Positions 1 to 64,000 of a stretch of 64,000 nt of DNA are shown here, one piece after another. The position numbers and the translations under genes are program-made. The DNA comes from an uncultured Pedobacter sp. (lineage in GTDB: Bacteria > Bacteroidota > Bacteroidia > Sphingobacteriales > Sphingobacteriaceae). A model generated the notes under the pieces. The model was not told the origin of the DNA. It searched no databases and saw nothing but the letters and a program-made list of their open reading frames with translations. The stretch is taken from contig NZ_CAJYOJ010000045.1 of the NCBI RefSeq assembly GCF_913776295.1, forward strand, positions 62,001-126,000. The letters are read 5' to 3'. Position 1 is the stretch's first letter. Each line of letters begins with the position of its first letter.

Positions 1-252
1 CCGTATATTTTGTTTTAATGATAATGAGATGTTTTGCTTTATCCTTTTGAGGATCTAAAGCCATGAAAATTCAAGTATATGTTTGGTTGTTTACAATACC
101 CAAAGTTAACAATATTTGGTTCTGAAAGGATGCTTCCTTAATCAGTGCTTTAGTTTTAACTAATTTTAACATTTTTAATGCCTGGTTCTTTTTTTAGATC
201 TGGCCGATTTAAAAAAAAACAAAAAAAATAAAGCTGAACACAATATATTCTA

Positions 253-331
253 TTTACAGCGTTTATGTATGTGAGAGCGTTAATTTAGATGACGGGGATA
301 CTGCCTGAGGGTGGAATCCCCGTTTCTTTTT
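253..331 (+). repeat. 78-bp intergenic repeat, copy 1, with terminator-like hairpin
   Basis: This stretch is nearly identical to 2059-2136. Both begin with TTTACAGCGTTTA, continue through GAGAGCGTTAATTTAGATGA, and end in a GGGGAT...ATCCCC stem followed by a T-rich run. The 5' 45 nt are more conserved than the hairpin loop, and the stem carries a compensated change (C-G at the base here, T-A in copy 2). It could be a small RNA ending in its own terminator, or a mobile intergenic repeat. No promoter was identified. Confidence 0.7.
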
Positions 332-405
332 GGCAAAAATGCAAAGGCATGAGCAGAGATGCATAGGGCAAAGCTCAAAGGTTCCCGCCCTTTGCTACCA
401 GGCAT

Positions 406-442
406 AAAAAAAGGGACATTGTTAAAAAACGTCCCTTTTTTT
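406..442. terminator. Bidirectional intrinsic terminator
   Basis: An A-run followed by GGGAC, a short loop, GTCCC and a T-run forms a perfect stem with A/T tails on both sides. It lies 24 bases past the stop codon of the minus-strand membrane protein gene and would end that transcript. Confidence 0.75.
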
Positions 443-465
443 GATATATGATGGAGTTAAGAATT

Positions 466-855
466 TTAGCTTTCTTTATCTGTAAAGTCAATTGGTTTCT
501 TTTCAAAATATTGATCAAAGTTTTGAACTTTTTTAGGTTTTAAGATGATATACAAGCCTAAACCGATCAATACCATTGGCATGCTGATTCTAAACAGATT
601 AAAATCAAAAATGTTTATTGCTTTAAAAGTAAATAAGCCTCCGATAATAGTCAACGCCAACCAACCGCTACCCTGGAAGTCTTTACGATAACCCATCCAC
701 AAACCGATACCTAACATAATAGTGTGCCATCTCAAAATCCAATGTGGGATATCTATCCCCGAGTTTCTTAATAAGAACACCGAACCGATGGCAATGATTA
801 AAATGCCTAGACCGAACTGTTTATCTGCGTGATTTTTTTTGATTAAATTTTCCAT
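466..855 (-). CDS. LiaF-like transmembrane protein (DUF5668 type)
   Basis: A 129-aa membrane protein with about four hydrophobic segments: residues ~14-30 (FGLGILIIAIGSVFLL), ~43-56, ~65-80 and ~90-105. A charged cytoplasmic-type tail follows. The short four-helix layout with a GLG...GSVFLLRN opening matches the N-terminal membrane domain found in LiaF-like proteins, which in other bacteria take part in envelope-stress signalling. The C-terminal LiaF beta domain is absent, so a signalling role is only inferred. It is a single gene with its own downstream terminator. The ATG start fits the onset of the charged N-terminus before helix one. Confidence 0.65.
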   Translation of the reverse strand: MENLIKKNHADKQFGLGILIIAIGSVFLLRNSGIDIPHWILRWHTIMLGIGLWMGYRKDFQGSGWLALTIIGGLFTFKAINIFDFNLFRISMPMVLIGLGLYIILKPKKVQNFDQYFEKKPIDFTDKES

Positions 856-1295
856 GACCGTTTTGTTTTATGATTCAAATGTAGCATGAATCACTATGCC
901 TGAGAATGGCTTTTCCCTCAGTAGGGATATTTTATCGGTAAGCGAAATAAAATTATCGGTAAAAAATTTCCGGAAATTAAAGGAGAGAGGAATTTATCGG
1001 TGAAATTGTCAGTTTTCCGACGGAAACACAGAGAACGCAGAATTAAAACCAAATTCTTATAAGCGATAATGCGTGATGCTTGACTTATTATTCCCCGTGC
1101 CAATAAAACAATAAGGAGTACAAATTTACTAATGACTATGAACCAATATCCAGTCCTCAGTTCGCAGTTGTCAGTCAACCAATTTAAACAATTAACCATT
1201 TAACCATATCAATGCTATGAACAAGTAAACTCTTGATCAATGACCAATAGACTACTCACCAATAAACCAACGGCTAATGAACGACTAAACTAACA
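856..1295. other. Non-coding, low-complexity spacer
   Basis: The region contains runs of short imperfect repeats of the type 'aatgaccaatag / ctaatgaacgact', mostly between 1190 and 1290. A 93-codon minus-strand frame exists (918-1199), but it has no coding-like composition and covers the repeats. Nothing functional could be identified. Confidence 0.55.
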
Positions 1296-1985
1296 TTATT
1301 CAAAAATGATCAAATCCGTTCCATTACTCATAATTACTTTTGAAGTGAGGTTAACGAATAAACCATGAGCCAATATTCCGTTAATCTGATTTAAGTTAGA
1401 AGCTAATTTTGCAGGATCATCAATCAGGCCAAAATCAGCGTCAATAATCAGGTTTCCATTGTCGGTAATAAATGCCTGGTGATCTACGGTTCTTAATATA
1501 CCGCTTCCGCCAAGTTTGTTAATTTGATCGAATACATATTGATAAGCCAGCGGAATTACCTCAACGGGAACAGTAAAAGCACCCAGTTTTTTAACTTTTT
1601 TTGACGAGTCGGTAATGATGATGGCATTTTTACTCAATGAAGCAACTATCTTCTCTCTGAATAGCGCACCGCCGCCGCCTTTAATCAGGTCAAGTGATGC
1701 TGTAAATTCGTCTGCCCCATCAATACTGATATCAATCTGGCTCAAGCGCCCAAGATCGAGAACTTCAATGCCAAGCGATTTTGCGAGTTCTTCGGTTCGA
1801 ATGGAACTGGCAGCTGCTTTTATCTGAAGTCCGTCTTTTACACGTTTACCCAATTCAATGATGGCGAAAGTCGTGGTAGAACCCGTGCCCAAGCCAACTA
1901 CATCGCCATCTTTAACAAATTTTACTGCAGCCCGGGCAGCTGACAATTTCTCCGCATCCTGTTGATTTTTATCTGTAATAGCCAT
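1296..1985 (-). CDS. rpiA: Ribose-5-phosphate isomerase A
   Basis: This cytoplasmic enzyme interconverts ribose-5-phosphate and ribulose-5-phosphate in the non-oxidative pentose phosphate pathway. The 229-aa length is normal for the family. Visible family motifs are the phosphate-binding GLGTGSTT (residues ~31-38), DISIDGADEF (~84-93) with the active-site Asp, and KGGGGALFREKIVA (~101-114) with the catalytic Lys and Glu region. The ATG at 1985 gives a normal N-terminus. It appears monocistronic, placed between the two copies of a ~78-bp repeat. Confidence 0.95.
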   Translation of the reverse strand: MAITDKNQQDAEKLSAARAAVKFVKDGDVVGLGTGSTTTFAIIELGKRVKDGLQIKAAASSIRTEELAKSLGIEVLDLGRLSQIDISIDGADEFTASLDLIKGGGGALFREKIVASLSKNAIIITDSSKKVKKLGAFTVPVEVIPLAYQYVFDQINKLGGSGILRTVDHQAFITDNGNLIIDADFGLIDDPAKLASNLNQINGILAHGLFVNLTSKVIMSNGTDLIIFE

Positions 1986-2058
1986 AAAAGTAAAAATAGG
2001 TTTAAATGATAAACATCCAAAAATGAAAAAAAAATTGCACCTGATACAATAAATCGTT

Positions 2059-2136
2059 TTTACAGCGTTTAAGTATATGAGAGCGTTAATTTAGATGATG
2101 GGGATTCTGCGATAGTGGAATCCCCATTTCTTTTTT
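2059..2136 (+). repeat. 78-bp intergenic repeat, copy 2
   Basis: Second copy of the element at 253-331, about 75 bp upstream of the rpiA start codon and pointing away from it. The GGGGAT...ATCCCC stem and trailing T-run are kept, while the loop differs in sequence and length. Confidence 0.7.
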
Positions 2137-2144
2137 CATTTTAA

Positions 2145-2400
2145 TTATGCTGTCATCCTGAGGGATAATTTTGTATAAAAATCGATATTGTTGATAGTCC
2201 TCTCCCAAGTCCTCCTTTCGAGCGGAGTGCAACGCAGTCGAGAAATCTTTCTCTATAGATTTCTCCCCGCCTGTACGGACAGGCATTTCGCTACCGATGA
2301 AAAATCGGTACGCTCCAGTCGAAATGACGACTGGGCTAGTAGATTCCGTCAATGGTAGCTTAGTCGAAGGATCTTCTCATTTAAGTCGAAAAATTTCCTT
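2145..2400. repeat. REP-like intergenic repeat cluster
   Basis: The cluster contains 'tgtcatcctgag', 'cgcagtcgagaaatc' and 'agtcgaaatgacg' segments and small hairpins (GCCTGTACGGACAGGC; ACCGATGAAAAATCGGT). This pattern is common between genes of Sphingobacteriaceae. The reading frames crossing it are products of the repeat and are not called as genes. Confidence 0.65.
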
Positions 2401-2417
2401 AAAAATATATTGACATA

Positions 2418-2449
2418 AAAAAACGGCTGGCATTTCTACCAACCGTTTC
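2418..2449 (-). terminator. Intrinsic terminator at end of PUL1
   Basis: On the minus strand, AAACGGTTGG and CCAGCCGTTT pair around an 8-nt loop with one mismatch and are followed by a T-run. It lies just after the stop of the cytochrome c protein gene and is the likely end of the PUL1 transcript. Confidence 0.7.
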
Positions 2450-2461
2450 CTAACAATCAAC

Positions 2462-4429
2462 TTATTTATTTAAAGAATTTATCCAGGCTGCAATTTTTAA
2501 CGCTTCTGCTTTGGTTACCTGCGGCATTGGCGGCATTTCTGTTGAATAACCCGGCCAGTTTTGTGGCTGCGGATTATGGATCAACTGAAATATTTTCTCT
2601 GGCGAATATTTACGTTTTGCAATTTCCACGAATGGCGGGCCAATCTGTCTTTTGGTTTGATTATGACAGGCCAGGCAGGTATTTTTAGTTAATAAACCTT
2701 CAACCTCTTTAAAAGTAGGTGCTTTGGCTGTAGCCGCAGGTTTGTTCGGTGCTGAAGTTGAAGTTCCTTTGGCTTCCGGTGCTTTTCCCGTTGTTGCTTT
2801 CGGTACAGCGGTCTTTTTAGCAGGGGTGTTTACCGGGGTTGCTGAGTTTTTAGTGCTCACCTCATTGGCAGAAAGTTTATTTCCATCAGGAATCTGATTC
2901 AAAGTGTAATAAGCTACCGGATGAATGAGCGAATAGAAACCGTCCTGCGAACGGATACCATCTAAAGTTAAAGTGTGGATATAATATTGACGTAGATTCT
3001 GGACAATAATCCTGGCTTTTAAACCATCTGCCGAAACCTTAACGCCAGAAATTTTTAACTTCTCTGTGTTAACAGGAGGCGAACCATATACCGGGTGATA
3101 TTTGTAAATAAAACTTTCGGCACTGTAAGAAGCTAAATCTTCCGCCGATTTGCGGTCAACAGGCATGGTAAATTCTACTTCAAAACCATCAGGCATGGCC
3201 CTTACGGCTTTCATTTCAAAAGGTGTTTTATTGTTGTAGACCAATCTTTCCAAACCTTCGTTAGCATCACCAGCAGATCCCCAGCCACGGTTGGTTTCAC
3301 CAACAAACAGCGAACCATCAGTTCCCCATTCCAATCTTAGTACACCAGAACGGAAACCTTTGCGGAAAAGGAAAGCAGCTCCTTGTTCTTCACCCTTAAC
3401 GGTTTCCATAAAAATCCTGGAAATGATACTCATTCCCTGATCGCCAACCAAAATCTGGCCAGCGAACGGGCCAAATGTATTCGCAGGGATTTTAACAGGT
3501 TCGGCAGAAGAAATACCCAGGACACCATAAGGTAACCAAACCGATGGCAAACGCAGTTCAGGGAATACTTTTTTCATTTCAAACAAGGTTTTAAACGATT
3601 CGTTTACCCTGTTCTCTGGTTTAATGTATCTTCCCTGTTCATTTTTGATTCGACGCTCGTCTATTTGTGAATAAAAGAAATCTGATTGCAGTTTAACCGG
3701 AGAGTTAGGCAGGTTGGTCCATCTTAAACTTGCCGGGTGCCCCATAAAGTCACCTTTGTTTACTTTCCATAAACCACCTGATCCTACCCAGTCGCCCTGG
3801 TTTTCAGTATAATAAAACTGACCATCAATACTGCCAATACCGGCCGGAGAGCGGAAACCTGCAGCATAAGGAATCATTTTACCATCTTCGGTAATATTCA
3901 TGGCCCAACCACGCATTGGTACACGGCTTTCGGCACGCCACCATTCTTCGTCGCCAAAGGCCACATTTGCGGTAACCATAAAGCTACCATCCGGCATAAT
4001 TTTCGGACCAAAACTATATTCGTGGTAGTGCCCGCTTAAAGGCCAGGCATAAACGGTTTCGTAAACATCAGCTTTACCATCCTGATCTTTATCTACCAGT
4101 TTGGTTAATTCGCCGCGCTGCGCTACATAGATGGCTCCATTTTTATAGGCAATGCCTAAAATTTCATGCAAACCATAGGCAAATCTGCGCCAGTAAGGTT
4201 TTGCACTGGTAGGATTTTCTACAATATATACTTCTCCCCTACGAGTCGAAATGCCTAAATCGCCATTTGGCAGGGTTACCAGACCTCCAACTTCCAAAAT
4301 CGGACCCTCGGGTACACGTACCTTGTTTATCTTGAAAAAATCTTCTTCTTTCGGTGTTTCTTGCGCAAAAACTGTCGTAAAGCTAAAACTTAACGCCAGT
4401 ATTGCTAATTTTTTAAATGTATTTCTCAT
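2462..4429 (-). CDS. Sorbosone-dehydrogenase-like beta-propeller with C-terminal cytochrome c domain
   Basis: A secreted protein with signal peptide (MRNTFKKLAILALSFSFTTVF). The body reads like the glucose/sorbosone dehydrogenase (PQQ-type) beta-propeller family: KVRVPEGP, NGDLGISTRRGEVY, FRSPAGIG. A low-complexity Pro/Ala/Thr/Lys linker (about residues 515-570) leads to a class I cytochrome c domain with heme motif CLACH (~585-589) and candidate Met ligand in EMPPMP. It probably oxidises a sugar or aldehyde in the periplasm and passes electrons to heme; the substrate is unknown. A GTG nine bases upstream is possible, but the ATG at 4429 fits the signal peptide better. It follows the DUF1080 gene by 11 bases, so the two are co-transcribed. 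Confidence 0.7.
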   Translation of the reverse strand: MRNTFKKLAILALSFSFTTVFAQETPKEEDFFKINKVRVPEGPILEVGGLVTLPNGDLGISTRRGEVYIVENPTSAKPYWRRFAYGLHEILGIAYKNGAIYVAQRGELTKLVDKDQDGKADVYETVYAWPLSGHYHEYSFGPKIMPDGSFMVTANVAFGDEEWWRAESRVPMRGWAMNITEDGKMIPYAAGFRSPAGIGSIDGQFYYTENQGDWVGSGGLWKVNKGDFMGHPASLRWTNLPNSPVKLQSDFFYSQIDERRIKNEQGRYIKPENRVNESFKTLFEMKKVFPELRLPSVWLPYGVLGISSAEPVKIPANTFGPFAGQILVGDQGMSIISRIFMETVKGEEQGAAFLFRKGFRSGVLRLEWGTDGSLFVGETNRGWGSAGDANEGLERLVYNNKTPFEMKAVRAMPDGFEVEFTMPVDRKSAEDLASYSAESFIYKYHPVYGSPPVNTEKLKISGVKVSADGLKARIIVQNLRQYYIHTLTLDGIRSQDGFYSLIHPVAYYTLNQIPDGNKLSANEVSTKNSATPVNTPAKKTAVPKATTGKAPEAKGTSTSAPNKPAATAKAPTFKEVEGLLTKNTCLACHNQTKRQIGPPFVEIAKRKYSPEKIFQLIHNPQPQNWPGYSTEMPPMPQVTKAEALKIAAWINSLNK

Positions 4430-4440
4430 GATGATCACGA

Positions 4441-5844
4441 CTAAAACAAAATGGTATAATTCAACTTACTTCCAATGGCGGCAATGATTTCCCATTTGCC
4501 ATCCACATTTCTAATCACCGGCTTTGCGGCGCCTTCTCCAAGCTGTATATAATATGCTTTATCGTCAATTAAATACAAGCCTTTCCCGGCTTCTTCAATG
4601 TTTGAAGCAGCAGCTAAAAGGAAATACAGATCTTTTGAAGGTTTATCAACCGTAATCTCCCTGCTTAACCCTTGTCCGTTGTCCATCACTTTAACTGCAT
4701 CGGTCACATTTGTTCCATTAATGATGTATTTAAACTCCGGACGATCTTGTTTATCCATCACATAACCTTTGGTTCTGAAACCTGTACCAGCCGTATCGGT
4801 AACCCACTTGGCCTGGTCGTTTGCCAACCTAGAAATCGCCAGAATAGGCTGTTTGGTAAAACGGGTAACACTGCCCAAAGCACGTGAAGTTCCGTTTCCG
4901 CGGCCATCCCACATAGGCGTAGCATCAATAAAATCGCCATGCCATCCTTGTAGAAGCGTACCATTATCCAGATCGTAGCTATAAGCAACCTTTTCTGGTC
5001 CACCTACCGAAATAGCATGAACAGAACGTACTCTCGGTGCAACATCTACAAAACTTCTGATCATATTGTTGCTTGCGGCTTCAATATATATCGGATCTGC
5101 ACCACCGTTTTGATTTGGTTTTGGAATTTCCGATAGCTCGGAGATCTGGATATTTCTAAAAGCTACAGAGCCGTGATCGCCCTGCAAGCGTAAAGGGCCT
5201 TTTGCTTTTTCAGCGCCCGCAGCACCTCTGGTCGCCCCGAATAACTCAACATTTTCGTGAATCAGTACACCATTAAGTTCTGCACTGATGATTTTAGCAT
5301 TTTGTGTTTTTTTGCCTGTAGCATCAAACTTTGGTGCCTGGAAAATGATTTTGATGTGCTGCCATAAACCAGGGGCCTTGCTTGCGTTCTGACGGGGCGC
5401 AACACCACCAAACCCTTTTTCGGCTTCGGGTTTGCTATCGTCCCAACGTTGGTAAATGCCGCCATTGTTTGATGAACTTGGATTTCTAATTCCCCAGGCA
5501 TCGTCAATCTGAATTTCATAGTTACCCTGAAGATAAATCCCTGAATTTGTTCCTTTTGCCGTTAAATAATCTAATTCTAAGGCTACATCACCATACTCAT
5601 TAATGGTATACAAATCAGAGCCAGCTTTTTTTGCTGTAGATTGATTAACCAATATACCTTCACCTTTTGTGGTTTTTAATACATTTTCGGCATTTAGGTC
5701 GGCCATTACATTTTGTGCCAGCGACCATGAACCAGAAGGATTTTTAAAGGCCGAAAGATCTTTGAGATCAATACGCTGGCCAAATGCCAGCAGGGTTCCG
5801 CAAAGCCAGAACATGGCTGTAAAACCCGTCTTAGAGATATTCAT
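4441..5844 (-). CDS. DUF1080 (3-keto-disaccharide hydrolase-like) secreted protein
   Basis: A 467-aa exported protein with an N-terminal signal sequence (TGFTAMFWLCGTLLAFGQ). The first ~240 residues resemble the DUF1080 / 3-keto-disaccharide hydrolase fold, a concanavalin-like beta-sandwich: YGDVALELDYL, SGIYLQGNYEIQI and the terminal GSVAFRNIQI are recognisable. The second half (~250-467) is beta-rich, without a family I can name. DUF1080 proteins are often found beside sugar oxidoreductases, which fits its position directly before the propeller/cytochrome gene. It may act on oxidised or keto sugars; that is inference from family and context. Confidence 0.7.
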   Translation of the reverse strand: MNISKTGFTAMFWLCGTLLAFGQRIDLKDLSAFKNPSGSWSLAQNVMADLNAENVLKTTKGEGILVNQSTAKKAGSDLYTINEYGDVALELDYLTAKGTNSGIYLQGNYEIQIDDAWGIRNPSSSNNGGIYQRWDDSKPEAEKGFGGVAPRQNASKAPGLWQHIKIIFQAPKFDATGKKTQNAKIISAELNGVLIHENVELFGATRGAAGAEKAKGPLRLQGDHGSVAFRNIQISELSEIPKPNQNGGADPIYIEAASNNMIRSFVDVAPRVRSVHAISVGGPEKVAYSYDLDNGTLLQGWHGDFIDATPMWDGRGNGTSRALGSVTRFTKQPILAISRLANDQAKWVTDTAGTGFRTKGYVMDKQDRPEFKYIINGTNVTDAVKVMDNGQGLSREITVDKPSKDLYFLLAAASNIEEAGKGLYLIDDKAYYIQLGEGAAKPVIRNVDGKWEIIAAIGSKLNYTILF

Positions 5845-5898
5845 ATATTTTGGTTTGTTAGTTTAGCCCTATTGAGGCCAATTGTTATTTTGAAAATC

Positions 5899-5974
5899 AG
5901 ACTGTATCATCAACTGTAAACTAAAGGTGTCTTTTTACAGGCTCAGCATGACAATTGTGTTTATGATACAGTCT
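5899..5974. other. Nested inverted repeat between GH92 and DUF1080 genes
   Basis: A perfect 12-bp outer arm (AGACTGTATCAT at 5899-5910, complement at 5963-5974) encloses a 7-bp inner arm (CTGTAAA / TTTACAG). There is no T-run, so it is not a simple terminator. It could be an mRNA-stabilising or processing hairpin, or a REP-type unit. Confidence 0.5.
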
Positions 5975-5984
5975 TCTTGTGTCT

Positions 5985-8273
5985 CTATTTTTCTGTCGAT
6001 AACGAATAAGGGAAATCAGCTGGATTTGAACCTCTGGTTTTGTTCGGTGTAGCCGTCATGTTGAAGTTTAACACCGCACCTTTCTGCATACCGCTATGGC
6101 TGATCCAGTTTTTGGAATATGCCTTACCATTCATCTGCAACGATTGAACATAACGGTTGTTATCGTTATTGGCTGGTGCGTTGATCACCACTGTTTTACC
6201 ATTTTCTAAAGTAATGGTTACCTTTTTAAATAAAGGAGCACCCAAAACGTATTGGTCAACCGCTGGTGTTACCGGATAGAAGCCCATTGCCGAAAATACG
6301 TACCAGGCCGAAGTTTGACCGTTATCTTCATCACCACAATATCCATCTGGCGTAGCTTTATACATTCTGTTCATGGTTTCGCGCACCCAATATTGTGTTT
6401 TATAAGGAGCACCGCCATAGTTGTACAGGTAAATCATATGCTGAATAGGTTGGTTACCATGCGCATATTGGCCCATGTTTGCAATCTGCATTTCGCGGAT
6501 TTCGTGAATTACACCACCGTAAGCACTTTCATCAAATACCGGAGGCATAGAAAAAACTGAATCTAACTTAGTTACAAATTTTTGGTGGCCACCCATTAGC
6601 TTGGCTAAACCATCAATATCCTGGAAAACCGACCAGGTGTAATGCCAGCTGTTGCCTTCAGTAAATGCACCACCCCATTTAAACGGGCTAAATGGACTTT
6701 GGAATGTACCATCCTGATTTTTACCGCGCATTAAACCCGAAGCCGGATCGAAAAGATTTTTGTAGTTCATCGCTCTTTTCTTATAGATATCGATTTCTGA
6801 AGCTGGCTTACCCAAAGCTCTTCCCAATTGGTAAATGGTAAAATCGTCGTATGCATACTCTAATGTTTTCGCTGCATTTTCGTTCTTTTTTACATCAAAA
6901 GGCACATAACCCAACTCATTATAATATTTAACTCCATCGCGTCCAACAGCTTCCATGGGGCCTTCGTTATTGGCTCCGTGTTTTACCGCCTGCCATAACG
7001 TTTCAATGTCGTAACCACGCATGCCTTTAATGTAGGCATCAGAAACTACCGAAGCTGAATTGTTACCCACCATAATATTGGCATAACCCGGGCTGCTCCA
7101 CTCCGGCAACCAGCCGCCTTCTTTATAATCGTTGATCAGGCCTTGCTGCATCTCTTTATTAATAGACGGATAAACCAGGTTCAGGAAAGGATATAACGCC
7201 CTGAATGTATCCCAGAAACCTGTACCAGCAAACATATAACCGGGTAAAATCTGCCCGTTGTATGGGCTCCAGTGTACAATCTGGTTTTGTGCATCAATTT
7301 CATATAACTTATTCGGGAAGAACAAGGTGCGGTACATAGCAGAATAGAATGTACGGGTTTGATCAATTGTACCTCCTTCAACTGCAATTTTGCTTAAGGT
7401 TTTGTTCCAGGTTGCCCTGCCTTTTGCTTTTGTAGCGTCAAAACCATCATTAGCCAATTCTCTTTTCAGGTTTAGATCGGCCTGCTCAAAGCTGATAAAC
7501 GAAGAAGCCACTTTTGCAATCACCTGCTCGCCCTTTTGTGTAGCGAAACCAATAACGGCACCGGCATGATCTACTGTTAATTCTAAATCTTTTTCATTCA
7601 GTTTTTTATCATCCCAGGTTTTGGCCAGTTTGAAATCTTTGTTGAAATAGATTACAAAATAATTTTTAAAATTTTTAGGCAGTGGCCCACGGGCATATTT
7701 AGTGGTATAACCGATTATCTTCCTTTCTGCAGGAATAATTTTGATATAAGAGCCTCTATTTTGCGCATCTACCACCACATAAGCGCTATCGGTTTTAGGA
7801 AAAGTAAACCTAAACTGGGCAGCACGTTCCGTAGGGGTAATTTCGGTCGTTACATCTGCATCTGCCAGGTAAACACTGTAATAATATGGTTTAGCTACCT
7901 CAGCTTTATGGCTAAACCAGCTGGCACGCTCATCCTCATTGAATTTTAATTTTCCGGTAACCGGCATAAGCGAAAATGCGCCATAATCGTTCATCCAGGG
8001 CGAAGGCTGGTGTGTTTGTTTAAACCCACGGATTTTATCGGCGTCGTAAACATAGGCCCATCCATCGCCGTTTTTACCGGTTTGAGGTGTCCACATATTC
8101 ATTCCCCAGGGCAAACCGATTGCCGGATAGGTGTTTCCGTTAGATAGCGATGGCTTAGATGCCGTTCCCATTAAAGGGTTAATCCAATCTACCGGATCTG
8201 TAATTTTGCCTATTGTTTGTGCGAAACTGGTTGATGCCGCAACACTCAATAAGGCGATAAATAATCGTTTCAT
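5985..8273 (-). CDS. GH92 family alpha-mannosidase (PUL1)
   Basis: A 762-aa glycoside hydrolase family 92 enzyme. GH92 enzymes are calcium-dependent exo-alpha-mannosidases that trim alpha-1,2/1,3/1,4/1,6-linked mannose from N-glycans and yeast mannan. The signal peptide is MKRLFIALLSVAASTSFAQ. Family signatures are GLPWGMNMWTPQTGKNGDGW near the N-terminus, GTGFWDTFRALYP, GGAFTEGNSWHYTW, the HGNQPIQHM block and GDEDNGQTSAWYV (~647-659), which carries the Asp residues known to be catalytic in this family. No lipobox is evident, so it is predicted to be periplasmic. It shares overall architecture with the GH92 at 18621-20888, but the two are clearly divergent. Confidence 0.93.
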   Translation of the reverse strand: MKRLFIALLSVAASTSFAQTIGKITDPVDWINPLMGTASKPSLSNGNTYPAIGLPWGMNMWTPQTGKNGDGWAYVYDADKIRGFKQTHQPSPWMNDYGAFSLMPVTGKLKFNEDERASWFSHKAEVAKPYYYSVYLADADVTTEITPTERAAQFRFTFPKTDSAYVVVDAQNRGSYIKIIPAERKIIGYTTKYARGPLPKNFKNYFVIYFNKDFKLAKTWDDKKLNEKDLELTVDHAGAVIGFATQKGEQVIAKVASSFISFEQADLNLKRELANDGFDATKAKGRATWNKTLSKIAVEGGTIDQTRTFYSAMYRTLFFPNKLYEIDAQNQIVHWSPYNGQILPGYMFAGTGFWDTFRALYPFLNLVYPSINKEMQQGLINDYKEGGWLPEWSSPGYANIMVGNNSASVVSDAYIKGMRGYDIETLWQAVKHGANNEGPMEAVGRDGVKYYNELGYVPFDVKKNENAAKTLEYAYDDFTIYQLGRALGKPASEIDIYKKRAMNYKNLFDPASGLMRGKNQDGTFQSPFSPFKWGGAFTEGNSWHYTWSVFQDIDGLAKLMGGHQKFVTKLDSVFSMPPVFDESAYGGVIHEIREMQIANMGQYAHGNQPIQHMIYLYNYGGAPYKTQYWVRETMNRMYKATPDGYCGDEDNGQTSAWYVFSAMGFYPVTPAVDQYVLGAPLFKKVTITLENGKTVVINAPANNDNNRYVQSLQMNGKAYSKNWISHSGMQKGAVLNFNMTATPNKTRGSNPADFPYSLSTEK

Positions 8274-8309
8274 TTGTTGTTTGTGTTTTTTATATGCTTG
8301 TAATTATTT

Positions 8310-8981
8310 TTAAACTTCAGAACTTTTAGCGTAATCTGCCCAGAGTGCATCTAAATCTTTACCTGTCAATTTGGTCCAGATCTCTTTGGTATAGGTGTGG
8401 TCTCTTAAAGAAGCATCAACGGCTTTAATTGTACCTGGCTTTACACTTTTTTCAATCCATGCAAAAAATGCAGCGGTAATGCGGTAGCTGTTTTTATAAC
8501 TGTGTTCGGGCTTTAATGCTGGGAGCGACCATTTGGCACCGGCATTATCTACGCCAAATTTATAACGTGCATAATCGGCAATGCCCTCGGTTAACCAGCC
8601 CGGGCCAACACTTCGGCCATAATCCTGCACAATGTGCATCACCTCGTGGGTAACCACATCAATATCTTCTGGATGTTTGATCATCCACATCGAACTGAAA
8701 GTTACTTTACCATCGGCAGTTGCTGCAACACCTTTATAAGCGGTATCTACAAAAAACTTTACTTCTTTGATAGTCGAAGGATTATATTCTTTGGCCAGCT
8801 TTGGATAAACTTCGAAAAAGGTTTTAATTAAACGTTTTTTCAATTGAGGATCCAGCTCTTTGAAATTGCTTTCAAAGGATAAAGTGTAACCGTTCTTCTT
8901 AGTAATTTCCTGCGCTTTTAGCTGCAATGACGAAGCAGAAAGAAGCATAACGAAAACCGATAGAATTGATATTTTTTTCAT
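8310..8981 (-). CDS. Basic secretory protein (BSP)-family metallopeptidase
   Basis: A 223-aa secreted protein of the plant-type 'basic secretory protein' peptidase family. It has a signal peptide (MKKISILSVFVMLLSASSLQLKAQ), an HEVMH zinc motif at residues 112-116, and a downstream TEGIADY segment supplying the third ligand and the family's hallmark. FNPST/FVDTAYKGVAA-type segments match the paralogue at 9156-10136. It presumably cleaves protein in the periplasm or outside the cell, and its place before a GH92 gene suggests glycoprotein breakdown. A TAAAACGTTTTA palindrome lies 58 bp upstream of the start codon, so this gene may also have its own regulated promoter. Confidence 0.8.
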   Translation of the reverse strand: MKKISILSVFVMLLSASSLQLKAQEITKKNGYTLSFESNFKELDPQLKKRLIKTFFEVYPKLAKEYNPSTIKEVKFFVDTAYKGVAATADGKVTFSSMWMIKHPEDIDVVTHEVMHIVQDYGRSVGPGWLTEGIADYARYKFGVDNAGAKWSLPALKPEHSYKNSYRITAAFFAWIEKSVKPGTIKAVDASLRDHTYTKEIWTKLTGKDLDALWADYAKSSEV

Positions 8982-9038
8982 GTATAGTGAATATAGTGTT
9001 TTGGTTAGCGTTTAGTTCTGCAAATTAAATATTTTATG

Positions 9039-9050
9039 TAAAACGTTTTA
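9039..9050. promoter_or_regulatory. Candidate LacI-type operator (group A)
   Basis: A perfect 12-bp palindrome, TAAAACGTTTTA, 58 bp upstream of the BSP peptidase gene at 8310-8981 and inside the intergenic gap after the larger BSP gene. The same core occurs upstream of the PUL1 discoidin/SusC operon. Confidence 0.6.
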
Positions 9051-9155
9051 GTAAATGATCAAAAATTTTACTTTACTGATGGATATTTTTACAAAAAGCG
9101 ATAAAGAAATCAGGTTTGGCTGAGCGCATGCCATTAAAACCTGACTTCTCTTCTA

Positions 9156-10136
9156 TTATTTTTTGCTACTATAAGTAAGGTTTACTTTTTCAGGTTCTTT
9201 ACTATAATCCTCCCAAAGCTGATCTACACTTTTGCCGGTTAAAGCTGTCCAGGATTGTGCCGTGTATTGATGTGCCCTTAACTGCTGATCTAGTGCAGCA
9301 ACCAATCCTGGTTTAACATTTTGCTCTAACCAGGCGAAAAAGCGTGCGGTAATCCGATAACTGTTGGTATAATTTTGTTTTGCATTATAGGCTGGCAGGC
9401 TCCATTTAGAGCCTACATTATCTACGCCAAATTTATAACGTACATAATCGGCAATACCTTCTGTTAACCAAACCGGACCCGCGCTGTAGCCATATCCCTG
9501 TACAATATGCATGGTTTCGTGCGTTACCACATCTATATCGGTCGGGTGCGCCTTCATATAACCTGCACTGAACAGAATCCTGTTGCCACTGGCTTCAGCA
9601 ACGGCTTTGTAAGCAGTGTCAACCACAAAAAGTACATCATGTGTAGATTTTTGGTTAAATGTTTTAACCAGTGTGGGATAAATCTCGAAATAGGTAGCAA
9701 TTAAGTTTTTCCTAACCGTTGGATCAAGGCCAGGATCTTTGCTGATAAAAGTTAATGTGTATCCTTTATGTTTTTCTTTACTGTATGATACCCAATTTTT
9801 ATAAAGCGCAGTAAAGAGTTCTTTCTCGATCTTTCTTTGCGATTTATTTTTGACCCATTCGCTGTTCACTTTAATCTCCCCAGCTTTAGCTTTTATTGTG
9901 GGCGTTTCATCAGTTACAAAATCTAGTACCACATTTCTTTTTGTCCTGTAGCCGTCAGCTTGTGCAAACCCAGGATAAACATTGATAAAAGCGGCTTTCA
10001 GTTTGACGTTTAGAGCAGCATTGGTGGCACTGTCCTTATCGTTGATAACAATTTTATAGCCTCTTTCTCTGTTTTGGGCAGATGCAACAACCGCCAGGCA
10101 TGACGCTAAAGCTAAGATTAAAAATTTCTTGATCAT
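9156..10136 (-). CDS. BSP-family metallopeptidase with duplicated N-terminal half-domain
   Basis: A 326-aa secreted paralogue of the gene at 8310-8981. The C-terminal ~200 residues form a full BSP peptidase domain with zinc motif HETMH (206-210) and TEGIADY. Residues ~27-115 look like a decayed copy of the beginning of the same domain: YKIVINDKDSATNAALNVKL parallels YTLTFISKDPGLDPTVRKNL, and FINVYPGF parallels YFEIYPTL. That copy has no HExxH. The extra half may act as a pro-domain or binding module (inference). Signal peptide at residues 1-20, cleaving after VASA. It follows the HEIGH lipoprotein gene by 62 bases. Confidence 0.78.
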   Translation of the reverse strand: MIKKFLILALASCLAVVASAQNRERGYKIVINDKDSATNAALNVKLKAAFINVYPGFAQADGYRTKRNVVLDFVTDETPTIKAKAGEIKVNSEWVKNKSQRKIEKELFTALYKNWVSYSKEKHKGYTLTFISKDPGLDPTVRKNLIATYFEIYPTLVKTFNQKSTHDVLFVVDTAYKAVAEASGNRILFSAGYMKAHPTDIDVVTHETMHIVQGYGYSAGPVWLTEGIADYVRYKFGVDNVGSKWSLPAYNAKQNYTNSYRITARFFAWLEQNVKPGLVAALDQQLRAHQYTAQSWTALTGKSVDQLWEDYSKEPEKVNLTYSSKK

Positions 10137-10198
10137 TTGTTTTATATTAATAGAAAAGAAAGATTCAGCCTCATGCTAAATCTATTCCGGTTATAAAT

Positions 10199-11170
10199 TC
10201 AATAGGTAATATTCGGAAAATCAGTTTTGGCTTTGGTCAACATTGGTGCCCAGTCGGCCCCTTTTTCGTCTTTCGGTCCAAAGGCGGAGAATGCCAATGG
10301 AGCCAAATCTGCTTTAGCCGCACCGCTCCAAAAGTGGATAAATTCGCCAAAATTCATTTTTCGCGTGTATTGCTGGTAGCTTTTGCCCTGTACTGTGATA
10401 TTTTGTTTAGGAAAATATTGCGACAGCAGGGTAAAGAAACCGTTCAGCACCTTTGCTTTACCATAGTTTTCGTAAATCGGTAAGAACCAGTTTTTGAACC
10501 ATTGCGTACCTGCCCTCGGGTAATTATCGGTTGTGGTCATCATCTTATTCATCCAGCGTTGTGCATCGGCGGTTCTGTTTAAGCCCAAATACACATCGTA
10601 TTGATAAATTTCCATCCATTTACTATCGTGCCAGATATCAAACGCGGGCGATTCCTTTACCCCTTTGGATGCGCCTTCAACGATATGACCAATTTCATGT
10701 GTAGATAAATCAATGTCATTATCTACACCTGTAATCCATGCATTTAAATCATTGGAGCCACAATCCGTAACATTCCGGTAATCATGGCCGGCATCAAGAT
10801 AGGTGCCTGGGTGACCGCCTCCGTATTTACCTGCATGGTAAATGACGAACAAGCGGCTGTCATCGCCAAACTTACCATAAACTTTTTTGGTGTAATTCCA
10901 GGCATCAGCCATATAGGTCTTTGGCCAGGTAACAGTTGGCTTCACATCGCCATCATAATAAACCACCACGCTGGTATCATAGGCCACCCGGTTTAATAGC
11001 TGAACATGTTCGAACCAATGTTCTTTCCAGGTTTTGGGCGGTGCATCCGGTGGATCAATTGCCTCTACAAGTGGTGGCGCTGGCTTCGAAGTTTCTACAG
11101 GAGTCTTTTTGCTGTTGCAGGCCAGTAATAAAACAGCTGTAATTGCTGCTAAAGGGAAAAATTTTTTCAT
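10199..11170 (-). CDS. Lipoprotein with HEIGH zincin motif (putative metallopeptidase)
   Basis: A 323-aa lipoprotein with lipobox LLAC (cysteine at 18) followed by a Pro/Lys-rich linker. The zincin signature THEIGH (157-162) sits in DIDLSTHEIGHIVEGASKG, typical of the zinc-binding helix of gluzincin/metzincin peptidases; the flanking Asp/Trp-rich regions do not match a family I can name. It is predicted to be anchored on the outer membrane beside the SusCD complex, where it could clip glycoproteins before uptake. It is separated from SusD by a terminator-like hairpin, so its expression is probably lower than that of SusCD. Confidence 0.65.
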   Translation of the reverse strand: MKKFFPLAAITAVLLLACNSKKTPVETSKPAPPLVEAIDPPDAPPKTWKEHWFEHVQLLNRVAYDTSVVVYYDGDVKPTVTWPKTYMADAWNYTKKVYGKFGDDSRLFVIYHAGKYGGGHPGTYLDAGHDYRNVTDCGSNDLNAWITGVDNDIDLSTHEIGHIVEGASKGVKESPAFDIWHDSKWMEIYQYDVYLGLNRTADAQRWMNKMMTTTDNYPRAGTQWFKNWFLPIYENYGKAKVLNGFFTLLSQYFPKQNITVQGKSYQQYTRKMNFGEFIHFWSGAAKADLAPLAFSAFGPKDEKGADWAPMLTKAKTDFPNITY

Positions 11171-11190
11171 TGCATGGATATGAAGAAATT

Positions 11191-11220
11191 AAAAAAGCAC
11201 CGAGCAAAATGCCCGGTGCT
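11191..11220 (-). terminator. Internal terminator/attenuator between SusD and downstream PUL1 genes
   Basis: On the minus strand, AGCACCGGGCA and TGCTCGGTGCT form an 11-bp stem with one mismatch and a 3-nt loop, followed by six T residues. It sits 9 bases past the SusD stop and 20 bases before the next start codon. Partial termination here would give high SusCD and lower peptidase/glycosidase expression. Confidence 0.75.
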
Positions 11221-11229
11221 ATATCTATT

Positions 11230-13056
11230 TTACCAACCTGTGTTTTGTACAAGTTGAGGTACTTTTTGGATTTCTGCTGCTGGTATAGGCCATAAGTAGT
11301 GTTTCTTTTGGAAAACCCTATTTTCGGTAACGACCGGCGTAAAAAATCCAGGTGCATTTTGAGTAATGTTCAAACCTCTGATCTGTGTATCGGTTGTTTC
11401 TGCAATTTTCCACTCCCTTGTATAGAAATAGCGGTCCAGTTCAAAAGCCAACTCAACGCGTCGCTCTCTGCGGATGGCATCTTTCATATCTGTTGGGACA
11501 GGTAAACCTCCACTTCCATAAACCGGGATACCTGCCCGGGTACGGATCCTGTTCAGGTAAATCAAAATATCCGGATCAGATGGATTAGATTCTTGCAAAG
11601 CTTCGATGTAATCCAGATAAATTTCTGCCAATCTGATTACGGTGAAAATTGCTCTACCATTTGTCCAGCCTGCTACCGTTAAATGTTTTCTGGAAGTATA
11701 ACCTGTTTTGGTATAATCGTTATTGGCAATGGCAGCTTTACCCGCATTACCGTTAAATTCAAAGCTGGTAATGATATTTGATGAAGTATTGATCCATTTA
11801 CGTCCACTGTAAGTAATATCAGCATAAAAACGTGGTTCGCGGTTCACATACATATTGCTAATTGCCCTTGGTGCATTCTGATCATTTGGATCTGGAGCCT
11901 GATAAGTTGATGTTCCGTTAGCGGTATAAGCCGGATCATTTTCGATCGGTAAACCGTTCGCAGTAAAGAAGGCATCCACCAGCTGTTGAGACGGAGATAA
12001 AAATGAACCACCTTTGTCGCCACCCGAAGCACCATTGTGATTTGGCGCTAGAGAATACTGGTAAAAAGTAACATCACCACCTCTGCCAAAAATGATCTCA
12101 GCGTTCCAGCCATTCAAAAATACATCTCTCGTAGCAATAAAAGCCCGGTTAAAAGGGGTATTTGGCAAACCAGCTGGTGTAGAGCTTACCGAATACAGCG
12201 CATAGTTAGCATAGTTAGGGTTATTTAAAAAAGCTTTCGCTGCTGTAGCCAACCTGGTCCATTTTGCCACACTATACGTTTGATTGATCAGTTGTTTACC
12301 GTCCTGATTTTTAAGGTTTGCATAATCGGTATTCCCGTTAAATAACGGGCGGGCAGCAGTTAACAGCGCTTTAATTTTATAAGCATCGGCTACTGAAGCC
12401 GTGATGTGCCCATAATCTTCATTGGCCTGTGGTGTTGCCGGAAGACGTGAGCTTGCTGCATCCAGCTCGCTTACAATGTAATCGATACATTCATCCATCG
12501 AATTACGAGGTTTACTGATGGCTTGTAGCGGTGCATCTGACGCAATTGGGTCATTGCCCAATAATACAACCGGCCCGTACTGTCTCACCAGGTGATAATA
12601 ATAAATCGCACGCAAAGCCCTTGCCTCGTTATAATAACGGTTTACAATATCAATACCACCGATATTACAATCTGTACATCTGCTCACGTTTGCCATAAAA
12701 GAACTCGCCGCCTGAATACCACGGTAATAACTTTGCCAGTGGTAATTTACCTGACCGCTCGTGGCATCCCACGCACCCGAATTTACGTTTTCAGTAAAGT
12801 TTGGCAACGTATAGTCAGCCTCATCAGAAGCAGCCGTCCATGGCCCCATATTTCCAGATGCGGAGGCCGAACGGTCTTGATTTTGATCTGGTAATGTAGA
12901 ATAAACATTCGCTAAGGCCTGGTCAACAGTTGCTTTTTTCTCGTACATCTGATCGAAAGTTAACCTATCGTCAGGTACCTGATTTAAAAATTTCTTACAG
13001 CCATAATTACCCATTACCAGTAATACACCAGCAGTATATATCAATATCTTTTTCAT
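11230..13056 (-). CDS. SusD/RagB-type glycan-binding lipoprotein (PUL1)
   Basis: A 608-aa surface lipoprotein that caps the SusC transporter and captures the ligand. Signal with lipobox around MGNYGCKKFL, then the typical N-terminal FLNQVPDDRLTFDQM start and TPR-like helices (YNEARALRAIYYYHLVRQYG). The C-terminal region has IRLAEIYLDYIEAL, LNRIRTRAGIP and IRRERRVELAFELDRYFYTREW, all standard for SusD. Ten bases separate it from SusC, so the pair is translated from one mRNA. The ligand is inferred to be a mannose-containing glycoprotein from the downstream GH92 and peptidases. Confidence 0.93.
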   Translation of the reverse strand: MKKILIYTAGVLLVMGNYGCKKFLNQVPDDRLTFDQMYEKKATVDQALANVYSTLPDQNQDRSASASGNMGPWTAASDEADYTLPNFTENVNSGAWDATSGQVNYHWQSYYRGIQAASSFMANVSRCTDCNIGGIDIVNRYYNEARALRAIYYYHLVRQYGPVVLLGNDPIASDAPLQAISKPRNSMDECIDYIVSELDAASSRLPATPQANEDYGHITASVADAYKIKALLTAARPLFNGNTDYANLKNQDGKQLINQTYSVAKWTRLATAAKAFLNNPNYANYALYSVSSTPAGLPNTPFNRAFIATRDVFLNGWNAEIIFGRGGDVTFYQYSLAPNHNGASGGDKGGSFLSPSQQLVDAFFTANGLPIENDPAYTANGTSTYQAPDPNDQNAPRAISNMYVNREPRFYADITYSGRKWINTSSNIITSFEFNGNAGKAAIANNDYTKTGYTSRKHLTVAGWTNGRAIFTVIRLAEIYLDYIEALQESNPSDPDILIYLNRIRTRAGIPVYGSGGLPVPTDMKDAIRRERRVELAFELDRYFYTREWKIAETTDTQIRGLNITQNAPGFFTPVVTENRVFQKKHYLWPIPAAEIQKVPQLVQNTGW

Positions 13057-13066
13057 TCTTTTTATT

Positions 13067-16000
13067 TTAAAAATTAGCGGTTAAACCCAAAGAATAGTTA
13101 GAGGTTAATGGATACCTTGTACCATTGTTGGTTAATAACTCAGGATCCCATAGTTTGAATTTGCTGATGGTAAACACATTGTAACCTGTAGCATATATCC
13201 TTAAACGTTTAACGCCTAGAGATTTGATACCATTTTTAAGGGTATAACCCAAATCAGCATTTTTTAACCTTAAGAAACTCACATCACGTTTCCACCAGGT
13301 ACTGGATTGATAGTTATTGTTATTGGTACCACCATAAGATAATCGTGGGTAAACGGCATCCTGGCGTGGATTGGTTGTTGTCCAGCGATCGGCAGCTACG
13401 GCCAACATATTACCCAAACCGCCAGAATTGGCAAAGGATGGAATATTCAACAGAATGTCTGCGTTATGCTGCCCCTGAAAGAATAAACCGAAGTCGAAGT
13501 TTTTGTAGGTTAACGAGAAGCCAAAACCATACGTGGTACTTGGAACATCTCCCCTGCCAATAATGGTCTGGTCAAAAGAATCGATTTTACCATCACCGTT
13601 TAAATCTTTATACTTGATATCACCCGGCATCAAAGTACCAAACTGGGTAGGACTGGCGTTGATTTCTGCCTGGCTATCAAATAATTTTTCTGCAATGTAA
13701 CCAACACGGGTCGCCGCTAAAACATTGTATCCGCGTTGCTCCATCCATGGGTATGGTTTTGGCGCCTGGTCATTTTCAATTACCTTGTCTTTATTGAAGG
13801 TAAAATTTGCCCTTAAATTAAGTGACCAATCTTTACCAAACTGCGCATCGTACTGTATGGTACCATCAATTCCTTTATTTTCTACAATACCCAGGTTACC
13901 TATTGGCGTATTGGCTAAACCAATGTAGTTTGGCACAGTTCCTCTCTGGATAAATTGATCTGTTCTTCTTTCCTTAAAGAAATCGACGATTAACGACAGA
14001 TTATTATTGAATGTTTTTAACTCAAAGCCTAAGTCCTGTTTACGCGTTTCGGCCCAGGTTACATCTACTCCATACGCGGTTACGCCTAACCCATTGTATC
14101 CAATATTTCCCGTCTGGCCAAAAGTGTAACCACTTGCGGTACCTACTTTTGTTAAATAATAAAAACGGTCGCCTTCCGCACCGGCATAGCCTGAACCGCT
14201 GGCACCACTACCCACAATACCATCAGAATAACGGAATTTAACCATCTGGAAAGTATTTTTTAGGGGTTCGAAGAATTTCTCGCTTGATAACAACCATCCA
14301 ATACCCAATGCCGGGAAGAAGCCATAACGTTTATCGGGTGCAAAGTTTTCAGAACCATTATAGCCCATGTTAAACTCGAAGAAATATTTATTGTCGTAAG
14401 CATAGGTGGCACGACTGGCAACTCCTTGTAAACGATAAGGAAGAGATAACGTGAGGTTGCCGGCAAACGGTGTACTGTTATCATTTTGGTTATATAGTAA
14501 CAAACCGGAAACAGCATGTTTACCGAAGGTACGATTGTAGTTGATAGCCGCCTCGAAATACATTTTTTTGTCACCACCGTTGCTGATCCCATAATTCAGG
14601 AAATCCTGTCCCTGGAGAACCAATCCGTATTTGTAACCCGATGCAGGATTGTTTGCCACGATGTACGGATCGTTAGGATTGATCCTGTAAATAGTTTCTC
14701 TCTTGGTTCTCGCAATCGCATTATTGTTGTTCACATCAAATGAGAACATAGAGGTTACCGACAAACCCGGGGTTAACTCTTTTAAATCCTGTGTTAAACG
14801 TAAGTTTGAATATAACTGGTTGCTGTATCCTGTTCTATATCCATTTCTGGTTACATCGCCATAAGGATTTCGTTGATCGGCCTGCGGGCTGATACCAGGT
14901 AAACTGCCATTTGGGTACAGTATCGGAAATGATGTTGGATTGATCAAAAAAGCCTGATTGAAGATATCCTGGGCGCCGAGATTACTCGGAAAATTGCTCT
15001 GCGATAGAATCCCTTTAATACCCAAATCCAGTTTTGTGGTACCCGTGATATCCCAATTTAAGTTTGTACTTACATTGTAGCGACTAAAGCTTTGTTTAAC
15101 AGCAGAATTTACCGCCTCGTCTGTTTTAAACAAACCATCCTCACCATAATAACCTAATGAAACGTAATATTTAGCATTACTTACACCACCAGACAGGTTA
15201 GCTGTTCCCGATCTGTTATGGCCAAAATCGTTATAAATGGCATCAAACCAGTTTACGTTCGGATAAAGGATCGGATCGGTACCTGCAGCAGTTTTTTGAA
15301 TGGCATCTATAGAATAGGCAGGTGTAAATGCACCTGCTGCGCCACCGCGTAAATAATCAGAATACTTCGCCTCATTGGCTAGGTTCATATAATCTACACC
15401 GTCAATCAGTTGTGGCCTTTTAGTAAAACGGCTCACCCCTTCATAGTACTCCACATTAATTCTTGGCGTGCCGACTTTACCTTGTTTAGTGTTGATCAGA
15501 ATTACGCCGTTTGCACCACGGATACCATATACCGCTGTTGCTGCAGCGTCTTTTAGTACTGTGAAATTCTCTACATCATATACACTGATATCGTTCAGGT
15601 TACGGTTTGGCACACCATCAATAATGATAAGCGGTCCCCTGTCACCAGAGTTCAGTGAAGATATACCTCGGATAAAAATATCCGATCCGGTTGCACCCGG
15701 CTCACCGTTACGGGATACGTTAACCACGCCAGGGATACGGCCCGCTAACAACTGGCTCATGCTCGAAACCGGCTGTTTCAACTCATCAGCTTTTACTGAT
15801 GATTGTGCACCAACCAAACTTTCCTTTTTTTGTGTTCCGAAACCCACAATGGCCACCTCCTGTAAATTGGCACCAACGGTTTCCTTTAAACGGATATCCA
15901 ACACGGTCTGTGTACCAACGGTGATCTCTTTTGAATCATAACCAACATAAGTTATGATCAAAACCGCGTTCTGATCAGGAACGGTTATGGTAAATGCTCC

Positions 16001-16267
16001 GTTTACATCTGCAGCAGCACTGGTAGAGCTTCCTTTAACTTTAACACCTGCACCTGGCAATGGTGCACCGGTTTCGTCTTTAATAATACCACGGATTACA
16101 ATATCAGCCCTGGTTTGATTAACCGTAACCGAACTGTTTATATTAATGGCCGACGCGCTGGCTGTTGCATAAAAACCACTGCTTAAGGCCATTGCAAATG
16201 CAATAGCTTTAAAAGCACAATCTTTAAGCCTGAGCCTGGCCCCAGTTAAATTTGTATTTTTTTTCAT
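13067..16267 (-). CDS. SusC/RagA-type TonB-dependent transporter (PUL1)
   Basis: A 1066-aa outer-membrane importer. After a signal region come a carboxypeptidase-D-like domain (IVIRGIIKDETGAPLPGAGV..., ~57-130), a TonB-plug domain with the SusC hallmark LKDAAATAVYGIRGANGVILI, and a C-terminal beta-barrel ending in the typical aromatic NYSLGLTANF. It imports the ligand bound by SusD using TonB/ExbBD energy. It is the second gene of PUL1, after the discoidin lipoprotein. The length is normal for the family. Confidence 0.94.
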   Translation of the reverse strand: MKKNTNLTGARLRLKDCAFKAIAFAMALSSGFYATASASAININSSVTVNQTRADIVIRGIIKDETGAPLPGAGVKVKGSSTSAAADVNGAFTITVPDQNAVLIITYVGYDSKEITVGTQTVLDIRLKETVGANLQEVAIVGFGTQKKESLVGAQSSVKADELKQPVSSMSQLLAGRIPGVVNVSRNGEPGATGSDIFIRGISSLNSGDRGPLIIIDGVPNRNLNDISVYDVENFTVLKDAAATAVYGIRGANGVILINTKQGKVGTPRINVEYYEGVSRFTKRPQLIDGVDYMNLANEAKYSDYLRGGAAGAFTPAYSIDAIQKTAAGTDPILYPNVNWFDAIYNDFGHNRSGTANLSGGVSNAKYYVSLGYYGEDGLFKTDEAVNSAVKQSFSRYNVSTNLNWDITGTTKLDLGIKGILSQSNFPSNLGAQDIFNQAFLINPTSFPILYPNGSLPGISPQADQRNPYGDVTRNGYRTGYSNQLYSNLRLTQDLKELTPGLSVTSMFSFDVNNNNAIARTKRETIYRINPNDPYIVANNPASGYKYGLVLQGQDFLNYGISNGGDKKMYFEAAINYNRTFGKHAVSGLLLYNQNDNSTPFAGNLTLSLPYRLQGVASRATYAYDNKYFFEFNMGYNGSENFAPDKRYGFFPALGIGWLLSSEKFFEPLKNTFQMVKFRYSDGIVGSGASGSGYAGAEGDRFYYLTKVGTASGYTFGQTGNIGYNGLGVTAYGVDVTWAETRKQDLGFELKTFNNNLSLIVDFFKERRTDQFIQRGTVPNYIGLANTPIGNLGIVENKGIDGTIQYDAQFGKDWSLNLRANFTFNKDKVIENDQAPKPYPWMEQRGYNVLAATRVGYIAEKLFDSQAEINASPTQFGTLMPGDIKYKDLNGDGKIDSFDQTIIGRGDVPSTTYGFGFSLTYKNFDFGLFFQGQHNADILLNIPSFANSGGLGNMLAVAADRWTTTNPRQDAVYPRLSYGGTNNNNYQSSTWWKRDVSFLRLKNADLGYTLKNGIKSLGVKRLRIYATGYNVFTISKFKLWDPELLTNNGTRYPLTSNYSLGLTANF

Positions 16268-16348
16268 TATAAAATTAGTTTGTTGTGAACAGATTACTGT
16301 TATTTGGTCTATTAATCAGTTTGAAATAAATTTTATTGCCTACAGAAA

Positions 16349-16909
16349 TTACTGTTGCTCTTCAGGCACCTCAATCACACGCCATTCAGACAACTGGAAC
16401 AAAGAACCACTTCCAATTGCCGTGATATTAAGTCTGTAAAATTTAAATAGAACCTTGTTTTTAAAGTTGTAGGTCTTGGTGGAATTGCGACCCGAAAATG
16501 TTTCTCCTGTTCTCACATCAAGATCTACCCAGTTATTACCATCGGTAGAGGCGCTCAATTTCCAGTCTTTTGGATCCCTGCCCGGTGCATCATTTCCCGA
16601 TGTTAATGTATAAGATGCAATCTGTTGGGGGGCTGCAAAGGCCAGCTGCATATAAAAGTTGTTCTGATAAGGGTTGATCAGGAATTTAGAGTTAATGTCG
16701 TTATCAATAACCTTGGCAGACCCTTCTGAGCCGGCCGAGCCGCCGGAGCTCTCGATGTTTACTGAAAGTGTGGCCTTGGCGGTCACATCTACCTTTGCTT
16801 TCCAGGTAAAAAGATCCACTGCCGGGTACTCTTCTTTACCACATCCAAGAATTAAAGCTAAAGCAAAGCAGAGCCCAACAGCTTTCCTGGTCATTTTTAA
16901 AAGATTCAT
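16349..16909 (-). CDS. Discoidin (F5/8 type C)-like surface lipoprotein, first gene of PUL1
   Basis: A 186-aa lipoprotein with lipobox LILGC (cysteine at ~23). The mature part reads like a discoidin/F5-8C carbohydrate-binding beta-sandwich: KVIDNDINSKFL, FAAPQQIASYTLTSGNDAPGRDPKDWKLSASTDG, FYRLNI and LSEWRVIE are characteristic. Such proteins act as surface glycan-binding proteins next to SusCD. It comes first in the operon, upstream of SusC, which is less usual because such proteins normally follow SusD. Gap to SusC is 81 bases. Confidence 0.75.
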   Translation of the reverse strand: MNLLKMTRKAVGLCFALALILGCGKEEYPAVDLFTWKAKVDVTAKATLSVNIESSGGSAGSEGSAKVIDNDINSKFLINPYQNNFYMQLAFAAPQQIASYTLTSGNDAPGRDPKDWKLSASTDGNNWVDLDVRTGETFSGRNSTKTYNFKNKVLFKFYRLNITAIGSGSLFQLSEWRVIEVPEEQQ

Positions 16910-17310
16910 AATAGTTTGATTATAGTTTGTTGGTTATTAAAATGTGCAAGATTTACCCGATTGATCAATGAACGATCAGGGATTTATTCGTTTTTAGGAA
17001 AGGCAAATGATTAACTGTTCAGCAATTTTTTAAGTGCAGCAAAATACGCCCTATAAATTAACAGGTGTTCATTTATAAATGGCAGATTTCGACCATACGA
17101 TTTTAGGTTGCTTTAAGCATTAGCCGTCTGCTATCACGAATAAATACTAGTAGCGCCTGTAGCGATGAGTCGGTTTAGTAAGTTTTTGAGTCATGATGAG
17201 TTAGTAGTTTGGTTGGTTGGTTAAGCGGTTGAATGTGATGTATCAGATGTAAAATTTATCTCATTTGAATTCTCCTTTATTTTAATGAATGATTAGTTAC
17301 TTTTTGGTTT

Positions 17311-17328
17311 TACTAAAACGTTTTAGTA
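17311..17328. promoter_or_regulatory. Candidate LacI-type operator, 18-bp perfect palindrome (group A)
   Basis: TACTAAAACG and its exact complement form an 18-bp perfect palindrome containing the TAAAACGTTTTA core. It lies about 400 bp upstream of the PUL1 discoidin gene, and its centre is about 106 bp from the next site, close to ten helical turns. Confidence 0.7.
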
Positions 17329-17419
17329 TTTGTATATAAAAAAAAGCCTCAATCCAATCGATCAACACTTTCCTCTTTTTTAGTTTTCGCTAAGCAAAAA
17401 TGCTTAAATGGCTCATTGC

Positions 17420-17431
17420 TAAAACGTTTTA
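17420..17431. promoter_or_regulatory. Candidate LacI-type operator (group A)
   Basis: TAAAACGTTTTA, flanked by a wider imperfect dyad (ATTGC ... GCAAT). It pairs with the 17311 site to give a possible looping arrangement upstream of PUL1. Confidence 0.62.
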
Positions 17432-17599
17432 TTAAGCAATGATAAGCATATTATTAATAAATTAAAAATTATTTATTTTTTTCCGGAAAAATTTATTTGG
17501 AAAGGTTGCATCATTGAGATAACAGGAGATTGCCGTCATAACAAATATCCTATTGAGATACGGATTTCTTTAAAAACAGGAATAAGGGGAAATTGGATT

Positions 17600-17640
17600 A
17601 AACTACAGAATTAGCATTAAAATGTTAATCCTGCAGTTTA
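17600..17640 (-). terminator. Terminator-like hairpin after the ROK kinase
   Basis: An imperfect ~18-bp stem (AAACTGCAGGATTAACATT pairing with its near complement) ends 36 bases past the ROK stop codon. The T-run is weak, so it may act as an mRNA 3'-end stabiliser as well as a terminator of PUL2. Confidence 0.45.
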
Positions 17641-17676
17641 TCAAAAATAAATATCAGACAGAATAACTATCCAACA

Positions 17677-18552
17677 TTAGGTTAAGCTTAAATCGCAGCA
17701 GCTTGCAGCGCCGATTAAAGCTGCATGTTCTTTTAGTTCCGAAATTTTAATCTCCGCATCTATCCCATTGCCTTTAAGTGTTGCAGTCAATTCAGGGGCA
17801 AATGCGCTAAAAGATTGTGCAATATTACCTCCAACAATTACGGTATTTATTTTATATTGTTTCACCACAGGAATTAAGAACTGGGCCAGGTTATAGCCGA
17901 ATTCCATAAAAACCATCGTCGCAAAATGGTTGCTTTCAACCATTCCCACCAATTCTTTCACCCCTTCCACGTCCTCACCGCTCAATTGCTTAAAACGTTT
18001 TACGAACCAGCGCGTAGATAGATAATCTTCAGCAATTCCATCCAAAAAAGGAGAGTTCCATAAATCTGCATCGTAAGCCTTATCATTTAAACAAAGTGAA
18101 GATCCGAGCCCTGTCCCCAGGGTTAATCCCAACACGTTCACATTTCCTTTGGCAGCCCCGGCAAAAACTTCCCCTTGTAAAAAGCCGGCTGCATCGTTTA
18201 TAAAATGGATATTTTCTATGTCAATCTCCAATCGTTTTGCAAGTTCCTCTTTCACATTCACCTGATAAAGCGATTTAAACTTATCCTGATCTTTGATCAA
18301 GGAAATTCCATCTTTATAATTAAAGGGTCCAGGCATGGCTATACCCACATTCCTGCTGCCATTTTTAATATCCTGAAAAGCTTTATTAATAATATCGCAC
18401 CAGGCCGATAAAATCACTTCCTTATCCTCCTGTGAGTTCACAGGGCTACGCTTGATAGAGTTCTCCATTAAGGTTCTGCTTTCCAAATCTACCAATGCGG
18501 CTGTAATGTGCGAGCCGCCAATATCTACACCTAATGCAACAGGCTTTTCCAT
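17677..18552 (-). CDS. ROK-family sugar kinase
   Basis: A 291-aa cytoplasmic sugar kinase. Visible are the N-terminal ATP site GVDIGGSHI (~8-16), the catalytic HFINDAAGF (Asp ~119) and the second phosphate motif LGLTLGTGLGSS. The zinc motif CxCGxxGC usual in ROK glucokinases and repressors is absent, and there is no HTH domain, so it is an enzyme, not a repressor. In a GH92 locus the natural substrate would be mannose or another released hexose, but glucose or N-acetylmannosamine cannot be excluded. It follows GH92 by 68 bases and is the last gene of PUL2. Confidence 0.8.
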   Translation of the reverse strand: MEKPVALGVDIGGSHITAALVDLESRTLMENSIKRSPVNSQEDKEVILSAWCDIINKAFQDIKNGSRNVGIAMPGPFNYKDGISLIKDQDKFKSLYQVNVKEELAKRLEIDIENIHFINDAAGFLQGEVFAGAAKGNVNVLGLTLGTGLGSSLCLNDKAYDADLWNSPFLDGIAEDYLSTRWFVKRFKQLSGEDVEGVKELVGMVESNHFATMVFMEFGYNLAQFLIPVVKQYKINTVIVGGNIAQSFSAFAPELTATLKGNGIDAEIKISELKEHAALIGAASCCDLSLT

Positions 18553-18620
18553 TCTTTATATATTTCTGTTCTCTTTCCTTTATTAATTTGACTAATTCGG
18601 CAAAAGTAGTCATTCATTGT

Positions 18621-20888
18621 CTATTTACTAACCGAAAACGGTTTGTCTTCTTCTGATAAGCCCCTATTTAACGAAGGTTTAACATTCATATCCAATTTTA
18701 ACACACCGCCTTTTAATAAATCACTATGATTTAAGTAATTTTTGGTATAATTTTCACCATTTAAGCTTGCCGACCTGATATAAACATGATTTGCATCATT
18801 TGCCGGTGCTGAAATAACAAACTTTTTGCCATTTTCCAGGCTGATGGTTGTTTTCTTAAATACCGGACTCCCTAAAACATATTCACCAGATCCAGGGGTT
18901 ACGCTATAAAATCCTAAAGCGCTCAATACATACCATGAAGAGGTTTGTCCCTGGTCTTCATCTCCAGGATAACCATTTTCTGTAGCATCATATAGTTTAC
19001 GCATTACCTCCCGGGCATGAAATTGCGCTTTCCAGGGCTGGTTGGCGTAATTGTACAAATAAACCATGTGCTGTATGGGTTGATTGCCATGTGCATATTG
19101 GCCCATTTTGGCCATCACCATTTCAGTCATTTCGTGGATCATCCCACCATAAGAGCCTACATTTACGGTATTGGGCTGGCTAAAAACCGAATCCAGCTTC
19201 GAAACAAAGTTCTTATTCCCATCCATCAGGTTAATTAAACCTTTGGTATCGTGAAAAACAGACCATTGCCAATGCCAGGCATTGCCTTCGGTAAACGGGC
19301 CTCCCCATTCTGTTGGATCGAAATTTGGCGACCATTTTCCCTCCGCATTTTTTCCCCGCATAAAACGTGTACCCGGATCGTAAACATTTTTATAATTGAA
19401 CATGGGTTTCTCAAAAACTTCCATATAATGTTTATCGCCAATCATTTTAGCTAAGGCATAAGCACAATAATCATCGTAAGCATATTCCAATGTTTTTGCG
19501 GTAGCTTCTCTGTATTTAGGATAAGGAACATAACCCAATTGGTTGTATTCGGTTACCCCATCCCTGCCATTTGCTGGCCCCCATGGCCCCTTGTTCATGG
19601 CTTCATGGTAATAGGCATCCAAAGCCTTTTTCGGATCAAATGTTCTGATCCCTTTTGCCCAGGCATCGGCCAACAGCGAAATGGCATGGTTACCGATCAT
19701 ACTTCCGGCTTCACTTGGAAAAGACCAGGAGGGCAACCAACCGCATTGTTCATAGGCATCGAGCATGGCCTGCATATAACGACCGTGCATTTCTGGTTGT
19801 ACGAGCGTATTTAGCGGAAATTGTGCACGGAAGGTATCCCAAAAACCCGTATCGGTAAACATGTAGCCATTGTGCACTTTACCATCATACGGACTAAAAT
19901 AATAAGGTTTGCCGGCTTCGTTAATTTCGTAAAATTTCCTGGAGAATAAACTTGCCCTGAAAAAGCAGGAGTAAAAAGTCTCCATATCTGCCTGAGATCC
20001 GCCTTCCACTTCTATCTTACCCAGCGATTTATTCCAAACTGCAGCTGCGTTGGCTTTTGTATCTTCCAAAGTTTTATCGTTGCCCAATTCTCTTTTTAAA
20101 TTGAGTTCAGCCTGTTTTAAACTGATGTAAGAAGAAGCTGTTTTCACCTGAACCTTTGCTCCCGGTTCAAACTGTACAAAGGCACCCTTACCTAAGCCTT
20201 CTGCTGAAATGGAATCTTTTGAAATGGTATTGCGTTTGTTTTCCCAGGTACCATATGCTTTAATCGGTTGATCAAATTGAACCACAAAATAACTTTTCCA
20301 GCCTTTTTTAAAGCCTTCACCATTGTTTACCCAACCGGTTATCTTGTTTTCTTTTGGCAAAATCTGAACGCCGCTGAGTCTGGTATAGCCGTCTAAAATC
20401 AAAAAGCTTCTTTTGCTTTTTGGGTAACTGAACCTGAGGTGTGCACCTCGCTCCGACGGTGAAATTTCGGTGGTAATATCGTTTTCGAATCTTACTTTGT
20501 AATAGTTTGGTTTGGCAATCTCATCCTGGTGGCTAAATCTGGCTTCCCGCTGATCTTCGTTCACCACCAGTTCATCAACCATGGGCATTAAAGAGAATAC
20601 CGCATAGTCTCTTGTCCACGAGCTGCATTGGTGCGCCTGCTGAAAGCCTCTGATTTTATCTTTAAAATATTGGTATTTCCAGCCATCGCCGTTTTTGCCG
20701 GTTTGGGGTGTCCAGGTATGCATGCCAAATGGCAGCGCTGTTGTTGGGTAGGTATTGCCCCGGGTAAGTTCATGTTTAGAATTGGTACCCTGCAGGGTGT
20801 TTACGTATTGCACCCAATTTTTTTGCTGCGCCGGTGAACCTTTGGCGGCCAGGCAGCATAGAACGGATACGATTAATTTAAGTTTCAT
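18621..20888 (-). CDS. GH92 family alpha-mannosidase (PUL2)
   Basis: A 755-aa GH92 exo-alpha-mannosidase with signal peptide (MKLKLIVSVLCCLAAKGSPAQ; Cys-rich but without a clear lipobox). Signatures are LPFGMHTWTPQTGKNGDGW, DTGFWDTFRAQFP, FTEGNAWHWQWSVF, HGNQPIQHM and GDEDQGQTSSWYV (~642-654) with the catalytic Asp pair. It is a paralogue of the PUL1 GH92; the differing ligand-contact regions suggest a different linkage preference. The two operator-like sites 225-335 bp upstream suggest its own promoter, even though the gene belongs to the SusCD-2 locus. Confidence 0.93.
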   Translation of the reverse strand: MKLKLIVSVLCCLAAKGSPAQQKNWVQYVNTLQGTNSKHELTRGNTYPTTALPFGMHTWTPQTGKNGDGWKYQYFKDKIRGFQQAHQCSSWTRDYAVFSLMPMVDELVVNEDQREARFSHQDEIAKPNYYKVRFENDITTEISPSERGAHLRFSYPKSKRSFLILDGYTRLSGVQILPKENKITGWVNNGEGFKKGWKSYFVVQFDQPIKAYGTWENKRNTISKDSISAEGLGKGAFVQFEPGAKVQVKTASSYISLKQAELNLKRELGNDKTLEDTKANAAAVWNKSLGKIEVEGGSQADMETFYSCFFRASLFSRKFYEINEAGKPYYFSPYDGKVHNGYMFTDTGFWDTFRAQFPLNTLVQPEMHGRYMQAMLDAYEQCGWLPSWSFPSEAGSMIGNHAISLLADAWAKGIRTFDPKKALDAYYHEAMNKGPWGPANGRDGVTEYNQLGYVPYPKYREATAKTLEYAYDDYCAYALAKMIGDKHYMEVFEKPMFNYKNVYDPGTRFMRGKNAEGKWSPNFDPTEWGGPFTEGNAWHWQWSVFHDTKGLINLMDGNKNFVSKLDSVFSQPNTVNVGSYGGMIHEMTEMVMAKMGQYAHGNQPIQHMVYLYNYANQPWKAQFHAREVMRKLYDATENGYPGDEDQGQTSSWYVLSALGFYSVTPGSGEYVLGSPVFKKTTISLENGKKFVISAPANDANHVYIRSASLNGENYTKNYLNHSDLLKGGVLKLDMNVKPSLNRGLSEEDKPFSVSK

Positions 20889-21112
20889 TGTGTGTTTGTT
20901 TTTTTTGCCTAAGCAATTAACCTTTATCCGGCTTATCCTTTCTCAGCCCTATTCATCATAATAATTTTCGAAAGAGATTGATACAAGCATAACGCTTGAT
21001 TAATGGATAAACAAGTGCCTGTATTTTTTTGACTTTTTACCATTCAACTAAAAATAACAAGGCTTAACTAAAGGAAAATTTTCTCATAACTAATATTTGG
21101 TTTTGATATATA

Positions 21113-21124
21113 TAAATCGTTTTA
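21113..21124. promoter_or_regulatory. Candidate LacI-type operator (group B)
   Basis: TAAATCGTTTTA, the reverse complement of the TAAAACGATTTA sites upstream of SusC-2. It lies 225 bp upstream of the GH92 start codon. Confidence 0.58.
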
Positions 21125-21221
21125 CCTTATACCGTTGATCAATGCCAAACTTCTAAGGAAGAAAAACCGTTAAATTATCGCTAGTTTAATGGATGATGTT
21201 TGTTTGGTGACGGACGTAAAG

Positions 21222-21233
21222 TAAATCGTTTTA
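21222..21233. promoter_or_regulatory. Candidate LacI-type operator (group B)
   Basis: TAAATCGTTTTA inside the wider dyad GTAAATCGTTTTAC. Its centre is 109 bp from the site at 21113, near ten helical turns. Confidence 0.6.
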
Positions 21234-21324
21234 CCAATCCAATATTAGTAAAAAAATAGACAGCTTTTACTTTTTAATTATGTAACATATGGATTACATA
21301 AGTTTCTTTGAAATTGGGCAAAAA

Positions 21325-23065
21325 AAAGAGGCCGTCTCATAAGTAAATTATGAGGCGGTTTTTTATTTCCATCATTTTGGTTAACCTATCAGTAGCGGTG
21401 TACTGTGTCAGCCTACTTTGATTCTTTTTGATGTTCCCAAGGGCGTGTTGCGAGGTAAAAAGCCCTTTTCCTCAGGCTTTCCACTTTCTGAGGTTATGGG
21501 CGATTGACAATAAGCCTATTTCGACCTCGGTTTTGGAGAGTCCTTTCAGCAGAAAGCGCCTGAAGCCATGATTGTGCTTCAGTTGGGCAAACACCGGTTC
21601 TACATCAGCGGGCCGTCGTTTCCGGTATTTGATTCCTTGTTCGGTATTTAATCTTTCCTTTGCTGCCTGCTTGTGTTTTCTCAGACCATGATTGATTTCA
21701 ACGATCCTGTTGCCTGCTGCTTTATGACATACACCCCGCATTGGGCAACCCTCACAGTTCAGCGCCTGGTAACGGCTGATCATCTGGACAAAGCCCGATG
21801 AGGTGACCCGCTGACCCTCACCGATATGTTTCATTCGCTGCCCCATTGGACACACCAGGTAGTCCTCCGCCTGGTTATAATGCAGGCTATCGTTACTGAA
21901 CGCCTTGAGGCCATCTTTTTGTTCCTTGTCGAACGTATTGTATTTGATATAGGCTTCGATACCTTTTTCTTCCAGTATGCCATAGTTCTCATCCGAACCA
22001 TAACCTGCATCAGCTACTACGGCTTTTGGCTTTTCGTTATAAAGGGCCTCATACCCCTCAAGGTGTGATTGCAGGGTTTGGTAATCTGTTGAGGTCTGGT
22101 GAAGTGAATAGTTGAGTATGAACTGCTGCTGGGTACTGATCTGCAGGTTGTAGGCCGCTTTGAGCTGTCCGTTCAACATATGGTCTTCCTTCATCCGCAT
22201 GAATGTGGCATCTGGGTCGGTCTTGGACATGCTGTTGCGGCCTGCCAACAACTTTTCCTGCTCCTCATACTTCTTTAGGTTCTCCGGCCAGTGCTTCTTT
22301 GCGTAGTTCAGCTTTTGCTTTACTTTCTTTTCTACCTCTTGTTTATCATCTAAGGCTGCATTGATCCTGGCTATAGTTTCCTTTACTTTCTCCGGATTTA
22401 CTTCTTCAAAAGTTACGGGGGCTGTATCCTTCAGTTCCTCGGCGGCAATGCTTTGCGCATAACCCCATAGTTCATCAAGCTGGGCCTTCATCTTCTCTTT
22501 ATTCGCTTTGATGCTTTTGCCCCATACAAAGGTGTACCTGTTTGCCGCTGACTCGATCTTGGTCCCGTCAGTGAACACGGCCTCCTTCAATGATACAATA
22601 CCTTCCTGCTGTAACAACAGTACGATCTGTGAGAAAATCTGCTTAAGGACACCTGACAATTTCTCGCTCCGGAAGCGATTGATCGTGTTATGATCGGGCT
22701 TTTTCATACCTAATAGCCACATGAAATGCACATTCTGTGCCGCCTGATCTTCCAGCTTACGGGAGGAATAAGTATTGGTCAGATAACCGTAAACCAGCAA
22801 CTTCAGCATCAGCCGCGGATGGAAGCTTGATGCTCCCGCCACCTTTATACTTGCGGTTGATCGGTTTGACATCTACCTGGTCAACCACCTGCTTAACGAT
22901 ACGTACAGGATGACCTGCCGGCACCAATTCCTCCAGTTTGTACGGTAAGAACGTCAACTGGTCAGGATCATATTCCTTAAAGACTACTTTGCCTCCCATA
23001 CCTCTAAGATACCAAAAATCACCCTAAATAAAAAGAGGCTGCCTCACTTTTGAGACAGCCTCTTT
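21325..23065 (-). mobile_element. IS1182-like insertion sequence
   Basis: A ~1.74-kb element bounded by near-matching inverted ends: AAAGAGGCCGTCTCATAAGT on the left and, read inward from the right, AAAGAGGCTGTCTCAAAAGT. Each end also folds into a hairpin that could block read-through transcription (for example CCGTCTCATAA...TTATGAGGCGG plus a T-run at the left). The right end stops about 5 bp from the SusD stop codon, so the element sits between susD and the GH92 gene of PUL2. No clear target duplication was seen. The transposase is frameshifted. Confidence 0.85.
21472..22999 (-). pseudogene. IS1182-family transposase, frameshifted
   Basis: A DDE transposase in two frames. The first ~55 residues (from 22999: FKEYDPDQLTFLPYKLEELV...NRKYKGG) continue in another frame as GASSFHPRLMLKLLVYGYLT and run to 21472. 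The join lies near 22840, where AAAGGTGGCGGGAGCA has one base too many relative to the expected Lys-Gly-Gly-Gly-Ala. Downstream, the DDE region (AVFTDGTKIESAANRYTF, VVADAGYGSDENY) and the Cys-rich segment (CEGCPMRGVC) look intact. Either the copy is dead or it relies on +1 frameshifting; the former is more likely. Confidence 0.8.
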
Positions 23066-23070
23066 AATCT

Positions 23071-24714
23071 TTACTGATAACCTGGATTTTGTTTCAGGTT
23101 GGTATTAAGGGTTAACTGCCTTAATGGAATTGGATAAAGTGTTTTAGTAGCAGTTGATGGCGTGTGATCCCACCAGCTGGCTGTTGCAAATTTTCCGAAG
23201 CGGATCAGATCATCTCTTCTCATGCCTTCAAAAATAAATTCTCTTCCTCTTTCAGCCAAAAGCTCATCTAAAGTTAAACTTGTGGTGGTATAAGCACGGG
23301 TAGCAAAATTTGCTTCTGTAAACGCCCGTTTTTTACAATCGTTTATTAACTGAACGGCTTCTGCTGTTGCTACTCCTCCATTTTTACGCATAATGGCTTC
23401 TGCTTTGGCAAAATATATCATGGTTAAACGGTAAATATTCCAGTCGCCATTGTTATAGTTTACATCCACTGCAGGCACTCCACCTGGTCCTGGGAACTGG
23501 TTACCTAACTTATATTTGTTAAAACGTACACCAGAATTTTCTTCACCTTCACTCATATTGCTCACGGTAGAACCTGTTTTGTTTTTTCTGATATTATCAA
23601 CAAACACCAATTGTGATCCATTGTACTCTTCAGATGCCAGAACCGGTTTGGTTGGGTCAACAAACTGAAACATCGGTCCTTCTAAAAGCCATTCCCTTTT
23701 TCTCAGGTCTGCATCTTCGTAAGTAGTAAAAACACCAGGAACCACTACAATTCCGTCGTTACCGTTTCTACCGCCACCATAAATCTGCTGTTGTTTAAAG
23801 TGATAGAACTCTGATGGCCATGAGGGTTGGAAATTGGCGATTGAATAATTATAGGCAATAGAAAAAATGGCCTCTTTAGATAAATCGTTGGTTGTTTTAA
23901 ACTGATCGGTAATGTTAGGATCAAGTGCCATTACACCATTTTGTGCGCCTGCTTCACCAGAGATTATTTTATTTGCTGCAGCGATACAATCATCCCAACG
24001 TGGGGTACCTGTCCATACTTCAGCATTTAAATAAAGTTCTACCAACATGGCGTAGCCCGCAGCCTGGCTGATCCTGCCCACCATTGCACGCGAAAGCTTT
24101 GGTGCTTTATCAATATTGGTCTTGATCTCCGATTCAATAAAGTTAAATACCTCTTTTCTAGGCATGGTCTCAGGTCTTTCAGGAACCCCCACTTTGGTTA
24201 CCACAGGGATATTACCAAACAGATCCATTAATTTAAGATAATGGAAGGCCCGTAAAAGTTTTAATTCCGCAATATAGGCATCTTTCTCTGCCTGCGTAAT
24301 TCCCATCTGCCCGATATCCCTTTTTTCAATATTCTCGATAGGATCATTACATAATCCCATACCCCAGTTCATTAATACCCAGGCCTGGTTAAGTCCACCT
24401 TCATCTACAGTCCAGGTATGATAGTGTAACCTTTTCCATTTACCACCGTCTTCACCATGGCGACCTTTGGTAGGCCAGGCCAGTTGATCTCCTGACAACT
24501 CGGCTAAACGCCACCAGCCATCCTGACCGGATGGGGTAACCCATGCATTGGCATGCGTATAAGGTCTTAATACAGCTGATAATACTTCCGTTTTGTTATT
24601 ATAAAAATTGTCAGTTAATAACTGATCGTATGCGTTTTCATCAAGCTTGGTACAAGCACTTGTAATGCTTAATACGCCGGCAAGCACACCATATATGATT
24701 GATTTATTTTTCAT
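23071..24714 (-). CDS. SusD/RagB-type glycan-binding lipoprotein (PUL2)
   Basis: A surface lipoprotein with lipobox SITSAC, then a SusD body: LDENAYDQLLTDNFYNN, LRAFHYLKLMDLFGNIP, IYRLTMIYFAKAEAIMR and LDELLAERGREFIFEGMRRDDLIRFGKF. The upstream frame allows a start at 24738, but that would overlap SusC by 14 bases; the ATG at 24714 (MKNKSIIYG) fits the signal peptide and is preferred. It is the partner of the SusC immediately upstream. The IS element begins about 5 bases past its stop. Confidence 0.92.
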   Translation of the reverse strand: MKNKSIIYGVLAGVLSITSACTKLDENAYDQLLTDNFYNNKTEVLSAVLRPYTHANAWVTPSGQDGWWRLAELSGDQLAWPTKGRHGEDGGKWKRLHYHTWTVDEGGLNQAWVLMNWGMGLCNDPIENIEKRDIGQMGITQAEKDAYIAELKLLRAFHYLKLMDLFGNIPVVTKVGVPERPETMPRKEVFNFIESEIKTNIDKAPKLSRAMVGRISQAAGYAMLVELYLNAEVWTGTPRWDDCIAAANKIISGEAGAQNGVMALDPNITDQFKTTNDLSKEAIFSIAYNYSIANFQPSWPSEFYHFKQQQIYGGGRNGNDGIVVVPGVFTTYEDADLRKREWLLEGPMFQFVDPTKPVLASEEYNGSQLVFVDNIRKNKTGSTVSNMSEGEENSGVRFNKYKLGNQFPGPGGVPAVDVNYNNGDWNIYRLTMIYFAKAEAIMRKNGGVATAEAVQLINDCKKRAFTEANFATRAYTTTSLTLDELLAERGREFIFEGMRRDDLIRFGKFATASWWDHTPSTATKTLYPIPLRQLTLNTNLKQNPGYQ

Positions 24715-24724
24715 TTTTAATTTG

Positions 24725-27700
24725 TTAGAATCCAACATTTAATCCGATTACAAATGATCTGGTACTTGGGTACGGACCTCTGGTATCGATACCTAAACTT
24801 TTACCATCAATTTCATTACCGATACCATTATCCTGTACAAAGTCAGGGTCGTTTCCGGTATAGCCGGTAATGGTTCCAAGATTTTGGCCGGTTGCGTAAA
24901 GGCGCAGATTGCGGATATATTTATTCTTGAATTTAAAATTGTAGCCTAAGGTAACCTCATCCAGTTTCACAAAACTGCCGCTTTCCAGGTAGTAATCAGA
25001 AAACATATAGGTATCGTTAATGTCTTTATATTTATCAAATGTGCTGCTCAATAAATTACCAGACCATGTTCTGTTTGCATAGGTTAATGCAGTTGTGTTT
25101 AATACATCAAAATCGAATTTACCTCTTAAAAAGATACGCAAGTCGAAATTTTTATAGGTAAAGCTGTTCGTCCACGAAGCATAGTATTTAGGAACGGCAT
25201 TACCGATAACGGCTAAATCTGACTGATTCAAATCGTTACGTGAAGTATTGATCTGACCATTTAAAACTTTTTCTCCGTTTCGGTTATAAAACAACCATTT
25301 GCCTTCCGGGGTAAAACCAGCAAACCTTTTACCAAAAAACTCGCCGATTTTGCCACCTTCAAACAGGGTAAAGGCATCGCCCAAATCTCCTGCACCTCCA
25401 ATGCCGCCCCGGGTGATGAATTTAACTTTAAATACATCATTCGAGTAGCTGTCTAAACGGTTGCTTAAGGTACTGGCCGTAGCATCCATGTTCCAGCTAA
25501 AATTGTCGTTTTTAATCACCAGGTAACTTAAGCCTAACTCGATACCTTTAGAAGAGATCTGGCCCACGTTGGTTTGCAGGTTATCTCGTACATATGGTGG
25601 TTGAGGCGTGGTATAGCTATCCAAAAGATCTTTTGTTGTTCTTTTAAATACATCAATCGAACCGGTTAAGCGGCTGTTAAGCAAAGTAAAATCCAAACCG
25701 ATGTTAGCCTCTTGTTTACGTTCCCATCTTAAATTCGGATTTGGGTTCCGGTCAGGGCCATAAGTTTCGTAGTAATTACCATCAGGGTACAGGTATTTAC
25801 CGCCGCCGCCAAGGGTAACACGTGATACGTTATTGGAAGTAGGTGCATTACCCGTAACCCCATAACCAGCTCTTAATTTTAAGTAATTTACAAAAGGAAT
25901 GTTCTTCATGAAACCTTCCTCGGTAATGTTCCATCCGGCAGAAACCGCAGGGAAGTTACCCCATTTGTTATTTGCCCCAAACCTTGATGAGCCCTCTCTC
26001 CTTAGAATAAACTGGACCAGGTACTTGTTATCAAAAGCATAGTTAACCCTACCAAAGAATGCAATCAAAGTATTGTCGTTTTTGCCACTCGACATGGTTG
26101 CCTTACCAACCCCTAATGCAGCTCCTTGAGAGATATTATCCTCATGAAAAAGATCGTTGATGAAGCCACGGTTAGACATGTCTGCTCTTTCTTCCATATA
26201 ATAACGGTAGCTATAACCTGCTAATGCCGTAATGTTATGCTTTTGTGCAAATGTATTGGTATAATTTAAGGTAGGTTCAACCGCATAAGCTTGCGAAAGG
26301 AAATTACCTCTGTAAGCATAACCACCACCAGGGAAATCCGTATTTTCTACTGAGTTTTCACTGGCCTTTAAACGGTACTGGCCGTCCAGATACGAATTCC
26401 TCACCACCGAACCAAAAATAGAGGCCTTTAAACCTTTAACAATATCCAAATCGGCCTTTACATCACCAGATGTGGTTTGTTGTTTTCTGTAACTTGTTTC
26501 CTGAAATAAACGGGCATATTCGTTGGTACTGGTTAAATCAAAGCGATAAGAACCATCAGGATTAAAGTTAGAAAGTGTAGGATTTTTAGCCGATTCACTT
26601 TCCCAACCGCCACCGCCCAACAAGTTGGCCTTGTTAAAATTGGTAACCAGGTTCATCTGGATGTTTAAACGGTCATCTAATCCCCTTTGGTTTACATTTA
26701 ACCTTAAGGTATATTCTTCTCTGCCATTCTGTTTAGCAATACCTTCCAGGTTACGGTAGTTTAAACTGGCTCTATAGTTTGTTTTTTCCGTTCCGCCACT
26801 AAAAGAAAGGTTATGGTTTTGAGAAAGGTTATCGTGATTGATCAGATCATTATAAAAATCGGTTGAACTGCCAAAATCCTGTTGTTTGATCTCCCCTGAA
26901 GCTATTTTTTGGCGATACTCATCAGCAGTTAAATAATCAGGCCGTTTTTGAATATACTCTTTTCTTAAATAACTGGAATATTCGAATACGCCTGGTCCTG
27001 CCTTTCCTTTTTTGGTGGTAATCAAAATTACACCTGCATTGGCACTGGTACCATATATAGCTGCACCCGAACCATCTTTTAATACATCAATCGAAGCAAT
27101 ATCGTCTTGCTGTAATAAATCGGGGTTACCGCCAGGTATACCATCAATTACAAACAGTGGACTCCGGCTTCCGGTTACAGTTACCGATCCCCTTAATTGC
27201 ACAGACACTCCACTATTGGGGTTACTACCGCCTGGTCTGGTCAAGTTTAAACCCGCAATTTTACCTTGTATAAGGTCTAAAGGATTTCTGGAACCACTTT
27301 GTCTGAAATCTTCAATACCGGCATGGCCTACTGCAGAGGTCGTTTCTTTAATGCCCTGTGTACCATAACCAACGGCAACAACCGTTACTTCTTTTAAGTT
27401 TGTATTTTTTGCAACTGCTAGTTTTACATTAATTACTGACGATTGGCCAACCGTGATATCCTGCGTATCGTAACCAATGTAAGAAATGCGGAGCACTTGC
27501 CCTTCACTGGCTTCAATAGAAAATTTTCCGTTACCATCGGTAACGGTGGTTTTACCAGTGGCCTGGTTTTTTATGCCTGCACCTGGTACCGGCAAGCCGC
27601 TGTCATCCACTACCGTACCGGTAACATTTTTTTGCAGCAGAATTCCCGCACTTCGCATATGCTCATTCAAGAAACCCCGTGTGCCTTCCCACTCCGAATT

Positions 27701-27778
27701 CATTGAAAATGCAGGACTGTTCAGCAATACAATTGCAGCCGACAGCCCCGTAATTTTAAGTAAATTAATTTTCATCAA
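24725..27778 (-). CDS. SusC/RagA-type TonB-dependent transporter (PUL2)
   Basis: A 1017-aa outer-membrane transporter with signal peptide, carboxypeptidase-D-like domain (NVTGTVVDDSGLPVPGAGI), plug domain with VLKDGSGAAIYGTSANAGVILI and a beta-barrel ending in RSFVIGLNVGF. It energises uptake of an oligosaccharide delivered by the downstream SusD. The LacI gene lies upstream in the same orientation with 340 bp between them, which contains two operator-like sites. Substrate inferred as an alpha-mannoside from GH92 in the locus. Confidence 0.94.
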   Translation of the reverse strand: MMKINLLKITGLSAAIVLLNSPAFSMNSEWEGTRGFLNEHMRSAGILLQKNVTGTVVDDSGLPVPGAGIKNQATGKTTVTDGNGKFSIEASEGQVLRISYIGYDTQDITVGQSSVINVKLAVAKNTNLKEVTVVAVGYGTQGIKETTSAVGHAGIEDFRQSGSRNPLDLIQGKIAGLNLTRPGGSNPNSGVSVQLRGSVTVTGSRSPLFVIDGIPGGNPDLLQQDDIASIDVLKDGSGAAIYGTSANAGVILITTKKGKAGPGVFEYSSYLRKEYIQKRPDYLTADEYRQKIASGEIKQQDFGSSTDFYNDLINHDNLSQNHNLSFSGGTEKTNYRASLNYRNLEGIAKQNGREEYTLRLNVNQRGLDDRLNIQMNLVTNFNKANLLGGGGWESESAKNPTLSNFNPDGSYRFDLTSTNEYARLFQETSYRKQQTTSGDVKADLDIVKGLKASIFGSVVRNSYLDGQYRLKASENSVENTDFPGGGYAYRGNFLSQAYAVEPTLNYTNTFAQKHNITALAGYSYRYYMEERADMSNRGFINDLFHEDNISQGAALGVGKATMSSGKNDNTLIAFFGRVNYAFDNKYLVQFILRREGSSRFGANNKWGNFPAVSAGWNITEEGFMKNIPFVNYLKLRAGYGVTGNAPTSNNVSRVTLGGGGKYLYPDGNYYETYGPDRNPNPNLRWERKQEANIGLDFTLLNSRLTGSIDVFKRTTKDLLDSYTTPQPPYVRDNLQTNVGQISSKGIELGLSYLVIKNDNFSWNMDATASTLSNRLDSYSNDVFKVKFITRGGIGGAGDLGDAFTLFEGGKIGEFFGKRFAGFTPEGKWLFYNRNGEKVLNGQINTSRNDLNQSDLAVIGNAVPKYYASWTNSFTYKNFDLRIFLRGKFDFDVLNTTALTYANRTWSGNLLSSTFDKYKDINDTYMFSDYYLESGSFVKLDEVTLGYNFKFKNKYIRNLRLYATGQNLGTITGYTGNDPDFVQDNGIGNEIDGKSLGIDTRGPYPSTRSFVIGLNVGF

Positions 27779-28019
27779 CGGTTTTGTTAAATTATTATAA
27801 ATGATTAGTTATTTTTTCCTGGTAATGCTTATCTGTAGTTAAAATGACCGGGCGAAACAATTGCCAGACATTTTAAGGTATTATACGATTTTAAGGTTTT
27901 GGATCTGGTGACGACATAAACGAATGAAACAAGCAATTCTACTTTGTAGCTTCGGTAAAGCCGGTTAACATTTTGTAAGGAGTTGCTGTAATTTTCATGA
28001 AAAATTGAATTGGTTAGCC

Positions 28020-28031
28020 TAAAACGATTTA
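28020..28031. promoter_or_regulatory. Candidate LacI-type operator (group B)
   Basis: TAAAACGATTTA within the dyad CTAAAACGATTTAG, 242 bp upstream of the SusC-2 start. The spacing to the next site is 42 bp centre to centre, four helical turns. Confidence 0.62.
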
Positions 28032-28061
28032 GCGAATCAATAATAGTGATTATAAATCAAA

Positions 28062-28073
28062 TAAAACGATTTA
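28062..28073. promoter_or_regulatory. Candidate LacI-type operator (group B)
   Basis: TAAAACGATTTA, identical to the site at 28020 and on the same face of the helix. It lies 46 bp past the LacI stop codon, within the SusC-2 promoter region. Confidence 0.62.
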
Positions 28074-28118
28074 GTGTGTAAAAAAAGTATTACAGCTTGA
28101 CCGGGGGGAGTTTTTCAA

Positions 28119-29123
28119 TTAGTCTCTAAGCACCAAACGGGTAGGGATAATCAGCTCTTCAGCAGGTAATTTCCCTTTTGAAGATAGGCGGTTTAAAATG
28201 AGTTTGATGATGGCTTCGGCTATTTCCTCTAAAGGTTGCTGAATGGCCGAAATGCGTGGGGTATGCAATTCGAATGCTTCATGATCATCGTAGGCAATAA
28301 TGGCAAAATCATCGCCTATTTTTTTATCGATCTGTTTCAGCGCTTTCAAACCACTAATAGCCAGATAATTGGTTACAAACAAAACGGCATCCACCTTTTT
28401 GTGTGCTAACAATGATTTAATCTGGGCAATGGTTTCATTTTCTTCCTGGTTAAAATGGATTTTTAACACCAGGCTGTCGTCGTATACAATTCCATTATCT
28501 TCCAGCGCTTTTTTATAGCCATCGTGGCGTTCGGTAATCTGCGCTACATTAATATCGGTTGTAACCAGCGCAATGTTCTTTTTGCCCTGGTCAATAAAAC
28601 TCTGTATGGATTGGTAAGAGGCATTAAAATGATCGGCGCCCACATAACTGGTTTTAACATCCGGCAAATTCCTGTCGAAGAAGATCACCGGGTTGCCATC
28701 ATCCAGCAGCATCTGAACATCTTCTTCTATGCCTTTTATCGGAGAAATGATATAGGCATCAACCTTTCGCGATTTGAACAGGTTGATCAGTTCCTTTGCC
28801 TTATCTATATTATTTTCGGTGCTGGAATAAATAATTTTATAACCTCTTTTATAGGCTTTATCTTCAATTAACCTGGCAATCCTCGAAAAAAAGGAATTGG
28901 AAATATCCTCGATAATTAAACCAATAATGTTAGAATTACCTGTTCTTAAACTTCTGGCAATCTGGTTAGGCTTATAACCACTTTCTTCTATAATTTTCTT
29001 TACCTTCTCAATTACCGCCTCACTGATGGATTTCTCTTTGGCTTTACCATTGATGATAAATGAAACGGTGGTAATGGATACGTTTGCTTTTACGGCTATA
29101 TCTTTGATAGAAAGCGATTTCAT
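28119..29123 (-). CDS. LacI-family transcriptional regulator
   Basis: A 334-aa repressor-type protein. The N-terminal LacI HTH (SIKDIAVKANVSITTVSFIINGK, ~4-26) and hinge helix (PNQIARSLRTG) are followed by a periplasmic-binding-protein-like sensor domain (NIIGLIIEDISNSFFSRIARLIE). In this family binding of a sugar changes DNA affinity. It is the first gene of PUL2 and the obvious candidate for binding the palindromes upstream of SusC-2, GH92-2 and PUL1. The inducer is unknown; mannose or a mannobiose-type sugar would fit. Confidence 0.9.
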   Translation of the reverse strand: MKSLSIKDIAVKANVSITTVSFIINGKAKEKSISEAVIEKVKKIIEESGYKPNQIARSLRTGNSNIIGLIIEDISNSFFSRIARLIEDKAYKRGYKIIYSSTENNIDKAKELINLFKSRKVDAYIISPIKGIEEDVQMLLDDGNPVIFFDRNLPDVKTSYVGADHFNASYQSIQSFIDQGKKNIALVTTDINVAQITERHDGYKKALEDNGIVYDDSLVLKIHFNQEENETIAQIKSLLAHKKVDAVLFVTNYLAISGLKALKQIDKKIGDDFAIIAYDDHEAFELHTPRISAIQQPLEEIAEAIIKLILNRLSSKGKLPAEELIIPTRLVLRD

Positions 29124-29153
29124 TTGGTTTGGATTTCTGTAAGTTAATCAATT

Positions 29154-29161
29154 CAAAGCTA
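29154..29161 (-). promoter_or_regulatory. Bacteroidota-type -7 box of the lacI-like gene
   Basis: On the minus strand TAGCTTTG matches the TAnnTTTG -7 consensus of Bacteroidota and lies 31 bases before the start codon. The -33 element is not clear. Confidence 0.45.
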
Positions 29162-29340
29162 AATAAAAAATACAGCTTTTAAATTTTTGCCATTTATAAA
29201 AGTGCAATTTAACATTTTTTGCATTAATCGTTACACAAACGTTTATTAAATGATGTTAAAGCTCCAGAGGCTGGAACAGTATAAGGCATTTAAGCGCACT
29301 CATAAATATTCCCGGCTGTTTGGTTGCCTTAATTCAGGGT

Positions 29341-30447
29341 TTATGTTAGATAGCTGACAATCAAACGGGCAGTTTTTGCCGAGGCACCCGGTTTCCCCAT
29401 CAGTAAAAGCAGCTCTTCATAATGTTTCAACATCAGCTCCCTGCCCACTCCATCAGTAATCATGTTAAGTTCTTCGTTTACCTTTTGTGTATTGCAATCT
29501 TCCTGGATCAGTTCAGTAACGATTTTTTTATCAACGATGAGGTTAACCAATGAGATGAACTTAATTTTTACCAATAGCCGGGCAATGGCAATAGAAATGG
29601 TTCCGCCTTTGTAAACCACTACCTGCGGCACTTTAAATAGCGCCGTTTCCAGCGTAGCGGTGCCCGAGGCTACAATTGCAGCATGGGCATGGTGCAATAA
29701 ATTATAGGTATTGTTAAAAAGCAGTTTTACTTTTTTATCTCCGATAAACTGTTGGTAATAGGCTTCGGTAAAATTTGGGGCAGCGGCAACGGCAACTGTA
29801 TAATCAGGATAATTTTCTGTAACGCTTAGCATTACCGGCAACAAACGCTCTATTTCCTGCCTGCGGCTGCCCGGCAACAGGGCAATCATTTTTTCATCAC
29901 CCAGCTGATGGTTTGCCCGGAATTCCGGATCTGGTATAAACTGCGCAATTTCATCTAACAAGGGGTTGCCCACATAATCTACCTCCATGCCCCATTCTTT
30001 ATAAAAATCTACTTCAAATGGCAGGATACAGAACATATGGTCTACCACCTTTTTTATTTTTAGTACCCGTTTCTGGTTCCAGGCCCAAACCTTTGGCGAG
30101 ATATAATAACACACTTTTATGCCATTGGCCTTTGCAAATTCGGCTATTTTTAAGTTAAAGCCCGGAAAATCGATCAAAATCAACACATCAGGCTGCCATT
30201 TTACCATATCTTCCTTACAGGCCTTCAGGTTTTTAAAAATAGTGCGTAAATTTAAAACCACTTCGGTAAATCCCATAAAGGCCATATCGGCATAGTGTTT
30301 AACCAGCTCCCCGCCTTCGGCCTTCATTTTATCGCCCCCAAAATACCTGAACACCGCCTGGCCATCCTCGGCTTTCAAGGCTTTCATCAAATTGGCGCCA
30401 TGTAAATCGCCAGAGGCTTCGCCGGCTACGAGGTAGTACTTCATCAT
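29341..30447 (-). CDS. lpxB: Lipid-A-disaccharide synthase
   Basis: A 368-aa GT19 glycosyltransferase of the inner membrane's cytoplasmic face. It joins UDP-2,3-diacylglucosamine with lipid X to give the lipid A disaccharide. Family features are YLVAGEASGDLHGANL at the N-terminus, MGFTEV, LIDFPGFNLKIA, YYISPKVWAW, LPFEVDFY and LLPGSRRQEIERLLP. It ends the surE - small membrane protein - lpxB operon. Either of two adjacent ATG codons may start it; MKYYLVAGEASG (30444) is the usual family beginning. Confidence 0.95.
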   Translation of the reverse strand: MMKYYLVAGEASGDLHGANLMKALKAEDGQAVFRYFGGDKMKAEGGELVKHYADMAFMGFTEVVLNLRTIFKNLKACKEDMVKWQPDVLILIDFPGFNLKIAEFAKANGIKVCYYISPKVWAWNQKRVLKIKKVVDHMFCILPFEVDFYKEWGMEVDYVGNPLLDEIAQFIPDPEFRANHQLGDEKMIALLPGSRRQEIERLLPVMLSVTENYPDYTVAVAAAPNFTEAYYQQFIGDKKVKLLFNNTYNLLHHAHAAIVASGTATLETALFKVPQVVVYKGGTISIAIARLLVKIKFISLVNLIVDKKIVTELIQEDCNTQKVNEELNMITDGVGRELMLKHYEELLLLMGKPGASAKTARLIVSYLT

Positions 30448-30464
30448 TATATTTTTATAAATCG

Positions 30465-30620
30465 TTATTGCGAGGAGGCATCCCGACCGTTCGGGGAAGC
30501 CTGCCTGCAGCAGGCAGGCAATCTTTTATGCTATTGTTTAGCTGTTGGCCTATCTTGTCTTAGAAGATTGCTTCACCCCGCCCCACAATGCTTAACTTCG
30601 GTTCGTAATGACGACCGTTT
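30465..30620. repeat. REP-like hairpin repeats in the lpxB leader
   Basis: The gap between the 89-aa membrane gene and lpxB carries 'ttgcgaggaggcatcccgaccgttcgg' and GCCTGC(CTGCAG)GCAGGC hairpins and ends in 'ggttcgtaatgacga'. This is the same class as the other intergenic repeats. It lies within a presumed operon and could separate expression of lpxB from surE. Confidence 0.6.
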
Positions 30621-30624
30621 CTTT

Positions 30625-30894
30625 CTAAAAAACTTTATAGGCAAAAAACACAAAAGCACACAAAAATGTGGCTGCCAAAATGCCCCTGCCAATATTTTCT
30701 TTATTGTATTTAAAAAAAGTTTGCATGGTATAGGCGTTTACGGCAATACCGCCAATGTACAACAGATCGGCTTTTGCCAGCGAGGCCACCTGGTGGATGA
30801 TGTACCAGGCAATAGAACAGCAGATTGCCGGTACCAGCAAACCAATGCCCAAACCCAACCATACCGAATTATTTAATTTCCTTAGTTGCTCCAT
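30625..30894 (-). CDS. Small conserved-type membrane protein between surE and lpxB
   Basis: An 89-aa protein with about three hydrophobic segments (~14-33 LGLGIGLLVPAICCSIAWYI, ~44-57 and ~70-88). It starts 8 bases after the surE stop, so it is translationally tied to surE. I do not recognise a family. The position suggests an envelope-related role only by association. Confidence 0.65.
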   Translation of the reverse strand: MEQLRKLNNSVWLGLGIGLLVPAICCSIAWYIIHQVASLAKADLLYIGGIAVNAYTMQTFFKYNKENIGRGILAATFLCAFVFFAYKVF

Positions 30895-30902
30895 TATCGC
30901 AG

Positions 30903-31742
30903 TTAACCTAAATTCAGGCCATCGGGTGCGCTTACCTTGCCGCCGGCAGCTTTGGCATCACTACCGCCTATAAAATCCCAGCTGTTTAACGTCTGTATGG
31001 CATGGTGCGCCGTTAAATCAAACTGCACCGGCACAATCGACACATAACCATGGTCCAATGCCCAAACATCGGTATCTTCTCCTTTGTCAAAATTTTCAAA
31101 AACACCGGTCAGCCAATAGTATGGGCGTTTGTAGGGGTCGGTCCGCTCATCAAATTCTTCCATCCATTTGGCATTGGCCTGGCGGCATACCTTAACGCCT
31201 TTCAGGTCTGCTCCTTTTGGAAAATTCACATTCAGCAGGGTACCTGCCGGCAAACCGTTGGCCAAAACCTGCTCACAGATATTTTTAATGTATTTTTTGG
31301 TATGGCTAAAATCGGCATCGGCCGCAAAATCATCCAGCGAAAAGCCAATGGACGGAATTTTTTCTATCGCCCCCTCAACCGCTGCCGACATGGTGCCGGA
31401 GTACAGTACATTAATAGAATTGTTTAAACCATGGTTAATGCCCGAAACGCATAAATCGGGCTTTTTGCCTTTAAAAATCTTGTTTACGGCAATTTTAACA
31501 CAATCAACCGGGGTACCGCTGCACTTGTACATCTCTGCCCCATCGTAAAGGTCTACCCTATCAAAACGGATCGGTTTGCCTATGGTAATGGCATGCCCCA
31601 TCCCGCTCTGCGGGCTATCGGGTGCAACCACCACCACATTGCCCAGCTGCTGCATTACTTCCATCAGGTTTTTTATCCCTGTTGCGGTAATACCGTCGTC
31701 ATTTACCACCAAAATAGTTGGTTTTGTGCCCTGTTTTGTCAT
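30903..31742 (-). CDS. surE: 5'/3'-nucleotidase SurE
   Basis: A metal-dependent survival nucleotidase that dephosphorylates nucleoside monophosphates. The N-terminal ILVVNDDGI carries the metal-binding Asp pair, followed by VVVVAPDSPQSGMGHAITI (Ser/substrate loop), KCSGTPVDCVKIA, CVSGINHGLNNS and YSGTMSAAVEGA, all diagnostic. The longest frame starts at 31778, but the family normally begins a few residues before ILVVNDDG, so the ATG at 31742 (MTKQGTKPTILVV) is chosen, giving 279 aa. Confidence 0.95.
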   Translation of the reverse strand: MTKQGTKPTILVVNDDGITATGIKNLMEVMQQLGNVVVVAPDSPQSGMGHAITIGKPIRFDRVDLYDGAEMYKCSGTPVDCVKIAVNKIFKGKKPDLCVSGINHGLNNSINVLYSGTMSAAVEGAIEKIPSIGFSLDDFAADADFSHTKKYIKNICEQVLANGLPAGTLLNVNFPKGADLKGVKVCRQANAKWMEEFDERTDPYKRPYYWLTGVFENFDKGEDTDVWALDHGYVSIVPVQFDLTAHHAIQTLNSWDFIGGSDAKAAGGKVSAPDGLNLG

Positions 31743-31865
31743 GGCGGTAAAAATACAGATTATAATTCCAACGCACAATAAACCAGCATTTATATGCTAA
31801 AACCTTTTATTCCTGGCTTTTTAGTTTAGAAATCAAAATTATTTCTTTCCCTGCCATAAAGCCTT

Positions 31866-31873
31866 TATATTTG
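31866..31873 (+). promoter_or_regulatory. Bacteroidota-type -7 box of the M16 peptidase gene
   Basis: TATATTTG matches TAnnTTTG and lies 93 bases before the M16 start codon, in the divergent surE/M16 gap. A T-rich segment about 20 bp upstream could serve as the -33 element. Confidence 0.5.
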
Positions 31874-31965
31874 AGCAAATAACTTATTAAAAATGAATGC
31901 TGTATTTCAGCCAGGCCCTAAAACCGCTAAGTACCGGTTCATTATCATAAACCAAAAACAATCCA

Positions 31966-34899
31966 ATGAAATTTAAATTATTTACTCTGGCTTGTTTTCT
32001 CATTACGGGTGCTGCAGCCATGGCGCAAACCACCTACCAATGGAAAACAGGTACATCTGGCGGTTACACTTACAAATATGTAACCAACGATCCGACCAAA
32101 ACACGTTTTTATACTTTAAAAAACGGTTTATCGGTTATCTTATCACAAAACAACAAAGAGCCTAATATTACCTACAAAATGGCCGTAAGGGCGGGCAGCA
32201 ATACCGATCCGCGTACCAACACCGGCCTGGCGCACTACCTGGAGCACCTGCTGTTTAAAGGAACCGATAAGTTCGGCACCATGAATTATGCCAAAGAGAA
32301 ACCGCTTTTAGATAAGATCGAAGCCCTTTACGAAACCTATACCAAAACCACCGATCCGGCCAAACGTAAAGAAATTTACAAAGAGATCGATAAAACATCG
32401 GGCGAGGCTTCCAATTATTCTATCGCCAATGAATACGATAAAATGATGAAATCAATCGGCAGTAACTCTACCAATGCCCATACCTCGGTAGAAGAAACCG
32501 TTTATGAAGAAGACCTTCCATCAAACGCTATTGATAAATTTCTGGCCGTACAGGCAGAACGTTTCCGCGCACCGGTTTTCCGTATCTTCCACACCGAGTT
32601 AGAAGCCGTTTACGAAGAAAAAAATATCGGTATGGATAACGATGGCCGTAAAATGTATGAGAAAATGCTCTACGCCCTGTTCCCAACCCATAATTACGGG
32701 CAACAGACTACCATTGGTACCATTGAGCATTTAAAAAACCCTTCTTTGGTTGAAATCAGAAAATATTACAACAAATATTATGTGCCCAATAACATGGCCT
32801 TAATTATGAGCGGTGATATCAATTACGATCAGCTGATCAAAAAAATCGACAAAGATTTTGCTTACATGGTTCCTAAACCCCTTGCCCTGTACAACCCTGC
32901 GCCCGAGAAACCTTTAACACAGGTGCAAAAGGTTGATATTTATGGCCCAAGTGCCGAAAACCTTTACATTGCCTACAGGGGCTTTGCCCAAAATACCCGC
33001 CAGAGTTTATTGCTGGATCTGATCGGCAGCATCCTTTCTAACGGCAAAGCCGGGTTAATGGATATCAACATCAACAAACAGCAAAAAATGTTGCGTGCGG
33101 GTGCGGGTTACAACTCCATGAAAGATTATGGTATGTTCATTTTAACAGGCTCGCCAAAAGCGGGGCAAAGTTTGGAAGATGCCCAAAAGTTATTGTTAGA
33201 GCAGGTAGAACTGCTTAAAAAAGGTGAGTTTGACGAAAGCCTGATCAAAGCTACCGTAGCCAACATTAAACTGGCGGAGTTACAGGGTTTTGATAATAAC
33301 GATGTGCGTGCCAACGCCACCATGAATGCCTTTATCTTAAACCGTGGCACCGAGTGGGATAAAATGCTCGCCTCAACCGATGATATGGGCAAAGTAACCA
33401 AAAAAGAAATTGTTGATTTTGCCAACAAGTTTTTCATCAACAATTATGTGGTGCTGTTTAAACACAAAGGCGAAGATAAAAGCATCATCAAGGTAGAAAA
33501 ACCGGCCATTACCGCGGTAAAAACCAATACCAACGAGGTTTCGCCCTTTACCAAAAACATTATCGATGCCCCTGTAAAACCCATTGCCCCTAAGTTTTTG
33601 GATTATACCAAAGACCTTAATTTTGGCAAGGCCGGCATTGCCGATGTAATTGCCATCCAAAACACCGAAAATGGTATTTTCCGCATGGGTTACCGTTTTG
33701 ATATGGGCTCGTACAACTACAAACTGTTGCCTTATGCTGCGCAATACCTGTCGTTTTTAAGTACCGATAAATATTCGGCTGAAGAGATCAGCAAGGCCTT
33801 TTATAACCTGGCCTGCAGCTATAACATCAATGTAGGTAATGATGTAACTACGGTTTCGCTAAGTGGTTTACAGGAAAATTTCGATAAAGCAGTGGCTTTA
33901 GTGGAAGATGTACTGGCCCATTGCAAACCAAACGAAAAAGCTTTGGAAGATTTAAAAGGCCGCCTGTTAAAATCGAGAGAGAATGCCAAATTAAATAAAT
34001 CTTCCATCCTGGGTGGTTTAATGAGTTATGCGCAATACGGTGCCGATAATCCTTTCAATTACGGCTTAACGAATGATGAGATCAAAAACATGAAATCAGC
34101 AGATCTGATTTATATTTTGCATAACCTTACCAATTACAAACACACCATTACCTATTATGGCCCTAAAACCCTGGCGGCATTTTCTGCCGATATTGTAAAG
34201 GCCCACCCATTGGCAAAAGAATTTACCGATGCCGCCCCGATCAAAAAATTCACCTATACCAAAACCGATTCGAACAAAGTTTACTTTGCCGATTACGATA
34301 TGGTACAGGCCGAGATCCGTTGGGTGCGCAACAGCGGTTTGTACGATCCTGCCAATGCAGCTAAAATAGCCTTGTTCAACAATTATTTTGGCGGCGGTAT
34401 GGGTTCGGTTGTATTCCAAACCATCCGCGAATCTAAAGCCCTGGCTTATGCTACCTTCGCCGTATATTCATCGCCAAACAGTAAAGATAAAGAGAACACC
34501 ATTGTGGCTTATGTAGGTACACAGGCTGATAAAATGAACGAGGCCGTGGCCGGTATGAACGATCTGTTAACCACTTTACCAGAGTCTGATAAATCGTTCG
34601 CCCTATCAAAAGCCAATTCTTTAAACGGTATAGAAACCAGCCGCATCACCAAAGATGACATCATTTATACCTACCTGGCCGATAAAAAATTAGGTTTCGA
34701 TCACGATTCGCGCATTGATGAGTATGCCAACCTTAAACCGCTTACCTTTGCCGATATCAAATCGTTCCACCAGAGCAACCTTTCGGGCAAACCTTACAAC
34801 TATTGCGTTGTGGCTTCCGAAAAGAAAATCAACATGGCCGATTTAGCCAAATTTGGCCCGGTAACCAGATTAACGCTGGAACAGATTTTTGGATACTAG
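31966..34899 (+). CDS. M16 family zinc metallopeptidase (insulinase/pitrilysin type)
   Basis: A 977-aa secreted peptidase with signal peptide MKFKLFTLACFLITGAAAMA. The inverted zinc motif HYLEH (90-94) and the downstream ELEAVYEEKN glutamate make the N-terminal M16 domain catalytic. The C-terminal half (~530-970) repeats the fold without zinc ligands, including the FNNYFGGGMGSVVFQTIRESKALAY segment typical of the second domain. It is a full-length single-chain, pitrilysin-like arrangement that probably degrades peptides in the periplasm. It is divergent from surE with its own promoter and terminator, so monocistronic. Confidence 0.92.
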   Translation: MKFKLFTLACFLITGAAAMAQTTYQWKTGTSGGYTYKYVTNDPTKTRFYTLKNGLSVILSQNNKEPNITYKMAVRAGSNTDPRTNTGLAHYLEHLLFKGTDKFGTMNYAKEKPLLDKIEALYETYTKTTDPAKRKEIYKEIDKTSGEASNYSIANEYDKMMKSIGSNSTNAHTSVEETVYEEDLPSNAIDKFLAVQAERFRAPVFRIFHTELEAVYEEKNIGMDNDGRKMYEKMLYALFPTHNYGQQTTIGTIEHLKNPSLVEIRKYYNKYYVPNNMALIMSGDINYDQLIKKIDKDFAYMVPKPLALYNPAPEKPLTQVQKVDIYGPSAENLYIAYRGFAQNTRQSLLLDLIGSILSNGKAGLMDININKQQKMLRAGAGYNSMKDYGMFILTGSPKAGQSLEDAQKLLLEQVELLKKGEFDESLIKATVANIKLAELQGFDNNDVRANATMNAFILNRGTEWDKMLASTDDMGKVTKKEIVDFANKFFINNYVVLFKHKGEDKSIIKVEKPAITAVKTNTNEVSPFTKNIIDAPVKPIAPKFLDYTKDLNFGKAGIADVIAIQNTENGIFRMGYRFDMGSYNYKLLPYAAQYLSFLSTDKYSAEEISKAFYNLACSYNINVGNDVTTVSLSGLQENFDKAVALVEDVLAHCKPNEKALEDLKGRLLKSRENAKLNKSSILGGLMSYAQYGADNPFNYGLTNDEIKNMKSADLIYILHNLTNYKHTITYYGPKTLAAFSADIVKAHPLAKEFTDAAPIKKFTYTKTDSNKVYFADYDMVQAEIRWVRNSGLYDPANAAKIALFNNYFGGGMGSVVFQTIRESKALAYATFAVYSSPNSKDKENTIVAYVGTQADKMNEAVAGMNDLLTTLPESDKSFALSKANSLNGIETSRITKDDIIYTYLADKKLGFDHDSRIDEYANLKPLTFADIKSFHQSNLSGKPYNYCVVASEKKINMADLAKFGPVTRLTLEQIFGY

Positions 34900-35010
34900 G
34901 AAGGTTGAAGGTAAAAAGGTGGAGGGTTGAAGGTAAAGACCCAAAGCTGATAGACCAAAGCCTGAAAGGCTAAAGCTGAAAGAGTAAAGCTCAAAGGCTA
35001 AAGCTTAATA
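34900..35010. repeat. Short imperfect repeat tract after the M16 gene
   Basis: Degenerate tandem units such as 'ggttgaaggtaaa' and 'aaagctgaaaggct' fill the space between the M16 stop codon and its terminator. No coding potential is evident. Confidence 0.55.
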
Positions 35011-35012
35011 AT

Positions 35013-35039
35013 TAAAGCGGTTCCCGGGACCGCTTTTTT
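35013..35039 (+). terminator. Intrinsic terminator of the M16 peptidase gene
   Basis: AAAGCGGT-TCCCGGGA-CCGCTTTTTT: a strong G+C-rich stem followed by a run of T residues on the plus strand, 114 bases past the stop codon. Confidence 0.85.
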
Positions 35040-35284
35040 GTTGGGTTTTATTTTGAAGGAAGGTTTGTTGTAATCATTATGCGTACCCCGATTTACTGTG
35101 TTAATCAATCTTAATGGCGAGATAAAGTGCTGGCCAATTTAATTGCCGTAAGCAAATGCACACGCCAAAGCGCTAAATTGAGCGCCTGCCAACCGTAGTG
35201 GGCAAGGCAAACAGCAGGTACAGGCAAGCAGCCTGCTTTGGGGCAACATGACCACAAGCACACTAAATGTTAACCCTAAAAAAA

Positions 35285-35411
35285 CCTATTGTTTACCTTT
35301 TAGGTAAGCAATAGGTAACCAAAAGGTAAAGAACAGGTAACCAAAGGGTAAGCCAGGGGTAAACTTGGTACCAGCAAAAGGTAAATAACAGGTAAAGCGG
35401 GGGTAAACAAA
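35285..35411. repeat. Ten tandem 11-bp repeats (AGGTAANNNNN) headed by a hairpin
   Basis: Units with an AGGTAA or GGGTAA core recur exactly every 11 bp from 35302 to 35411; one unit (35368) is degenerate. The first unit is also the right arm of a 14-bp inverted repeat (CCTATTGTTTACCT / AGGTAAGCAATAGG, one mismatch, 3-nt loop). An 11-bp period places every core on nearly the same helix face, as expected for a cooperative DNA-binding protein. It lies outside genes, so a codon-repeat explanation is unlikely. Confidence 0.8.
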
Positions 35412-35812
35412 TCCGGCATTTTTTTCACAAAATCTGGTTATCCATCGGGCTGCTGATCGGTAAGTTGAAAGCTTAACGGGTACATCGAGGACACTTGGGG
35501 CAGCAATGACACCGATAGAATGAATGCCGCGCCTTCCCAATGCGCACTTTAAGTGATCTGTATCAAAAGTAAAATCTACCAGTTAAGGACAGCATTTTAT
35601 TCCGTGTTTCCGTCATTCCCGCGCAGGCGGGAATCTTAAAGCACTTTGCTAAAGCATTAAGATTATTCATGAGTTTTCGTTTTTTTTTGTATTCATGAGC
35701 ACTACGTGGTTCCCATCCGATAGCAACAGGATTAAATCGGGAATGACGATGTATCGAAATGTCATTCGCTTAGTTAATTCGAATCAAATATTGTTTATAC
35801 AGATTCTTTATT
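35412..35812. other. Non-coding spacer with REP element
   Basis: No gene is seen. It contains the hairpin GATTCCCGCCTGCGCGGGAATG (35595-35635), a common intergenic repeat in this group, and a second partial copy near 35735-35765. Confidence 0.6.
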
Positions 35813-37186
35813 TTATCGCTCATTTTGGGCAATTCCCGTCTGTTCAATAATATCAACGGGAATCGGCAGCGCATAATAACCCGCATTTGGCTGCAAACTG
35901 ACCAGTTTACCTCCAATATTTCTGGAAATCACCAGGTTTTCACCTTCGCGGTTATACCGCTTCAGGTCAACCCACCGCATCCCCCTCATCAAAAGCTCCT
36001 TTCTCCTTTCGGTCCTGATCTTTTTCAGCGCATCTGCACGGTCAGCGGCCACTAAGGGCACAAACACCGCACCGCTCTTCCAGCGCGATTTTAAAAGCAG
36101 GTTCAGATCGGCCATGGCCGGGGCAACATTCCCTAAAAAGGCATTACACTCTGCCCTGTTCAGGTACACCTCATCATTGGCAATACCGGTAAAAAATACC
36201 GATGCACTTTCTGCATAACTCCCCTTATACTGCTGGTAGCCACTTACCGTCCTGAAAAAAGCCGTCCGACGGAGATCATTGGATTGATAAGATGCATAAA
36301 GCAGCGTATCTATCCTGGCCCTGCTGGTGGCATGCAGGGTAAACGGAGGCGCCATTTCGGTATAAAACAACGTTTCGCCGTTAAACTTCCTAAAGGGTAC
36401 GTTCGCCGCGAGATTGATCACGCTAGGATCACTATTATAATCCATCAGCTTACTGTTGATCTTTAGCGATGCATTGGCCCATTGCAGCCCAAGGTCATAT
36501 CTGCCCATATAGAGGTAAGCCCGCGAGAGCAAAGCACAGGCTGCCGCCCTTGATGGCCTCATTACATGGACCGGAACATCGGGCAACAGACTCACCGCCT
36601 GCTGCGCATCCTGCAGCACCCTGTTGTAACAATCGCGCAGGCTTGCCCTTGTTCCCGGCAGGTTAAAATCAGAAGCGGTCCTGAGGATGATCCCCGGGTC
36701 GGCGTCAGCCGTAGCCTCGTTGTACACCCTGGCATAATTAGCGGTAAGCAGCAGGTAATAATAGGCCCTGAAAAAAAGCGCTGAACCTTTTACATTGTCC
36801 CAGGCCGTGGCATTGGCATTCGTCCGCTCAATTTTCTCCAGCAGCTCCAGGCCGATATTACAATTGAAAACGGCCTGGTAAGTATAGTTCCAGTCGTTAC
36901 CAAAGCGCGAATCAAAAGACTGCCAGCGGTAAAGCCCCTGGCTGATGGCGCTCTGCGCGTTATAGGTAGCAGGTAGCCAGAAATAGTCATCTGCTGAACT
37001 CTCCGGCAGGCCTGGCGTGGTTTTAGCGTTCATGGTCGGATAATCGTCCAACAGGGCCTGGATATCCTGCAGGCTTTGCGGCGTAACAAGCTTCGCATCC
37101 GACTTTACATCGAGGTACTTTTTGCAGGATACCAGCGATAACACCAGTATGGCTGCCAATGCATATAATAATTTATTTTTCATCAT
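35813..37186 (-). CDS. SusD/RagB-type lipoprotein (third pair)
   Basis: A 457-aa lipoprotein, short for SusD. Lipobox LVSC (cysteine at ~21), then KKYLDVKSDAKLVTPQSLQDI, the TPR-like FRAYYYLLLTANYARVYN, and the C-terminal AECNAFLG...IRTERRKELLMRGMRWVDLKRYN. It is the partner of the SusC gene 12 bases upstream. With TlpA in the operon and no glycosidase nearby, the ligand may be a peptide or metal-linked compound; that is speculative. Base composition is visibly more G+C-rich than in the first two SusCD pairs. Confidence 0.88.
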   Translation of the reverse strand: MMKNKLLYALAAILVLSLVSCKKYLDVKSDAKLVTPQSLQDIQALLDDYPTMNAKTTPGLPESSADDYFWLPATYNAQSAISQGLYRWQSFDSRFGNDWNYTYQAVFNCNIGLELLEKIERTNANATAWDNVKGSALFFRAYYYLLLTANYARVYNEATADADPGIILRTASDFNLPGTRASLRDCYNRVLQDAQQAVSLLPDVPVHVMRPSRAAACALLSRAYLYMGRYDLGLQWANASLKINSKLMDYNSDPSVINLAANVPFRKFNGETLFYTEMAPPFTLHATSRARIDTLLYASYQSNDLRRTAFFRTVSGYQQYKGSYAESASVFFTGIANDEVYLNRAECNAFLGNVAPAMADLNLLLKSRWKSGAVFVPLVAADRADALKKIRTERRKELLMRGMRWVDLKRYNREGENLVISRNIGGKLVSLQPNAGYYALPIPVDIIEQTGIAQNER

Positions 37187-37198
37187 GCTTTCATCAAA

Positions 37199-40100
37199 TT
37201 AAAAATTGCCCCTGATCCCGAACAGGTAACTTCGAGAAGGCGGGATATTGCTGCTATAGTCAGGGTCAATACCAAACTTATTGGCACGCCATAATATGCC
37301 GCCGTTCTGGAGTGCTGAAAAAACTTCGAGCGCACGGAACACTTTTTTAAGCCTGCGCAGGCCCACTTTATACGAGAGGTTGATATAATCCAGCCTGATA
37401 TTGTCGGCCCTGATGATATTCACCTCCGAAGAAGTGTAAAAGAAATCCCTGTTCTCATCAACCGGATATACAAACGAAGGCACATTGGTGCTCAGCTCAT
37501 CGCCCGGATGCTTCCACCGCAGCGCAAAATCACTGTGCCCGCTGCCGTTTAAAACCAGGCCGGGATAACTTATGGTAGGTTTTGAGGCATAATAACCAAG
37601 CTTGTAGCTGATGTTTACCGACAGGCTCAGCTTACCGTAAGAGAAGGTATTAATCAGCGAGCCAAAGTACAGGGGGCTGGCAGAACCGTAGTAAACAATA
37701 TTTGCCCCTGTAGCGCTGGCCTCAGCCAGGATGGCCCGGTAATCTTTGCTTACCTGCCCTGCAACATAACCTTGCGGGTTTCCGCTGGCATCAAGCCCCG
37801 CCCATTTCAGGGCACCTACTGCGTATAAGGGTTTGCCCACAATCGGGGTAATCTGCGTGCCGGTATTGAGCAGCTGACTGAGGCCGTTCGGCGCAGTGCT
37901 GTAATACTTTACCGTTTTAGATACACTGTATGTAAAATACCCGTCAGTTCTCCAGTTAAAATCCCCCGCACGCAGGTTCAGCGTATGCAGGTCAAGCTCA
38001 AAACCCTTGCCCCTCATATCGGCCACGTTCCGCACCAGGGTTTCGGTACGTCCCCAGCCCGTATAATCATAAGGGGCAGGGCCATAGAGGTCAGTCCCCT
38101 TTTTAATAAAATAAGCCACCGATCCGCTTAACCGTTTATCCTTGAAACCAAAATCAGCGCCCAGGCTCAGCTGCGAAAGCTGCTCCCACCTCAGGTCGGG
38201 ATTATTGATACTCGAAATCCTGGAGGTGAGCAGCCCGGTAAGCGGACTGGAAGCATAAGCGGCAATGGGGAGTGCCGTTTTGGTGAGGTCTACATTGCCA
38301 CTATACCCAAAGGTAGCTTTGAGCCTCAGTTCGGGCAGGAGCGCGCTTTTATAAAACTTTTCTCCTGAAAGCAACCACCCAAGCCCTGCAGACCAGAGCG
38401 GTTTCCAGCGGTCGTTGGTATTCGCACCGAAAATATTCGACCCATCCCTTCTGATGCTGCCCGAGAAAGTATAACGCCCATTATAGGTGTATGCGCCATT
38501 GGCATAAAAGCTCAGGAAACGGTAACTGGTTGAGGTATAAAACTGCCCCGACCCAATTGCAGAAGCACTTCCCCTTAAAAAATCAGGATAATTATTCACC
38601 GGGTCTACATTTACAAAAGTAAGCGGATCAGCCGTATAGCCATACTGCGTAAGTGAGGCCGATGAGGCATCAGTCTGCTTAGCCTCGCCACCCAAAATTG
38701 CATTCAGCTGATGTTTGCCGAAAGTGCGCAGCAGGTTCAGCTGGGCCCTGGCCGTAGCAGAAGACAGCTCCGCATTGTTGCTGTTTAAAACCCCTCCTTT
38801 GGGAATGATATATTTGATTACCCCTGTAGCGCGGTTAAGCTGGCTGTAACTGTTAATCAAATCCCGGGCATAATAACTCTGTTCATCCGAAAGCAGCTCG
38901 CCATCCGAGCGCTGCCGCTGGTACTGGTAGCTTAAATCCAGGTTCAGCCCGGGTAAAAGCCTGTACTTCAGCGCAGCGGTTGCAAAAAGCTCCTGCCGGG
39001 CAGATTTGTTGGTCCGGTGCAGGTAATCATCCGCCGGGTAATATTTCCAATCCAGCAGTTTGCCGCTACCGGCGGTATCGGTATAGGCAGCCCTGTAGGC
39101 AATGGCCACCGGCAGGGCATTCCCTGCCCCATCCCTGAACTCCAGATAAGGGATTACCCTGCCGGCCGTAGTCAGCGAACCAAAAGCCGGCCGCCCGGAG
39201 GCCCTTTTATTACCCGTAAAATAAACCTTCGTACTCAATGAAAGCCTGTCTGTTAGCTTAAAATCGTTTGACAGGCCGATGTTGATCTTATCAGACGATG
39301 CATAGGTTTCGCCCAAAGAGCGGTCATAGCTTACCGAAAGGCCAAAGGCATGTTTGCTATCGCCCCCCTTCAAATTTAGTCCGTACTGCTGGGTTAATGC
39401 ACGCGTATAAAATTCATCCAGGTAAGATTGCCTCGCATCAATACCTTTCAACCGGTTCAGCGCCTCCTCGGCCGCCTGGGCAGTGAGGGTCCCGTTTCTT
39501 TTGGCCAGTAAAACTTCCACAGCAGGGGTTAGTGCAGCAAATGGCGTACTGCCAATCTGCGTATCAAAATAACCGCTGTTAAACATCGTGCGCTCTACCT
39601 CAATATAATCGGCACTGCCCATCTGTGGCGACCTGAACAGATCGGGCAGGGCAGCAACCAGCACACTGGCTGAAAAAGCAGTTTCATAACGCTGGTTAAA
39701 CTTTCCTTTTTTGGTGGTGATCACGATAACCCCGTTGCCCGCCCTGGCGCCCCAGATCGAGGCTGCCGAAGCATCCTTCAGGATAGATACATTTTCGATA
39801 TCCAGTGGGTTCAGGTTGGAGATGTCGCCGTCGTAAATAAACCCGTCGAGCACAATGAGCGGATCGAGCGGGCCGTTAATGGTTCCCAGTCCCCTGATGG
39901 AGATATTGGTTTTGTTCTGGGGGTTGTTGGGGTTGGTTTTGCCGATATTCAGCAGCAGGCCGGAGCTCTGCCCAACCAGCCTGTCCAGCAGGTTTGATCC
40001 GCCCCTGGCATTCAGCTGATCACTATTGATCACCGCCACCGTGCCGTTGGTTTCATTGGGCCGCAGCAGCTGGTAGCCTGTATTTACCTGCACATCACCC

Positions 40101-40450
40101 AGATCAAACGCAGCGGAAGCTAGCTCCACATCGATCAGCTGATCGGCAGAATTTACCGCTATGCGCCGCGTTTGATAACCGACCGCAGAAAAGATAAGCG
40201 TATCGGGCAGTGCCGAAAGCACAATCGTAAACCTGCCCTCCTGATCGGTTTGGGCACGGCCCCCTTTCGCCGCGGTTACACTTAAGATCACCCCTGCTCC
40301 ATCCACTGCGCTGGCCCGGCCCGATATTTTAATGCCCGCTCTCTCCTGCGCAACAACACTCAATACCGAAAACAACAGGATCAGCACAGCTGAGAAGATG
40401 AGCAAAAGGTTCCACTTAAAGCTATGCGAATTAGATTTTAAACCACACAT
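37199..40450 (-). CDS. SusC/RagA-type TonB-dependent transporter (third pair)
   Basis: A 1083-aa outer-membrane transporter. Hydrophobic signal segment at ~13-34 (WNLLLIFSAVLILLFSVLSVVAQ), a divergent carboxypeptidase-D-like domain (VDGAGVILSVTAAKGGRAQTDQ), the plug with ILKDASAASIWGARAGNGVIVI and a beta-barrel ending in SYLFGIRGNF. The ATG at 40450 lies one base after the TlpA stop, so translation is probably coupled. G+C-rich codon use sets it apart from its neighbours. Confidence 0.92.
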   Translation of the reverse strand: MCGLKSNSHSFKWNLLLIFSAVLILLFSVLSVVAQERAGIKISGRASAVDGAGVILSVTAAKGGRAQTDQEGRFTIVLSALPDTLIFSAVGYQTRRIAVNSADQLIDVELASAAFDLGDVQVNTGYQLLRPNETNGTVAVINSDQLNARGGSNLLDRLVGQSSGLLLNIGKTNPNNPQNKTNISIRGLGTINGPLDPLIVLDGFIYDGDISNLNPLDIENVSILKDASAASIWGARAGNGVIVITTKKGKFNQRYETAFSASVLVAALPDLFRSPQMGSADYIEVERTMFNSGYFDTQIGSTPFAALTPAVEVLLAKRNGTLTAQAAEEALNRLKGIDARQSYLDEFYTRALTQQYGLNLKGGDSKHAFGLSVSYDRSLGETYASSDKINIGLSNDFKLTDRLSLSTKVYFTGNKRASGRPAFGSLTTAGRVIPYLEFRDGAGNALPVAIAYRAAYTDTAGSGKLLDWKYYPADDYLHRTNKSARQELFATAALKYRLLPGLNLDLSYQYQRQRSDGELLSDEQSYYARDLINSYSQLNRATGVIKYIIPKGGVLNSNNAELSSATARAQLNLLRTFGKHQLNAILGGEAKQTDASSASLTQYGYTADPLTFVNVDPVNNYPDFLRGSASAIGSGQFYTSTSYRFLSFYANGAYTYNGRYTFSGSIRRDGSNIFGANTNDRWKPLWSAGLGWLLSGEKFYKSALLPELRLKATFGYSGNVDLTKTALPIAAYASSPLTGLLTSRISSINNPDLRWEQLSQLSLGADFGFKDKRLSGSVAYFIKKGTDLYGPAPYDYTGWGRTETLVRNVADMRGKGFELDLHTLNLRAGDFNWRTDGYFTYSVSKTVKYYSTAPNGLSQLLNTGTQITPIVGKPLYAVGALKWAGLDASGNPQGYVAGQVSKDYRAILAEASATGANIVYYGSASPLYFGSLINTFSYGKLSLSVNISYKLGYYASKPTISYPGLVLNGSGHSDFALRWKHPGDELSTNVPSFVYPVDENRDFFYTSSEVNIIRADNIRLDYINLSYKVGLRRLKKVFRALEVFSALQNGGILWRANKFGIDPDYSSNIPPSRSYLFGIRGNF

Positions 40451-40451
40451 C

Positions 40452-41078
40452 TCAAATCCCCTCCTTTCCCATCAAAAGCTGCCCGCCCGCCAAAAACCGA
40501 CGGATGTTCTCCTTATTGAGTGTACCATATCCGGTAACGGCCTTTATGCGCCCATCACTCCCTACCCATACGTAACCAGGCAGCCTGCTGATCTTAAAAT
40601 ACCTTGCAAACAGCTCGTGTTGCGCAATAAAGGGAACTGAAAAACCCGGATGGTCCTTTAAAAAGGAATCGACAAAGCGGGACAGTTTTTCGCTATCCCT
40701 GTCACGGGCTGATGAATTCACCAGTACAATCCCCAACGCCTGCCCGTTCGCCTTGAGCAGGCTATCTGCATGCGGCAGGCTTTTGATACAGCTGCCGCAC
40801 CAGCTTGCCCAAAAATCGAGAATAAAGGGCTTGCCCTTAAAACCGGCCAGTTTAAAAGCAGTGCCCGCACCGGCACCGAGTAAATCGAGTTCTGCATGTA
40901 ATAAATAATCAGGAATAGCCTGGCCAACGGAAAGCCCCGTGGCCTGGCCGAGCTCCTGTGCTGCAGCCCTGTTTGCGGTTAGGGCCAAAATCAGCATCAA
41001 AACGGTAAATATTTTTAAAACGCTATGGTAAATATGAAGGCATAACCTTCCTGAGATAGCAATTGTAGATTGGTTCAT
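40452..41078 (-). CDS. TlpA-like thiol-disulfide oxidoreductase
   Basis: A 208-aa exported thioredoxin-fold protein. After a hydrophobic segment (~22-39) comes the AhpC/TSA-Redoxin core with active-site WCGSC (93-97), a cis-Pro region in RLPGYVWVGSDGRIKAVTG, and the IPDYLLHAEL strand. It probably keeps thiols reduced or shuffles disulfides in periplasmic or outer-membrane partners. It heads the TlpA-SusC-SusD operon; such trios recur in Sphingobacteriaceae and may depend on redox control of the SusCD proteins. Confidence 0.85.
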   Translation of the reverse strand: MNQSTIAISGRLCLHIYHSVLKIFTVLMLILALTANRAAAQELGQATGLSVGQAIPDYLLHAELDLLGAGAGTAFKLAGFKGKPFILDFWASWCGSCIKSLPHADSLLKANGQALGIVLVNSSARDRDSEKLSRFVDSFLKDHPGFSVPFIAQHELFARYFKISRLPGYVWVGSDGRIKAVTGYGTLNKENIRRFLAGGQLLMGKEGI

Positions 41079-41580
41079 AAGTTTGGGTTATTTGATCAGA
41101 AAAACATGAACCTGTCTCAAAATAACAGATTCAGAAATAGCAAAAGAATTAAATTTGGCGATGTCGTCATGCTCAGCTTGACTGGGCATCTTAATGCTTT
41201 TGTAGGGAATATTTAGTTGCCGTTCTATAGCATTAAGATTCCCGTTTTCACGGGAATGACGCCCTTTCAAAATATTATGCTGCCAAAAATCTACAAAATG
41301 ATTACTGAGCCAGACTACTAAAAGCAAATGCAGGGGACTGAATTATTATTACATCATTAAAAAACCTAAAGCCTGAATTCGATCAATAATGTGCTTTAAT
41401 TTGCTTTATGGCGCCTTGCATAAACGGTCGTCACCCTGAACTTGTTTCAGGGTCTTTATGGCTAGCCAATTTGTCTTACTAAAGTATATTAATTGAACTC
41501 AGGGTAAAGCCCCCTGCACGGCCAAAGCCTATACGGGGTTTTTCGGCTTCAAGGCATACAGCCGGTCAAAAGGATAACAG
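41079..41580. repeat. Non-coding region with REP elements
   Basis: The region contains 'gtcgtcatgctcagcttgactgggcatctt', the hairpin TTCCCGTTTTCACGGGAATGACG (41239-41268) and CCTGAACTTGTTTCAGGG (41434-41452). Reading frames over it are repeat artefacts. Confidence 0.6.
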
Positions 41581-41880
41581 CTACTTACCTCCATGGCCCA
41601 CTCCTTCCTGCTCCGTTAAATAATAAGACATCAAAAAATTGAGGTTACAGTTAAAACCCCAGGCTTTATTACCATAAAAAGTACAGAAACAGGTCAAATC
41701 ATCAGGTACTGGCTTTTCGCCTTGTGGATGCCGCGATACCTTTTTAACCTGGCTTTTCTCCGCCACAACCTGTTGATGCCCGCCATCACTTGCCAGCCAA
41801 ATGCTCCATACGGCAAAGGGGCTGTACAAAAAAGCCCAGCAGAGGAAAAAAAGCGGTAAATAGCGGTTATTGGTGGTCAT
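41581..41880 (-). CDS. Possible small membrane protein upstream of the TlpA operon
   Basis: A 99-aa frame with one N-terminal membrane segment (YLPLFFLCWAFLYSPFAVWSIWL, ~7-29) and four Cys-containing positions in a TCFCTFYGNKAWGFNCN stretch. I recognise no family. Small proteins often precede TlpA-SusCD operons in this group, but the 500-bp repeat-filled gap here makes co-transcription uncertain. It could be spurious. Confidence 0.35.
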   Translation of the reverse strand: MTTNNRYLPLFFLCWAFLYSPFAVWSIWLASDGGHQQVVAEKSQVKKVSRHPQGEKPVPDDLTCFCTFYGNKAWGFNCNLNFLMSYYLTEQEGVGHGGK

Positions 41881-42354
41881 GGCAAATGGTTAGCTCGGGT
41901 AAAATAAATAGATGGAAAGCAGGACATTTCCTTATTTCATTCGGAAAAAAAGGGAAAAAGCCAGCCCCTCTGCCTAAAAACAGGCAGATACGGGAAACCG
42001 TATTGCAAATGAGGAAAAAGTTACTTACCTTGGGAATGCGAATATCCACAGTAATGCACCCTTGCCTAACAAGCAATAAGGGCTGGCACCAGGCTAAATT
42101 AACCCACCGGGAATAAGTGCGCGCTCTCACACCTACCCCTTTTTTTATCGGGCTATTTTACACCTGTAATTCTGGCACTGGCATTACGATGGAGAACAGA
42201 TGACGTTCTTTAGTAATAGTTGTAGGGAATAAGCTTTGATCACTTCCTTGAAGTAATAAAAGTTGATGGCGGTTAATTTGTTCGTTTTCATAAACGGTAG
42301 TTTTATGTAAAACGATGTACCCAAAAGCAGAAGGAAACCAGATTGGTGAGAAGC

Positions 42355-42455
42355 CAATAGGGCGAAACTCAATGCTTTCGAAAGAGGTACCGCTAAGAAC
42401 CGCTCAAGCCGAAGCCTGAGTTCCACAAAAGACTTACATGAGTTGCGCCCTATTG
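42355..42455. other. Long structured inverted repeat at the island boundary
   Basis: CAATAGGGCGAAACTCA (42355-42371) pairs with TGAGTTGCGCCCTATTG (42439-42455) with one mismatch. The 67-nt loop contains two smaller hairpins: GCTTTCGAAAG and CTCA-A-GC-CGAA-GC-C-TGAG. It could be a structured RNA or the fold-back end of a lost mobile element; there is no T-run to make it a terminator. Confidence 0.5.
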
Positions 42456-42623
42456 AATATAAGATATCACGAAGATAGCAAAATCCAATAGATACGGCGA
42501 ACTCACGATCGGCTCATGTGGGAAGTTTAGCGGTTTTCTTTCATGAGTGACATCGTTAAAGCCAGGTTATACCCTGACTTTATTTGTCGCTATTAAACTA
42601 ATAATAAATCAAATATAAATATT

Positions 42624-42642
42624 ACTTGACTATAATGCAAGT
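42624..42642. promoter_or_regulatory. Dyad operator of the XRE regulator
   Basis: ACTTG and CAAGT separated by 9 bp (ACTTGACTATAATGCAAGT), 15 bases before the regulator's start codon and overlapping the likely promoter. The geometry fits autorepression by the HTH protein encoded next to it. Confidence 0.55.
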
Positions 42643-42657
42643 TTTTTATACAAAAAA

Positions 42658-43029
42658 ATGACTAAAAAAATTAATGATATAGCAAAAGCAATTAAAAATT
42701 CACCGTTACAAGTTGCCGCCCTAGCATTATATCTAGATGTTGATGATACGACAATAAGCAAATGGAATTCAAATATTGCCCAACCTAGTTTAAAACGTCT
42801 AAATGAAGTTGGTGAAATTTTAGAAGTTGACAATAAAGAATTACTTAGTTCACAATCAAGAAAACAAACAGGACTTGCTGCCGCGTTGCAAGGCGAATAT
42901 AAAAGATTATTATCTATTGGATTGACAAAAAAAGTGATAGTAAAGGACGACAATGGCGACAGCAGAGAGGTTAATAATCCGGATATGGTCAAGAAGTTGA
43001 GGGAGTTTGCGGAGAAGTATAAAAAATAA
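42658..43029 (+). CDS. XRE-family HTH regulator of the defence operon
   Basis: A 123-aa protein with an N-terminal HTH_3/Cro-C1-type domain: SPLQVAALALYLDVDDTTISKWNSNIAQPSLKRLNEV (~17-54). The remainder is short and charged. It is the first gene of the plus-strand operon and has a 19-bp dyad right before its start, so it probably controls its own operon, as controller proteins of restriction-modification systems do. It may delay helicase/ATPase expression until the DNA is protected (inference). Confidence 0.75.
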   Translation: MTKKINDIAKAIKNSPLQVAALALYLDVDDTTISKWNSNIAQPSLKRLNEVGEILEVDNKELLSSQSRKQTGLAAALQGEYKRLLSIGLTKKVIVKDDNGDSREVNNPDMVKKLREFAEKYKK

Positions 43030-43033
43030 TATT

Positions 43034-43258
43034 ATGAATCAAGAAATAACAAATTTAATAAACGCGGCTGAAGAGCTAAAAGGTCAAAATGTTATGGTGA
43101 CTTTCAAAGATGGTCAAGCTCAAAATGGCACATTAAAGAGTACTAAGTTTACCGACAAATCTTTTGATGTATTTATAGAATTGGCCGACGAAGCCGATGA
43201 AAGCATTTTGTTCAATTTGGAGAAAGTTGCTTCTATCCAAGCAACACAGCACAAATAA
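43034..43258 (+). CDS. Small hypothetical protein, possibly Sm-like fold
   Basis: 75 aa from the ATG at 43034 (MNQEITNLINAAEEL); an in-frame start at 43007 would overlap the previous gene. The pattern GQNVMVTFKDGQAQNGTLKSTKFTDKSFDVFIEL followed by EKVASIQ resembles the five-strand barrel of Sm-like or SH3-like proteins. This is pattern-level similarity only. It lies 4 bases after the XRE gene in the defence operon, and its role is unknown. Confidence 0.6.
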   Translation: MNQEITNLINAAEELKGQNVMVTFKDGQAQNGTLKSTKFTDKSFDVFIELADEADESILFNLEKVASIQATQHK

Positions 43259-43269
43259 ATTAATTCAAT

Positions 43270-43503
43270 ATGAAAATTCTTGCTCAATCTTTTAAACCAA
43301 AACCTGGCCTTGATGACAAATATACTTTATATGATAATGGAATGATTGTCCATACCTACGATAGGCACATCTATAAAGGTGGTCAAGACAGGACGGAAGA
43401 GCTAACAGCCGAACAATTAAGCGATGAGATTAAGCACCTATTATTGGATGATTGTGCAGAAGATAACAAAGCCCAAGTAAAAATCATCTTAAAAGTAGTT
43501 TAG
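43270..43503 (+). CDS. Small hypothetical protein in the defence operon
   Basis: 77 aa, acidic C-terminal half (DEIKHLLLDDCAEDNKAQVKIILKVV), no recognised domain. It starts 11 bases after the previous stop and ends 38 bases before the helicase gene, so it belongs to the same transcript. It could be an accessory or antitoxin-type partner; nothing in the sequence settles this. Confidence 0.55.
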   Translation: MKILAQSFKPKPGLDDKYTLYDNGMIVHTYDRHIYKGGQDRTEELTAEQLSDEIKHLLLDDCAEDNKAQVKIILKVV

Positions 43504-43541
43504 CAAGTTGAACCATTTAAAATACGAAATATAGAAATCTG

Positions 43542-45800
43542 ATGCTGAATACCATCGATTGGCCAAGGAGTAGAAATTATAGAACTGGATCGGAGTATGA
43601 GCCTATCCAATTTTATTTAGATGGCCTGAGTAACAGCATAAGATTTGACTTGCTATTGGGATACTTTAGCTCAGCGGCAATCAGCGTTTTATCTCTTGGT
43701 TTCGCCCGTTTTATCTACGATGGTGGAAATTTAAGAGTAATTGCAAATCATATCCTTTCAAAAATTGATAAGGAAACTTTGATTACTTCATTACAGAAAC
43801 AAATACAACCTCCCATTGATCTGACTGATATTGAATCGATAAAAGAAACCCTGGATGAATATGATATTCATTTTTTCCAATGTCTATCTTACTTGATAAG
43901 TAATAAAAGAATTGATATTAAAATCGTAAAATCCAAAGGAAAGGGTATCGTCCATTATAAATCAGGCGTTTTCGATGACGGCAAACAAAAAGTATCTTTT
44001 AAAGCATCCTGTAATTTTACAGCCTATGGTTTGTTGGAAAATGCCGAAGAACTTGATGCTACCTTATCTTGGGATAATGTTTTATCATCTGATAAAATAG
44101 AAGATCAAGAAAGTTATTTTGAGCAAATATTCTCTGGTAATGCTGATTTCGTTGAATATATCAATCCGATGAATATTTTAGAGGCTATTAAAGATAGCTT
44201 CGGCGATAAGTCTATCGATGAACTTTTAATACAGGAAAAAGATTTAGCTGAGAAAAGGCTTAAAGTATTTTCGAATCCAAAACTCAAAAATTCGATTGAG
44301 TTGTTGGAACAAACTCTGGAAACAATAAAGCTAAGACCTAGATTTCCTTATCCCAATGGCCCTCGTCGATATCAGATTGATGCATACAACAAGTGGGTGG
44401 CCAATAACTACCAGGGGTTATTTGCAATGGCTACCGGTACAGGAAAAACCCTAACATCGTTAAATTGCATTCTAGAAGAATACAAAAAGAGCGGCTTCTA
44501 CAAATTTGTGGTATTAGTTCCAAGCATCTCCCTTGCCAACCAATGGGAAGAGGAAGTTGTAGAGAAGTTTAGATTTTCAAATGCGATTGTATGCTCCAGT
44601 AAAAGGCCTGCCTGGCAAAAGGATTTACGCTTGCTGGGGAAAAATCTCTTTTTAGATAATGACAAAGATTATGCGATAATATTGACATATGCCACTTTTA
44701 GAAGTAAGAATTTTAATAAAATTTTTGCAGAACTTTTTAAGAGCGAGTTTAGTAAAATAACTCTAATTGCTGATGAAGCCCATACAATGGGATCGCCAGG
44801 TTTTTTAAAGTTAATACCTAATTATATTAAGTACCGTATAGGGCTCTCTGCCACGCCTGAAAGGCAATTTGATGATATTGGTGAACAAGAAATAAATACC
44901 TTTTTTAATACGAAACCGCCGCGATACACCTTCGTTTTCGATATGAAACAAGCCATTGATCAAGGTGTTTTATGTAAATATTATTACTATCCGAAGATTG
45001 TATCTCTAGAGACAGATGAGATCAATAAATATTTAGATATAAGCAAAAAGCTAATTAAGTTTTTTGACGCTTCAACCGGCAGGTACCAAGATAATGATTA
45101 TGTAAATCTCTTACTTATACAAAGGAAAAATGTTATTCATAAAGCTAAAGGTAAAATAGTTGCTTTAGATAAAATAGTTAAAGAGATTGGTGTAAAGGAT
45201 TTTAGAAACGCATTTATATATGTTCCTGAAGGAAACGATCCTGACTATGCCAAAGTAGACGAATCGGTCAATGGCGAACAAGATAATATTAATGAAAGCT
45301 TAATCGATATTTATACTAATTCTCTTTACCAGAACTTTAAACTAAAATTAAAAAAGTTTACGGGAAAAACTTTAGATAGGGAAACGATAATTGACCTATT
45401 TAAACGAGGGAAAGTAGACGCACTGCTTGCGATGAAATGTTTGGATGAGGGGATAGATATCCCGCAAACAAAGTATGCCATATTTTGCTCTAGTACTGGG
45501 AATCCAAGGCAATTTGTTCAACGAAGAGGTAGAGTATTGAGAATGCACGATGACAAAGAATTTGCAATCATTTATGACATGATTGTTAAGCCAATATTGG
45601 ACATTACATCAACCGATGATAATCTAAGAAAGGCAGAGAGGAATATTTTCCTAAGTGAATTGAAACGATTCATCAATTTTGCGGTTTTGTCAGAAAATAA
45701 GTCTGAGAGTTTAGCCGAATTAGAGGAAATTGCTTATGCACTTGATATAGACATATATGCTCTGGAGTTAGAAGAAATGAAAAAATATAACGTAATCTAA
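43542..45800 (+). CDS. PLD-domain plus superfamily 2 DEAD/DEAH helicase
   Basis: A 752-aa fusion. The N-terminal ~170 residues look like a phospholipase-D/HKD-type nuclease domain, with HYK (138-140) and the following SFKASCNF segment in the position of the second half of the HxK...GSxN motif. The helicase core follows: MATGTGKT (296-303), DEAHTMG (411-417), SATPER (436-441), MKCLDEGIDIP (631-641) and the arginine-finger motif QRRGRVLR (660-667). The likely job is to translocate on and cut invading DNA. One base separates it from the 70-aa gene. Similar helicases occur in the restriction modules that accompany phosphorothioation systems; whether this is an SspF/G/H-type protein needs alignment. 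Confidence 0.85.
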   Translation: MLNTIDWPRSRNYRTGSEYEPIQFYLDGLSNSIRFDLLLGYFSSAAISVLSLGFARFIYDGGNLRVIANHILSKIDKETLITSLQKQIQPPIDLTDIESIKETLDEYDIHFFQCLSYLISNKRIDIKIVKSKGKGIVHYKSGVFDDGKQKVSFKASCNFTAYGLLENAEELDATLSWDNVLSSDKIEDQESYFEQIFSGNADFVEYINPMNILEAIKDSFGDKSIDELLIQEKDLAEKRLKVFSNPKLKNSIELLEQTLETIKLRPRFPYPNGPRRYQIDAYNKWVANNYQGLFAMATGTGKTLTSLNCILEEYKKSGFYKFVVLVPSISLANQWEEEVVEKFRFSNAIVCSSKRPAWQKDLRLLGKNLFLDNDKDYAIILTYATFRSKNFNKIFAELFKSEFSKITLIADEAHTMGSPGFLKLIPNYIKYRIGLSATPERQFDDIGEQEINTFFNTKPPRYTFVFDMKQAIDQGVLCKYYYYPKIVSLETDEINKYLDISKKLIKFFDASTGRYQDNDYVNLLLIQRKNVIHKAKGKIVALDKIVKEIGVKDFRNAFIYVPEGNDPDYAKVDESVNGEQDNINESLIDIYTNSLYQNFKLKLKKFTGKTLDRETIIDLFKRGKVDALLAMKCLDEGIDIPQTKYAIFCSSTGNPRQFVQRRGRVLRMHDDKEFAIIYDMIVKPILDITSTDDNLRKAERNIFLSELKRFINFAVLSENKSESLAELEEIAYALDIDIYALELEEMKKYNVI

Positions 45801-45801
45801 A

Positions 45802-46014
45802 ATGAAAACGCTAAACGATATCTTAAGAGAAGAATTCACTGGAATTTTAGGCGAAGAGGAATTCGTAGAAATGATAGCTCGTAATAAGCTCGATACTGGG
45901 GTAATTAAAGAAGCTTTTGATGTTCTGCTGGAATTCAAATATCAGGCTGTACCTGATCGAGGGAAAACTGAATTTGAGAATTATATTATTAATACAATTA
46001 AATCAGATAAATAA
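45802..46014 (+). CDS. 70-aa hypothetical protein between helicase and SMC ATPase
   Basis: An acidic helical protein (MKTLNDILREEFTGILGEEEFVEMIARNKLD...). It starts one base after the helicase stop and its own TAA overlaps the next ATG (TAATG), so translation is coupled to both neighbours. The tight packing suggests a small subunit of a complex with the helicase and ATPase. No family recognised. Confidence 0.65.
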   Translation: MKTLNDILREEFTGILGEEEFVEMIARNKLDTGVIKEAFDVLLEFKYQAVPDRGKTEFENYIINTIKSDK

Positions 46015-48134
46015 TGCTAATTAATAGTTTAAGAGTTAATAATTTCTATTGTTATTTGGATGAAAATGTATTTGAGTTCTCAAAGGGTTTAAATATAGTT
46101 TCCGGATTAAACTCTGGCGGAAAATCACAACTGTTCAATGCATTCTACTGGACTTTGTTCAACAAGGTATATGTAGATATTGATAGCTCAACAACAAAAA
46201 AGGAATGGAAAGATGCAGATAAGATTATTATTGCTCCCGAGAAAATTGAATATGAAAGTTTGATAGGTGATAGAATAGAGTGTTTTGTAGAAATAGGTTT
46301 AACAAATGAGTTCCATGAAAACGAAGAGCCAAAAGGAGAACTTGTAGATTACACAATTTTAAAATCCGTAACTTATGAAAAACATAAGGACGGGCTTTAT
46401 TTTGTTTCCAAGCCAGAACTAACCATTTCGTATGTAACTGGAGGAGAAATTAATTATATTAAAAGTACAGATTTTAACTGGTTTTTGAATAGAATTTTTC
46501 CTAGCAGTATTCGAAAGTTTATGTGGTTTCAGGGTGAAACTGTAGATGAATTATACGATTTTTCAAAGCCAAGCACGCTTAATAATGCAATTAACGAAAT
46601 TTCATATTTCCCGCTTTATGATAATCTTAACAGCATAGTAGATGCATCAGTTTCTAGCATAGAAAAGAAAATTGATAAAGAATTACGATCAAGAAAAAAA
46701 TTAACAAATGATCAAGAGGAATTGATCCAGAAGATAAACACCACGAAGGATTCAATTGCCAAACTACAACAATCTATTACTACTAACGAAGAGAAAGTAG
46801 CAGAAATTACCGAAGCAATATATCTGGAAGAACAAAAACTCAAAGGTTTTGATAAATATACCGACCTAAAGGTGAAAATTAACAAACTTGATTCGGATTT
46901 TCAATATGCAAAAGATAGGATAGATAGCTTGGTTGGAGAAAGTAAGGAAAAACTTATCAGTAAATGGATGTTAAATGGCTGCGATAAACTGATCAAGGCT
47001 TCAGAAAAGAATTTAAAAATTATACAGGCTGAAATACAATCTTTTCAAAAATCAGAAAACCCTGTTCCTATTACCTTGCCGGGCCCCGAATATGTGGAGA
47101 AGATGATTGCTGATCACATTTGTTACATTTGTGAACGTCCTGTTGAGGAAGGCTCGCCTGCTTATAAAGCCTTAGAACTACGTTTAGAAGATTTTAAAAC
47201 AAATCAGGATTACAAAATTTTAAATGATAATTATACTGAATTAAATAGAGCGCGCAAGAAATTGTTAGGTATTTTGCCTGATATTGAGCAAGAGGTGATC
47301 GATCATAATAAAGAGATTGACAAATCTATTGAGAAGAGAAATAAGATTTACAACCAGAAAAAAGTTGTTTTCGCTGAATCTGGAGTTACAAAAGAAGAAG
47401 ATATTTCAATAGGTTCATCTACAGCAAGTCAGATATTGAATAAAGTAGAAAGTCTTCGAAATAATAAAGATAGGCTCGATAAATATTTATTCAATAACAA
47501 ACTAGAAATCAACGATCTAGAAAACAAACTACAAGACCTTTTAAAAGTTAAAAGCGATACGATAAAACTTGATGGTGGCATTGTTGAAGAAGAGGCGAGA
47601 GATTATATCATTTTATTTTCTAAAACGATAGCATTATTGCGTCAACGTGCATTGACGACTTTGATTAATGAAATTCAAGCGGAAAGTAATACTTTATACA
47701 ATTTGTATTTGGGCGGGCGGGCCCAAGGTGAAATCATTATCGATAGAGGGGTATCTGTTATAGATAAGCATACTAAGAACATTATGTCTAATCTAAATAC
47801 AGCTGAAATAGTTGCTCAGAAACTAGCTGTTGCCAATTCTTTTTTATCATTGAGCGAAAAGACGTTGGGAAGATCTTTCCCGATGATTGCTGACGCACCT
47901 ACGTCAGATCTTGATCATTTAAATACCGCTAACCTAACCAAAAGCTTAGGGAAATCTTTTGAACAAATGATCATCATGTCTAAGGACTATGCTTTGTTGT
48001 CGGATGCAGAAAGACAAGCAATGATTAATGATGCAAATGTTGTCAAGTATTACGAGTTAACCAATGATTTAATCGATAAAGATGGGCCCGAATCTAGAAT
48101 TAATAAAAAAACTTATGTAACTGTTATAAAATAG
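46014..48134 (+). CDS. SMC/Rad50/DndD-like ATPase with zinc-hook CxxC
   Basis: A 706-aa AAA_23-type ABC ATPase. Walker A GLNSGGKSQ (31-39) at the N-terminus, two coiled-coil arms (~215-345 and ~385-515) around a hook with CYIC (370-373), then the ABC signature region and Walker B/D-loop SFPMIADAPTSDLD (621-634). The layout matches DndD of the Dnd phosphorothioation system and Rad50-like proteins, and the length (~650-700 aa) suits DndD. It probably senses or bridges DNA ends and drives the associated helicase/nuclease. Assignment to DndD, SspFGH or another family needs profile searches. Confidence 0.82.
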   Translation: MLINSLRVNNFYCYLDENVFEFSKGLNIVSGLNSGGKSQLFNAFYWTLFNKVYVDIDSSTTKKEWKDADKIIIAPEKIEYESLIGDRIECFVEIGLTNEFHENEEPKGELVDYTILKSVTYEKHKDGLYFVSKPELTISYVTGGEINYIKSTDFNWFLNRIFPSSIRKFMWFQGETVDELYDFSKPSTLNNAINEISYFPLYDNLNSIVDASVSSIEKKIDKELRSRKKLTNDQEELIQKINTTKDSIAKLQQSITTNEEKVAEITEAIYLEEQKLKGFDKYTDLKVKINKLDSDFQYAKDRIDSLVGESKEKLISKWMLNGCDKLIKASEKNLKIIQAEIQSFQKSENPVPITLPGPEYVEKMIADHICYICERPVEEGSPAYKALELRLEDFKTNQDYKILNDNYTELNRARKKLLGILPDIEQEVIDHNKEIDKSIEKRNKIYNQKKVVFAESGVTKEEDISIGSSTASQILNKVESLRNNKDRLDKYLFNNKLEINDLENKLQDLLKVKSDTIKLDGGIVEEEARDYIILFSKTIALLRQRALTTLINEIQAESNTLYNLYLGGRAQGEIIIDRGVSVIDKHTKNIMSNLNTAEIVAQKLAVANSFLSLSEKTLGRSFPMIADAPTSDLDHLNTANLTKSLGKSFEQMIIMSKDYALLSDAERQAMINDANVVKYYELTNDLIDKDGPESRINKKTYVTVIK

Positions 48135-48620
48135 ATGGAAAAGTTAATCTTAGAACTCAATAAGCGTAACGTTCATTACGGTAATAATGTAACACAAGTA
48201 AGAGACCTGTTTGCAAGGAAACAAGAATCCATAACTAAACAAGATGATAAATTTTTCTCCAAGTATTGGCAGGTTTATGCGTGGTCTGCTATTATTGGTT
48301 TTGTTAATAATAAAAGAATAGTTGGCGCTGATTTGCCTAACCAATCTTCATTCCAATATCAGATGATATCGAATGGGTCTGATGATATTGCAAGCGCATT
48401 ACTGTTGATGGCTATTGGAAAAGTGGAAAGTGAAAATATTGATGAAATTTTAAATTCTAGAAAACTCCTAACCATAATCAGCGAGTATGCTGAAGGCGGG
48501 GCAAAGCATGTTCTAGAAATACGACAAACACCAGGTTTTGAGCGGAAATTTAATAGCCCAGATGACTATTTCTATGAGGTGGTGAGTAGAACAAGGAAAG
48601 CGAATAAAACACAAATGTAA
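48135..48620 (+). CDS. 161-aa hypothetical protein, possibly phosphorothioation-associated
   Basis: It starts immediately after the ATPase stop and overlaps the next start (TAATG). The central YWQVYAWSAIIGFVNNKRI followed by a helical segment ending in YAEGGAKHVLEI resembles the small proteins accompanying dnd/dpt operons, in which an aromatic-hydrophobic helix plus a GF-x-x-x-K/R turn is common. This is a weak, pattern-based resemblance. Likely a subunit of the same complex. Confidence 0.55.
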   Translation: MEKLILELNKRNVHYGNNVTQVRDLFARKQESITKQDDKFFSKYWQVYAWSAIIGFVNNKRIVGADLPNQSSFQYQMISNGSDDIASALLLMAIGKVESENIDEILNSRKLLTIISEYAEGGAKHVLEIRQTPGFERKFNSPDDYFYEVVSRTRKANKTQM

Positions 48621-49003
48621 TGCTTGATCAAGACAATTTCATTGATTCTTTAAAGCGAGACCGGGCAAGGGGCAACCTCGCCCCTCATCAAATTATCCTC
48701 TTGATTAGTTTTTTCAACTTAGGAAAAGACAGATTGACAATACATGAACTTGTTTCGGAGTTTGACAAAAACTGGGAAACATATAAGCATCTTTTTAAGT
48801 CTAATAACCGAAACATTGGAATGCCATTGAAAGCGATGTTAAATAATAATTTAATTACAATTGAGACCTTTAGTTCCATTGAAAATCATAGAAACACACG
48901 GGAGATCTTATCAAAGATTATTTTGGTTTCATTAAGCGAAACCCTAACCGAATTCTTTACATCTGTTAATAAAGAATATCTGGAAACAAGAATTGAGTTT
49001 TAA
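48620..49003 (+). CDS. 127-aa winged-helix-like protein
   Basis: The segment ARGNLAPHQIILLISFFNLGKDRLTIHELVSEFD resembles the wHTH domain ('APHKPLLLLAL...') that precedes HNH nuclease domains in many restriction proteins. Here it stands alone with no HNH. Overlapping start and stop codons tie it to the 161-aa gene. A DNA-binding or adaptor role is plausible. Confidence 0.55.
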   Translation: MLDQDNFIDSLKRDRARGNLAPHQIILLISFFNLGKDRLTIHELVSEFDKNWETYKHLFKSNNRNIGMPLKAMLNNNLITIETFSSIENHRNTREILSKIILVSLSETLTEFFTSVNKEYLETRIEF

Positions 49004-49028
49004 TATTCACCTAATACTTTTAAACACT

Positions 49029-49538
49029 ATGGATTTATCAAGTTTTGATCTTGAAGGTCTTCAAAGCCTTCATTTATCTTATCACCGAATTTTAGAAAAC
49101 CACATTAACAAATTGGAGGAGCTAAATAAAAATAATAATAGCGATGATAAATTGCTTAGGGAGTTAATGGAAATAAAAATTGAACAATTCAGGATTCAGA
49201 TTTCCGCAATAGAAGATAGGATAAATGCTTTGAATAACCAAAAATTAAGGTTTTCAGTAGAGTATATGAAATGGCATTTCGGGGTATTCAAGAAAGCTGT
49301 GCAAATACATTTCTTACCTACATCGAATGCATTTAAAACATATGGAGGGTATATTACCGGCACCGTTTTAATTGATGAGGATGATCCTGAAGGACTAATG
49401 CAAGCTATACGTGAAGGAAAAAACTCAGATGGGATTATTAAATTTGATGAAACCGTATCTGATGAAATGCCTGGAGATATTAAAGAGAAACTGAGAACTA
49501 TAGGTTTTTATGCTTCTGAAATTATAACAATTTATTAA
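49029..49538 (+). CDS. Hypothetical protein with N-terminal coiled coil
   Basis: 169 aa from the ATG at 49029 (MDLSSFDLEGLQSL); the longer frame from 48993 would overlap the previous gene by 11 bases. Residues ~20-75 are strongly helical (HINKLEELNKNNNSDDKLLRELMEIKIEQFRIQISAIEDRINAL); the C-terminal part is beta-rich. No family recognised. Last gene of the plus-strand operon, ending at the shared terminator. Confidence 0.55.
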   Translation: MDLSSFDLEGLQSLHLSYHRILENHINKLEELNKNNNSDDKLLRELMEIKIEQFRIQISAIEDRINALNNQKLRFSVEYMKWHFGVFKKAVQIHFLPTSNAFKTYGGYITGTVLIDEDDPEGLMQAIREGKNSDGIIKFDETVSDEMPGDIKEKLRTIGFYASEIITIY

Positions 49539-49540
49539 TA

Positions 49541-49577
49541 AAGTTGATATACGTTACTAAGTGAAGTATATCAACTT
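49541..49577. terminator. Bidirectional hairpin between the two convergent defence operons
   Basis: AAGTTGATATAC (49541-49552) and its exact complement (49566-49577) form a perfect 12-bp stem with a 13-nt loop. It sits 2 bases after the plus-operon stop and 39 bases before the SIR2 stop codon, so it can serve transcripts from both sides. Confidence 0.75.
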
Positions 49578-49615
49578 ATTTGATCGTCGAGGTATGAGCT
49601 TTTCGTAAAATAAGA

Positions 49616-50458
49616 TTATCTGATTTCGCTCAATTCTGAAATAATTTCAAATATTTCTTCATGGTTATTTTTGGGATCATAAGGTATGATATTAATATTA
49701 TAATCCTTACGCCAGCGATCTATTTCAACCCCTGTTAATTCCTCTTTATTCATTATAGCATAGTGATCTGGAGATCCACCATGGAAAACATTATGAATAA
49801 ACCTCAAAATTAAAGCTAATTCAGGATCTTTCAAAGATGCTCCTACAAAAAGTAAATTATTCGTGGAGAAAAGTGCATGCAGAACGCTTTGGTAACCGAG
49901 TTCATTATAAATAATTTTACGATAGTCTTGTTCTGTAAGAACAATTTCGCTAGGTGCTCCATCAGCACTACCATGAGCCTTAAGGATAAAAAATTCTTTA
50001 TTAATAATCTTATAGTTAATCGTTGGAGCTTCCTTGTAAGTTAGATCAGGCGGAACATCAAAATATTTCTTTACATAAGCTTTTTCGATCAACTTATCAT
50101 AATTGGTGGTGATTATAAACCTACTGTTAAGTTCCAGAAGTTTGATATGAGTATCCGTTGGCTTCAAGGTCTTATCATCAAATTTTTCCTTGATATATTT
50201 TTCAAACGCACTCCCTAAAGTTTCTCTTAATTCCTGTGCTAACATCAAATATTTATCGGAAAATTTAACCAACTCGTAAAGTTCTGTTTCCTTTTGACCG
50301 TTAATCGCGTTGATATCCTTACATTTTGCTATCAAATCTTTTAAGAGATTTTCCCAACTTGGAAGCCCTGCTCCCTGAGATAGCCCTGCTCCAACATAGA
50401 CGCCGAAGGCTCCATTTTTGTAATGTTGGATTAATTGATTAGGTAATCTTCCTGACAT
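49616..50458 (-). CDS. SIR2-domain protein (putative NADase effector)
   Basis: A 280-aa SIR2_2-type protein. GVYVGAGLSQGAGLPSW (19-35) is the NAD-binding loop, ITTNYD (116-121) the second NAD contact, KAHGS (160-164) supplies the catalytic His, and FVGASLKDPEL (204-214) closes the fold. Proteins of this type in Thoeris, DSR and Argonaute-linked systems deplete NAD+ to kill infected cells. It is the last gene of the ssp-like operon, one base downstream of the DUF262 gene, so the two are probably functional partners. There is no extra sensor domain in the protein, which suggests it is switched on by a neighbour. Confidence 0.85.
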   Translation of the reverse strand: MSGRLPNQLIQHYKNGAFGVYVGAGLSQGAGLPSWENLLKDLIAKCKDINAINGQKETELYELVKFSDKYLMLAQELRETLGSAFEKYIKEKFDDKTLKPTDTHIKLLELNSRFIITTNYDKLIEKAYVKKYFDVPPDLTYKEAPTINYKIINKEFFILKAHGSADGAPSEIVLTEQDYRKIIYNELGYQSVLHALFSTNNLLFVGASLKDPELALILRFIHNVFHGGSPDHYAIMNKEELTGVEIDRWRKDYNINIIPYDPKNNHEEIFEIISELSEIR

Positions 50459-50459
50459 T

Positions 50460-51506
50460 TTATTTGAGAGTAAAATTTTGGTTGTTAAAAAATTTATGAT
50501 AGAAAACCCGATATCTAATTTTCAAGTTTTCCTTTAAGGCACCACCAGTTTTAAAAGCAATGATGTAGTCATATAGATCTTTATCATAACTAGTTTTGGT
50601 TTTATCCTCAATTAACATTTCAGGACTCTTATTATTAGCACGGCGCAAAAGCTCAAACGACCAAATTTCATCTGACAACGTTTTAGCATCTATTGATGAA
50701 AAATTATCTAATTCCTTATACAATAAATAAAATATGTCGACAAATCCCCATTTGTTTTTAAACATACCCTTATGATATGAATTGATTTCTTTCAAATAAT
50801 CCAATACTTTATTTGCTCTCTGCAACAAGTTGCCAAATTCGGCAATAGATGAATTTGCGAATTCAAGATACAAATGCTTCATATCAGTCCCTTTGATATT
50901 CCTTGCTCCATCATATTTACAAAGCGTCAATGCATTATCTAAATAATCTTGATGCTTATATCGACCATTTATAATTTTACATTCTTTTTCAATAAAAAAT
51001 GTATGATTCGAAGCAAGAGATATAATCGCAAAACCGATATTTGAAGAAATTGCATGCCTAAGTTCTACGGAGTTTAATTTTTCTCCCAATTGCAGTCTTG
51101 CGAAAAGAGTTCTAATTTCCTCTTGACTAAATTCAGTAAGAATGGATAATGATATAGGAAACTCTTCAAAGCGTGATTTGAGTGACTGATGAGCCATTAG
51201 GTCAGCATAAGAATAACCTTTTATATTAATCCCCTCAATTACACTCTCATCGAGTTTAAATTGGTTATCTACAAATTCCCAGATAGAACGCATCCTTTGC
51301 TGGCCATCCACTGCTTCGTAAAGGAATAAATGTCCTTCTGCTAAATAAAATTTCGGAAGATCGTAACCTCTGAGTATACTATCAATAAGTAATTTTTTTT
51401 TGGGCAACAACCATACTGGTGCTCGTTGGTATTGAGGCTTTGGGTCAATGTCTTCTTTTAAGTCAATTAGCTTTTTTAAAGTAATCTGTTGTGCTTTTAT
51501 TTTCAT
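50460..51506 (-). CDS. DUF262 protein, short SspE-like sensor without HNH half
   Basis: 348 aa. The N-terminal DUF262 signature is clear: PQYQRAPVW (24-32) and VDGQQRMRSIWEF (66-78); the DGQQR motif is the NTPase/phosphorothioate-sensing element in SspE. Full SspE has a second, DUF1524 HNH half and is roughly twice as long; here the C-terminal ~150 residues show no HxxP/HNH pattern I can see. It sits between the SspD-like and SIR2 genes (9 bases and 1 base). Inference: it senses modified versus unmodified DNA and passes the signal to SIR2. Confidence 0.78.
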   Translation of the reverse strand: MKIKAQQITLKKLIDLKEDIDPKPQYQRAPVWLLPKKKLLIDSILRGYDLPKFYLAEGHLFLYEAVDGQQRMRSIWEFVDNQFKLDESVIEGINIKGYSYADLMAHQSLKSRFEEFPISLSILTEFSQEEIRTLFARLQLGEKLNSVELRHAISSNIGFAIISLASNHTFFIEKECKIINGRYKHQDYLDNALTLCKYDGARNIKGTDMKHLYLEFANSSIAEFGNLLQRANKVLDYLKEINSYHKGMFKNKWGFVDIFYLLYKELDNFSSIDAKTLSDEIWSFELLRRANNKSPEMLIEDKTKTSYDKDLYDYIIAFKTGGALKENLKIRYRVFYHKFFNNQNFTLK

Positions 51507-51515
51507 ATATAGGAA

Positions 51516-52631
51516 TTATACAAAACAGGCTAAACAGCCTTCTTCCTCTGCATCCAATATATCAATAAGTTTGTTAGAGCGATAATTTTGAGCAGCGTTT
51601 TGTTGTTTGGTTAAAAATTCTTCTTTTATCTGTTTAATCCTTTCCGGATTGATCAATTCTTCTAAACGTTCATCTTGCATCCAGGTGTAACCATCTTTTT
51701 CATACTCAACCGCTAAAAAGAACTTAGCCGGATTTTGTTCGTATAGCCAAACCCATTCTATTTTACGTTGGAAAAAGCAAAAGAAACAACCGGAGCGACT
51801 GCGGTTGTATTTACCTATTTGCCCGTTTACCTCATAAGGGATTTCCTCATAGTAGGCTGGTACGCCTACACCACTTTCGCGCAAGATTCTAAAAATATCA
51901 TCACGAATGAGTATGGACTCGTTATCCAATAAAGGAAAATCATCTACCAATGCAATAGGCAACTGGCTATCTTTTAATGATTGAAAAGTCACATGATTAA
52001 ATTCTTTAATACCTAAGCCCATCAAGGCCTTTAACTTTTGGTTTTGACTGTAAGATAAGGATAATGGGGTTTTAATAATGTCTGCAGCACGCTGGTAGAG
52101 GTTCGAAGTTAAAAACTCTTTATACAGACTTAAAAGCTTTTGCTGGTTGTCGTTTTTTAATACTTTGCCAATTACCTCTTCACTCCAGATATTTTCTCTA
52201 AATGGAAAGATAGACTGTACATGTGGTTTAGTGGAAATATACCCTTCACGATCTTCATCGCCACGGATACCCACATAAGAAATTACAGGTGTAGTACCAA
52301 TATAATTTTCGAAAGGTTCTATCTTTAATTTTTGGGTGCACCAACGGGCATTGGAAGATGGCAAATATCCGCCATATAAATTATGGTAAAAATCGAAAGG
52401 ATTTCCTTTGTCCCCCTCTTTTGCATATAATTTATGAATGTTTACACCCAATTTAGACTCGAGGTTACGGATAAGCTGGTAAGTTTCTTCCAACTCTTTA
52501 CCCGTATCGCAGGTGTAAAATTCTATATCCATCTGCGGATACAGCTCTTTCATGTAAATAGCAAGCGCAGCACTGTCTTTGCCTCCTGAAATTCCTAGTA
52601 CATGCCTTACCTTGTTATTTTCCTTCGTCAT
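51516..52631 (-). CDS. sspD: SspD/DndC-like ATP pyrophosphatase (PAPS reductase fold)
   Basis: A 371-aa PAPS-reductase-superfamily protein. The PP-loop SGGKDS (15-20) binds ATP; FYTCDTGKELEET, NARWCTQKLKI (Cys98) and GIRGDEDREG (121-130) follow in order. Two CxxC pairs, CFFC (282-285) and CLAC (366-369), could hold an Fe-S cluster as in DndC. In PT systems this protein activates DNA for sulfur insertion. The gene overlaps the SspC-like gene by 17 bases. No cysteine desulfurase (SspA) is in the window, so sulfur would come from a distant IscS/SspA. Confidence 0.82.
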   Translation of the reverse strand: MTKENNKVRHVLGISGGKDSAALAIYMKELYPQMDIEFYTCDTGKELEETYQLIRNLESKLGVNIHKLYAKEGDKGNPFDFYHNLYGGYLPSSNARWCTQKLKIEPFENYIGTTPVISYVGIRGDEDREGYISTKPHVQSIFPFRENIWSEEVIGKVLKNDNQQKLLSLYKEFLTSNLYQRAADIIKTPLSLSYSQNQKLKALMGLGIKEFNHVTFQSLKDSQLPIALVDDFPLLDNESILIRDDIFRILRESGVGVPAYYEEIPYEVNGQIGKYNRSRSGCFFCFFQRKIEWVWLYEQNPAKFFLAVEYEKDGYTWMQDERLEELINPERIKQIKEEFLTKQQNAAQNYRSNKLIDILDAEEEGCLACFV

Positions 52632-55600
52632 CTAAAACTTGTTTGAGCATTTTAGCTAAGATAGCAATTTTTGTACTTTTATTTGCTTTCCCCATTAAAT
52701 CTGACATTCCGCTTTCTAAATATTGAAATTGAGCATCTGGTGTTTTAGGCATGCGGATAATTTTATGGCTAGCACTGCTGCCAGGTGTAGTGAGTTCAAA
52801 TTTGAAAACATCTTCCTCTTCAAGATTTACTTTTTGCAAAGCCATATCGTTTAAATTATCCAATTCGTAAATAAGCGAACGGAAACGCTCCTGAAGATTT
52901 TCTACTTCTTTATCCGTAATCTGATCGAGTGTTTTGCCTACGGTTGCCTGTGCTACCGAAGATAACCAAGCGGCTCTATCATCTAATGGCGAACATAATC
53001 GATCATAGAAGGTCTTCTGGTATGGAAGCAGCAAATATTGCTTGAGCGATTTTTGGTAGCGAGCCCTTAGCTTTTCGGTATAAGTAGTAAAATCATAATC
53101 TTCATTCCAGAGGCCATTAATAATCCCCTCGAACTTATTTAGCAATTCATTGTAAGCATTGCGCAGTTCCCGAATGCATTCTTGCAGGTCTGCGTTATAA
53201 TTGCTTAACAGTTCGGGATTATTGCTTAACTGCACTAAATCATAATTAAGTGCACTAGGGAAATCTTCGAAAAACAATTTCTCTGGCTCGGTTGCATTGG
53301 TTAATGCATTCCTAACAGCAAGCGTTCTTTTGCTTAGGTTTTTAGTTTTTTGAACGTAAGGTTTTAAATCTCTATAAAATTTAAAGAAAGGAACAATAGT
53401 TTTAATAAATACCTCGTTAGAGGTTCTTTCCGTTTCCCCTAGAGCAAGTAGCGCTCGGTATTGATTAAATAAACGCACTTTGATTCCATCCGTGTCATAA
53501 GTTTTTATCGTATATTGATGCGGATTTTTGACCACTAACTCCAATATTTCCGAATCGATTTCAGGGATGAAACCATTGGTACCATACAACGCGAAATCAT
53601 CAGTTTTCATAATGAGGTAGATTGGAATCCAAAAGTCTAAGAAACCTTTTTTAAGCTTATAAGGGGCTTCTGATAAATGCTCATAGAACTCTGCAATGCT
53701 TCTCTTTGCGCCTTTGGTACTGCTTACAAAATGGTTAGATGCAGCAAATAGCGGTATAAAACCATGGTGATCTACAGCAGCATCAGTAATCTCTTTTAAA
53801 GCCCAGCCATTTTCTGTAGGTTGATGGATGCCTGTTTGTTTCAACAAGGAAAGGTAAATACTTTTTTGTGGCGGGAAACCTTCGATGCCTAAACCTTCTT
53901 CTTTTTCATTCGTTAATATGGCATCAATTAAGGTACGGCGTGAAGATGCGATTGTACCAGATAATTTACTCTTATTAGCTAACTCACTAATGAATTTAGG
54001 TGTAAGGGGATAAACCTCATCTGTAATAACTGATAGGAATGCATTAAAATCTTTACTGCTGTTAAACTGCTTTACTTCACCCTTGTAATACCATTTTACA
54101 GAGGTAGGATCATAAAAACCTTCATAAAGGTAGTAGTTCAATAGGTTTTTTTGAATTTCCTCTACAGCGCTTAACTCTCTTTGGATAATCTTATCATTAG
54201 GATATTTTGCCTTGGCGATTTTAGCTTTTTCAATTTCTTCAATCGCATGTTGAATATCGCCTACCCTTAAAAAATGAGCGTAAAGAATGGCTTGATCGCT
54301 CTCAGCTGAAGCTTTTACAATTTCCGATTCTTTAATGTTTTCGTTAAAGATCAAATTAATGAAGCCATCAATTACACCTTTCGGTTTTGATGCGGTATAA
54401 GGTGCATCGGAAATTTTATATTCGAATGTTCTTGGTGTACCCTTTTCGTAATAAGCCCTTTTAGCAGCTACTGGAGGCAATGGTAAGTAACCATTTAAGA
54501 AACTAACAATGTTGTTGGCCCTGCTAATTTCTAGTCCTGCTTCGGCTATCGCGTCATCAATATTTACGATGGTGGTCTCAGAATAAAAGAAACGATGTGA
54601 ATATTTATTATAGGCGAGCAGATTTTTGCGTTGAAGATTCAATAAAGCATCTGCAGCGCCTGTAAGTTTACCAGTTAATTCGATATAGGCTACCAAAAAT
54701 TTGTCATCTAGCTTGGCACCAGCGTGACTGAATATATTTAGTAGCCCAATGGTTTTAATAATGGTTTGGTAAAGAATGTGGTCTTGTTCTTCTACTTCAC
54801 CTTCCACTCTTTCCAAAGCATTTTTAATTTCTGCCCATTTGCTGTAATGGATGTTTGCTTTTGAGTTTAAGTAAGAATATAAATTGTAATTCAGGTAATC
54901 GTACACATTTGATACGGCGTAGAAGTTTTGGCGTTTTGAGTCAAACTCATCCAAGCCGTAAAAACTGTCGGTATTTAAAAAGGTAAACAGTGAACGTTCA
55001 TTTTGTCCATATTGTTGTAATGCCAAAGCTAAGATGCTGCCTGATAACAGATCTAACGGATAAATGCTATTGGCAATTTTTTGATCGAAATAAGCTTTAA
55101 GTGAAAAAGCTTTTGCCGAAGCGATGATTTCGATTAAACTTTCAATGTTCTTAATTTCACCTGCGCCAGGTGAAGCAGCAATTCTTTTACTTGCCAGTAA
55201 AAGCAACTGCTCTACTGGCTCATTAAAGGTTAGCTCTTTAAAACGACCTTTAACTTTAGTCCACTCATTGCGTTGCGTAGCATTTAAGCTGGCTGCGTAA
55301 GCAGAAAAATCTTGGTGTAAGGTAGTAATGAATGCAGCCTCATATTCGGTATTGTTAATTAACTCTGCAACTTGTTGTAAGAAGTAAAGCTCTTTTTCTG
55401 CTCCATTAGCCGAGGCATATTCTAAGAACTTTCCAAACTCATCAATGATGAAGAATAACCCTCTACCTTCGGAATTAGATGCCTTAATCAGGCTCTCCAA
55501 TTCATTGATCAGCACAGATGGCTTGTTGCTTGAAGAACCTATAACATGGGCAACATTATCGATAATAGAGTCGTAGTTGCCAACAAGCTTGATGAAATCA

Positions 55601-55851
55601 AATCGTTTATATTTCTTCCAATTTTTAGTGTCGACAAAAACTTTTTCTTCGTTTAAATGATAATTTAAAGCATTTAGGAAAGTTGATTTCCCCGTGCCGT
55701 AAGCGCCGATTAAATTAATAGACCTTACACCAGATGCATAATTGCTAATTAAGGCGTCAAATACCTCTTGGGTATTGGGCGTTATGATATAATCTGCAAC
55801 ATCAAAGTTGTTCAGTAATATATTTTGAGAAGGTGAAAAATGCTTAACCAT
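52615..55851 (-). CDS. sspC: SspC-like large P-loop ATPase
   Basis: 1078 aa with N-terminal Walker A GAYGTGKST (49-57) and Walker B FFIIDEFGK (133-141), then a long, mostly helical body. The FIIDEFGKFLEYA segment is typical of the large ATPases found beside DUF4007 and PAPS-reductase genes (SspC, also BrxC/PglY-like proteins). It is thought to power the modification complex. The start codon overlaps the DUF4007 gene end by 8 bases. A BREX type 4 assignment is less likely because no pglZ or brxL is present. Confidence 0.78.
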   Translation of the reverse strand: MVKHFSPSQNILLNNFDVADYIITPNTQEVFDALISNYASGVRSINLIGAYGTGKSTFLNALNYHLNEEKVFVDTKNWKKYKRFDFIKLVGNYDSIIDNVAHVIGSSSNKPSVLINELESLIKASNSEGRGLFFIIDEFGKFLEYASANGAEKELYFLQQVAELINNTEYEAAFITTLHQDFSAYAASLNATQRNEWTKVKGRFKELTFNEPVEQLLLLASKRIAASPGAGEIKNIESLIEIIASAKAFSLKAYFDQKIANSIYPLDLLSGSILALALQQYGQNERSLFTFLNTDSFYGLDEFDSKRQNFYAVSNVYDYLNYNLYSYLNSKANIHYSKWAEIKNALERVEGEVEEQDHILYQTIIKTIGLLNIFSHAGAKLDDKFLVAYIELTGKLTGAADALLNLQRKNLLAYNKYSHRFFYSETTIVNIDDAIAEAGLEISRANNIVSFLNGYLPLPPVAAKRAYYEKGTPRTFEYKISDAPYTASKPKGVIDGFINLIFNENIKESEIVKASAESDQAILYAHFLRVGDIQHAIEEIEKAKIAKAKYPNDKIIQRELSAVEEIQKNLLNYYLYEGFYDPTSVKWYYKGEVKQFNSSKDFNAFLSVITDEVYPLTPKFISELANKSKLSGTIASSRRTLIDAILTNEKEEGLGIEGFPPQKSIYLSLLKQTGIHQPTENGWALKEITDAAVDHHGFIPLFAASNHFVSSTKGAKRSIAEFYEHLSEAPYKLKKGFLDFWIPIYLIMKTDDFALYGTNGFIPEIDSEILELVVKNPHQYTIKTYDTDGIKVRLFNQYRALLALGETERTSNEVFIKTIVPFFKFYRDLKPYVQKTKNLSKRTLAVRNALTNATEPEKLFFEDFPSALNYDLVQLSNNPELLSNYNADLQECIRELRNAYNELLNKFEGIINGLWNEDYDFTTYTEKLRARYQKSLKQYLLLPYQKTFYDRLCSPLDDRAAWLSSVAQATVGKTLDQITDKEVENLQERFRSLIYELDNLNDMALQKVNLEEEDVFKFELTTPGSSASHKIIRMPKTPDAQFQYLESGMSDLMGKANKSTKIAILAKMLKQVLDDEGK

Positions 55852-56719
55852 AATATTGATTTAATACCTCCCACTTATTCATTTCTTGTTTAATTTGTAG
55901 TACCCTATTTCCTGCTGTTTCGTTATAGTTAAAATCATTAGGCCAGATGCTAGCCAACTCCATTAACTTTTCCTCCAATCCTTTTTCTGTCATGCAGAAT
56001 ATGTTTCCTGGGGAATTCACCCCTTCCAATAAATCTTTAAATGATATTGACTTTGCATCCGTTCCGTAAGTATCGAGAATGGTAAATACTAAAATCTCTT
56101 GTGGGAGATCATCTCTGCTTTCTCTCATTACCCTAAACCATTGCACTGATGTTTTTCCATCTAAGGCTACTCTGGTAAATGGGCGAATTAGATTTAACTC
56201 TACTAAAAGATTTGCTGTTTCTTCTTCTACATCGGCTTTGCCATCGTTAGACCTATTGTAAGTCCGTAAGAAAACATTAGCATCAGCATCATATGTTTTA
56301 TCGCTGAAGTGTTTAAAGCCACTTTCTTCTGTTTTACGTTTTAAATAAGCAATTAATTGAGGTTTAGTAAACTCATTTTTTTCTTTCAAAAACTGGTTGA
56401 AGAAAGTTTTAAAAATAAAAAGTTTTTCGTTTTTAATAGCTGCATAATGCAAAAGCCATAAACTTGCAGTATCTTCCAAATAAGGATCATAACGTTCGAG
56501 AAGATTCCTACCAAGTTCAGTAATTTGGTCCGCCTCGTCAATAATATTAAATCCACGTAACCAAAATTTAATGGCGGTCGTCATATTCTTACCCACCCCT
56601 AAATGCACTACGGCATCCTCATCGTTAAACGATCTATTTGCTAATATATGCTCGTAACCTTTCTTTAGCCAGAACTGGCGGCAAACAAAGGTTTCGTGGC
56701 CACTAAAACTTATTTTCAT
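55844..56719 (-). CDS. sspB: DUF4007 protein (SspB-like nickase)
   Basis: A 291-aa protein beginning with the DUF4007 hallmark FSGHETFVCRQFWLKKGY (5-22), then VHLGVGKNMTTAIKFWLRGF and FITEL-type helices. In single-strand PT systems SspB nicks DNA to allow sulfur incorporation. It is the first gene of the five-gene minus operon (DUF4007, ATPase, PAPS reductase, DUF262, SIR2), all overlapping or nearly touching. Confidence 0.82.
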   Translation of the reverse strand: MKISFSGHETFVCRQFWLKKGYEHILANRSFNDEDAVVHLGVGKNMTTAIKFWLRGFNIIDEADQITELGRNLLERYDPYLEDTASLWLLHYAAIKNEKLFIFKTFFNQFLKEKNEFTKPQLIAYLKRKTEESGFKHFSDKTYDADANVFLRTYNRSNDGKADVEEETANLLVELNLIRPFTRVALDGKTSVQWFRVMRESRDDLPQEILVFTILDTYGTDAKSISFKDLLEGVNSPGNIFCMTEKGLEEKLMELASIWPNDFNYNETAGNRVLQIKQEMNKWEVLNQYYG

Positions 56720-57060
56720 TCGAAATCAATAATTGAACGCTAAAAATATATCTGCTGTCACCTTCCAAATATTGTTTAGGTTAGCGTATTTATACTATTA
56801 AAGTAATACAAAAATCGGTAAAATCTTAGATGTAAACAGCTAAAAATATTCACATATTCTAAACCTGAGCCCAAACAACACTAAGCGAGGCAATTAGTGT
56901 TAATAACAATACCCCCCCCAAACAAATTTCAACTCAAGTTCTTTCAGCACCTCCAATCCCATGTTGACGATGATCCGTGAAATTTCACTCCACTCTTCAG
57001 CAGTACTCCTAATATTCACACAACCTCACTAATCCATAAATCCATATTAAGAATACTTAA
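56720..57060. promoter_or_regulatory. Right flank of the defence island
   Basis: A 341-bp A+T-rich region that must contain the promoter of the ssp-like operon, although no clear -7/-33 pair was found. It includes a C7 run (56912-56918). The part after ~56930 may hold a decayed 5' portion of the HNH gene that follows. Confidence 0.4.
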
Positions 57061-57556
57061 ACAGCGGTCCAACCAGACATCCCAAATAAACTGATCAAAC
57101 CTGCACGCCGGAACAGCCTGCTCAACCAGCGTAAATTCTGGAACAGGGTTTTAGACCATACCGGCCCGCTTGAATGTATATATACGCGTAAAAAACTGGT
57201 ACATGGCAGCTTTGCGGTTGAACATTTTATCCCCTACGCCTTTGTATCGCATGATCTGATCTGGAACCTGATCCCGGCCGATCCATCATTCAACAGCCGG
57301 AAGAATAATAAACTCCCAGGATGGAAGATTACTTTGACGGATATTACCGGCTGCAAAAAACAACTATAGAAGTGATGACGGAGAACTATCCAAATGAACC
57401 CATGATGGAGGATTACCTGAGCCTGTTACCGAATGCCAATGCGCAGCAATTAACTGAAGTAGATTTAAGAAAAAGGTTTTTAGAGAATATACAGCCGCTG
57501 CTTACCATTGCGAATGATAATGGGTTTGAATATATGAGGAGGTTTTTGCAGCCATA
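57061..57556 (+). pseudogene. HNH endonuclease fragment, copy A (frameshifted)
   Basis: The frame is open from 57061 without a start codon and encodes ...FWNRVLDHTGPLECIYT...FAVEHFIPYAFVSHDLIWNLIP...NNKLP, the C-terminal core of an HNH family in which the (D/E)HFIP motif is catalytic. One base is missing near 57314 compared with copy B (61717-62077), after which the frame continues as MEDYFDGYYRLQ to 57556. The N-terminal part is lost. The remnant is about 90 per cent similar by eye to copy B. Confidence 0.75.
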
Positions 57557-57575
57557 ACCTGGCTAAATAACGACA

Positions 57576-57740
57576 TTATTTTTTCCAATACAGGGTTAAC
57601 CCGATCCGATAAGTGCCGGCACCAAATATCATATTCAGATTGGCATGTACTGCATCAGCTACGCAAAGCGTATGCTGATTGAGAGAGTCAAAGTATTTCA
57701 GAACCAGATATCCTATATAACCTACAAACCCTAAACTTCA
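57576..57740 (-). pseudogene. 3' remnant of a convergent gene, copy A
   Basis: Minus-strand frame ...KYFDSLNQHTLCVADAVHANLNMIFGAGTYRIGLTLYWKK-stop. It matches the end of the gene at 62101-62629 (SYFNQNTLWETDAVHT...), which is itself frameshifted in the last 40 residues. Only the tail is present here; it marks the far end of the duplicated segment. Confidence 0.6.
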
Positions 57741-58200
57741 ACTACCCTTGTTCGACCTTGCAAGGCGTTTCTTATTCTTAAAATATATAATAAGGTTTGC
57801 ACCACTAAGTAAACACACAAAAACTACTGATAATTCGAGCAGCTCACATTTTTCAAATGATTCTTTCCATTCCACTACTTTGGGGCCCCACTTGCGGAAA
57901 TATTCCTCTTTGTTGATCGAGTGGCTTTTCAGTTCAGTCCAAAGTTGAAGTCTATAAACATCAATTTCGCTGTTCTTTTTATAATAATGGTATTAAAAGC
58001 CACATAGCGGCAAGCACAAGGCTATTAAACATAGCTGTATTTTACGATGGACTGCTTTTGTCATCTGAGATAGTTGATTTTTGCAAAGGTAAATAATCGT
58101 AGTTTATCTCCCCAACATCAACCATCCTTGCTCCATTGCCTGGCCGGTTCTTCTGCATAACCCAAAAAAAAGGGCCCTTTAACACATTTCTTCTGGTAAA
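57741..58200. other. Non-coding gap before the T9SS gene
   Basis: Short broken frames only. Near 57760-57960 a minus-strand frame shows a hydrophobic stretch but no start or family; it may be another relic. No RNA gene recognised. Confidence 0.45.
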
Positions 58201-58216
58201 AAAGGTTAAATTCTGC

Positions 58217-58224
58217 TACATTTG
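58217..58224 (+). promoter_or_regulatory. Bacteroidota-type -7 box of the T9SS adhesin gene
   Basis: TACATTTG matches TAnnTTTG and is 26 bases before the start codon at 58251. Confidence 0.5.
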
Positions 58225-58250
58225 CTTTATTAACAAACTGCGCCCTCACC

Positions 58251-61200
58251 ATGTTCCGATTACTGTTCTTGTTGTTATTCTTATCAACCTTTGGTGTGGT
58301 CCATGCGGAGATATTTACGGTGAGCAGTCAACTCGACGGCGGGCCTGGCACGTTTAGAGAAGCTTTAGAAAAAGCGGGTGCCAATGGAAGTGCTGAAACT
58401 GACTATATACATTTTGCGGCTACAGCCAGGCTCATTAGTTTGAAATCGCCACTAATACTTTCTTCTCATCTTGTTATTGACGGGACTACCCTGCCGGGTG
58501 CGGCGTTTGGTTTATCTGATGCCAAAGTAACGATCGAAACCGTGATTCCCTATACCGATTATACGGAACGAACGGCGCTGAAAGGGACTGCTATTAACCA
58601 TCTTGAAATTTATGGTTTAAGTTTTTCAAATTTTTCGGCTGCAGGCCGTGGCGCTAGCCCGATCTATATTGCACAAGGTACCAATATTACCATTGGAGCT
58701 GTTGGAAAGGGTAATATTTTCTTAACCTGCGATTATGATGTTTACTTGTTTAAATGTAAAACCATTAAAGTTTCGGCCAATTGGTTTGGTATTGCAGCAG
58801 ATAAAAAAACAGCGGCTGGCCCTGCCTTTGGTGGTACGCTTAATTTTAGGTTATGTGATGATATAATGGTTGGAGGCGACACGAAGGAGGAAGGAAACCT
58901 CTGGGGTTTTCGGGATTATGGGGTGATGATATCGGGTATTAACCCCACTACACAAGCTGTAGAGGCTACAGGCGAGAAGTGTATTGTTAAAAACAACAGT
59001 TTTGGGGTAGAGAGTGTAGGTATTGGTGCCCGCGGATATATTCAGGATTTTAGAAATGTAGCACTCATCAATAATACCTTTTTGGGGAGTGGTGGTTTCG
59101 ATTTCAAAAATATCTACAATTCTGGAAAGATACAGGGAAACCGGATGGGGATACGAAGTGATGGAAGCAAATCGTATGTTTACAGTACAATAGGCTTGGA
59201 AAACTGTTCCAATATGATTATTGGCGGGAAAAATCCTGGTGAAGAAAATGTAATGGCCAACCGGGTGAGCTTTGGTCCGGGAACACCTGGCGTAAGTGCT
59301 AGTAACTGCGGCGACATATTATTGCAACGAAATGCAATTTATTGTATTTCATCCATGCCCATTACCTATAAATCAGAAAAATCGAAAGTTGAAATCCCGG
59401 TTATTAAAATTGATGAATACGATAATGGTACTTTAAAGGGAACCGCTACGCCTGATGCAGAGATTGAAGTGTTTTCGGATGGAGAATGTTACCAGTGTGA
59501 TGCAAAGAAATATTTAGGGAGTACTTTTGCTGATGCGCAGGGAAACTGGAAGATGACCATTCCGCCCAATGTAGGCTTTACGGCATCGGCTACGTTAAAT
59601 AACCGTACCTCAGAGTTTTTAGGGATGAGTTTACAAATGGGCAACTACATTATTAAACAGCCTACCTGCGGACAGGCAAATGGTTCAATTACCGGAATTG
59701 TGGTACAGGGTGCTACAGCCATTGAATGGCGGAACGCAGAAAAAAAGTTAGTGGGTACCAATGCCGATTTAAAAGGCCTGCTGCCTGGAACCTATTCTTT
59801 TACTGCATTTTTGGGTACGGCCTGTAAAACACAAACTTCTACCTGGGAGCTAAAAGATATTACGCCACAGTTGTATACCGATTTGATGAAAATACAACCT
59901 GCTACCTGTAGCCTGGAAAACGGAGGAATTAGCAATGTTTTTTTATCAAATCTGGAAACCGCAAAAACGAAGTTTGTTAGCTGGTTAAATGATGCAGATG
60001 AGGTTAAGGGAACTGCGCTTGCTTTACAAAATGTAAAAGGGGGTAATTACAGGCTGAAAGTGGTTACCACCGATGATTGTACAGTTGTTTTTGGCCCCTT
60101 TAATATCCCTGCGGAAGGGGCTCCGGTTGCAGACCTTAGAAAAATGCTGACTGAACATGCAGATTGTGATCGCAAAAATGGCAGCATAACAGGTTTAATT
60201 GCTTCGGGAAAAGGAGCCATAACCTTTATATGGAGAAATGAAAAGCAGGATATTGTGGGTGTTGAGGCGGATTTACGCGGAGTACCTGCTGGTAAATATA
60301 CCGTTGAAGTTAAAGATCAGGGTACTTGCGGATCACTTTTTTATTCCTTTATCATCGAGGAAAAAAATGGAATAACGGTTGATGATTCGGCATACGATTT
60401 AAGAAATGCAGGATGTACAACCAATGATGGCTGGATAAAAAACCTGAAGATTAGTTCTTCTGATCGGTTAACCTACAGGTGGACAAATGATGCTGGATTG
60501 GATGTTGGCCATCAACTAGACGTTGTAAACCTTTCGCCAGGTAAGTATAAATTAACCATTGCAAATACTTACTGTATTAAAACGCTGGAGTATAACATCA
60601 TCAGGCAAAGTGCAAAGATTTTTCCGGAACTGACTTACAAGATTACAGATGCCGCATGTGGTGAAGATTCGGGTATGATCACGGTTCAAACTTCGGGTAT
60701 TGATGCAGGAACAAAACTGCGGTGGACGGATGCAACAGGCGCTACCATTGGCCGTACAAATACAATAATGGGATTGAAAACCGGTAAATACAGTTTGTTT
60801 TTAACGGATGAAAAAGAGTGTGAACAACATTATAAAGACTACACAGTTTTGCGTATTGAACCCTTGGTGATGGATTTAGCTGAGGTAAATAACCAGGCCG
60901 ACCATTGCGCCATGGGCCTTGGAGCGATTAGTAATATTATGATTAAGGGCGGGGTTGCACCTTATCAGTACGAGTGGCTGAACAACCGAGAAGAGGTTGT
61001 GGGCAGGCTGCCAATATTAGCAAATGTACCATACGGATTTTATAAACTCAGGGTAACTGATAACAGCGGTAGCAGCTGTAATTTTGTAGAAAAAGGATTT
61101 GTAATAAACAATATTGGAGAGGAGATTGAAGCACCAGCAGTAGCTGATGTTAAGCTGTGTAGCGAGGGCGAGGGAACTATCAGGGTGTTAAACCCTGTTG

Positions 61201-61634
61201 CAGGCAACTATAAACTTTATCAGTTTGAAACTGGCGGCCAGGCATTGATGGAAAACAATACGGGTTTATTTACATTGGAAATGGTAAAATCTAAATCGTA
61301 TTTCGTGAGTTTGGCTAATGGAAATTGTGAAAGCAAACGTACTGCAGTGCCGGTTACTTTTGCCGATAAAGCGGTAGATGTTCCTTCATCGTTTTCACCA
61401 AATGGTGATGGGGCGAATGATACCTGGATAATTAAGAATATTGAGCAGTATCCTCAAGCCATAATAAAGGTTTATAACCGTTTAGGTAATGTGGTATTTA
61501 ATAGCAGGGGTTATGGAATCCCATTTGATGGGCAAAGTAATGGTAAAATCCTTCCTGTGGGGGTATATTACTATACTATTCAGCTGGCTACAAACTGTAA
61601 AAGTATTTCTGGTAGTTTGATGATGATGAGGTAG
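58251..61634 (+). CDS. Type IX secretion substrate with beta-helix, SprB-like repeats and CHU_C domain
   Basis: A 1127-aa exported protein. Signal peptide MFRLLFLLLFLSTFGVVHA; residues ~30-400 form a right-handed beta-helix (many Asn ladders, VIDGTTLPGAAFG, NCSNMIIGGKNPGEENVM); an Ig-like strand domain spans ~400-460. Six ~70-85-residue repeats follow (~469-955), each starting with a Cys-x4-5-G-x-I pattern and containing a W-x-N and a PxGxY turn, as in SprB repeats. The C-terminal domain (~1042-1127: SSFSPNGDGANDTWIIKNI...GVYYYTIQL) is the CHU_C / gliding-motility-associated tail that directs export through the type IX system. Likely a surface adhesin or biofilm protein. Confidence 0.88.
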   Translation: MFRLLFLLLFLSTFGVVHAEIFTVSSQLDGGPGTFREALEKAGANGSAETDYIHFAATARLISLKSPLILSSHLVIDGTTLPGAAFGLSDAKVTIETVIPYTDYTERTALKGTAINHLEIYGLSFSNFSAAGRGASPIYIAQGTNITIGAVGKGNIFLTCDYDVYLFKCKTIKVSANWFGIAADKKTAAGPAFGGTLNFRLCDDIMVGGDTKEEGNLWGFRDYGVMISGINPTTQAVEATGEKCIVKNNSFGVESVGIGARGYIQDFRNVALINNTFLGSGGFDFKNIYNSGKIQGNRMGIRSDGSKSYVYSTIGLENCSNMIIGGKNPGEENVMANRVSFGPGTPGVSASNCGDILLQRNAIYCISSMPITYKSEKSKVEIPVIKIDEYDNGTLKGTATPDAEIEVFSDGECYQCDAKKYLGSTFADAQGNWKMTIPPNVGFTASATLNNRTSEFLGMSLQMGNYIIKQPTCGQANGSITGIVVQGATAIEWRNAEKKLVGTNADLKGLLPGTYSFTAFLGTACKTQTSTWELKDITPQLYTDLMKIQPATCSLENGGISNVFLSNLETAKTKFVSWLNDADEVKGTALALQNVKGGNYRLKVVTTDDCTVVFGPFNIPAEGAPVADLRKMLTEHADCDRKNGSITGLIASGKGAITFIWRNEKQDIVGVEADLRGVPAGKYTVEVKDQGTCGSLFYSFIIEEKNGITVDDSAYDLRNAGCTTNDGWIKNLKISSSDRLTYRWTNDAGLDVGHQLDVVNLSPGKYKLTIANTYCIKTLEYNIIRQSAKIFPELTYKITDAACGEDSGMITVQTSGIDAGTKLRWTDATGATIGRTNTIMGLKTGKYSLFLTDEKECEQHYKDYTVLRIEPLVMDLAEVNNQADHCAMGLGAISNIMIKGGVAPYQYEWLNNREEVVGRLPILANVPYGFYKLRVTDNSGSSCNFVEKGFVINNIGEEIEAPAVADVKLCSEGEGTIRVLNPVAGNYKLYQFETGGQALMENNTGLFTLEMVKSKSYFVSLANGNCESKRTAVPVTFADKAVDVPSSFSPNGDGANDTWIIKNIEQYPQAIIKVYNRLGNVVFNSRGYGIPFDGQSNGKILPVGVYYYTIQLATNCKSISGSLMMMR

Positions 61635-61639
61635 GCCGT

Positions 61640-62077
61640 ATGAGTAATTGGATTGTTGTGAGCGCTTCAAAAGGCTTTTTTTTTAAAAAAAAGCTTGCTC
61701 TGGTTCTTCGTCAAAAAGAACTTGCAAAGGGCAATTTTGCCGTTGAACATTTCATTCCCTATGCCTTTGTGTCGCATGATCTGATCTGGAACCTGATCCC
61801 GGCCGATCCATCATTCAACAGCCGGAAGAATAATAAACTACCCAGGATGGAGGATTACTTTGACGGGTACTACCTGCTGCAAAAAACGGCTATCGAAGTG
61901 ATGGCGGAAAACCACCCCAACAAACCCATAATGGAAGATTACCTGAGCCTGTTCCCGAATGCCAATGCGCAGCAATTAACTGAAGTAGATTTAAGAAAAA
62001 GGTTTTTAGAGAATATACAGCCCTTGCTTACCATTGCGAATAATAATGGGTTTGAATATATGAGGGGGTTTCTGTAG
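61640..62077 (+). pseudogene. HNH endonuclease fragment, copy B
   Basis: A 145-codon frame whose residues ~28-145 (LRQKELAKGNFAVEHFIPYAFVSHDLIWNLIPAD...) are the HNH C-terminal core, unshifted here. The first ~25 codons (MSNWIVVSASKGFFF) are unrelated to an HNH N-terminus and include a T9/A8 run, so the gene lacks its natural beginning. If expressed, it would have the EHFIP motif but no full fold. Confidence 0.65.
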
Positions 62078-62100
62078 CGGTAAACTGGCTAAACACCATG

Positions 62101-62629
62101 TTATTTTTTCCAATAGAGGGTTAACCTGATCCGATAGGTACGGCCCCAGGTACCATACTAAGATAGTATGCACCGCATCAGTTTCCCAAAGTGTGTTTTG
62201 ATTGAAGTAGCTTTGCCCCTCAAAAGGAACCGTCTTCGGCTTTTCATCAACCTGGTTAGGTTTACCGAATGTTTTAATAAGCTGTTCCCTAATGCACACA
62301 TATTCGCCCAGGTAGATTTCCAATTTTCCACTCTGTTCTTTCCGGCTCTCTAGTACTTCTTTCAGGTCTGCATAACGGGCCATCTCCCAATCATAAGAAA
62401 CTAAATGCAACAACGAATCTTGGGGCGTGTAAAAATACTCTGCATAGACCGGAAGCTTACCTACTGCCTTACGCTGTACAATAATGGGGTTTGCCGTTTG
62501 ATAACGATCTGCAAGAGGATAATACTCCTTAGAAAGTGACACATTATAGGAAAGAGATTTCGCATCAGGATCAAGCTCATTGATCAAAGTATTAAAAAAT
62601 TCTACTCCCGGAACGATCAAAGATGGCAA
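62101..62629 (-). pseudogene. Hypothetical gene with frameshifted 3' end, copy B
   Basis: The main frame encodes ...EYYPLADRYQTANPIIVQRKAVGKLPVYAEYFYTPQDSLLHLVSYDWEMARYADL...ETDAVHT, then two single-base losses (near 62157 and 62141) relative to copy A shift it out of the expected ending TYRIRLTLYWKK-stop (62101). No ATG begins the frame; a TTG at 62629 or a lost start are options. No known family. Confidence 0.55.
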
Positions 62630-62809
62630 ATTATCATAAAAAGAGGTTATGCATACAATGTATATTATGTTATGGAAAATAATTATATTGTTGATGATTA
62701 TTAGTGGAATAAGGATCCGGCTAAATACCCTTAAAGGACATCAATTTGGTATTCATGGACAAAAGCCTCACCTAGAGTCTTGCTCCAATAAAATAAGTAA
62801 ATTTGTGAT

Positions 62810-63282
62810 ATGATTAATTTCTCATTTTTAAATGAATATAGGGTTCAATCCGAAACCCAAGATAACGACTTGAATAATATATTTTACCCATTAACTGAGG
62901 ATGATATTAAAAATGCAGAAGCTGAATTTGGATATGAGTTACCGAAGGAGTTAAAAGACTTTTACCTGCAGATTGGCTATGGTTTTTTTCATAAATCGCA
63001 AGGGGATATTAATAGGTTGTTAGATACACTTCATTGTATCAGATAAATCTGAAGCGGGATGAATTCGAATTTGATCCGGATTTAGAAGTATATGATGATT
63101 TATATAAAGGAGAAAAGGTATTATTTTACGAAGTTAATGAAGGGGTGTATTTAGCTATAGACATAGTTGATGAGAATGGGAAAAATAAAATTTATTATCC
63201 AGATGCAATAATAGCTGATTCATTAGAGGACTTTATCAAATCATTTCTAACAAATCCCGGGCTAATTAATCAGTTAGATTAA
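62810..63282 (+). pseudogene. SUKH (SMI1/KNR4) family immunity-type gene, frameshifted
   Basis: Frame one (62810-63046) gives the SUKH start: LTEDDIKNAEAEFGYELPKELKDFYLQIGYGFF...DINRLLD. Frame two continues SLYQINLKRDEFEFDPDLEVYDDLYKGEKVLFYEVNEGVYLAIDI to 63282. The join is near 63030, where one base seems missing after INRLLDT. SUKH proteins are immunity factors for contact-dependent and polymorphic toxins; no toxin gene is adjacent, though the HNH fragments may be relics of one. Confidence 0.75.
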
Positions 63283-63529
63283 TTGTTTTTTATTTATATA
63301 TTTTATTGGTCGACCTAAAAAGCGCCGCCTCAAATAAGCGATTTTACAGGAAGACTTAAAGCTATTAGATACATTTTTAAGCAGTAAAAAATCACTCAAC
63401 AAAACAGTTGAACATGCCTACGGGAATTTATTTTAACAATTTTATGTATTAAATCTGTACAGGCAAATAAAAATCAGACCAGTTATGGAATCCCCCACTC
63501 TACCGCATCCTATATAAAAACCTCAGCCC

Positions 63530-64000
63530 ATGAAAAACCTGCAATTGATCCTCACCAAACCGTGCTTACGGCAATGGAGCGAGATTGAGCAGCCAGATGG
63601 CAAACATCACTGCAGCAAATGCGCCAAACACATCGTAGACCTCACTACCAAATCTGATACGGAACTGGCAGAATTTTTCAAACATAAAAGCGATAACATA
63701 TGCGGACGCCTGCTGGCCAGCCAAATGAACCGCAACCTGTTAAGCCCCCCTGCAAAGATAGGTTGGCAATGGCTCATGCCGCTTGCCCTGGCCGCAATGG
63801 CCGTTAGCCCGGCCCGGGCACAAAAAACAAAACCATTAATGGTACAAACCGAAGGGCAGCACAAAGCAGCCAATGAAACCACACCATCACCGGCCAGCCT
63901 CCCCACCTTACCAGTCACCATAAAAGGAACCGTAGTTGACCAGGCAAATGGCAAAGCACTCGCCCACGTTAAAGTAAGAAAGATAGGAGAAGAAGATGCA
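63530..64000 (+). CDS. Cys-motif membrane protein with carboxypeptidase-regulatory domain, partial
   Basis: The frame is open from the ATG at 63530 to the window end (157 codons so far). The N-terminal ~60 residues carry C12, a CSKC pair (28-31) and C58 in a C-x15-C-x2-C-x26-CGRL layout that looks like a small metal-binding or redox module found at the head of such proteins in Sphingobacteriaceae. A membrane segment (~77-95, WQWLMPLALAAMAVSPARA) is followed by a Thr/Pro linker and the start of a carboxypeptidase-D-like beta-sandwich (VTIKGTVVDQANGKALAHVKV, ~126-148). The rest lies outside the window. Confidence 0.7.
   Translation, partial: MKNLQLILTKPCLRQWSEIEQPDGKHHCSKCAKHIVDLTTKSDTELAEFFKHKSDNICGRLLASQMNRNLLSPPAKIGWQWLMPLALAAMAVSPARAQKTKPLMVQTEGQHKAANETTPSPASLPTLPVTIKGTVVDQANGKALAHVKVRKIGEEDA

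Follow-up and report, generated by a model that had tools for sequence, protein, structure and literature searches.

Gene content of the Pedobacter locus

The window, i.e., the whole stretch of 64,000 nt that was analyzed, originates from an uncultured Pedobacter sp. (NZ_CAJYOJ010000045.1, positions 62,001-126,000, assembly GCF_913776295.1). Nine ORFs on the + strand between 42658 and 49538 were located and translated at the positions given in the first-pass annotation, and they face an operon identified by profile searches as SspB-SspC-SspD with a DUF262 and a SIR2 gene (Table 1).

Table 1. Genes of the locus, with window coordinates and the basis of each assignment
Feature	Coordinates	Strand	Basis
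XRE/HTH_3-like regulator, 123 aa	42658..43029	+	Pfam HTH_3 18.6 bits (cut-off 23)
SM-ATX-like small protein, 74 aa	43034..43258	+	Pfam SM-ATX 21.7 bits (cut-off 29.8)
77-aa protein	43270..43503	+	no family match
PbeA (HKD/PLD-type nuclease and SF2 helicase), 752 aa	43542..45800	+	PDLC02706 972.6 bits
PbeB-position small protein, 70 aa	45802..46014	+	position and size
PbeC-type ABC ATPase, CYIC (CxxC) hook, 706 aa	46014..48134	+	PbeC 90.8 bits
PbeD, DndE-like predicted fold, 161 aa	48135..48620	+	VIA-align, profile chain to PbeD
Sulfur-binding-domain-like protein (candidate PT reader), 127 aa	48620..49003	+	predicted fold, profile, pocket residues
169-aa protein, partly coiled-coil-like by eye	49029..49538	+	no family match above cut-off
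SIR2_2 protein (candidate NADase effector), 280 aa	49616..50458	-	Pfam SIR2_2 94.8 bits
DUF262 protein (GmrSD_N only), 348 aa	50460..51506	-	Pfam GmrSD_N 51.6 bits
SspD, 371 aa	51516..52631	-	291.9 bits
SspC, 1078 aa	52615..55851	-	1159.2 bits
SspB (DUF4007), 291 aa	55844..56719	-	SspB 299.4 bits; Pfam DUF4007 253.3 bits

The tight packing of the genes described earlier is borne out by their junctions. TAATG overlaps, which had been reported from the 70-aa gene onward, were found by direct reading at two junctions, 70 aa/ATPase (46014) and 161/127 aa (48620), and are absent from the remaining ones; helicase and 70-aa gene are separated by 1 nt, ATPase and 161-aa gene by 0 nt, and the last junction, before the 169-aa gene, is a gap of 25 nt. 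Alternative TTG starts would extend the 169-aa protein (ATG at 49029) to 181 aa from 48993 and the SM-ATX-like protein from 74 aa (ATG) to 83 aa from 43007. Promoter-like patterns were counted 42 times compared to 32.9 (sd 6.8) in shuffles, and terminator-like patterns 6 times compared to 3.6 (sd 1.6).

The set had been presented as a nine-gene unit; it resolves instead into four core genes, one accessory gene resembling a phosphorothioate (PT) reader, one orphan and three non-recurring genes upstream. By BLAST (1e-5) against 88 PbeA loci, the XRE-like protein had relatives in just two (L034 and L037), lying about 3 kb upstream of PbeA, and none were found for the SM-like, 77-aa and 169-aa proteins. 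As they do not recur in the manner of the Pbe genes, the three upstream genes probably lie outside the conserved core, and the XRE-like regulator probably serves local control. The earlier description of several components as unassigned still holds for the 169-aa protein and applies to the 77-aa and SM-like genes as well, while the 70-aa, 161-aa and 127-aa proteins can now be placed as PbeB by position, as PbeD and as SBD-like (SBD: sulfur-binding domain), respectively.

A Pbe-type module facing SspBCD

The four ORFs from 43542 to 48620 form a Pbe-type module, PbeA-PbeB-PbeC-PbeD, with a gene order identical to that of the Dnd-linked cassette of Pontibrevibacter; profile searches of the nine proteins gave Pbe matches for PbeA and PbeC. 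A restriction- or interference-type module beside a PT operon had been proposed and is borne out here, Pbe having been correctly listed among the candidates (PbeA model, 972.6 bits). The other candidate, an SspFGH-like set, was not recovered: the matches listed for the nine proteins (in one case the best 25 of 28) include neither SspF/G/H nor DndF/G/H models by name, and the library used may lack SspFGH models.

PbeA, which has a secondary match to TIGR04095 (385.8 bits, cut-off 600), shows the PLD-helicase architecture described before, with the principal helicase motifs and the residues H138, K140, D146 and N158 invariant or almost so among 88 aligned PbeA proteins. Where a locus extends 3 kb or more rightward of PbeA, PbeC was found in 72/73 cases, and among 87 loci an ORF sits at the PbeB place in 79 and at the PbeD place in 72, a recurrence beside PbeA that is more than chance. 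The CYIC hook noted for the SMC/DndD-like ATPase is present in the translation, and PbeC models reach up to 90.8 bits on this protein, exceeding LmuB (75.2). Its hook is of the CxxC form seen in 74/75 PbeC proteins and not the CxC form of the classical PbeC clade; a CIC hook was found in L018-L021. Judged by its sequence, the ATPase is a diverged hook ATPase of PbeC type.

The 70-aa ORF has the right size and place for PbeB and a close family of its own in 13 loci, and the protein in the PbeB place is small and fast-changing across loci. Profile comparison with classical PbeB gave no link (probability 0.29; all PbeB profile probabilities ≤0.92), so that it is assigned by position only. For the 161-aa protein, TIGR04062 scores 20.4 bits (cut-off 74.25). 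Its predicted fold aligned with three DndE entries in VIA-align (Z 8.6 for DndE 4lrv, 8.5 and 6.8; next row 3.2), and a profile chain links it to PbeD. As Foldseek alone gave no match below 0.001, its top row being a transposase (0.71) and the second DndE (1.0), the assignment builds on VIA-align and the profile chain, which point to PbeD, a DndE cognate with a DndE-like predicted fold.

PT systems replace oxygen by sulfur in the cell's own DNA, and the Ssp members studied mark one strand only. Dnd modification genes are not adjacent in the window, where DndC models reach at most 27.3 bits on the SspD gene. The SspA cysteine desulfurase is absent from the locus, with three Aminotran_5 matches genome-wide and none on the window's contig. 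The SIR2_2 protein matches PADLOC ThsA (119.3 bits) and LmuA (90.4 bits) and bears TTNYD and AHG motifs, the DUF262 protein bears a DGQQR motif, and in other loci the slot between the Pbe and Ssp modules is filled by alternative gene sets. SspE was considered for the DUF262 protein and rejected, as its 348 aa hold only GmrSD_N without the DUF1524/GmrSD_C half.

Compared with DndCDEA-PbeABCD, as far as the available portions of its description go (Xiong 2019, PMC6459918; reannotated in PMC10853773), the locus shares the HKD and SF2 PbeA, the small PbeB place, the hook ABC ATPase, the DndE-like PbeD, the gene order and the adjoining PT modification genes. In contrast, its modification module is SspBCD and not Dnd, its hook is CxxC, its PbeC reaches only 90.8 bits to the best model, and it has an extra SBD-like gene. 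An end-to-end match to a named system, which would have spoken against novelty, is thus seen for the four core genes and, within what these partly available sources describe, neither for the Ssp pairing nor for the 127-aa protein. SspB, SspC and SspD are shared with SspABCD-SspE and SspABCD-SspFGH in the part of the account considered (PMC8092258), while the interference genes are of Pbe type. The DUF262 protein also matches NsnA (94.7 bits) and the 127-aa protein weakly NsnC (18.2 bits), PADLOC components of what we take to be the Menshen system; unlike Menshen, the window's ATPase matches PbeC and LmuB, and PbeA, PbeD and Ssp genes are present.

The sulfur-binding-domain-like protein

The SBD is a known reader of PT DNA. 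The predicted fold of the 127-aa protein matches SBDs (Foldseek E 4e-4; Z 10.6 over 125/127 residues), resembling those of Hga, ScoMcrA and SprMcrA (PDB 8h0l, 5zmo, 7ccd) with the pocket residues H/P/A and a lid M. H23, P69 and A72 are invariant (5/5), H23 and P69 aligning with pocket residues H116 and P165, and the profile of the family matched the SBD at 92.8%, whereas 11 control comparisons stayed at 2.03% or below. It differs from these SBDs in standing alone without a fused HNH domain and in carrying Q24 (5/5) in place of a basic residue (R or K) at the R117 position. The same Q occurs in two plasmid-encoded SBD-HNH proteins (L213, L216), and in ScoMcrA R117Q reduced binding, according to the part of the study considered (PMC6224610).

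That the cassette is an Ssp-linked Pbe module, with the 127-aa protein a generic winged-helix DNA binder or regulator and self-recognition residing in PbeC-PbeD or PbeB, has nearly an even chance of being correct. Winged helices of Orc/Cdc6 reach Z 9.5, within 1 of the SBD rows, and the SBD itself is held to be a winged helix in the section considered of PMC10853773. Besides Q24, this reading accounts for the weak PADLOC match to NsnC and for the result of phmmer, in which the single 127-aa sequence retrieved no SBD among PDB sequences; a five-row profile ranked SBD first at an E of only 0.09. The gene is moreover missing from 9/14 close cassettes and present in 5/14, i.e., it is an accessory to the cassette. 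Against this, SBD rows cover 122-125 of the 127 residues and Orc2/Cdc6 rows 97-98, the profile signal far exceeds its controls, the three residues are invariant, and other SBD proteins occur in the Ssp-Pbe loci L094, L100 and L204, clearly so in L094 and L100. Judged by its predicted fold, its profile and the majority of its pocket residues, the 127-aa protein is similar to an SBD standing alone.

The family is rare, since only two of 395 Bacteroidia genomes contained it, namely the window's own and one with a stop-containing fragment at 5.5e-4. SBD proteins were found in 32/395 of these genomes, mostly as long frames of about 290-430 aa, so that finding an SBD somewhere in a genome is uninformative on its own; the window's copy misses 1e-5 with the model used for this count. 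PF26340, presumably the SBD Pfam family, is absent from the profile library used.

Pairing of Pbe and Ssp modules and its interpretation

The Ssp-Pbe combination recurs across Bacteroidota. Among the PbeA loci sampled, the closest 80 of 474 relatives, 63 contain Ssp, five Dnd, none both and 12 neither within their stretches. In one of the 12 (L028) SspBCD lies just past the stretch, giving 64/80 with Ssp, and the other 11 are on cut contigs. Where at least 9 kb is available on both sides (n=51), 48 loci contain Ssp, three Dnd and none neither, a proportion that applies to the window's PbeA clade and not to all Pbe, as the loci derive from the closest 80 of 474. The objection that the cassette might be common without a PT operon nearby thus fails for close relatives (0/51 long-flank loci). 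Of 395 Bacteroidia genomes five contain PbeA, 15 SspB and four both (Fisher p 6.7e-6), and the one PbeA genome without SspB carries DndC at a distance of about 11 kb. Outside Bacteroidota, one of ten plasmid records is Ssp-paired, a Rhizobium plasmid with PbeB-C-D-A facing SspD-C-B-desulfurase, and two are Dnd-paired. PbeA distances correlate with those of SspC (Mantel rho 0.598, 0/999 permutations as high) and slightly more with those of PbeC (rho 0.703), host relatedness being uncorrected for in both.

Between the window and L032, SspD is 94%, SspC 74%, PbeA 51% and PbeC 42% identical; as modules are exchanged in this way, neighbourhood is no proof of partnership. Pbe could be a stand-alone ATPase/nuclease defence that is protective alone and merely shares defence islands with Ssp. 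This would agree with the separate exchange of modules, with other Pbe sets that occur with Dnd, beside methyltransferases or without annotated Ssp/Dnd in the stretch, with 320/553 PbeAC reported without dndCD and with the doubts raised about Pbe as a DndFGH replacement, both according to partly available sources (PMC6459918; PMC10853773). It is nevertheless quite improbable given that none of the 51 well-flanked close relatives lacks a PT operon, compared to a base rate of SspB in 15/395 genomes, and that PT-reader-like proteins recur in Ssp-Pbe loci. Somewhat less improbable, though still unlikely, is a toxin-like or abortive machine in which HKD would cut the host chromosome's own DNA once a phage has attacked and the PbeB-position protein would act as a brake. 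Such a model was proposed in the portion considered of PMC10853773, and it suits the HKD residues kept in PbeA, the small and fast-changing PbeB-place protein and the SIR2 protein of the facing operon; it explains less simply why the cassette is so steadily paired with PT-writing genes.

We consider it probable that the Pbe-type module and the facing SspBCD operon work as one PT-based defence locus. This reading builds on computed gene identities, the recurring Ssp pairing, the DndE-like and SBD-like predicted folds and the kept catalytic motifs. For the functional steps, including the contacts between proteins, we infer that SspBCD, supplied by a cysteine desulfurase encoded elsewhere, would place the sulfur mark on host DNA, that the hook ATPase PbeC, along with PbeD and its DndE-like fold, would scan or bridge DNA, and that PbeA would travel along it, its HKD site nicking or blocking unmarked DNA. 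The 127-aa protein might read the sulfur mark and help to spare self DNA, and DUF262 and SIR2 could constitute an exchangeable back-up effector. The defining traits of DndCDEA-PbeABCD include a PT-dependent block of viral DNA replication. The Pbe study, in its available part, reported no cleavage of viral DNA, which counts against a nuclease mechanism (PMC6459918). Only tentatively, and with somewhat less than even expectation, Ssp-Pbe can be seen as a distinct and widespread three-module immunity of Bacteroidota, comprising SspBCD as writer, PbeABCD as scanner-nuclease and exchangeable effectors, one branch of which would use a stand-alone SBD protein in trans as self-DNA PT reader for the nuclease complex. 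In the literature consulted SBDs are parts of nucleases attacking PT-DNA; a stand-alone SBD protein, if true, would offer a direct handle on PT self/non-self discrimination.

So far, the four-gene Pbe machine was known from the Dnd sulfur system, and here it stands with Ssp. In the open-access literature, as far as its partly available texts go, Pbe is paired with Dnd or listed beside Ssp in general terms, and no description of the Ssp-Pbe pairing was found there; an earlier account in subscription papers, which lie outside this scope, is possible. Strains with PT-modifying genes and pbeA-D were counted in the available part of PMC7464106 with dnd and ssp pooled, so that the printed count may include Ssp-Pbe. 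It was also reported, in the portions considered, that 2,211/2,678 sspBCD loci (printed as 83.9%) contain neither SspE nor SspFGH, suggesting more restriction partners (PMC8092258), and the partner of the 320 PbeAC without dndCD was left as a question (PMC6459918). The recurring pairing answers part of both questions, which become testable in one experiment, and implies that one interference module can fit two labelling machines, Dnd and Ssp; the combination may fill a gap among known anti-phage systems.

PbeA relatives also occur in four phage records; among viral contigs (best 80 of 87 relatives) full-length ones are limited to L102 and L103 (42%) and the weaker L105 and L104.

The Pbe-type module of the window and its surroundings

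The nine ORFs that the first-pass annotation had described were all recovered when they were read and translated. The TAATG overlaps it had claimed from the 70-aa gene onward occur at two junctions (Table), and the remaining junctions lack them. The GC content lies at 0.31-0.37 in each kilobase from 42 to 57 kb of the window, while elsewhere it is mostly 0.38-0.44, with 0.49-0.53 at 36-41 kb; the low-GC block would fit acquired DNA. A search for tRNA genes within the window found none. The desulfurase gene is absent from the locus, and the three Aminotran_5 matches of the genome are all on other contigs.

The 752-aa protein is assigned by its sequence to PbeA (PADLOC 972.6 bits; TIGR04095 385.8 bits, under the cut-off of 600). 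Residues H138, K140, D146 and N158 are conserved in 88/88 aligned PbeA proteins and S156 in 87/88, and because of this conservation the HKD site, reading HxK(x5)D...SxN, looks active; the alignment likewise preserves Walker A, DExH, SAT and the motif-VI arginines. The 706-aa ATPase with its CYIC hook is classified as a diverged PbeC (best PbeC model 90.8 bits versus 75.2 for LmuB). A CxxC is found in the hook region of 74 of 75 PbeC proteins, the exception being the Dnd-linked locus L020 with CIC, a hook likewise present in L018, L019 and L021. For the model of the 161-aa protein (36 rows, pLDDT 85.0, pTM 0.83), Foldseek alone gave no match below 0.001, and the top VIA-align entries were DndE with Z of 8.6 (4lrv, rmsd 2.7, 102 aligned), 8.5 and 6.8, the first row thereafter scoring Z 3.2. 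Its profile matched PbeD-place proteins of other Bacteroidota loci with probabilities of 95.8 and 98.1 and classical PbeD weakly when compared directly (28.2); the proteins linked at 95.8 match classical PbeD at 96.0. With this fold and these profile links the 161-aa protein is read as PbeD, in agreement with PMC10853773, where PbeD is described as cognate to DndE. Only its place and size mark the 70-aa ORF as a putative PbeB. The Pontibrevibacter plasmid used for comparison has its four Pbe genes in the order of the window, together with DndBCDE and a desulfurase.

Coordinates of the features in the window and in compared loci
Feature	Location	Strand	Content
Cassette	window 42658-49538	+	nine ORFs
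TAATG overlaps	window 46014; 48620	+	
127-aa protein	window 48620-49003	+	PADLOC NsnC, 18.2 bits
Facing operon	window 49616-56719	-	SspB (DUF4007), SspC, SspD, DUF262 protein, SIR2_2 protein
DUF262-SIR2 pair	window 49616-51506	-	adjoins SspD
DUF262 protein	window 50460-51506	-	PADLOC NsnA, 94.7 bits
L017 (G199:C24)	9706-10707		shortened PbeA soon after SspBCD
L100	15247-20237		behind full PbeABCD: second PbeC-like ATPase, 746-aa N-terminal-SBD protein, 179-aa SBD protein
L205, Chlorohelix Dnd-Pbe plasmid locus	14228-15217		SBD-HNH endonuclease gene behind short annotated PbeC piece
G188:C1, Bacteroidia genome without PbeA match	2053334; 2057980		SBD matches <5 kb from SspB
G091:C58, Bacteroidia genome without PbeA match	13155; 14050		SBD matches <5 kb from SspB

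Recurrence of Ssp genes beside Pbe

Among 395 Bacteroidia genomes PbeA was found in 5, SspB in 15 and both in 4 (Fisher p 6.7e-6). In all four (that of the window, G004, G125 and G199) the two are near one another, and in the first three they face each other; L017 in G199 is apparently a decayed Ssp-Pbe locus. In the fifth PbeA genome (G065), DndC and PbeA lie about 11 kb apart, and there is no SspB match.

Relatives of PbeA were scanned with one genome per species, and the best 80 of 474 were taken. The stretches examined held SspB/C/D in 63 loci, DndC/D in 5, both in 0 and neither in 12, of which 11 lie on cut contigs; in the twelfth, L028, SspBCD sits just past the stretch, giving corrected counts of 64 Ssp, 5 Dnd and 11 cut. 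In 51 of these 80 loci each flank measures 9 kb or more; they comprise 48 with Ssp, 3 with Dnd and 0 with neither. For the cut loci, SspB was detected elsewhere in 3 assemblies (L057, L096, L098); in the other 8, SspB was not found, nor was DndC at 1e-10. Within the 63 Ssp loci of these best 80, 32 have SspD upstream on the same strand, 30 have it downstream on the opposite strand, as in the window, and 1 has it downstream without a change of strand. PbeA is immediately preceded by a desulfurase gene in 36 of the 63.

The slot that separates SspD from the Pbe module (or from its desulfurase) contains an ORF of at least 90 aa in 51/63 Ssp loci, a non-Ssp ORF in 49 of these, and no ORF of that size in 12. 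Slot sets were sorted by the domains of 19 representatives and by BLAST comparison with the genes of the window, and the remaining ORFs were grouped by eye on the likeness of their sequence starts. As in the window, DUF262 and SIR2 relatives adjoin SspD in five loci (L033, L043, L048, L064, L091). Other recurring sets are DUF262 with a protein kinase, HATPase sets, GIY-YIG with HATPase, an exonuclease, a BrxC/D-like ATPase set, a nucleoside-deoxyribosyltransferase-like protein, DndB-like proteins and full GmrSD. These sets fit exchangeable, cartridge-like back-up effectors, an idea raised for Dnd systems in PMC10853773. The window's DUF262 domain, which lacks the nuclease half, could together with the SIR2 protein form a second, suicide-type effector.

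Outside Bacteroidota the survey covered 10 of the 25 matching plasmid records, using an incomplete gene table. On a Rhizobium plasmid PbeB-C-D-A faces SspD-C-B-desulfurase, 2/10 carry Dnd, and a DNA methyltransferase gene stands immediately before PbeA in one plasmid and immediately after PbeD in another. The other five stretches have neither Ssp nor Dnd annotated in this incomplete table, three of them having a methyltransferase at greater distance. PbeA relatives of 27-45% identity also occur in four unannotated 'Bacteriophage sp.' records from human faeces (H26-H29).

What was observed are gene identities, recurrence, predicted folds and motifs; in the mechanism that we propose for Ssp-Pbe, DNA would be marked, scanned and discriminated, and cleaved or blocked, and SIR2 would bring about suicide. 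The open-access literature searched contained no description of the Ssp-Pbe pairing or of a stand-alone sulfur-binding domain (SBD) with Pbe; either may be described outside it.

Exchange of the Ssp and Pbe modules

In a PbeA tree of 89 rows built with a quick method, one starred group holds 82 rows (Ssp 65, none 11, Dnd 6), all from Bacteroidota wherever the phylum is named save one Kiritimatiellae contig (L092). Five of the Dnd rows form one starred clade within it, L056 standing apart. The Rhizobium row falls outside the group, among long branches that leave its placement unsure, and because of this position the pairing of Ssp with Pbe probably arose more than once. Across 45 loci, with host relatedness still in the values, PbeA distances correlate with those of SspC (rho 0.598), SspD (0.613) and PbeC (0.703), SspC with SspD (0.784) and PbeC with SspC (0.392); for each, 0 of 999 permutations were as high. 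Using identity to the window only, PbeA and SspC are uncorrelated (rho 0.18, p 0.16, 61 loci). A value of 0.107, obtained by a different method, is reported for DndCD versus PbeAC in PMC6459918. The window and the Arcticibacter locus L032 share 94% identity in SspD and 74% in SspC but 51% in PbeA and 42% in PbeC, and because of this high Ssp and low Pbe identity the modules are taken to travel separately as well.

The 127-aa protein as a candidate sulfur-binding domain

Relatives of the 127-aa protein (42-46% identity) follow PbeD in L022, L025, L029 and L067, so that it occurs in 5/14 cassettes of the window's PbeBCD type (the window and 13 loci). The best Foldseek match of its model (pLDDT 90.1, five rows) is the Hga SBD with phosphorothioate DNA (E 4e-4), and the five top VIA-align entries are all SBDs (Z 9.6-10.6, 122-125 of 127 residues). 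Below them come winged helices of Orc2/Cdc6 (Z 9.5-9.1, 97-98 residues), and by Z the two tie for this predicted model. The main rival reading is a generic winged helix, with which the level Z scores are in line; the SBD is itself considered a winged helix in PMC10853773.

Eight SBD-HNH proteins from plasmids, among them a Variovorax member that matches 8h0l at 1.5e-27, were combined into a profile, which reached the 127-aa family with a probability of 92.8 (E 3.9e-7), against at most 2.03 in 11 control comparisons. Run on 7,607 ORFs of 88 loci, this same SBD model gave matches at E <= 0.01 only in L100 (746 aa, 1.1e-34; 179 aa, 4.2e-22), in L094 (179 aa, 2e-23, immediately after PbeD) and in three 127-aa family members (1.9e-6, 0.0013, 0.0043); the family member in L022 stayed outside this limit. 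In the remaining loci, beyond its eight source proteins, it matched the window copy (0.0055), and in the Rhizobium Ssp-Pbe locus a 517-aa frame beside the desulfurase (6.2e-6).

The ScoMcrA pocket consists of H116, R117, Y164, P165 and A168, with binding stronger in Y164M and weaker in R117Q (PMC6224610). In the profile alignment these correspond to H23, Q24, M68, P69 and A72 of the window protein (A72 counted three past P69), and H23, Q24, P69 and A72 are identical in 5/5 family members. Since H, P and A are retained, with M at the place of Y164 and Q at that of R117, the candidate SBD pocket is mostly, not wholly, conserved.

The 127-aa and DUF262 proteins both resemble components of one PADLOC system, Menshen, with NsnC and NsnA (Table); that system, too, might recognise a mark on DNA.
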